From positions 1-32,244 of the forward strand of contig JALVAD010000186.1 of NCBI GenBank assembly GCA_027011385.1: DNA of 32,244 nucleotides, read 5' to 3'. The DNA is from Saprospiraceae bacterium. GTDB taxonomy: Bacteria; Bacteroidota; Bacteroidia; Chitinophagales; Saprospiraceae. The position numbers were made by a program, and so were the translations under genes. Shown in pieces: positions 1-32,244 of the stretch (position 1 is its first letter; each line of letters starts with the position of its first letter). The notes beneath the pieces were generated by a model that was not told the origin of the DNA, did not search any database, and was given only the letters and a program-made list of their open reading frames with translations.

Positions 1-76
1 AATATAAATAGCTTAATTCTCATAATAATCAAGCAATTTCATGATATTTTTAAATAGTTATTATAGAAAACAACCC

Positions 77-115
77 TTTGTCCGATTTGTGTTAGCATTT
101 GTCCGATTTGTGTTA
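77..115 (+). promoter_or_regulatory. Paired 18-bp direct repeats, candidate LytTR operator
   Basis: Two perfect copies of TTTGTCCGATTTGTGTTA lie at 77-94 and 98-115, so their starts are 21 bp apart, two helical turns. Phased direct repeats of this kind are the usual binding architecture of LytTR-domain regulators, and a LytTR gene lies in the transcription unit just downstream (1194-1655). The second copy ends about 22 bp before a possible -7 box, which fits activator binding at or just upstream of the -33 region. The repeats are seen directly; the link to the LytTR protein is inference. Confidence 0.5.
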
Positions 116-137
116 ATCCTATAGTTTAATTTAAAGC

Positions 138-145
138 TACTTTGC
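138..145 (+). promoter_or_regulatory. Possible -7 box of the 170-1655 unit
   Basis: TACTTTGC resembles the Bacteroidota -7 consensus TAnnTTTG(C) but has one base fewer between TA and TTTG. It lies 25 bp upstream of the ATG at 170. No clear TTG -33 box is visible at the usual distance, consistent with a promoter that needs an activator. Confidence 0.3.
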
Positions 146-169
146 AATATCAAAAATAAATAAATCACT

Positions 170-1168
170 ATGAAAAGGATTATTATAAGCACAATTGTAG
201 TTTTTGCTTTTTTACAGAGTAATGGTCAAACAAATGGCTACAAAACTAATTCAAGAAAAGTATTATTTGAGGTAAATGGGTATAGCTATACCGAAGAACA
301 TTTTAATAAAGAACTTCGCTTTGTAGAATTCATTTTGGACAAAAAACTATCAGCAATCGAAAGAAAAGAAGGATTGAGAGAAATCGAAAAGAACTTCAAA
401 GTCAATCCGGCTTATACTTTAAAGGAAATAGAACAAGTAGATGCCCAAATGCAACAAATGTATCAAATAACAGATGTCGCAATGATTGGAAGAATGCGTT
501 CAGCCCTAATAAGTCAAATTTACGCCGGAGCTCAAAACTTACAAGGACAAGAGTTACCGTTTTTAATAAAACTTATGTACAAATATGTTCCGGTTCTGGC
601 CTTTGATTCCCAAAATATGTTGGCTTTTACATTAAAGGATTTTGAAGCATATATTTATCTGATGCAGTTTCAAGCTCTGATGTTGGGGCAAAATCTTCAA
701 TTCACTCAACAAGAGTTATTACAAGCTCAAACAAATATGGTTCAACAGTTTTATTATATGAGCCTTGAACAAAAACAGTATCTGTGTAGTATGCAGGTGC
801 AATATGAGTACATTTATAATGTATACAACAGTTTGACTCCTCAGCAAAAACAACAGTGGCAAAGTCAAATTATCAATCAGCAGGCTTCTCTATATCAAAA
901 CTACAGTAGTGCTGATGATGCTTTTGAAAGGGGATATCAACAAGCACAACAGAATAGATCGTATGATGTCAAATGGCCTGAGGGAGTAAATACAAAAGCA
1001 GAAAAACAAGCATATTTAAGACAAAAACAAAATGATATAAATACAAACAATGCAACAATGGGTATTTACTATGACACGATGATGCAAAATAGCACAATGT
1101 GGGATAACATCATTGAGGATTGGGGCGATACCGGTAATTACTGGACGTATAAAGGGGTGGAGTATTAA
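170..1168 (+). CDS. Secreted Gln-rich helical protein of unknown function
   Basis: This is a 332-aa protein that I do not recognise. Residues 1-19 form a typical signal peptide (basic start, hydrophobic core) ending just before Q20-T-N-G, so export is expected. The mature protein has no obvious membrane segment, Cys-rich region or T9SS sorting domain. It is predicted to be largely helical, and from about residue 165 it is very rich in Gln and Tyr (runs such as LTPQQKQQWQSQ). The start is chosen because it gives a clean signal peptide and sits 25 bp after a possible -7 box. It is followed after 25 bp by the LytTR gene 1194-1655, so the two are probably cotranscribed, and the paired repeats at 77-115 may control both. 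Periplasmic or surface location is inferred; the function is unknown. Confidence 0.8.
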   Translation: MKRIIISTIVVFAFLQSNGQTNGYKTNSRKVLFEVNGYSYTEEHFNKELRFVEFILDKKLSAIERKEGLREIEKNFKVNPAYTLKEIEQVDAQMQQMYQITDVAMIGRMRSALISQIYAGAQNLQGQELPFLIKLMYKYVPVLAFDSQNMLAFTLKDFEAYIYLMQFQALMLGQNLQFTQQELLQAQTNMVQQFYYMSLEQKQYLCSMQVQYEYIYNVYNSLTPQQKQQWQSQIINQQASLYQNYSSADDAFERGYQQAQQNRSYDVKWPEGVNTKAEKQAYLRQKQNDINTNNATMGIYYDTMMQNSTMWDNIIEDWGDTGNYWTYKGVEY

Positions 1169-1193
1169 TCAATAACCTTAAATATAAAAAAAA

Positions 1194-1655
1194 ATGAAAT
1201 TATTAGAAATTAATTCCGACCATAGAGCTCCACTGGGATCTCAAGAAAAAAACAGGATAGACCAAAGGCTTACTATTCTTGATTTACAACGAAGAATAAT
1301 TGTACTGGAAAAACAGCTTAAGGATTATAACAAAATCCAAAAGCTTAAAGTCACCACCAAAGATGCTGTATATTTTATCAATTACTCAGATATCCTATAT
1401 CTAAAATCAGAAAGCAATTATACATATATCCATTTAGCTAATAATAAAAAAATGCTAATCTCAAAAACATTAAAATATCTATCAGAAAAAATCATAGGCT
1501 CAACATTTATGAGAATTCATGCTTCAGTCTTGGTTAATACCCGCTATTTATCTCAATACATAAAAGGAGAAAATAAAGTAATACTTGAAAATAATATCGC
1601 TTTACCGGTATCAAAACCAAATAAAAAAATTGTCTTGCAATGGATGGAAAGGTAG
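1194..1655 (+). CDS. Stand-alone LytTR DNA-binding regulator
   Basis: This 153-aa protein has a LytTR domain over about residues 52-150, with family-typical features: YLKSESNYTYIHL near residue 68, FMRIHASVLVN near 104 and LPVSKPNKKIV near 136. The N-terminal 50 residues contain no receiver domain; residues 25-48 are rich in Leu, Ile, Lys and Glu and could form a short coiled coil for dimerisation. LytTR proteins bind phased direct repeats and usually answer to a histidine kinase through a receiver; an orphan form must be controlled by abundance, partner binding or a ligand. The gene follows a secreted protein gene by 25 bp, and the repeats at 77-115 are the obvious candidate target, implying autoregulation. 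The ATG follows an A-rich stretch without a Shine-Dalgarno, as is common in Bacteroidota. Confidence 0.88.
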   Translation: MKLLEINSDHRAPLGSQEKNRIDQRLTILDLQRRIIVLEKQLKDYNKIQKLKVTTKDAVYFINYSDILYLKSESNYTYIHLANNKKMLISKTLKYLSEKIIGSTFMRIHASVLVNTRYLSQYIKGENKVILENNIALPVSKPNKKIVLQWMER

Positions 1656-1749
1656 TTAATTCAGTAAGCATTCTGTAACAGCCGATTAATCCACTGAAAA
1701 TATTTAATACTTAAAAATATATCAATTAACTCTTAAAACATTATAAATT

Positions 1750-4362
1750 ATGAAAACACAAAAATTTACATTTACAGCTATTTTTATAGTTTTATTAATG
1801 ACTGCAACACAGTTTATAGTAGCCCAAAATGTGGGGATAGGTACCACAACACCAGATAACAGTGCAATGCTGGATGTAGTCTCTACATCCAAGGGTTTAC
1901 TAATACCCCGTATGACAGCAACAGAAAGAGGTAATATCATTAATCCTGCTTCCGGATTATTGGTTTATCAAACAGATGTACCTATAGGATTTTATTATTA
2001 TAATGGAACTACTTGGGCACATATTGGAGATGCATCTGCTACAGTTACAAAAATAAACGACTTAAGTGATGGGAAATCTGACACTAATGGCTCATCGGTA
2101 TTTCTGGGTATAGATGCAGGAAAAGTAGATGATGGTTCATCTAACCGAAATGTAGGAGTCGGTTTTGAATCACTCAAAGCAAACACATCAGGAGAACAGA
2201 ATATTGCCATAGGATATGAGGCACTTCTGAAAAATTTGACAGGTAAAAGAAATTCCGCTATTGGAGCATATTCTTTATTCTCAAATGAAAGTGGAAATTA
2301 TAATACTACTTTAGGAAATGGTGCCGGATATAATAATATATTAGGTAGTAGCAATGTCTTTCTTGGCTATAATGCCGGATATTATGAAACTGGAAGTGAT
2401 AAATTGTATATAGAAAATTCTCTTGGTGATGCTGATAATGCATTAATATATGGTGAATTTGATAATAATATACTAAGAACCAATGGTACATTTCAAATTG
2501 GTAATCCTATAAGTACAGGCTATTCATTTCCTACAGCAGATGGAACAGCAAACAAAGTGCTGAGAACAGATGGAAGTGGAGCTTTATCCTGGACTGATCA
2601 AAAAATAGATAATCTTATTGATGGGAAATCAGACACTAATGGCTCATCGGTATTTCTGGGTACAGATGCAGGAAAAGTAGATGATGGTTCGGCTAATGAA
2701 AATGTAGGAGTCGGCTTTGGAGCTTTAAGTGCTAATACAAATGGTAGCAGTAATACAGCAGTTGGGAACAGCTCTTTGCATTATAACATAGGAGGAAACT
2801 ATAATTCAGCATTTGGTAAAAAAGCATTGCACCATAACGAAACAGGGAGAGAAAATACAGCAATTGGTGATTATGCATTATTCACCAATGTTGCCGGAAC
2901 TAACAATACCGCACTTGGAAATGAAGCAGGGTATTCGTCTACCGGTAGCGGTAATGTGTTCCTAGGTAACCAAGCTGGCCATAGCGAAACAGCTAGCAAC
3001 AAATTGTATATTGATAATTCAGGAACAAGCTCTCCTCTTATCTACGGTGATTTTAGTAAAGATTCACTGGCTATAAATGGAAGTCTAAGCATTTCAGATG
3101 GAACAGAAGCATCTCTGAAATTACTTGAAACGAATGACTATGGATTTGAATTTAATTACAATGGAACCGAAGACAGACTAGAATTGTGGTCGCGAAAGTT
3201 TTCAGGAAATGAAGCTATTAGAACAACTTGGTTAAAAAATGGGAAGATAGGTATCGGGACTACTAATCCTTCTTCTGCACTCCATGTGTATAGTGCAAAC
3301 GATGCAGAACCTCTCGTTCATTTTGAATCTGTTGGAGATGTTTCCTTAAAAGTCAATGGACAAGGAGGCGAAAGCTATATCGAAGTGCAAAACGATGATA
3401 CCGGCACATCCGATTCTTGGAAAATGGGACTTAATGATGCCAATAGATTGGATATCCAATATGGGGCTGCCGGAAGTATGAATGGTGATACTCCGGGTAT
3501 CTCTATTCAGACAGATGGGAAAGTAGCGGTGGGACATAATAACCCTGATAATGCAGCTATACTTGACGTGAGTAGTACTACCAAGGGCTTTTTGCCACCG
3601 CGGATGACGACAGCACAAATGCTTGCAATACCTTCTCCACCTGCCGGCTTAATGGTTTATAACACTTCTATGAAAAACATTTTTTTTCATGATGGAAATA
3701 AATGGAAAAAAACATACAATGATGATGGCAAGTCTTGTGGAGATTTCACCTATGGTGGACAAACCTACCAAACAGTAATAATAGGTGCCCAATGCTGGAT
3801 GGCAGAAAATCTCAATATAGGGACAAGGATTGATGGTAATACAGAACAAACCAACAATTCTACCATCGAAAAATACTGCTATGACGATGATTTTAATAAT
3901 TGTTATGATTTTGGTGGCCTATACCAATGGGATGAGATGATGCAATATAGTACTTTAGAAGGAACTCAAGGTATCTGTCCTACCGGCTGGCACTTACCTA
4001 CTGATGATGAGTACAAAGCGCTGGAGAATTATCTTGGCATGTCGCAGTCACAAGCAAACAGTACTGGTTTTAGAGGTACAGATCAAGGCTGTCAACTTGC
4101 AGGTATTGTATATCTATGGACGGATGGAGCTCTTGACCAAAACGAAGCATTCGGAAGTAGTGGTTTTAAGGCTCTCCCTGGAGGTTTCCATTCTACGGAT
4201 GATACGTTCCAAAGTCTCTATGACCGCAATTACTTATGGTCTTCGAGTGAGTGGGGTTCTTCAGGTGCGTGGTATCGGTACTTGCACTACAATCAAAAAC
4301 AAGTCTCCCGAGACTATTGGGGTAAGGCTCACGGTTCTAGTGTCCGTTGTGTAAAGGATTGA
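1750..4362 (+). CDS. Secreted fibre-like protein with C-terminal FISUMP domain
   Basis: This is an 870-aa exported protein. Residues 1-25 are a signal peptide ending at VAQ before NVGIGTT. Residues 26-95 and about 600-660 carry two related modules with the phrase TKG(L/F)L(I/P)PRMT. Between them are many short repeats of the type NTAIGNxSL and FLGNxAG, as in YadA-like trimeric adhesin heads and tail fibres. The stretch from KIDNLIDGKSDTNGSSVFLG (about residue 289) repeats one near residue 104. Residues 665-870 form a Fib_succ_major (FISUMP) domain: CGDFTYGGQTYQTVIIG, then WMAENLN, TGWHLPTDDEYKALE and WSSSEWG, ending in SVRCVKD. There is no T9SS sorting domain. A trimeric or filamentous surface adhesin with a terminal binding module is the likely role, by inference. 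The last 35 residues resemble the variable region of diversity-generating retroelement targets (see findings). It lies 94 bp after the LytTR gene and may have its own promoter. Confidence 0.85.
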   Translation: MKTQKFTFTAIFIVLLMTATQFIVAQNVGIGTTTPDNSAMLDVVSTSKGLLIPRMTATERGNIINPASGLLVYQTDVPIGFYYYNGTTWAHIGDASATVTKINDLSDGKSDTNGSSVFLGIDAGKVDDGSSNRNVGVGFESLKANTSGEQNIAIGYEALLKNLTGKRNSAIGAYSLFSNESGNYNTTLGNGAGYNNILGSSNVFLGYNAGYYETGSDKLYIENSLGDADNALIYGEFDNNILRTNGTFQIGNPISTGYSFPTADGTANKVLRTDGSGALSWTDQKIDNLIDGKSDTNGSSVFLGTDAGKVDDGSANENVGVGFGALSANTNGSSNTAVGNSSLHYNIGGNYNSAFGKKALHHNETGRENTAIGDYALFTNVAGTNNTALGNEAGYSSTGSGNVFLGNQAGHSETASNKLYIDNSGTSSPLIYGDFSKDSLAINGSLSISDGTEASLKLLETNDYGFEFNYNGTEDRLELWSRKFSGNEAIRTTWLKNGKIGIGTTNPSSALHVYSANDAEPLVHFESVGDVSLKVNGQGGESYIEVQNDDTGTSDSWKMGLNDANRLDIQYGAAGSMNGDTPGISIQTDGKVAVGHNNPDNAAILDVSSTTKGFLPPRMTTAQMLAIPSPPAGLMVYNTSMKNIFFHDGNKWKKTYNDDGKSCGDFTYGGQTYQTVIIGAQCWMAENLNIGTRIDGNTEQTNNSTIEKYCYDDDFNNCYDFGGLYQWDEMMQYSTLEGTQGICPTGWHLPTDDEYKALENYLGMSQSQANSTGFRGTDQGCQLAGIVYLWTDGALDQNEAFGSSGFKALPGGFHSTDDTFQSLYDRNYLWSSSEWGSSGAWYRYLHYNQKQVSRDYWGKAHGSSVRCVKD

Positions 4363-4386
4363 TAAGCGTTAGCGATTTAACAATTT

Positions 4387-4416
4387 CATCCGGCTGTCCT
4401 GCAAAGCAGCCGGATG
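4387..4416 (+). terminator. Strong hairpin after the FISUMP gene
   Basis: A perfect 10-bp inverted repeat, CATCCGGCTG and CAGCCGGATG with a 10-base loop, begins 24 bp after the stop codon. No immediate T run follows; the nearest T-rich stretch is about 30 bp on. It could be a terminator. A DNA cruciform next to a retroelement target region is an alternative reading, raised in the findings. Confidence 0.5.
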
Positions 4417-4769
4417 CACAGACTACGAAGCAGTCATAAAATACTATTTGATTTTATACTTATCTAAATTCTCAAATTATAATTATGAAAATAAAACAAT
4501 CTATCTGCTCAAAAAAATATTTTTTCATGAATTCAGGTTAATATTTTGTTGTTAATGTAGATTGCCGGGTGTTTAAGTATTCACTGGGTTTTTTGAAAAC
4601 AAATCTAAGACTCAGAGGCTCAATGAGATTCTGAAGCTGGTATTAAAAAGAGCTAGTTAAAAAAAACAGACACCAAACTTAAACCGGCTTCTCAAACTTC
4701 CTTCGTCAGCTTGCGAGTCCTATATTTCGCGATTGAAAGAGATTCTGAAGCTGGCTTGATTAAAAAATG
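4417..4769. repeat. Intergenic stretch with a 16-bp direct repeat
   Basis: No gene is visible here. GAGATTCTGAAGCTGG occurs at 4625-4640 and again at 4739-4754 in the same orientation, 114 bp apart. The second copy ends 15 bp from the 3' end of the transporter gene on the other strand. The gap separates two genes transcribed towards each other. Nothing else could be identified. Confidence 0.4.
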
Positions 4770-6155
4770 TTAATCTCCTGCATCTATTTTTGCAACCACT
4801 TTGCCATATATCACCAAAGATATAGCTGACGCTATTGCAATAGCAACAAAGTAATACCATATATAGTGTGCATTTACCGTTGCAGCTTCCCATGATCCAG
4901 GTGAATTAACATATTCTGGCAAGTTTGGATCTGGACAATATTTACTTAACAAATAACCGGACAAACCAAACCCTAGAACAGAAGATATAAAAGAATGTAA
5001 ATGACTAAATCCTAGAAATAGCCCTTCTTCTCCTTTTGGTGCTTGCAATGAAAACAATTCTAAAAATCTAGGAGAAATAAATGATTCTGCCAATGCTTGA
5101 AGAATAATACCTATTACCATCATAAAAGCAATGGGATGCATAGTCATGAAACCAAGATCAACTGTACCGTGAAACCAATTTCCCATAGCCATCGCCATCG
5201 CAGACACCGGCATAATAAACATCCCGATAGTCATGGAAAAAAGAGGTGTTTTACTAGCCATCATTCTAGTAACAAATGCCACCGTAAGTACAACTACTAG
5301 TGGATTGACATTAGCATACCATGAGGGGGCTGCTGATTCTCCTGCCATTCTTAATACATACTTTGGCATAGTTGCATACAACTGATGTTGAACCATCCAA
5401 AACCCGGAAATAATCACAATCAATGATAAAAGTCTAAAGTTAGATATCACTTTAACAAGTCCTGCCCATATTTCTTTGATACTTTTCCCTTCTCCCGCAT
5501 GTTTATTACTTTTATACAATAAAATAATGAGAATAAGTGCTATAAAAGTCATTGTTGCTGAAAAATAATTTAACCTAATAAAACCCAAATCACCCATACT
5601 TTTTCTCAATGGCTTCACCAATGTTTTTCCTCCAAAAGCTCCAATATTGACCATCATATAAAAGATAGAAAAACCTTTTGCTCTATTTGATTCAGTTGTT
5701 TCTTTAGCAACAGTTCCCGTAATCACTGATTTGATAAATGAACCTCCAACTACAATTAAAAGTAAAACCGGAACTATATAAAACTTCTCCATTCCCTCTC
5801 TTAAACCACTAAAAACTATATCTTCTCCATACTTTACCAGTCCATTATTTTCTAATAAACTTGGCAATATTCCCATTCCGAAATATCCTATAGTAAGTAA
5901 ACTAAAAGCAAGCACCAAAGCTTTTTTGAACCCAATCTTATCAGCATATGCACCACTAAATATTGGTAGAAAATATAGTCCTGCCGAAAAAGATCCTGCG
6001 ATGGCAGCTGCTTCCATATCAGAAAAAGCTAAAATTCTAGATAGATATAATGTTAACGCAATAAATACTCCATAATAAGCACCGCGTTCTAATAATTCAA
6101 CAAAATTGGCTGTCCAAAATGCTCCTGAAAATCCAAATAATCCTTTATTACTCAT
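4770..6155 (-). CDS. POT-family proton-coupled peptide transporter (MFS)
   Basis: This is a polytopic membrane protein of 461 aa. The start at 6155 (MSNKGLFGFSG) is preferred over a 26-residue upstream extension beginning at 6233, because that extension is not family-like and the first membrane segment begins right after MSNKG. Near the N-terminus, E20-x-x-E23-R24-G-A-Y27-Y28 matches the POT signature ExxERFxYY used in proton coupling. It is followed by the MFS loop motif GAYADKIGFKKAL near residue 70. About 12 hydrophobic segments are visible, and the length is normal for the family. Uptake of di- or tripeptides with protons is the expected role; the substrate cannot be told from sequence. 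It is the only minus-strand gene and is monocistronic. A TAnnTTTG match on the minus strand at 6282-6289 lies 127 bp upstream, without a recognisable -33 box. Confidence 0.87.
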   Translation of the reverse strand: MSNKGLFGFSGAFWTANFVELLERGAYYGVFIALTLYLSRILAFSDMEAAAIAGSFSAGLYFLPIFSGAYADKIGFKKALVLAFSLLTIGYFGMGILPSLLENNGLVKYGEDIVFSGLREGMEKFYIVPVLLLIVVGGSFIKSVITGTVAKETTESNRAKGFSIFYMMVNIGAFGGKTLVKPLRKSMGDLGFIRLNYFSATMTFIALILIILLYKSNKHAGEGKSIKEIWAGLVKVISNFRLLSLIVIISGFWMVQHQLYATMPKYVLRMAGESAAPSWYANVNPLVVVLTVAFVTRMMASKTPLFSMTIGMFIMPVSAMAMAMGNWFHGTVDLGFMTMHPIAFMMVIGIILQALAESFISPRFLELFSLQAPKGEEGLFLGFSHLHSFISSVLGFGLSGYLLSKYCPDPNLPEYVNSPGSWEAATVNAHYIWYYFVAIAIASAISLVIYGKVVAKIDAGD

Positions 6156-6500
6156 AGTTATATTTTTTTCGACGCTAAAGATAAAATAAAATTTGGTTCT
6201 ATATTGAAAAGTATATGTAAAACTTACTATCATCCGAAACTTTAATTTTTTAACACCAGAATAATCCGTATTTGTATTTTACAAAAATAATTGTCAAGAA
6301 ATATCCGGTTTTCCTCATTTTAACACCCAAAGCTAAATAAATCGGCTATATATTTTTGCTCCTGAGTTAAAATGATGATTTTAGTAACTTTTTTCAGAGA
6401 ATTTGGCAAAACAACTTGTATTTCATAAATATTTTCTGCGATTTCGATAGCTTTTTTTACTCAACCGCCCTCTAGCTCCTCCCCAAAGCATAAGCATTTG
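6156..6500. other. Non-coding, with a degenerate fragment of the intergenic element
   Basis: This is the AT-rich region between divergent genes. No open reading frame or RNA is evident. At 6462-6480 a short piece reading CAACCGCCCTCTAGCTCC resembles internal segments of the repeat element found at 18060-18433, suggesting an older, decayed or extended copy beside the recognisable one at 6501-6712. Confidence 0.35.
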
Positions 6501-6712
6501 GGATTACATTTCATTTCGCAAAAAGATAGGGATAGCCCCACACCACACTCACCTACTGGGAAGTAACGGGTTGCTACCTCCCCCTGTCGTTTTATGTAAC
6601 GCAGTGAAGTAAAACTACAAGGGGGAGAGTAGAGCTCTCTCGGGATGGCAGAGGGGGCAGCTGTGCAGAGAAACAGTAAATCAACAGCAATGCGAAAAAA
6701 ATGAAATACACC
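6501..6712 (+). repeat. Intergenic inverted-end element, copy 1
   Basis: Copy 1 of a four-copy non-coding family. The left end (GGATTACATTTCATTTCGC) and right end (6692-6712, ending AAATGAAATACACC) are imperfect inverted repeats of each other. In the centre, CTCCCCCT at 6578-6585 pairs with AGGGGGAG at 6620-6627, with extra pairing TTTTA/TAAAA inside. A GATGGCAGAGGGGGCAG segment follows the hairpin, as in the other copies. No protein is encoded. It ends 39 bp before the promoter cassette of the gene at 6818. Confidence 0.65.
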
Positions 6713-6723
6713 TATTATACGGC

Positions 6724-6780
6724 TAAGATATACTTCTTTACATTTTTTTTGTAACTTTGATTCATTATTAGGCTTTTGCC
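6724..6780 (+). promoter_or_regulatory. Promoter cassette, copy 1 (paralogue 1)
   Basis: The stretch runs from CTAAGATATACTTCTTTA through eight Ts to TAACTTTG at 6752-6759, a full match to the Bacteroidota -7 box TAnnTTTG, then TTCATTATTAGGCTTTTGC. The same sequence recurs before the genes at 18539 and 24037. No TTG -33 box is recognisable. The 5' leader would be about 55 nt. Confidence 0.6.
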
Positions 6781-6817
6781 GCTTTGAAATTATTGAAATT
6801 ATTAAAATATCAATATT

Positions 6818-9800
6818 ATGACTTACCTAAGAGTAGCTTTTACTTTTATATTAGGATTTATATTTTCCATTATACTTTATTCTCAAGATGTAGAACTTTA
6901 TACCCAAGCAGATGTAGATGCTTTTGACCCAAATACAACGATGATAAGCGGCAACCTTACGATTGGTAATAAATATTATTATCTTGATCCCATTAACGAT
7001 TTATCAAATCTATCAAACCTCACTTCTATTAGTGGATATTTAGATATAAGTGGTAATAATGTCTTAACAAATATTGATGGACTAAGTAAAATTACTACCA
7101 TTGGTAAAGATTTAAATATTCGAAGTAATAAAGTATTAACAAATATTGATGGGTTAAGTAAGATTACTTCCGTTAGTGGAGTTTTGCATATTATTGACAA
7201 TAATAAACTAACAAATATTGATGGGTTAAGTAAGATTACTTCCGTTAGTGGATTATTTATTAATTTTAATGATGCATTAACAAATGTTCATGGGCTAAAT
7301 AATATCACTTCCATTGGTAAAGACTTATTTATTAGTGGCAATGCTGCGTTAACAAATGTTCATGGGCTTAGTAAGCTCTCTTCTATTGGTAAAGATTTAG
7401 ATATTAGCTGGAACAGTGTATTAACAAATATTGATGGGCTAAGTAAGATTACTTCCATTGGTAGAGATTTAGAAATCGATAAGAACAATGCATTAACAAA
7501 TATTGATGGATTAAGTAATATCACTTCTATTGGGGGGAATTTAAACATTTCTAACAATGATGCATTAACAAATATTGATGGACTTAGTAAGCTCACTTTC
7601 ATTGGTAGATCTTTACATATTATTGGTAATAATGTATTAACAAATATTAATGGACTAAGTAAGCTCACTTCCAATATTGGGTATTTAGGTATTAAAGACA
7701 ATGCTGTCTTAACAAATATTGATGGACTTAGTAAGCTCACTCTCATTGGTAACGTTTTGAATGTTTCTAGAAATAATAAACTAACAAACCTTAATGGGTT
7801 AATTAATATCACTTCTATTGGGGGAGATTTAAACATTTCTAGCAATGATGCATTAACAAATATTGATGGACTTAGTAAACTCACTTCTATTGAGGGGGAT
7901 TTACGTATTAGTGATAATGATGCATTAACAAATATTGATGGGCTAAGTAAGATAACTTCTACTAGTGGATATTTGAATATTTATTACAATGTTGCATTGA
8001 CAAATATTGATGGACTAAACAAACTCACTTCAATTGGGGGAGATTTACGTATTATTGGTAATAATGTATTAACAAATCTTGATGGGCTAAATAAAATTAC
8101 TTCTATTAGTGGACATTTGTATATTTATGATAATAATAAGCTGACAAATCTTGATGGACTAAGTAAGCTCTCTTCTATTGGGAGAGCTTTACATATTATT
8201 GGTAATAGTGTATTAACAAATATTGATGGGCTAAATAATATAACTTCCATTAGGGAAAATTTGGTTGTTTTGAAAAATATTGCATTAACAAATATTGATG
8301 GGGTAGGTAAGCTCACTTCCATTAGTGGAGATTTAGAAATTATTAATAATAATGTATTAACAAATCTTAATGGGCTAAACAAACTCACTTCCATTGGGGG
8401 AGATTTACGTATTGGTGGTAATAATGTATTAACAAATCTTGATGGGCTAAGCAAGCTAACTTCTATTGGTAGGGGTTTGTATATTTATCGCAATAATATG
8501 CTAACAAATCTTGATGGGCTAAGTAAGATTACTTCTATTGATGGGTATTTGAGTATCTATGGCAATGATGCATTGACAAATATTGATGGGCTAAACAAAC
8601 TCACTTCCATTGGGAGAGATTTAGCAATTATTGGTAATAATGTATTAACAAATCTTGATGGGCTAAGTAAAATTACTTCTATTGGTGGGTATTTAAATAT
8701 TCACTCCAATAATACACTAGCAGATTGCTGCGGTATTCAAGGAATCTTATCCACACTTAGTGCAATTGGAGAGCAAATTTACATTTATGATAATCCGTCA
8801 GAATGTAGTAGTAAGGATAAAATATTGGAATCAACATGTGAAATAAATACTAATATTCTTACCTTTCCCTCATGCATTGATGCCGAAAATGGCTCTTTAC
8901 AGATTACTGTCAATCGGTATGACACAATTCCCTTTTATTACAAATGGGAAAGGATAGAAGATAGTGCTATGGGTAGTGGAAGTAGTTTAGATAATATTTT
9001 TATTGTAGAAAATCTAAAAGGTGGAACTTATAATGTCACGGTTACCACACCTGCACCTGATACCGTTATAAAAACAGGGATTGTTTTAAATCAAATACTT
9101 GGCTCGGTATTTGAGATTATTGAAATTACTACAACTAATAGCTCCAATGGATATAATAATGGAAGTATTACGATAAAAACCGCAGGTGGAACACCACCAT
9201 ACACTTATGACTGGTCAGGAGTATCATCGGGAAGCCAAAACGGGATTGCTGATAATGGTTATACTATTAATAGCCTGGCACAAGGGGAGTATTCTATAAC
9301 GGTATCCGATAATGTGGTAAACCAACAAAGTGTTACAGTATCACTTCTTGACGAGACGGTCCCTGTATTTCCCTGTACAGAACCACTTGACATAGTTATA
9401 CTCAACGATGTTTCAGGTTCGGTAGATGCAATTGAATACAGAGAGTCCAAACAATTTTTTGTCGATTTTCTTAATGCCGCAAATATAGGCACAAATACTG
9501 ATGAGAGTAGGGCAGCTATTATTGAATGGTCTGATGGTGGCTCTCAGAAAATTCAAATTCCCATTACCGGAGATATAGCCATTTTGCAGGATTACATCTC
9601 TTATACCAGAGCATTTGATGGAAACACATCACCACATCAGGCAATGAGTTTTGGTAAAGATTATCTCGATAGTGTTGGACGTGCGGATGTTGAAAAAGTA
9701 ATTATTCTTTCTACTGATGGTGAAAGTAACCAGGTATCTCCATCTCTGATAGCATTGGCTGATAAATTCAAAGCTGCCGGATATCATATTGTCACCATAG

Positions 9801-12800
9801 CTTTTGATAATGCATTTACTAATACTGAGACAAAAGATATATTAACCAAAGTTGCTTCTAACTCTCATTTGGCTCCGGGTGCACCTGCTTATTCACTTCT
9901 TGACAAAGATTTGGCAGATAAAATAGTCAATCTCTATCTTTGCCCTATAGACCCGGGCAGTACTGCTAAAGCCTACTTTAATAGAGATGGAGCAATTGAC
10001 ATTCTCGATATTGTACCTATTGGCAATTGTCCGTATCCAGATGGTGTAGAGATAAGCTTTACCATTGAAGCTTTAAGAGAACTCTCTTTTCCTGCCGGCA
10101 CTCCGGTCACGTTTTATTTCAATAATCCTGAACTTTTTGGAGCTACTCCCATTTCAACCTGGATAATGCCCTGTGCTTTGACAGCAGGAGAAATTGATAC
10201 TTTTACTGTAATACTACCAGTTAATACAGCCGGAAATATCTTTGCCGTTCTCAATGATGATGGCAGCCAATCTCCTCCCATACAGTTTCCTGTCACCGGT
10301 ATTGAAGAACTTGCATATTCCAACAATATAGACAATCAGAGCATTTGTCTTGATGATATAGCGACTCTTCAGGCATTGAAATATACCACAACTCCCAAAC
10401 CTATCTGCGATACACTTGTGATATACACTATAAATGTATGCAATATCAGTGAAGTCGATGCTTTTGGTGTGAAAGTTAAGGATATTCCCCCCGATGATTT
10501 TGTTTTAGTTGGTACTATCTTCAATGACAATGGATGTGCTACCGATAATGGCGGGGTTTATGATATACCTGCCGGATGTTGTATATCTCTTACACTTACT
10601 TATGGCGTGGCTAATGCTGCCAATGGTTACTACGGAAATCAGGGAGTACATCTTGATGGACCTTCGGGGCAAGATTATATAGATTTTGATGGTAGCACTA
10701 CTACTTCCGAAGATGTAATTATTGACGGTACATTGGATTGTCCTTCGACGAATATTGAATTCACAAAAGAAGTAAATATCTATCAATCTTGTGATGATGC
10801 CTTTGTGGTTTATAAGTTTTCTATTAAAAATGAAATGAATATTCCTTTACAAGGACTTGTTTTTACGGATATATTATCCGATCCTTGTGTCTGGGCTTTT
10901 GAACCTTATCTGCTGGAGGGGTTAAGCATTGGTAATAGGGATATTGACGGCAATACGGCTAGCTTTGTTATTGATGAGATTCTCCCTGATACTACTGCAA
11001 CATTTTATTTGGATGCAGCTTTGAATTCTTGGGAAATGAGCGGAATTTTATCTAATACCGCCACTCTTGAAAATGTTCCTGATCCTGATAATGGTGGATA
11101 TAGAACCCTAACTTCCAATACAGTTTCCACAGATATCACAACTACTCCTACAATTATTTTACCGGATACGATATTCGCACATCAGGGGGATGAAATAGAT
11201 TTGGGAATCAACTCTACTGATTCGATTAGTTGGACAACATCTGGAGATGGTATTTTTACTGACAGCAGCAGCAATAAAACGAAATATATTCCAGGAGTTC
11301 AAGATTCACTTGACCAACAAGTGTATTTGTTCGTCTCCATAAAATCTGACTGTGGGGAAACAGGAAAAAATATTGTAATAATTTTTGAGCAATGTAGCTT
11401 GTCATTTACTTCGTTTAATATTGGAGATTGCAATGACAATGGCACTCCCTCCGATAATACCGATGATACTTATGAAGTGACTTTTAATATTTTCGCCTTA
11501 AATCCAGGTTCAAGTAACACTCTTAATGTAAAAGACAGCACCAAGACTTATGGACAGTTCAGCTACATTAGCCAAGGAAAGATAACGCTTCCTGCTGATG
11601 GATTGGATTATAATTTGGTGTTTGAGGATAGTGAAGTACCGGGTTGTACAATTCAAAAAACGGTAAGCCAACAAAGTTGCTCAGATAAACATTCAAATTA
11701 TTTTATGTCCACTTCCGGTTCTGATACAAATGATGGTACTAGCGAAGTCAATGCTTGGGCAACATTTGAGCATTCATATACTATAATGAAAGGAGGAGAT
11801 ACTCTTACGATTTTAGATGGCACATATTTCCAAGAGCTATACCCACCTGTTAAGTTATCAGGTAGCGAACATTCTTATACTATGTATAGAGCAAAGAATC
11901 CCGGAAAGGTTATTCTAGCACCTACCTCTATTGGCGATGATGAGATGGAAGGAGTGATTTATGTTTTTTCTAATATCTCGAGGGGCATAACATCCTACAT
12001 TCATTTTGATGGATTATTTGCAAAAGGTGTTGGGGAACATTCTGCAATCAGTATTGCGAGTATGGATTTTGCAACTGAGGAACAGATGACTCATCATATC
12101 ACATTAACAAGATGTGGCGCAATGGGCTCTGCTCTTGGGACAAATACAGATGCCTTTGATATTGGGTCTGTCAGAGATATATTGGTTGAAGATTGTTTTG
12201 CTTTTGGCTTCGGTCGTAAAGCAATGCAGCTTTATGGAGCTAAAAGGATTACAGTTAGAAGAATGATTGTCAGATACGATTGGTGGCAAGGACATAAATA
12301 TAAACCGAGTGATCCTAGAGTAAATCTCTCCGCATACAATACAATTGGGGCTACACTAGAAAATATCATAGCAATGGACGCAGGTCCTCATCCTGCTTCT
12401 ACTTCTCCGGACAGAGCAGGATTAGTGGCTAGTGGCAATCAGGGTGGAGGTACAGCGATTGATGGTAGCCGGGATGTGAATTATCTGGGCTGTATTGTTT
12501 TTAATAATAATGAATTTGCAAAAGGGCTAAATGCTGTTGAAGTAAATGGAGGAACAGGTTCTCCTGTCAAAAATTTATTATTTAAAGATATCGTAATTTA
12601 TGGCGCTGATGCAGGGTTCAATATCCACGATAATGTCGATAGTATCCGTTTAGAAAACATCACTTCAACTCATAATACACATATTGGAATCAGAGTAAAT
12701 CCATATCCCTCTTATACTATCTCAAACGTAAAAATTGATAAGGTGGTTTCAACAGACAATAAGTATGATGGCATATATTGGAATGAAGATATGACTCACG

Positions 12801-13432
12801 TTGAACTAAGTAATTCTACATCTGTAAGAAATGGTGAAGGAGATGATATCGAAAGCCAGTACGAACCTGAAATCAAATACTTACCTATCAATAAACCTGT
12901 AATGGGATTTGAAAGGGGAGGAATTGTCAGAAATAAATATATCGACGGAGTTTTGACGGAAGAGTCCCTATGGCCTTGGCCTTATGAAAAAGTCATTAAG
13001 GGATTTATGTGTAAAGAGGAATACTTGCAAGAAATTGCAGACAGTATCAATCTGTATGAAGGCACTAATATTGATTATGTCCCCGGATTATGCAAAACCG
13101 ACAGCTCTATTACCGGATATATTTGGTCTTATTTAGGAAATCCTTGTCCTGATACTATATGCGACAATTCAGTCAATACCGGAGATATTTTCTCGAAGAG
13201 CCAAACCAATATTGAAATCTATCCCAATCCTGCTCATAATCTAATATATATTAAAGCCAAACTTCCCTTAGACACAAATCATTATAATATTTATGATATT
13301 TGCGGTAAAAAGCTTAAATTTGGGACTATTATCGCCGGTAAGATAGATATTTCAGATTTTAGCCAAGGGGTATACTTTGTCAGAATCCAAAATAACCAAA
13401 AATTCTTACTTGGGAAATTTATTGTATTATAA
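6818..13432 (+). CDS. Giant LRR/SprB/VWA surface protein, paralogue 1, type A T9SS sorting domain
   Basis: 2204 aa. Residues 1-22 are a signal peptide (cleavage near YSQ). Residues 84-634 are exactly 23 leucine-rich-like units of 24 residues (one of 23), consensus TNIDGLSKLTSIGGDLxIxxNNAL, after one degenerate capping unit. A Cys-containing cap (DCCGIQ, CSS) follows. Then come two SprB-like modules (about 675-850) and a VWA domain (855-1043) with an intact MIDAS: D864xS866xS868, T937 and D967. Further on are Ig-like and DUF11-like modules (1060-1525) and one 99-residue Asp-rich four-Cys repeat (1526-1624). Unlike its two paralogues it then has a right-handed beta-helix (about 1627-2045) and a type A sorting domain (about 2130-2204, IYPNPAHN and GVYFVRI). 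It should be exported by T9SS and act as an adhesin or ligand-binding surface protein; the ligand is unknown. The next paralogue starts 35 bp downstream with no promoter between them. Confidence 0.88.
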   Translation: MTYLRVAFTFILGFIFSIILYSQDVELYTQADVDAFDPNTTMISGNLTIGNKYYYLDPINDLSNLSNLTSISGYLDISGNNVLTNIDGLSKITTIGKDLNIRSNKVLTNIDGLSKITSVSGVLHIIDNNKLTNIDGLSKITSVSGLFINFNDALTNVHGLNNITSIGKDLFISGNAALTNVHGLSKLSSIGKDLDISWNSVLTNIDGLSKITSIGRDLEIDKNNALTNIDGLSNITSIGGNLNISNNDALTNIDGLSKLTFIGRSLHIIGNNVLTNINGLSKLTSNIGYLGIKDNAVLTNIDGLSKLTLIGNVLNVSRNNKLTNLNGLINITSIGGDLNISSNDALTNIDGLSKLTSIEGDLRISDNDALTNIDGLSKITSTSGYLNIYYNVALTNIDGLNKLTSIGGDLRIIGNNVLTNLDGLNKITSISGHLYIYDNNKLTNLDGLSKLSSIGRALHIIGNSVLTNIDGLNNITSIRENLVVLKNIALTNIDGVGKLTSISGDLEIINNNVLTNLNGLNKLTSIGGDLRIGGNNVLTNLDGLSKLTSIGRGLYIYRNNMLTNLDGLSKITSIDGYLSIYGNDALTNIDGLNKLTSIGRDLAIIGNNVLTNLDGLSKITSIGGYLNIHSNNTLADCCGIQGILSTLSAIGEQIYIYDNPSECSSKDKILESTCEINTNILTFPSCIDAENGSLQITVNRYDTIPFYYKWERIEDSAMGSGSSLDNIFIVENLKGGTYNVTVTTPAPDTVIKTGIVLNQILGSVFEIIEITTTNSSNGYNNGSITIKTAGGTPPYTYDWSGVSSGSQNGIADNGYTINSLAQGEYSITVSDNVVNQQSVTVSLLDETVPVFPCTEPLDIVILNDVSGSVDAIEYRESKQFFVDFLNAANIGTNTDESRAAIIEWSDGGSQKIQIPITGDIAILQDYISYTRAFDGNTSPHQAMSFGKDYLDSVGRADVEKVIILSTDGESNQVSPSLIALADKFKAAGYHIVTIAFDNAFTNTETKDILTKVASNSHLAPGAPAYSLLDKDLADKIVNLYLCPIDPGSTAKAYFNRDGAIDILDIVPIGNCPYPDGVEISFTIEALRELSFPAGTPVTFYFNNPELFGATPISTWIMPCALTAGEIDTFTVILPVNTAGNIFAVLNDDGSQSPPIQFPVTGIEELAYSNNIDNQSICLDDIATLQALKYTTTPKPICDTLVIYTINVCNISEVDAFGVKVKDIPPDDFVLVGTIFNDNGCATDNGGVYDIPAGCCISLTLTYGVANAANGYYGNQGVHLDGPSGQDYIDFDGSTTTSEDVIIDGTLDCPSTNIEFTKEVNIYQSCDDAFVVYKFSIKNEMNIPLQGLVFTDILSDPCVWAFEPYLLEGLSIGNRDIDGNTASFVIDEILPDTTATFYLDAALNSWEMSGILSNTATLENVPDPDNGGYRTLTSNTVSTDITTTPTIILPDTIFAHQGDEIDLGINSTDSISWTTSGDGIFTDSSSNKTKYIPGVQDSLDQQVYLFVSIKSDCGETGKNIVIIFEQCSLSFTSFNIGDCNDNGTPSDNTDDTYEVTFNIFALNPGSSNTLNVKDSTKTYGQFSYISQGKITLPADGLDYNLVFEDSEVPGCTIQKTVSQQSCSDKHSNYFMSTSGSDTNDGTSEVNAWATFEHSYTIMKGGDTLTILDGTYFQELYPPVKLSGSEHSYTMYRAKNPGKVILAPTSIGDDEMEGVIYVFSNISRGITSYIHFDGLFAKGVGEHSAISIASMDFATEEQMTHHITLTRCGAMGSALGTNTDAFDIGSVRDILVEDCFAFGFGRKAMQLYGAKRITVRRMIVRYDWWQGHKYKPSDPRVNLSAYNTIGATLENIIAMDAGPHPASTSPDRAGLVASGNQGGGTAIDGSRDVNYLGCIVFNNNEFAKGLNAVEVNGGTGSPVKNLLFKDIVIYGADAGFNIHDNVDSIRLENITSTHNTHIGIRVNPYPSYTISNVKIDKVVSTDNKYDGIYWNEDMTHVELSNSTSVRNGEGDDIESQYEPEIKYLPINKPVMGFERGGIVRNKYIDGVLTEESLWPWPYEKVIKGFMCKEEYLQEIADSINLYEGTNIDYVPGLCKTDSSITGYIWSYLGNPCPDTICDNSVNTGDIFSKSQTNIEIYPNPAHNLIYIKAKLPLDTNHYNIYDICGKKLKFGTIIAGKIDISDFSQGVYFVRIQNNQKFLLGKFIVL
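7067..8719 (+). repeat. 72-bp coding tandem repeat, 23 units
   Basis: This segment encodes 551 residues, which is 23 units of 24 with one unit short by one residue (unit 3, 7211-7279). Each unit begins with the codons for TN(I/L)(D/N)GL. Units are similar at DNA level: units 2 and 3 share their first 41 bases exactly. Such arrays gain and lose whole units in frame by recombination or slippage. Confidence 0.85.
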
Positions 13433-13467
13433 AATTAGGCTTTTGCATCTTTGAAAATATCAATATT

Positions 13468-16400
13468 ATGACTTACCTAAGAATAGCATTTACCCTTATA
13501 TTAGGATTTGCCCTTTCCACTATACTTTATTCTCAAGATGTAACGCTCAGAACCCAAGCAAATGTAGATGCTTTTGACCCCAACACAACTACGATAAGCG
13601 GTAATCTTACTATTGGTGAAATTAATAGCTCTGATCCTATTACCGATTTGTCAAATCTATCAAACCTCACCTCTGTTGGTGGAGATTTAAAAATCTATTA
13701 CAATTATAAACTAACAAATCTTGATGGGCTAAGCAAGCTCACTTCTATTGGTGAGAATTTAAATATTAGTTACAGTAATGTATTAACAAATCTTGATGGG
13801 CTAAGCAAGCTCACTTCTATTGGTGAGAATTTAGATATTAATTACAATAATGCATTAACAAATATTGATGGGCTAAACAAGCTCACTTCTATTACTGGAG
13901 AGTTAAAAATCATTAGTAATAATGTCTTAACAAATCTTAATGGTCTAAGTAATATTACTTCCGTTGATGGGAATTTCGATATAGTTAGTAATGATGTATT
14001 AACAGATCTTGATGGACTAAGCAATATCACTTCCGTTGGTGGATATTTAGATATTAGAGTTAATATTGTATTAACAAATATTAATGGACTTAGTAATCTC
14101 ACTTCCGTTAGTGGATTGAGTATTTCCAGCAATGATGCATTAACAAATCTTGATGGGCTAAATAATATCATTTCCATTGATGAGTATTTAAATATTAGTA
14201 ATAATAATGTATTAACAAATATTGATGGACTTAGTAATCTCACTTCCGTTAGTGGATTGAGTATTTCCAGCAATGATGCATTAACAAATCTTGATGGGCT
14301 AAGTAAGATTACTTCCATTAGTGGAGGATTGAGTATTTCCAGCAATAATGCCTTAATAAATCTTGATGGGCTAAGTAATCTCACTTCTATTGGAGTACAT
14401 TTAACGATTATGGAGAATAAAGTCTTAACAAATATTGATGGTCTAAGTAAGCTCACTTCCATTGGGGAAAATTTGTATATTTCTAGCAATAATACACTAA
14501 CAAATCTTGATGGGCTAAGTAAGATATCTTCCATCAATGGGGATTTAAGTGTTTATGGCAATAATAAACTAACAAATCTTGATGGGCTAAATAAGATCTC
14601 TTCCATTGGTGGGTATTTACTTATTTGGAACAATTATGATTTAATAAATATTGAAGGACTTAGTAATCTTACTTCTATTGGTGAGTATTTACTTATTGAA
14701 GGAAATGATGTGTTAACAAATCTTGAAGGACTAAGTAATCTCACTTTTATTGGTGGGAATTTAGATATTAGAATCAATCATGCACTAACAGATTGCTGTG
14801 GTATTCAAGAAATATTATCTACACCCGGAGCAATTGGAGGGCAAATCAACGTTTATAATAATCCTTCAGAATGTAGTAGTAAGGAAGAAATATTGGAATC
14901 TTGTTTCAATATTACTATTTTGGTTTTTCCTCCTTGTCTAGATGCCGACAATGGCTCTTTACAGATTACAGTCAATGGATATGATACAATTCCTTTTTAT
15001 TACAAGTGGGAAAGGATAGAAGATAGTGCTATGGGTAGTGGAAGTAGTTTTGATAATATTTTTAATATAGAAAATCTAAAAAGCGGAACTTATAATGTCA
15101 CAGTTACCACGACCGCACTCGATACTATTATAAAAACCGGAATTGTTTTAAATCAAATATCTGGCTCTCTATTTGAGATTATTGAAATCACAACCACTAA
15201 TAGCTCCAATGGGTATAATAACGGAAGCATTACAGTAAAAATAGCGGGTGGTATACCACCTTATACTTATGATTGGTCAGGAATATCTACAGGAAGCCAA
15301 AGCGGAATTACTGGTGATAATTATACTATTATCAACCTACCACAAGGGGAGTATTCTATAACAGTATCTGATGATGTATGGAATCAACAAATTGTAGAGG
15401 TATCACTTCTAGATGAGACAGTCCCTGTGTTTCCTTGTACAGAACCACTTGACATAGTCATTCTCAACGATGTTTCTAGTTCTGTAGATGCAACTGAATA
15501 CAGAGAGTCTAAACAATTTTTTGTCAATTTTCTTAATGCAGCAAATATCGGTACAAATGCTAATGATAGCAGAGCCGCTATTGTTGAATGGTCTGATGGT
15601 GGCTCTCAGAAAATTCAAATACCTATTACAGGAGATATTGCTACTTTACAGGATTACATCTCTTATACCAGAGTATTTGATGGTGGTACATCACCACATC
15701 AGGCATTGAGTTTTGGTAAAGATTATCTTGACAGTTTTGGACGTGCAGATGTAGAGAAAGTAATAATTCTTTCTACTGATGGTAGACGTAACCAGATATC
15801 TTCATCTTTGATAGCATTGGCGGACAAATTAAAAGCTGCCGGCTATCATATTATCACAATAGCTTTTGATAATGCATTTGCAAATAGTGAGACAAGAGAT
15901 TTATTAACCAAAGTTGCTTCCAACCCTCAATTGGCTCCTGGTGCCCCCGCATATTCACTTCTTGACGAAGATTTAGCAGATAGAATTGTCAAAATCTATC
16001 TTTGTCCGATTGACCCGGGAAGTACTTCTACAGCATACTTCAATAGAGATGGAGCAATAGACATCCTCGATATTATGCCTTTTGGAAATTGTCCGAATCC
16101 CTATGGTGTAGAGATAAGTTTTACCATTGAGGCCTTAAGAGAATTGTCTCTTCCTGCCGGAACTCCTATCACTTTTTATTTCAATAATCCTGAACTTTTT
16201 GGAGCTACTCCCATTTCAACTTGGAGAATGCCATGTGCTTTGGCAGCAGGAGAAATTGATACTTTTTCGGTAATATTACCCGTTAATACCGCCGGAAATA
16301 TCTTTGCAGTTCTCAATGATGATGAAAGCCAATCTCCACCTATACTGTTTCCCCTCACCAATATTGAAGAACTTGCATATTCCAATAATATAGACAATCA

Positions 16401-18048
16401 AAGTATTTGTCTTGATGATAAAGCAACTCTACAGGCTTTGAAATATACTACAACTCCCAAACCTATCTGCGATACACTTGTGATATACACTATAAGTATA
16501 TGCAATATCAGTGAAGTAGATGCTTTTGGTGTGGTAGTTGAGGATATTCCTCCTGATGATTTTGTTTTAGTGGGCACTATCTTCAATGACAATGGATGTG
16601 CTACCGATAATGGCGGCATGGTTTATGATATTCCTACCGGATGTTGTATTTCTCTTACACTTACATATGACGCTGCTAATGCTATCAATGGTTATTACGG
16701 AAATCAGGGAGTAGATATTGACGGATCTTCAGGGCAAGATTATATAGATTTTGATGGTAGTACGACTACTTCCGAAGATGTGATTATTGACGGCACATTG
16801 GATTGCCCTTCGACGAATATTGAGTTCACAAAAGAAGTAAATATCTATCAATCTTGCGATGACGCCTTTGTTGTTTATAAGTTTTCTATTAAAAATGAAA
16901 TGAATATTCCTCTACAAGGGCTTGTTTTTACGGATATTTTACCCGATCCTTGTGTCTGGGCTTTTGAACCATATCTACTGGAAGGTTTAAGCGTTGGCAA
17001 TAGGAATATTGATGGCAATATGGCAAGCTTTGTCATTGATGAGGTTCTACCTGATACTACTGCAATATTTTATTTGGATGCAGCTTTGAGCTCTTGGGAT
17101 ATAAGTGGAATTTTATCAAACACCGCCGCTCTAGAAAATGTTCCTAATCCTGATAATGGTGGGTATAGAACCCTAACTTCCAATACAGTTTCCACAGATA
17201 TCACAGCTACTCCTTCAATCATTATACCGGATACGATATTTGCACATCTTGGGGATGAAATAGATTTGGAAATCAATTCTACAGATTCGATTAGTTGGAC
17301 AACATCAGGAGATGGTATTTTTTCCAACAGCAGCAGCAGTAAAACGAAATATATTCTCGGAGCTCAAGATTCGATTGATCACCAAGTGTATTTGTTCATC
17401 TCTATAAAATCTGACTGTGGGGAAACAGGAAAAAACATTGTAATTATTTTTGAGCAATGCCGTTTATCCATTACATCGGTAAATATTGGTGATTGCGATA
17501 ATAAAGATACTCCCTTGGAAAATACAGATGATACTTATGATGTTACTTTCAATATCTCAGCTATAAATCAGGATACCAATGTTACTTATACGGTAAAAGA
17601 CAGCACTAAGAGTTATGGTCAATTCAGCTACAATAGCGAAGGAAAGATAACGCTTCCAGCTGATGGATTGGATTATACGTTGGTGTTTGAGGACAGCGAA
17701 ATATCAGGTTGTACAATTCAAAAAGTGGTAAGCCAAAAAAGTTGTTCGGATAGTAATATAAAAAAACTGCTAATCGATATTCCAAATATTTTTACACCGG
17801 ATGACGATGGATACAATGACAAATGGTACGTGAAAATATCAGACCAAAGATTAAAAATACTCTCTTGCAAAATCTTTGATAGATGGGGTGAATTGGTTTA
17901 TTTTTCTGAAAATGATAATCATTTTTATTGGGATGGCCGGTTCAAAAATCGTAAAGCTATGCAAGGTGTGTATGTTTATGTTATTGAATATGCTATTGAT
18001 AATGGGAAAACGGTAACTGTAGCAGGAGATTTGACATTGATAAGATAG
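13468..18048 (+). CDS. Giant LRR/SprB/VWA surface protein, paralogue 2, type B sorting domain
   Basis: 1526 aa, with the same module order as its upstream neighbour but shorter. It has a signal peptide (1-22), 15 solenoid units at residues 83-440 (units 6 and 8 are 23-mers), a DCCGIQ cap and SprB-like modules. The VWA domain has MIDAS D668-V-S-S-S, T741 and D771. DUF11-like modules and one 99-residue repeat (1331-1428) follow. The C-terminus (about 1436-1526) is a gliding-motility-type (type B) sorting domain: IPNIFTPDDDGYNDKWYV, FDRWGELVY, WDGRFKNRKAMQGVYVY. Export by T9SS is expected, with an outcome different from type A proteins. The 35-bp gap to paralogue 1 holds the shared leader (TTAGGCTTTTGCATCTTTGA) but lacks the TAACTTTG box, so it is probably cotranscribed with paralogue 1. 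The conserved modules are close to the other two paralogues, pointing to duplication and perhaps gene conversion. Confidence 0.88.
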   Translation: MTYLRIAFTLILGFALSTILYSQDVTLRTQANVDAFDPNTTTISGNLTIGEINSSDPITDLSNLSNLTSVGGDLKIYYNYKLTNLDGLSKLTSIGENLNISYSNVLTNLDGLSKLTSIGENLDINYNNALTNIDGLNKLTSITGELKIISNNVLTNLNGLSNITSVDGNFDIVSNDVLTDLDGLSNITSVGGYLDIRVNIVLTNINGLSNLTSVSGLSISSNDALTNLDGLNNIISIDEYLNISNNNVLTNIDGLSNLTSVSGLSISSNDALTNLDGLSKITSISGGLSISSNNALINLDGLSNLTSIGVHLTIMENKVLTNIDGLSKLTSIGENLYISSNNTLTNLDGLSKISSINGDLSVYGNNKLTNLDGLNKISSIGGYLLIWNNYDLINIEGLSNLTSIGEYLLIEGNDVLTNLEGLSNLTFIGGNLDIRINHALTDCCGIQEILSTPGAIGGQINVYNNPSECSSKEEILESCFNITILVFPPCLDADNGSLQITVNGYDTIPFYYKWERIEDSAMGSGSSFDNIFNIENLKSGTYNVTVTTTALDTIIKTGIVLNQISGSLFEIIEITTTNSSNGYNNGSITVKIAGGIPPYTYDWSGISTGSQSGITGDNYTIINLPQGEYSITVSDDVWNQQIVEVSLLDETVPVFPCTEPLDIVILNDVSSSVDATEYRESKQFFVNFLNAANIGTNANDSRAAIVEWSDGGSQKIQIPITGDIATLQDYISYTRVFDGGTSPHQALSFGKDYLDSFGRADVEKVIILSTDGRRNQISSSLIALADKLKAAGYHIITIAFDNAFANSETRDLLTKVASNPQLAPGAPAYSLLDEDLADRIVKIYLCPIDPGSTSTAYFNRDGAIDILDIMPFGNCPNPYGVEISFTIEALRELSLPAGTPITFYFNNPELFGATPISTWRMPCALAAGEIDTFSVILPVNTAGNIFAVLNDDESQSPPILFPLTNIEELAYSNNIDNQSICLDDKATLQALKYTTTPKPICDTLVIYTISICNISEVDAFGVVVEDIPPDDFVLVGTIFNDNGCATDNGGMVYDIPTGCCISLTLTYDAANAINGYYGNQGVDIDGSSGQDYIDFDGSTTTSEDVIIDGTLDCPSTNIEFTKEVNIYQSCDDAFVVYKFSIKNEMNIPLQGLVFTDILPDPCVWAFEPYLLEGLSVGNRNIDGNMASFVIDEVLPDTTAIFYLDAALSSWDISGILSNTAALENVPNPDNGGYRTLTSNTVSTDITATPSIIIPDTIFAHLGDEIDLEINSTDSISWTTSGDGIFSNSSSSKTKYILGAQDSIDHQVYLFISIKSDCGETGKNIVIIFEQCRLSITSVNIGDCDNKDTPLENTDDTYDVTFNISAINQDTNVTYTVKDSTKSYGQFSYNSEGKITLPADGLDYTLVFEDSEISGCTIQKVVSQKSCSDSNIKKLLIDIPNIFTPDDDGYNDKWYVKISDQRLKILSCKIFDRWGELVYFSENDNHFYWDGRFKNRKAMQGVYVYVIEYAIDNGKTVTVAGDLTLIR
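13714..14787 (+). repeat. 72-bp coding tandem repeat, 15 units
   Basis: This segment encodes 358 residues: 13 units of 24 and two of 23. Units 6 (14074-14142) and 8 (14215-14283) are both 69 bp and differ at a single base, a sign of recent duplication or conversion within the array. Confidence 0.85.
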
Positions 18049-18059
18049 TGATATAATGA

Positions 18060-18433
18060 GGTGTATTTCATTTTTTCGCGTTTTGCAATACTGCCCTCTA
18101 ACTCCCTGTTTCTTCGCAGACTTCGAAACCGGGAAAACCGCACCCCGCATTTCCCTCCGCAATTCCCTTGATAAGCGAGTGTCTCTGACCTCGCTTCTTG
18201 CAAAATGCACTACTCCTGTGCTGATGCACAGGTTCTTTCACTATCAAGTGAGATCTACTCACTTGATTTTTGATAAAATCAAAACCATTCAATCATCCCC
18301 CTATCATTGTTCGTAACAAAGTGAAGAAAAATTATAAGGGGGAGAGCAGGGCATTTGCGGGATGGTAGAGGGGGCGGTTGTGCCAATAAACAGTAGTGTC
18401 AATCTGTAATGAAAAAAAAAAATGAGATGCACC
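18060..18433 (+). repeat. Intergenic inverted-end element, copy 2
   Basis: Longest copy, about 374 bp. The left end is GGTGTATTTCATTTTTTCGC (18060-18079); the right end (18411-18433) ends AAATGAGATGCACC. The centre has the CCCCCT/AGGGGG hairpin at 18297-18342 followed by GCGGGATGGTAGAGGGGGCGG. The left half (TTTTGCAATACTGCCCTC, then CTTCGAAACCGGGAAAACCGC) is shared with copy 3. It contains additional small hairpins. It begins 11 bp after the stop codon of paralogue 2 and ends 38 bp before the next -7 box. Confidence 0.7.
18215..18267 (+). terminator. Two hairpins, second followed by T run
   Basis: CCTGTGC and GCACAGG form a 7-bp stem with a 4-base loop (18215-18232). ATCAAGTGAG and CTCACTTGAT then form a perfect 10-bp stem with a 5-base loop (18243-18267), followed directly by five Ts when the stem's last T is counted. 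This lies inside intergenic element copy 2, about 165-220 bp after the stop of paralogue 2, and could end its transcript. The second stem is only 40 percent GC, so the call is tentative. Confidence 0.4.
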
Positions 18434-18449
18434 TTAATGATGGAATAAA

Positions 18450-18500
18450 TATATTTCTTTATATTTTTTTGTAACTTTGATTCATTATTAGGCTTTTGCA
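18450..18500 (+). promoter_or_regulatory. Promoter cassette, copy 2 (paralogue 3)
   Basis: ATATATTTCTTTATA, then seven Ts, then TAACTTTG at 18472-18479 (full -7 match) and TTCATTATTAGGCTTTTGC. It is nearly identical to the cassette at 6724-6780. The start codon is about 60 bp further on. Confidence 0.6.
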
Positions 18501-18538
18501 TCTTTGAAATTATTGAAATTAACGAAAATATCAATATT

Positions 18539-21500
18539 ATGACTTACCTAAAAATAGCTTTTACCTTTATATTAGGATTTGCCCTTTCCTCTCTGCTTTA
18601 CTCACAAGATGTAAAGCTTTATACCCAAGCAGATGTAGATGCCTTTGACCCCAATACAACGATGATAAGCGGTAATCTAGAGATTGGTAGTACTTATGGC
18701 AATGATCCCATCACAGATTTATCAAATCTATCAAACCTAACTTCCATTGGTGGATATTTAAAAATCTATAACAATGATGCATTAACAAATCTCGATGGGT
18801 TAAGTAAACTCACATCTATTGGGGGTTTTTTAATTATTACAACCAATGATACTTTAACCGATATTAATGGGCTAAATAAGCTCTCTTCCATTGGTGGAGA
18901 TTTGATTATTTCCAACAATTCTAAACTATCAAATATTGATGGGCTAAATAATCTAATTTCCATTGGTGGAGATTTGATTATTTACAACAATTCTAAACTA
19001 TCAAATATTGATGGGCTAAATAAGCTCACTTCCATTGGTGGAGGTTTGATTATTTATTACAATGATGCATTAACAAATATTGATGGGCTAAATAATCTAA
19101 TTTCTATTGGGGGAAAATTATATATTAGAAACAATGATGCTTTAACAAATATTGATGGATTAGGTAAAATTACTTCAGTAAGTGAAAATTTGACCATTAT
19201 TAACAATAAAAAACTAACAAATATTGATGGGCTAAATAAACTCACTTCCATTAATGGATATTTAAGAATTTCTGGAAATGATATATTATCAAATTTTGAT
19301 GGTTTAAGTAGTCTTAATACTATTGATAAATATTTAAAAATTGTTAACAATAAAAAACTAACAGATTGCTGTGGTATTCAAGAAATCTTATCTACACCCG
19401 GAGCAATTGGAGGGCAAATTATAATTTATAATAATCCGTCAGAATGTAGTAGTAAAGAAGAAGTATTGGAATCATCATGTGGAATAAAGATTAATATTCT
19501 CACTTTTCCTCCTTGTATTGATGCCGATAACGGCTCTTTACAAATTACTGTAAAGAGATATGATACAATTCCTTTTTATTACAAATGGGAACGGATAGAA
19601 GATAGTGCTATGGGTAGTGGAAGTAGTTTTGATAATATTTTTAATATAGAAAATCTAAAAGGAGGAACTTATAATATCACTGTTACCACGAACGCACCTG
19701 ATACTATTATAAATACAGGAATTGTTTTAAATCAAATATCCGGCTCTGTATTTGAGATTATTGAAATCACTACTACTAATAGCTCCAATGGATATAACAA
19801 TGGTAGCATTACTGTAAAAACAGCAGGTGGTATATCGCCATATACTTATGATTGGTCAGGAATATCCACAGGAAGCTATATAGGAATTACTGATGATAAT
19901 TATACCATTGATAACCTTACACAAGGTGAGTATTCTATAACAGTATCCGATGATGCCGGGAATCAACAAAGTATCGCAGTATCACTTCTAGATGAGACAA
20001 TCCCTACATTTCCCTGTACAGAACCAATTGATATAATTATACTCAACGATGTTTCTGGATCAGTAAACGCAACTGAATATAAAGAGTCTAAACAATTTTT
20101 TGTTGATTTTCTTAATGCAGTAAATATAGGCACAAACGCTGATGATAGCAGGGCAGCTATTGTTGAATGGTCTTCTTATAGCCCTCCGAAAATTCAAATT
20201 CCTATTACCGGAGATATTGCGACTTTACAGGATTACATCTCTTACAATAGAGTATTTTATGGAGGTACATCTCCACATCTGGCAATGAGTTTTGGTAAAA
20301 AATATCTTGACAGTGTTGGACGCGTAGATGTAGAAAAGGTAATTATTCTTTCTACTGATGGAAGTTATGGTCAGGTATCTCCATCATTGATAGCATTGGC
20401 TGACAAATTCAAAGCTGCCGGATATCATATTGTCACCATAGCTTTTGATAATGCATTTGCTTATAGTAGTACAAGAGATATATTAACCGAAGTTGCTTCT
20501 ATCCCTCAGTTAGCTCCGGGTGCTCCTGCATATTCACTTCTAGATGGAGATTTAGCAAATAAAATAGTCAATCTCTATCTTTGTCCGATAGACCCCGGAA
20601 GTACTGCTACAGCGTATTTCAATAGAGACGGGTCAATTGACATTCTTGATATTGTACCTATTGGCAATTGTCCGTATCCCGATGGTGTAGAGATAAATTT
20701 TACAATTGAGGCTTTAAGAGAACTGTCTCTTCCTGCCGGTACTCCTGTTACGTTTTATTTCAATAACCCTGAACTTTTCGGAACTACTCCCATTTTAACC
20801 TGGATAATGCCCTGCGCTTTGGCAGCAGGAGAAATTGATACTTTTTCTGTAATATTACCTGTTAATACCCCCGGAAACATCTTTGCTGTTCTCAATGATG
20901 ATGGCAGCCAATCTCCTCCTATACAGTTTCCTATCACCAATATTGAAGAACTTGCATATTCCAATAATATAGACAATCAGAGCATTTGTCTTGATGATAG
21001 AGCTACTTTACAGGCATTGAAATATACTACAACTCCCAAACCTATCTGCGATACACTTGTGATATACACTATAAACGTATGCAATATCAGTGAAGTAGAT
21101 GCTTTTGGTGTCGTAGTTGAGGATATTCCTCCCGATGATTTTGTTTTGGTGGGCACTGTCTTCAATGACAATGGATGTGCTACCGATAATGGCGGGGTTT
21201 ATGATATTCCTGCCGGATGTTGTATTTCTCTTACACTTACTTATGATGCTGCGAATGCTGCCAATGGTTACTACGGAAATCAGGGAGTAAATATCGATGG
21301 ACCATCAGGGCAAGATTATATAGATTTTGATGGTAGCACTACTACTGCTGAAGATGTGATTATTGACGATACATTGGATTGTCCTTCGACAAATATTGAA
21401 TTCACAAAGGAAGTAAATATCTACCAATCTTGCGACGATGCCTTTGTGGTTTATAAGTTTTCTATTAAAAATGAAATGAATATTCCTCTACAAGGGCTTG

Positions 21501-23515
21501 TTTTTACGGATATTTTACCCGATCCTTGTGTCTGGGCTTTTGAACCATATCTACTGGAAGGTTTAAGCATTGGCAATAGAGATATTGATGGCAATAAGGC
21601 TAGCTTTGTTATTGATGAGGTTCTCCCTGATACTACTGCAACATTTTATTTGGATGCAGCTTTGAGCTCTTGGGATATAAGCGGAATTTTATCAAATACT
21701 GCCACTCTCCAAAATATTCCCGATCCTGATAATGGTGGATATAGAACGCTAACTTCCAATACGGTTTCCACAAATGTCACAGCTACTCCTACAATTATTT
21801 TGCCGGATACTATATTCGCACATCAGGGGGATGAAATAGATTTGGAAATCAATTCTACGGATTCGATTAGTTGGACAACATCAGGAGATGGTATTTTTTC
21901 CGACAGCAGCAGTAGTAAAACGAAATATATTCCAGGAGTTCAAGATTCGATTGACCAAAAAGTGTATTTATTCGTCTCCGTAAAATCTGACTGTGGGGAA
22001 ACAGGAAAAAACATTGTAATTATTTTTGAGCAATGTAGTTTGTCCATTACTTCGGTAAACATCGGTGATTGCAAAGACAATGACACTCCATCAGATAATA
22101 CTGATGACACCTATGAAGTGACTTTTAATATTTCCGCCTTAAATCCCGGTTCAAACGGTACTTTTACGGTAAAAGATGGCACTAAAGATTATGGGCAATT
22201 CAACTACAATAGTGAGGGAATGATAACACTTCCTGCTGATGGATTGGATTATACTTTGGTATTTGAGGATAGTGAATTATCAGGTTGCACTATACAAAAA
22301 GTGGTAAATCAAGAGAGTTGCTCGGATGAATGTTCTATGAGTATTGATAGTATTCTTATAGGAGATTGCAATGATAATGGCACTCCCTCAGACAATACCG
22401 ATGATACTTATGATGTAACTTTCAATATTTCAGCCTTAAATCCGGGTTCTAATTCTACTTATACGGTAAAAGACAACACAAAGAATTACGGTCAATTCAA
22501 CTACAATAATGAGGGAAAGATAACGCTTCCTGCTAATGGATTGAATTATACATTGGTATTTGAGGATAGTGAAAAATCTGGTTGTACAATTCAAAAAATT
22601 GTAAGCCATGAAAGTTGTTCGGATGATTGTTCTATGAATATTGATAGTATTGTTATCGGTGATTGTAATGACAATGACACTCCCTCAGATAATACGGATG
22701 ACACCTATGAAGTGACTTTCAATATTTCAGCTTTGAATCCGGGTTCCAATGCTACTTATACGGTAAAAGATGGAACTAAGGATTATGGGCAATTCAGCTA
22801 CAATAGCGCGGAAAAGATAACACTTCCTGCTGATGGATTGGATTATACCTTGGTGTTTGAGGATAGTGAAATATCAGGTTGTACTATACAAAAAGTGGTA
22901 AATAAGCAAAGTTGTTCGGACGAATGTTCTATGAATATTGATAGTATTGTTATTGGTGATTGTGATGACAATGGCACTCCATCAGACAATACGGATGACA
23001 CCTATGAAGTAACTTTCCAAATATCAGCCTTAAATCCGGGTTCTAATGCTACTTATGCAGTAAAAAACGGCATTAAGGATTATGGTCAGTTCAGCTACAA
23101 TAGCGAGGGAAAGATAACGCTTCCTGCTAATGGTTTGGATTATACTTTAGTGTTTGAGGATAGCGAAAAATCGGGTTGCACAATTCAAAAAGAGGTAAGC
23201 CAACAAAGCTGTTCCAATAGTATTGTAGAAAAACCTGTAATAGATATTCCAAATATTTTTACTCCAAATGATGATGGACACAATGACAAATGGTATGTAA
23301 AAATATCAGACCAAAGAATAAAAATACTCTCTTGCAAAATTTATGATAGATGGGGTGAATTGGTTTATTTTTCTGAAAATGATAATAATTTTTATTGGGA
23401 TGGTCGGTTCAAAAATCGTAAAGCTATGCAAGGCGTATATGTTTATGTCATTGAATATAACATTGATAATGGGAAAACGGTAACTGTAGCAGGGGATTTG
23501 ACATTGATAAGATAG
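18539..23515 (+). CDS. Giant LRR/SprB/VWA surface protein, paralogue 3, type B sorting domain
   Basis: 1658 aa, third member of the tandem set. It has a signal peptide (1-22) and only 8 solenoid units (residues 83-274) after the capping unit. The DCCGIQ cap and SprB-like modules follow, then a VWA with MIDAS D504-V-S-G-S, T577 and D607, and Ig/DUF11-like modules. The 99-residue repeat occurs four times in exact tandem (residues 1166-1561); each unit begins with Cys and carries GDC-x-DN, KDYGQF-type and SGCTIQK phrases, with four Cys per unit. A type B sorting domain ends the protein (about 1569-1658). Its stalk-like 99-residue part is thus extended where its solenoid is shortest. It has its own promoter cassette. 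An element copy begins 7 bp after its stop codon. It should be a T9SS-exported surface adhesin or part of a surface filament; the ligand is unknown. Confidence 0.88.
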   Translation: MTYLKIAFTFILGFALSSLLYSQDVKLYTQADVDAFDPNTTMISGNLEIGSTYGNDPITDLSNLSNLTSIGGYLKIYNNDALTNLDGLSKLTSIGGFLIITTNDTLTDINGLNKLSSIGGDLIISNNSKLSNIDGLNNLISIGGDLIIYNNSKLSNIDGLNKLTSIGGGLIIYYNDALTNIDGLNNLISIGGKLYIRNNDALTNIDGLGKITSVSENLTIINNKKLTNIDGLNKLTSINGYLRISGNDILSNFDGLSSLNTIDKYLKIVNNKKLTDCCGIQEILSTPGAIGGQIIIYNNPSECSSKEEVLESSCGIKINILTFPPCIDADNGSLQITVKRYDTIPFYYKWERIEDSAMGSGSSFDNIFNIENLKGGTYNITVTTNAPDTIINTGIVLNQISGSVFEIIEITTTNSSNGYNNGSITVKTAGGISPYTYDWSGISTGSYIGITDDNYTIDNLTQGEYSITVSDDAGNQQSIAVSLLDETIPTFPCTEPIDIIILNDVSGSVNATEYKESKQFFVDFLNAVNIGTNADDSRAAIVEWSSYSPPKIQIPITGDIATLQDYISYNRVFYGGTSPHLAMSFGKKYLDSVGRVDVEKVIILSTDGSYGQVSPSLIALADKFKAAGYHIVTIAFDNAFAYSSTRDILTEVASIPQLAPGAPAYSLLDGDLANKIVNLYLCPIDPGSTATAYFNRDGSIDILDIVPIGNCPYPDGVEINFTIEALRELSLPAGTPVTFYFNNPELFGTTPILTWIMPCALAAGEIDTFSVILPVNTPGNIFAVLNDDGSQSPPIQFPITNIEELAYSNNIDNQSICLDDRATLQALKYTTTPKPICDTLVIYTINVCNISEVDAFGVVVEDIPPDDFVLVGTVFNDNGCATDNGGVYDIPAGCCISLTLTYDAANAANGYYGNQGVNIDGPSGQDYIDFDGSTTTAEDVIIDDTLDCPSTNIEFTKEVNIYQSCDDAFVVYKFSIKNEMNIPLQGLVFTDILPDPCVWAFEPYLLEGLSIGNRDIDGNKASFVIDEVLPDTTATFYLDAALSSWDISGILSNTATLQNIPDPDNGGYRTLTSNTVSTNVTATPTIILPDTIFAHQGDEIDLEINSTDSISWTTSGDGIFSDSSSSKTKYIPGVQDSIDQKVYLFVSVKSDCGETGKNIVIIFEQCSLSITSVNIGDCKDNDTPSDNTDDTYEVTFNISALNPGSNGTFTVKDGTKDYGQFNYNSEGMITLPADGLDYTLVFEDSELSGCTIQKVVNQESCSDECSMSIDSILIGDCNDNGTPSDNTDDTYDVTFNISALNPGSNSTYTVKDNTKNYGQFNYNNEGKITLPANGLNYTLVFEDSEKSGCTIQKIVSHESCSDDCSMNIDSIVIGDCNDNDTPSDNTDDTYEVTFNISALNPGSNATYTVKDGTKDYGQFSYNSAEKITLPADGLDYTLVFEDSEISGCTIQKVVNKQSCSDECSMNIDSIVIGDCDDNGTPSDNTDDTYEVTFQISALNPGSNATYAVKNGIKDYGQFSYNSEGKITLPANGLDYTLVFEDSEKSGCTIQKEVSQQSCSNSIVEKPVIDIPNIFTPNDDGHNDKWYVKISDQRIKILSCKIYDRWGELVYFSENDNNFYWDGRFKNRKAMQGVYVYVIEYNIDNGKTVTVAGDLTLIR
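18785..19360 (+). repeat. 72-bp coding tandem repeat, 8 units
   Basis: Eight units of exactly 24 residues (192 residues in all), the shortest array of the three paralogues. The unit starting phrase changes to SNIDGL in units 3 and 4. Confidence 0.85.
22034..23221 (+). repeat. 297-bp coding tandem repeat, 4 units
   Basis: Unit starts (the Cys codon) are at 22034, 22331, 22628 and 22925, exactly 297 bp apart, with no insertions or deletions between units. Paralogues 1 and 2 carry a single unit at the matching place. Confidence 0.88.
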
Positions 23516-23522
23516 TGATGAA

Positions 23523-23814
23523 GGTGCATTTCATTTTTTCGCTTTTTGCAATACTGCCCTCCCGTAGAAACCTTTACAGGTTTTACGGGACAGGTCTAAC
23601 TCCCTGTTTCTTCGCAGACTTCGAAACCGGGAAAACCGCAACCCGCATTTCCCTTTACAATGAGTCGCGGGATGCTACCTCCCCCTATCATTGTTCGTAA
23701 CAAAGTGAAGAAAAATTATAAGGGGGAGAGTAAAGCATTTGTGGGATGGATGAGGGGGCAGTTGTGCTGATAAACAGGAATATCAATCCGCAAAGGAGAA
23801 AAATGAAATGCACC
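23523..23814 (+). repeat. Intergenic inverted-end element, copy 3
   Basis: Left end GGTGCATTTCATTTTTTCGC (23523-23542) and right end AAAAATGAAATGCACC (to 23814) are inverted copies, perfect over 16 bases. CTCCCCCT at 23679-23686 pairs with AGGGGGAG at 23721-23728. Relative to copy 2 it has an insertion carrying a 12-bp stem with one bulge (CCCGTAGAAACCT and AGGTTTTACGGG, 23561-23589), which may act as a terminator for paralogue 3. Confidence 0.7.
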
Positions 23815-23888
23815 CAGAAACATTAAACATTAATAAACTAATTCTTAACTATCCTTAACTTCTTAATGGTTTTATTAAAATATTTTTT

Positions 23889-23928
23889 GAACACGGATAA
23901 CACAGATTGTACGGATAAACACCGATTA
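23889..23928 (+). repeat. GAACACGGATAACACAGATT-type repeat, copy a
   Basis: A short repeat with the phrases GAACACGGATAACACAGATT and ACGGATAAACACCGATT. It is preceded by AATATTTTTT, as is copy b at 27592. Repeats of this type are common between genes in Bacteroidota. It sits between element copy 3 and the promoter cassette of the MBL gene. Confidence 0.5.
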
Positions 23929-23950
23929 AGTGTCCAAGTGGATTTTACGT

Positions 23951-24010
23951 CTAAGATATACTTCTTAATATTTTTTTTGTAACTTTGATTCCTATTAGGC
24001 TTTCGCCCTT
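23951..24010 (+). promoter_or_regulatory. Promoter cassette, copy 3 (MBL hydrolase)
   Basis: CTAAGATATACTTCTTA, a T8 run, TAACTTTG at 23980-23987 (full -7 match), then TTCCTATTAGGCTTTCGCC. Almost the same sequence precedes the giant surface genes at 6818 and 18539, yet the gene here is unrelated to them. Confidence 0.6.
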
Positions 24011-24036
24011 AATATAACAATGATAATATTAAACAA

Positions 24037-24879
24037 ATGAAAGTTACAGTATTAGTCGAAAACTCAGTTTCTAAAAATGGTCAACCCGGACTGAAATCTG
24101 AACACGGATTAAGTATTCATATTGAAGTGAATAATACCAATATACTTTTTGATGTTGGAAAAACAGATTTGTTTAGCCGCAATTCAAAGAAGTTAAACAT
24201 TGATTTGTCCAAAGTTGATTATCTTATAATTTCTCACGGTCATTATGACCATGGTGGAGGTTTAAAGCATTTTCTAAAAATCAATACTAAGGCTAAAATT
24301 TATATGCATAAGAAGGCTATCAACAAGTATTTTACTAAAATATTTGGTTTTATACCTTTTAACATTAGCCTTGATTCAAATATTATTAATAAAAATAGAG
24401 ATAGAATAGTTTTTGTTGACGAAGATATGCATTTAACTGACAATATTGATTTGCTGGCTGATTTCCCAGAAGATTTCCCTCAACTAACAGGAAACTTAAG
24501 CTTATATGAAAAGTATGAAGGGATTGTTGAAAATGATAAATTTCAACATGAAATAGCGCTTTTAATCAATGAAAACAGTAATACGGTTTTATTTACCGCT
24601 TGTTCACATTCCGGTATAATTAATATGTATAAAAAAGCTGAATCATTTAAGAAAAATGAAAAAATAAACTATGTTTTTGGAGGTTTTCACACATATAATC
24701 CGGCAACAAGAAAAAATGAAAGCAAAAACTATTTAGATAATCTTACCTCCGGACTAAAAGAAACCGATTCTTTGTTTTATACTGGACATTGTACAGGCGA
24801 ACAAAATCTGGACTATTTGAAAGAAAAATTAGATAATAAGATATTTTCAATGAATACAGGAGATATTATAGAGATATAA
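24037..24879 (+). CDS. MBL-fold metallohydrolase (COG1237-like)
   Basis: This is a 280-aa cytoplasmic protein with no signal peptide. The metal-binding motif H67-G-H69-Y-D71-H72 is intact. Further expected ligands are H191 in TACSHSG, and H218 (GGFH) and H251 (YTGHCTG) are conserved-looking His motifs near the end. This layout matches the metal-dependent hydrolases of COG1237, often annotated as 7,8-dihydropterin-6-methyl-4-(beta-D-ribofuranosyl)aminobenzene-5'-phosphate synthase in analogy to methanopterin synthesis; that specific reaction is unlikely to hold in a bacterium of this group, so the substrate is unknown. Length is normal. It stands alone between surface-protein genes but has the same promoter and leader cassette as paralogues 1 and 3, suggesting shared expression or a captured promoter. 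The N-terminus begins directly with the beta-strand expected for the fold (MKVTVLVENS). Confidence 0.87.
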   Translation: MKVTVLVENSVSKNGQPGLKSEHGLSIHIEVNNTNILFDVGKTDLFSRNSKKLNIDLSKVDYLIISHGHYDHGGGLKHFLKINTKAKIYMHKKAINKYFTKIFGFIPFNISLDSNIINKNRDRIVFVDEDMHLTDNIDLLADFPEDFPQLTGNLSLYEKYEGIVENDKFQHEIALLINENSNTVLFTACSHSGIINMYKKAESFKKNEKINYVFGGFHTYNPATRKNESKNYLDNLTSGLKETDSLFYTGHCTGEQNLDYLKEKLDNKIFSMNTGDIIEI

Positions 24880-24892
24880 TTAGTGTCTGTAA

Positions 24893-25127
24893 GGTGCATT
24901 TCATTTTATTTTTTTGAATAAAATTTTATTGCCTTGTGGCAAATTGATAAAGATATACAAGAATTTTATAGTACGACATTGAGTGTTGCTACCTCCCCCT
25001 ATCATTTTTCGTAACAAAGTGAAGAAAAATTATTAGGGGGAGAGCAGAGCATTTGCGGGATGGTTGAGGGGGCGGTTGTGCTAAAAAACGGAAGTGTCAA
25101 TCCGTAAAGTAAAAAAATAAAATGTAC
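24893..25127 (+). repeat. Intergenic inverted-end element, copy 4
   Basis: Left end GGTGCATTTCATTTTATTTT; the right end is decayed (AAAAAAATAAAATGTACTC). CTCCCCCT at 24993-25000 pairs with AGGGGGAG at 25035-25042, and GCGGGATGGTTGAGGGGGCGG follows. The left half differs from copies 2 and 3 and has a 14-bp palindrome (AATAAAATTTTATT, 24917-24930) and TTGCC/GGCAA, which might end the MBL transcript. Confidence 0.65.
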
Positions 25128-25171
25128 TCATGCAGCAAATTGAAGATTAAAAACATCTTAATAGTATTAAT

Positions 25172-25334
25172 AGTGTCTGCACGAAAACACATCAAATTTG
25201 AAATTGATTCTTTTTGTCATCTTTTAACTTTTTCACAAGTGATTGATACTATGGCATCAAATCATTGTAAAAAAATCAAAATCTAAACAAAAGTCATCTG
25301 AATTTCAAAAATTGTCTGTTTTCGTGCAGACACT
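25172..25334. mobile_element. MITE-like element with perfect 18-bp inverted ends
   Basis: AGTGTCTGCACGAAAACA at 25172-25189 is the exact reverse complement of 25317-25334. The flanking triplets are both AAT, a possible 3-bp target duplication. Inner parts of the two arms are also partly complementary (for example TTTGAAATT in both arms). The 163-bp interior has no coding capacity. This is the form of a non-autonomous element mobilised by a transposase elsewhere, or the remnant of an insertion sequence. The parent family is not recognised. Confidence 0.7.
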
Positions 25335-25398
25335 AATATCATTTAGCTTTCATCATCCTGTGAATTTATCATATTCTTCATTATAAAATTCTGTTGAT

Positions 25399-27579
25399 AT
25401 GAAAAATTTATTATTCAAATTATTATTCGTTGCGATTATTATTAATGCCCGACACCCATTGTTTTCACAGACAATTGAATTGTATGGCAATTATCATACG
25501 ATGGGAATAATTGTCAATTTGAATGAAAATAATGACCCTGAAAACGATGCTGTTATGAGGGTAAAATACAGAGTTGTTGATTCCACATTTCAAGAAGGGT
25601 TTCCTGCAACCAGAACCAACAACACACAATTTGTAGGGAGCCTGTTTTGGCTTAAACCGAATACAAATTATGAAGTTATTGCAACCATTCAAGACCCGAC
25701 AAGCCCCAATCTTAACGGAACAATATTGCAAGCAAGCTCTAAAACCAGAGAAAATCCAAAACGATTCAATTCTAAAAAATCATATTATGTAAGCCCCAAC
25801 GGTAACGACACATCATATACCAAATCATCACCGGGTTCCATTCAGGAAGCCATAAAACTCGTAAAAGCAGGTGAAGAAATTGTTTTGCTCGGGGGTATTT
25901 ATCACGTGGGTAAATTGGTGTTCGCGTATCAAGGAACTGAAGAATCTCCCATAACCATTCGTTCGGCTCAAGGCGAAAGAGCAATTTTTGATGGCGCAGA
26001 TACCGTAAAACACACTTGGAAAAACGAAGGACAAGGAATATTTTCTACCGAATTGGATTATGAAAATACCCGGCTCATCATCGCTGATAATCGCAGATTG
26101 TATCAATATAAATCGATGAATGACCTCAATAATTTGATTTGGGAATTAGATGGTTTCTTTGTGGAAGGCAAAAAAGTTTATGTCAAAATACAAGATAAAA
26201 ATCCTGCCGATTTGAAGATGATAATATCCGATAAACACAATGCATTTACGGTTTGGGACAAAGATTATTTTCATTTCAGAAACCTTACATTCAGAAATTA
26301 TGGTCAAGGTGATTGGGCGAAAGCCATATATTTTTACAATTCAAGCCACAATGTGGTTGACAGTTGTCTTTTTGCAATGAACAATCTCGGTGTTGGGATA
26401 AAATACAGTTCCGACCAAATTACCGTTCAGTATTGTGAGTTTTACGACGATACGGATATGTGGGATTGGAATGCTATGAAAGCAAGTATTGTAGAAAGTA
26501 CTCTAATATCGTTTTATGATCCGGTGTTAGGTAGAGGGCACGTCATTAGAAACAATGTATTTCACGATTGTCAGGACGGAATGTCACCCGGCAGTTTTTA
26601 CAAAAATGAATTGACTACGGAATTAGATATTTACGACAATATTATTTACAATGCAGGAGATGACGGGATTTCTGTCGATGGATGGGCAAGCAATGTCAGA
26701 GTTTGGAACAATACGATTTATGATGTTTTGGTCGGTATTTCTTTTGCTCCTATAAACAAAGGTTCTGCTTATGCAATTAGGAATCTTATTTATAATACCG
26801 GATACGGTAATAACACTTACAGGGGAATGTCGTTCAAGTTTAATAGCGGATATGCAAAATCAGGTAAAATGTATCTGTTTCACAATACAAGCGATGCAAT
26901 GCTGGAAGGAGTTGACGGATTTGAATGTAGAATTCCGGGAGATTGGGAGCAGATTTATACACGTAATAATGCATTTACCGGAAATAGATTTGCAATCAGT
27001 TATTTTGAGGGTAGTGGAAACCGTCCATTGGATATGGATTATGACAATTTATTTACTTTCGACGAAGATGAATTTGCTTATTTTTACGACAACCAATCTC
27101 ATCATTATACCACTTTTAATGAGTTTCAGATTACCACCGGATTGGAATCAAATGGTATCGCTTCAAATCCAATGTTTCACTCTTCATCTGATGGTGATTA
27201 CAGCTTATTAAAAGACAGTCCGTTGATCGACAACGGAGTATTAATACCGGGCATCAATGATGATTTTTACGGAAAAAATCCAGATATTGGAGTCTACGAA
27301 TACATCCCTGCTAACAGTATCGAAAAGGAATACGCAATTGATAATATAACAATCTCACCAAATCCTGCAATTGATTTAATTGAAATTATCAATGCTGCAA
27401 AAGATTGTGAATTGTTCCTTTACGATGCAAAACAATCATTAAAAGTCAAGACAAATTGTGATTCAGATAATATGATACTTGACATTGGAAATTTAAAACC
27501 AGGTATTTATTTCTTGGTATTTGTTAATAAAAACAAAAAGGTAAGTTCTATTAAAAAATTGATCAAAATAGATTTTTAA
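25399..27579 (+). CDS. Secreted right-handed beta-helix protein with type A T9SS sorting domain
   Basis: 726 aa. A signal peptide covers about residues 1-23 (ending near LFSQ). Residues 24-115 look like a fibronectin type III-like module (VMRVKYRVVDS, LKPNTNYEVIATI). From YYVSPNGNDTSYT (about residue 132) to about 630 it is a parallel beta-helix of the pectate-lyase-like superfamily, with recurrent phrases such as NNVFHDC, DNIIYNAGDDGISVDG and NNTIYDV. The last 80 residues (ITISPNPAIDLIEI, LKPGIYFLVF) form a type A sorting domain, so the protein should reach the cell surface through T9SS. Beta-helix proteins of this kind often bind or cleave polysaccharides; no family-specific catalytic residue could be assigned, so a lyase activity remains a guess. 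Its helix start resembles the extra domain of paralogue 1 and the second half of the protein at 28041. Confidence 0.85.
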   Translation: MKNLLFKLLFVAIIINARHPLFSQTIELYGNYHTMGIIVNLNENNDPENDAVMRVKYRVVDSTFQEGFPATRTNNTQFVGSLFWLKPNTNYEVIATIQDPTSPNLNGTILQASSKTRENPKRFNSKKSYYVSPNGNDTSYTKSSPGSIQEAIKLVKAGEEIVLLGGIYHVGKLVFAYQGTEESPITIRSAQGERAIFDGADTVKHTWKNEGQGIFSTELDYENTRLIIADNRRLYQYKSMNDLNNLIWELDGFFVEGKKVYVKIQDKNPADLKMIISDKHNAFTVWDKDYFHFRNLTFRNYGQGDWAKAIYFYNSSHNVVDSCLFAMNNLGVGIKYSSDQITVQYCEFYDDTDMWDWNAMKASIVESTLISFYDPVLGRGHVIRNNVFHDCQDGMSPGSFYKNELTTELDIYDNIIYNAGDDGISVDGWASNVRVWNNTIYDVLVGISFAPINKGSAYAIRNLIYNTGYGNNTYRGMSFKFNSGYAKSGKMYLFHNTSDAMLEGVDGFECRIPGDWEQIYTRNNAFTGNRFAISYFEGSGNRPLDMDYDNLFTFDEDEFAYFYDNQSHHYTTFNEFQITTGLESNGIASNPMFHSSSDGDYSLLKDSPLIDNGVLIPGINDDFYGKNPDIGVYEYIPANSIEKEYAIDNITISPNPAIDLIEIINAAKDCELFLYDAKQSLKVKTNCDSDNMILDIGNLKPGIYFLVFVNKNKKVSSIKKLIKIDF

Positions 27580-27591
27580 ATAATATTTTTT

Positions 27592-27634
27592 GAACACAGA
27601 TGACACGGATTTTACTGATTAACACAAATCTGTT
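27592..27634 (+). repeat. GAACACAGATGACACGGATT-type repeat, copy b
   Basis: GAACACAGATGACACGGATT followed by TTACTGATTAACACAAATCTG, 12 bp after the stop of the beta-helix gene and preceded by ATATTTTTT, as in copy a (23889). Same orientation as the other copies. Confidence 0.5.
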
Positions 27635-27640
27635 TATGTG

Positions 27641-27724
27641 GGTTGGCAGCTACTCCGGTTTCGGAACAGAGTTGAGAAACGGGAGGCTGGGAGGCAGTAT
27701 GGCAAAAAAACAAAGTTGAAATAC
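27641..27724 (-). repeat. Inverted half-copy of the intergenic element
   Basis: Read on the minus strand, this matches the left half of element copies 2 and 3: a GTATTTCAAC-like end, TTTTTTTGCCATACTGCC, then CCCGTTTCTCAAC and CCGAAACCGG. The hairpin core and right end are missing. The rest of the 461-bp gap (27725-27880) shows nothing recognisable. Confidence 0.5.
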
Positions 27725-27880
27725 TTATTTTTAAAAGAAAGTAATCAATTTTCGTATATATTGCACTATACAATGAGCAATATTTCTATTTTTTGTTGAT
27801 TTTGTTGTGCATTTTTCATTCATTAAAACAAGAGAATGCTGAAAAATCATTAAGGTATTTAAGCACATTATTCATTTATT

Positions 27881-27920
27881 GAACACAGATGACGCGGATT
27901 TTACAGATATGCGCAGATTT
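27881..27920 (+). repeat. GAACACAGATGACGCGGATT-type repeat, copy c
   Basis: GAACACAGATGACGCGGATT followed by TTACAGATATGCGCAGATTT. It is the third copy of the short intergenic repeat seen at 23889 and 27592, in the same orientation, 46 bp upstream of a -7-like box. Confidence 0.5.
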
Positions 27921-27966
27921 AAACGAGGGTAAAAATATGTTAATGCAATTAACCGAAATTTTTTGT

Positions 27967-27974
27967 TAAATTTG
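27967..27974 (+). promoter_or_regulatory. Candidate -7 box of the 28041 gene
   Basis: TAAATTTG is a full match to TAnnTTTG, giving a leader of about 66 nt to the ATG at 28041. No TTG is present at the expected -33 position. Confidence 0.4.
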
Positions 27975-28040
27975 GCAGCATATTAGTCTTAGTTAGCATC
28001 AATTAACTATATTTACTGCACACTTTTTAAAATTATTACT

Positions 28041-31000
28041 ATGAAATTGCTTTTAAGTTTTTTATTTATTTTGTTTTCATTTAGTTATATCATTGGTCAA
28101 ACTACAATATCTAGCGGTCGATTAGGCATAACCGTGGAAAATCTCGGTGATGGAGCTAAAGTAACACATATCAAAGATAATGGTACAGAGACATTGAATA
28201 CTTCGACTACGTCAGAGTTTTTCACTTTCACCATCAGAAACACAACCAATAGCAATGATTATAATATAAGTTCCTTGTCCGGCTGGAATAATATAAATAT
28301 TTCGAATACATCATCAAGTTGTACTATCCAATTCAGCAATCCTACAAGTGGCAATTTGCCAACATCTCTTATTGCTACAGTTACAATCAATACTAATGAT
28401 GCAAAATCAGATTGGGATTTGTCAGTCGCGGGTCTTGGGACAAACTATTCGTTGATGGATGCAGTATTTCCTAAACTGAATATAGAAGCAAGTGGAAATG
28501 ACACTTTTTTATATCCGCTTTATTCGGGTAGATTGACGCACAATCCTGGTTCAGGAATAGATTACTATGATGATCCTGCGGATGGTGGAGATGATAATGT
28601 GGGACTTTATCCACGAGGATGGGGAACAACAATGCAATTTATGTCTTATTACAATGATAATTACGGTTTGTATTTTGGATACCACGATCCGGATGCTTCT
28701 ATTAAATATTTTGGTGTAAAAAACGCTAATTCAGGTATAAAAATAGAGTGTAGATACCCTTCCCCGAATAGAACCATTGCAGGAAATGATTGGAATTTAC
28801 CCGGAGTTTTTGAATTGGATTTATACGATGGAAATTGGTATGAAGCAGCTAAGATATACAGAGAATGGGTTTCAACTTCATCAAATTATTGGCCACAAAA
28901 CAGTACGAAACGGAACACTAGACAACATAGTATCGGAGATATTGGTGTTTGGCTTTCGACTTATATCTCAGAGACCACTATGTCACTAATGGAAAGTTAT
29001 ATCCAGACTGCTGTTAGCTTTTTTGATGTTCCGGTTGGAGTCCACGCTTATGAATGGAACTACAAGGAATTTGATCATTTTTATCCTGATTATTTCCCTG
29101 AAAGAACTGGATTTCCCGGATTAGTAAGTAATATTCAAACTAATAATCCTGGCTCGGTAATAATGCCATATACTAACGGTAGAATGTGGGATACCGGAGT
29201 TGGTGGCAATGATCCCGGTGACCCTGCTGCAGCAACTTATTACAACAATGATGGACAGCCCGATGCTGCCAAAAAATCAGATGGTTCTGAATATACCCAA
29301 ACATTCAAAAGTAATATATTTGCTGTTATGTGTTCTGACCAAACCGGCTGGCAAAATGTGATGTTAGATGCGGAAGATCAAATCACCAAATCAAGTAGAA
29401 TTGGAGCTAAAGCTATATATATGGATATGGTAACTGCTTCAGGACCCGCTCAATGTATGGATGCTTCTCACGGACACACGCTTGGTGGAGGTTCATTTTG
29501 GAAGGAAGGCTACTCTGATATGTTGAATAGTATCCACAATACAGTACCTGATGATGTATTTATTACTACGGAAGGAGGTTGCGATTTTATAGCTGATCAA
29601 GTGGATGCTTTTATGATACAGGGTTGGACTACGGACAATCAAGTTCCTGCCTGGCAGGCGGTTTATACCGGCAAAGTTCAACTATTCGGCACAAAGACGG
29701 GAGGTAGCCAATACGGCAATCAACAATTTTATGCAAAGCTAGGGCAAGGATATATTTTCGGAGTACAAACAGGAAGACAATATATATGGCTTGCTATTAA
29801 TCCAAATTCCAGCCCTAATAAATCAATGGCATCTCATTTTGTAAAAAGACTCAGCAGAATGAGATACAAACTTAGAGATTTTGTTTCTTACGGTGAAATG
29901 AAAAAGCCCTTGGATTTAACAGGTGATATTCCTGATTTGACCTATCATGTATTTGATTGGGGGGGACACAAAGGATATGTTGATGTAACTTATCCTGCTG
30001 TACAAAATTCGGTTTGGCAAAACGGAGATAGTGTCGTTGTATCATTGATAAATGCATTACTTCCCGATGTTCCGAATGTAATTGATGATAGTATTAGTGT
30101 TTCGTTTAGTTTCAACGGTGCGGATTATGGTTTAGCAGGTGCTTTGGCTGTGACAGAAATAATGGAAACATCGGAGGGCAACACATTTTACATGCCGAAT
30201 TCATTTACTCTTGATGTAGATATTCCTTCCATTACACCAAAGGCATATTTAATCAGACCGGCATCGGATTTAGGCAATGTATATTACGTTTCAACTACGG
30301 GAAATGACGCAAATACAGGCACAAGTGAAGCCCAAGCTTGGAGAACAATAGGTTATGCTGCGTCAAGTTCCAGTCCTGTGCAAGCTGGGGATATCGTCTA
30401 TATAAAAGCCGGTAATTATGGTGCTGAAAATATTGATTTCCAAAAATCTGGAACAGCAGAATTGCCTATTCTTTTTGAAGGATATCAAAATACTCCCGGT
30501 GATAATCCCAATACCAATCATTCATTTGGAGATGCGCTTAATGCGACAGTAATGCCGTTGCTTGACGGTGGTAACAGGGCAACTGGAGGAGGAGCATTTG
30601 AATTAAATTATAATTATTTTGTTTCCTTAAAAAATATCCAGATTACAAATTACAATTACGGTATTTACACATACGGATCTTCAAACTTGACCTTTGATAA
30701 TATCATAATAACCGAATTGGGTGATGTGAGTGCTTCTTATGACGGTACGGGATTTAGCCTAAATAAAAACAATGATGGTGATTTTGGTGAATATAACACC
30801 GTAAAGAATTGTTTTGTGGAAAACGCAGCTGCCGAAGGATATTCTTTTGACGGAAATTATAATAAGATTGAAAATAGCAAGGTGTATTGCAATGAAAACA
30901 CCGATAGTGCTGCGATGGATTATTATATTGTTTTTGGAGGTAATTACAACAAAATAGAAAACTGTTACGCGGAAAGAATTGGAGTTTTGGATCACGATGG

Positions 31001-31958
31001 TCATGGAATCGGATTTAAGGAAGATTGCGAATACAATACAGTAAAAAACAGTACATCTAAGAATCTCGGCGAAGGATTTTATGTCAGGTACAGAGCTTGT
31101 AAGTTCAATACTTTTGAGAACTGTAAGGCATATGACTTGAATGGATTTGCTGTAAGAGATGGTGCAAGCAATAATACTTTCAGAAATTGTGAGGCTATTG
31201 ACAACGAGAGTGCTGTTCTGTTTTTTGATACCGATGAAGATGGTGGCGCACAATATACAGGTAGAAACAATGTTTTTGAAAATTGTATTTTCCGCAACAC
31301 AACCGAAAATGTCATAGATTTCTTTTATTATGAATTGGAATCCATTTGCGATAATAATACTTTTAAGAATTGTGTGATCGACGGTGGTGATTATTTGTTC
31401 AATTGCGACAGAAGCAATCAAGACAATAAATTGGTGAATTGCATAGTGACCAATGTCACTCATTATTCACGTACCGCATATAATCAGGACAACAGTTACA
31501 CGCTAAATGTGCTATTAGAAAATACTGACTTTTACAATAACGGATTCGCAACACCTTCGGGAACGAACATAACTACTTTTGACCCTCAATTTGTAAATAT
31601 CGCCAATCACGATTATCACCTTCAAAGCTCTTCACAATGCATCAATGCAGGCAATACCGACGAGAGTCCTGATGCAGACAAAGAAGGTAATCCTCGCCCA
31701 TTGATGAATGCGTCCGATTTGGGAGCTTATGAATTCGGTATTTATTGGGTAGGATTCAAGGGCAATTATTGGAGAAATGCCGCAAATTGGTCAAATAATC
31801 AGATACCTACATCTACTGACAAAGTGACGATTCCTTCACCAAAATATTACTACAACAGACCGGAAGTACACGACAATTCACAGGTAAAAACCCTATATAT
31901 GAATGTCAATGGACAGATGATGATACAGGATAATGTGGTATTTGATGTATTGGAGTGA
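28041..31958 (+). CDS. Secreted glycoside-hydrolase-like (DUF6259-like) plus beta-helix protein
   Basis: 1305 aa. The signal peptide is 1-19 (ending at IIGQ). Residues about 20-200 form a beta-rich N-terminal domain, and about 230-640 resemble the TIM-barrel-like region of DUF6259 proteins (VGVHAYEWNYKEFDHFYPDY, AKAIYMDMV, FITTEGGCDF). D462 in YMDM and E511 in TTEGG sit at barrel strand ends and are candidate catalytic residues, by inference. From YYVSTTGNDANTGTSEAQAW (about residue 746) to about 1225 is a right-handed beta-helix with an Asn ladder (NTVKNC, NKIENC, NTFENC, NTFRNC, NTFKNC). The last 70 residues begin a W-x-G, NW-S-N-x-x-P-T module that breaks off after its first strands, and no T9SS sorting domain follows, unlike the neighbours. 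A secreted polysaccharide-active enzyme is plausible, but activity and substrate are unproven. Confidence 0.82.
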   Translation: MKLLLSFLFILFSFSYIIGQTTISSGRLGITVENLGDGAKVTHIKDNGTETLNTSTTSEFFTFTIRNTTNSNDYNISSLSGWNNINISNTSSSCTIQFSNPTSGNLPTSLIATVTINTNDAKSDWDLSVAGLGTNYSLMDAVFPKLNIEASGNDTFLYPLYSGRLTHNPGSGIDYYDDPADGGDDNVGLYPRGWGTTMQFMSYYNDNYGLYFGYHDPDASIKYFGVKNANSGIKIECRYPSPNRTIAGNDWNLPGVFELDLYDGNWYEAAKIYREWVSTSSNYWPQNSTKRNTRQHSIGDIGVWLSTYISETTMSLMESYIQTAVSFFDVPVGVHAYEWNYKEFDHFYPDYFPERTGFPGLVSNIQTNNPGSVIMPYTNGRMWDTGVGGNDPGDPAAATYYNNDGQPDAAKKSDGSEYTQTFKSNIFAVMCSDQTGWQNVMLDAEDQITKSSRIGAKAIYMDMVTASGPAQCMDASHGHTLGGGSFWKEGYSDMLNSIHNTVPDDVFITTEGGCDFIADQVDAFMIQGWTTDNQVPAWQAVYTGKVQLFGTKTGGSQYGNQQFYAKLGQGYIFGVQTGRQYIWLAINPNSSPNKSMASHFVKRLSRMRYKLRDFVSYGEMKKPLDLTGDIPDLTYHVFDWGGHKGYVDVTYPAVQNSVWQNGDSVVVSLINALLPDVPNVIDDSISVSFSFNGADYGLAGALAVTEIMETSEGNTFYMPNSFTLDVDIPSITPKAYLIRPASDLGNVYYVSTTGNDANTGTSEAQAWRTIGYAASSSSPVQAGDIVYIKAGNYGAENIDFQKSGTAELPILFEGYQNTPGDNPNTNHSFGDALNATVMPLLDGGNRATGGGAFELNYNYFVSLKNIQITNYNYGIYTYGSSNLTFDNIIITELGDVSASYDGTGFSLNKNNDGDFGEYNTVKNCFVENAAAEGYSFDGNYNKIENSKVYCNENTDSAAMDYYIVFGGNYNKIENCYAERIGVLDHDGHGIGFKEDCEYNTVKNSTSKNLGEGFYVRYRACKFNTFENCKAYDLNGFAVRDGASNNTFRNCEAIDNESAVLFFDTDEDGGAQYTGRNNVFENCIFRNTTENVIDFFYYELESICDNNTFKNCVIDGGDYLFNCDRSNQDNKLVNCIVTNVTHYSRTAYNQDNSYTLNVLLENTDFYNNGFATPSGTNITTFDPQFVNIANHDYHLQSSSQCINAGNTDESPDADKEGNPRPLMNASDLGAYEFGIYWVGFKGNYWRNAANWSNNQIPTSTDKVTIPSPKYYYNRPEVHDNSQVKTLYMNVNGQMMIQDNVVFDVLE

Positions 31959-32011
31959 TTGATTTGAATATTGGATAAAAAGTAAGATAAAACTTTAGTA
32001 TAAATTACAAT

Positions 32012-32244
32012 ATGATGAAAAAAGAGGCTTTTAAAAATTTGGAAAATTTAGGTAATAAGTACATAGAAGAACATTTATCTAAAAATTTTAATAATAAAGA
32101 TTTAGAAGAAAATTGGTAGGAAGGTCTAAAGTTTTTTTTTGATAAATCATTTGCAAGAGGCAAAAGAGATAAATTATCACACGAATATTTAAAATTTACA
32201 CTAAAGGTATTAGAAGAGAAGTTTTCCATTAATGACAATAATTT
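32012..32244 (+). pseudogene. Small unknown gene interrupted by in-frame TAG, runs off the window
   Basis: From ATG at 32012 the frame codes for 35 residues (MMKKEAFKNLENL to EENW), then TAG at 32117-32119, then continues open to the window end as EGLKFFFDKSFARGKRDKLS and beyond. The protein on both sides of the stop looks like one continuous charged, helical protein, and TAG is one base from TGG (Trp). I do not recognise the family. It is either a recent pseudogene, a sequencing error, or a truncated product with a restart. The same stretch is open on the minus strand, but that reading has no family features. Confidence 0.5.

Follow-up and report, generated by a model that had tools for sequence, protein, structure and literature searches.

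A FISUMP protein of a Saprospiraceae bacterium whose C-terminus is laid out like the variable region of a diversity-generating retroelement

Proteins with a Fib_succ_major/DUF1566 domain are among the variable proteins of diversity-generating retroelements (DGRs) in the human microbiome (PMC4159848), and a DGR variable protein with the same domain is encoded by the Bacuni phages of Bacteroides uniformis (PMC8143477). In these systems, the domain is C-terminal, the variable codons are the last ones at the 3' end, and a reverse transcriptase (RT) and a template repeat (TR) are present. Sequences downstream of the variable region (VR) also matter. Homing in BPP-1 depends on a GC-rich hairpin that follows the VR, and comparable structures 4-34 bp past the VR are frequent among phage DGRs (PMC3240598). 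In addition, variable proteins encoded away from the DGR locus have been documented in cyanobacteria (PMC7517822).

The window analysed here, a stretch of 32,244 nucleotides that forms contig C186 of a draft genome (4.47 Mb, 655 contigs, 93% complete), encodes a FISUMP protein that shares with the Fib_succ_major/DUF1566 targets both the C-terminal domain and the position of the variable codons; unlike those systems, it has neither an RT nor a TR in its assembly. It resembles the cyanobacterial remote proteins in carrying a C-terminal variable domain away from a DGR locus, but those have a TR of more than 50% identity in the same genome, whereas none was found for the window. An earlier note on this DNA had named FISUMP-like ends as known carriers of DGR variable regions; the Fib_succ_major targets reported previously (PMC4159848, PMC8143477) bear this out, as do three relatives of the window (loci L045, L068 and L079) that are themselves targets. 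The features of the gene are as follows:

1750-4362, + strand: open reading frame of an 870-amino-acid FISUMP protein (profile matches; N-terminal features read from the sequence)
3775-4359, + strand: FISUMP/Fib_succ_major domain, residues 676-869 (PF09603, TIGR02145, AlphaFold)
4168-4359, + strand: equivalent of the L045 VR (column entropies; alignment to the L045 TR)
4333-4359, + strand: conserved 3' end, GGTTCTAGTGTCCGTTGTGTAAAGGAT (sequence comparison)

The 870-amino-acid protein, a candidate DGR variable protein or a former one, begins with a signal-peptide-like N-terminus (MKTQKFTFTAIFIVLLMTATQFIVAQN), continues with a repetitive middle part and ends in the FISUMP domain. Both PF09603 (E 4e-38, 132 bits) and TIGR02145 (E 1.9e-34, 119.9 bits) match the domain above their curated cut-offs of 33.9 and 41.65, respectively. 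Its AlphaFold model is confident (mean pLDDT 94.9); the top Foldseek matches to this model are lectin-like, yet have E values of at least 0.09, and a sequence search of solved structures gave no match. The domain may bind variable ligands. The nearest homologue is 63-64% identical. Directly upstream, at 1194-1655, a small stand-alone LytTR DNA-binding protein is encoded, which is a possible regulator. The window also carries, at 6818-23515, three tandem paralogous genes for giant secreted proteins with receptor-L/LRR-like repeats, VWA and SprB repeats; their type IX secretion C-termini are of two kinds, Por_Secre_tail in the first protein and CHU_C in the second.

Throughout 4168-4359, hypervariable codons are interspersed with fixed scaffold codons, and their density is highest at 4252-4332. 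The earlier note numbered the residues and read the codons of 4231-4362 correctly, and the alternation of fixed and varied positions that it described is real. In approx. 150 related domains, W841, R843, L845, V852, R854 and G862 are conserved and R866 and C867 are invariant, while most of the varied positions rank with the domain's most variable columns (entropy 3.2-3.9 bits); S863, which had been counted among the varied residues, is no more than moderately variable. The final segment, GGTTCTAGTGTCCGTTGTGTAAAGGAT, is unchanged in the FISUMP of congener G002 (63% identical). It occupies the place of the homing-initiation (IMH) end of a DGR and might have the same functional role.

The earlier proposal that this C-terminus looks like a DGR target is supported in part, by the nearest relative of the window, L045, which belongs to an uncultured Saprospirales MAG (contig CAJXUU010000199.1) and whose FISUMP domain is 62% identical to that of the window. 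L045 is a DGR target: over the aligned coding part, its TR (7668-7868) mismatches its own VR at 21 of 50 adenines and at 1 of 139 other bases (p 3e-13), and it is accompanied by a bAvd gene (PF22296, E 2.4e-13) and by an RT (7938-9121) with the DGR motif LPIGNLTSQ, split over three frames. The RT is frame-broken although TR and VR look clean, which points to a sequencing error or a recently broken enzyme. The two loci share the same layout, a homologous hairpin after the stop codon and the same tree clade. They differ in what follows the gene, namely TR, bAvd and the frame-broken RT in L045 and a gene for an MFS transporter on the opposite strand in the window. When the VR is left out of the tree, a 13-row clade (SH-aLRT 98) contains the window, and within it the window and L045 belong to one 9-row group (89); L045 is the row nearest to the window by path, and the inner forks of the 9-row group are poorly resolved. 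Viral contig L125 was set aside, as it shares no more than the initial 86-92 residues of the domain and stops at that point.

Moreover, the AAY codons of related TRs coincide with window positions 842, 844, 846, 849, 853, 855, 857 and 861. Both this coincidence, with template codons on exactly the varied columns, and the status of L045 as a bona fide target argue against the view that the protein is an ordinary FISUMP surface receptor that a DGR never rewrote. According to that view, which is possible but rather doubtful, the ligand-binding face evolves fast under ordinary selection, just a part of the family has been recruited by DGRs, and the hairpin serves as an element of the 3'-UTR or as something like a terminator. 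It is favoured by the scan of related genome-contig loci, in which a TR lies within reach in only four: L045, L068 and L079 (both labelled Moranbacteria) and L081 (Bacteroidales). It also gains from ortholog pairs such as L027/L032 and L070/L072, whose variable residues are almost unchanged. Two non-target FISUMPs from the same MAG as L045 (L048 and L050) show the same alternation and do not fit the L045 TR.

Templates rich in AAC and AAT give rise to NNY codons. The codon test used eight columns that are AAC or AAT in several proven templates. The proven DGR targets L045, L068, L079 and L081 have NNY at 8/8 of these columns; the window has it at 6/8, below the family mean of 0.81, and its CAA (849) and TGG (857) are underivable from AAY. 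Thus, the argument of the earlier note that the varied codons descend from AAY is weaker than claimed, and an excess of NNY codons was rejected as proof of a DGR. Sparing of the third base was likewise absent from the family: among approx. 10,600 pairs of relatives, the third base is altered in 0.67 of changed codons at variable columns and in 0.70 of those elsewhere. Since these values are alike, DGRs are not rewriting the family at large, and the alternating layout is not by itself diagnostic; the likeness of the values counts in favour of the never-rewritten receptor. Between the window and any relative, no A-restricted or third-base-sparing pattern was seen.

Further evidence lies beyond the stop codon, in a structure that the earlier note did not mention:

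4387-4416, no strand assigned: hairpin with 10-bp arms, CATCCGGCTG/CAGCCGGATG, around TCCTGCAAAG (covariation, genome scans, folding)
4601-4722, no strand assigned: non-coding stretch of 122 nt, 88% identical to the sequence right 3' of the FISUMP of congener G002 (L016 2085-2206)

The hairpin starts 24 nt past the stop codon and folds as single-stranded DNA with a z of -3.3. Homologous hairpins lie 3' of the FISUMP genes of C249 (same genome as the window), G001, G134, L052 and the DGR-coupled L045 and L109; such a hairpin is missing after the FISUMP of G002 (L016) and absent 3' of the L045 TR. In the alignment of seven FISUMP genes including the window, 87.9% of cells pair and 15 cells carry double changes (0 of 500 shuffles; 2-3 in slid controls). 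When seven genomes were scanned with a pattern of the 17-base core, one mismatch being allowed, it matched at four FISUMP sites only. Similarly, a covariance model run on 299 genomes gave four strong matches, all four directly after FISUMP genes; the weaker matches comprise two after FISUMPs in G057, which do not look like terminators, and others, mostly terminator-like, after unrelated genes. None of 61 other long open reading frames of the same genomes ends in an inverted repeat of at least 9 bp.

It is proposed that 4387-4416 is a DGR target-site hairpin that would serve retrohoming, by analogy with the BPP-1 mtd site, where a GC-rich stem also follows the 3' end of the VR closely (PMC3240598). 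The spacing of 24 nt compares with 4-34 bp there. The loops differ, GRNA in BPP-1 mtd as against a YGNA consensus in the relatives of the window. In the hairpins of the window and C249, the inner pairs are lost (the window loop measures 10 nt), which makes their fitness as DGR targets uncertain. Because FISUMPs in G001 and G057, both without a DGR RT, are likewise followed by the hairpin, it may have another role, a point in favour of a receptor that was never rewritten; its occurrence in genera without DGR RTs could reflect repeated loss or a DGR-independent role. The core looks like the stems of ordinary terminators in these genomes. A plain terminator was nevertheless rejected, given that the hairpin of the window lacks a T-run and that L045, L052, G001 and G134 have, further downstream, a separate hairpin that does carry one. 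This, together with the presence of the hairpin at the DGR-coupled L045 and L109, again speaks against the never-rewritten receptor.

The earlier note had correctly observed that the window holds no RT or template repeat, and it had taken a search of the full genome as the way to check its proposal. The absence extends to the whole assembly: neither component was found in the 93%-complete draft. In particular, RVT_1 gave no match in this genome even at E <= 10, and an alignment of DGR RTs gave none at E <= 1, while the positive control, the enzyme of G134, was found at 5e-173. The genome has no bAvd either, PF22296 being absent from G000-G003; bAvd/Avd genes are common in DGRs and not universal. 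When 4190-4362 was compared with the own genome by BLAST, only the region itself and the FISUMP paralogue C249 rose above noise and no template appeared, and the L045 TR matched only C249. An A-tolerant template pattern found the region itself only. This pattern, with three mismatches allowed, reached 12 nt beyond the coding end, so the weight is carried by the BLAST searches. No DGR RT was detected in four congeners (92-96% complete). The only RT among these four, that of G004, adjoins genes read as CRISPR-type, is missed by the DGR-RT alignment and is not DGR-type; outside the congeners, the motifs of the RTs in G057 and G160 assign them to other types. With the machinery absent from the own genome and the DGR RT absent from four congeners, DGR ancestry rests on the relatives, and the lack of machinery in five congeneric genomes also fits a receptor that was never rewritten.

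Ongoing adenine-directed diversification is not supported: TR, RT and bAvd are absent from the 93%-complete genome, the codons fit an AAY template less well than the family average, and no relative shows an A-restricted pattern with the window. A DGR located outside this draft could still rewrite the region in trans, and the draft does consist of 655 contigs at 93% completeness. Moreover, the target hairpin is intact, and remote targets have a precedent in cyanobacteria (PMC7517822). Such a live remote target is, however, improbable: RT, bAvd and TR would all have to lie in the missing 7%, and five genomes, the four congeners at 92-96% completeness among them, lack the enzyme. In addition, two of the eight template-type codons cannot be derived from AAY. 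The window and C249, two hairpin-bearing FISUMPs of one genome, differ by many silent and non-A-type changes and thus share no template. Of the two terms "remote" and "orphan" used in the earlier note, orphan is the likelier.

Targets that lie apart from their template do occur among the relatives. L109, the second FISUMP of the L045 MAG, lies on another contig and bears the hairpin. Its 3' half differs from the L045 TR mostly at adenines (overall mismatches at 28 of 54 adenines and 22 of 147 other bases), and L109 is a trans target of that TR, which lends the live remote reading some support from within the clade. The same reading draws on L047 (6001-6576) and L052 (2303-2878), from different MAGs, whose VRs differ by approx. 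11 residue changes at AAY-type codons with almost none at the third base, whereas the domain outside the VR has 51 third-base changes in 148 codons. The two genes stand apart on the tree built without the VR, and the 6 kb around L047 yielded neither a template nor an RT. They look like remote or orphan DGR targets, or like the product of VR cassette exchange. Among other FISUMP pairs, tandem and inter-genome, L103_274, L103_574 and L078_255 (loci L103 and L078) show first- and second-base changes at variable columns with few at the third base; no template was found in the fetched loci of L103 and L078.

A decayed element is found in the window's own family. G160:C94 (L199 1-1400) carries a FISUMP, a bAvd with a stop and a TR cut off at the 3' end, and the G160 genome lacks a DGR RT; this decayed FISUMP-target DGR demonstrates that DGR loss does happen. 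G134:C84 (L163 943-6493) holds a DGR that targets a CHAT/STAND-like protein with an FGE-sulfatase C-terminus. This DGR was considered as a rewriter of FISUMPs and discarded, as its template fits the FGE-sulfatase protein and does not match the hairpin-bearing FISUMP of G134.

Taken together, the region behaves, or in the past behaved, as a DGR variable region does, and it does not pass as a complete DGR in this genome. With moderate confidence, it is regarded as an orphaned, probably frozen DGR-type variable protein. Ancestors of the secreted FISUMP protein would have been diversified by a DGR at their C-terminal ligand-binding end, ancestral rewriting that we infer from the relatives. The anatomy of the target appears to have been kept, with exposed variable codons between scaffold codons, a conserved 3' end and a putative recognition hairpin after the stop codon, while the retroelement (TR, bAvd and RT) was apparently lost in the lineage of the window. 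The present residues would then be the frozen product of a DGR, subject now to the drift of any ordinary gene, and a compatible DGR entering the cell could rewrite the region again.

A more far-reaching idea, which is speculative and unlikely to hold, is that hairpin-bearing FISUMP genes persist as dormant acceptor sites after their own retroelement has gone, a pool open to renewed rewriting by DGRs that come in later or work in trans. If so, such rewriting would have left its traces in the VRs of L047 and L052, which have near-identical silent bases in genes that stand apart on the VR-less tree. Orphaned or remote targets are overlooked because searches for DGR targets begin at the reverse transcriptase. 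A target-side signature, consisting of the domain and a covarying hairpin just after the stop codon, would find such targets without an RT and would make the persistence of frozen variable proteins after retroelement loss testable.
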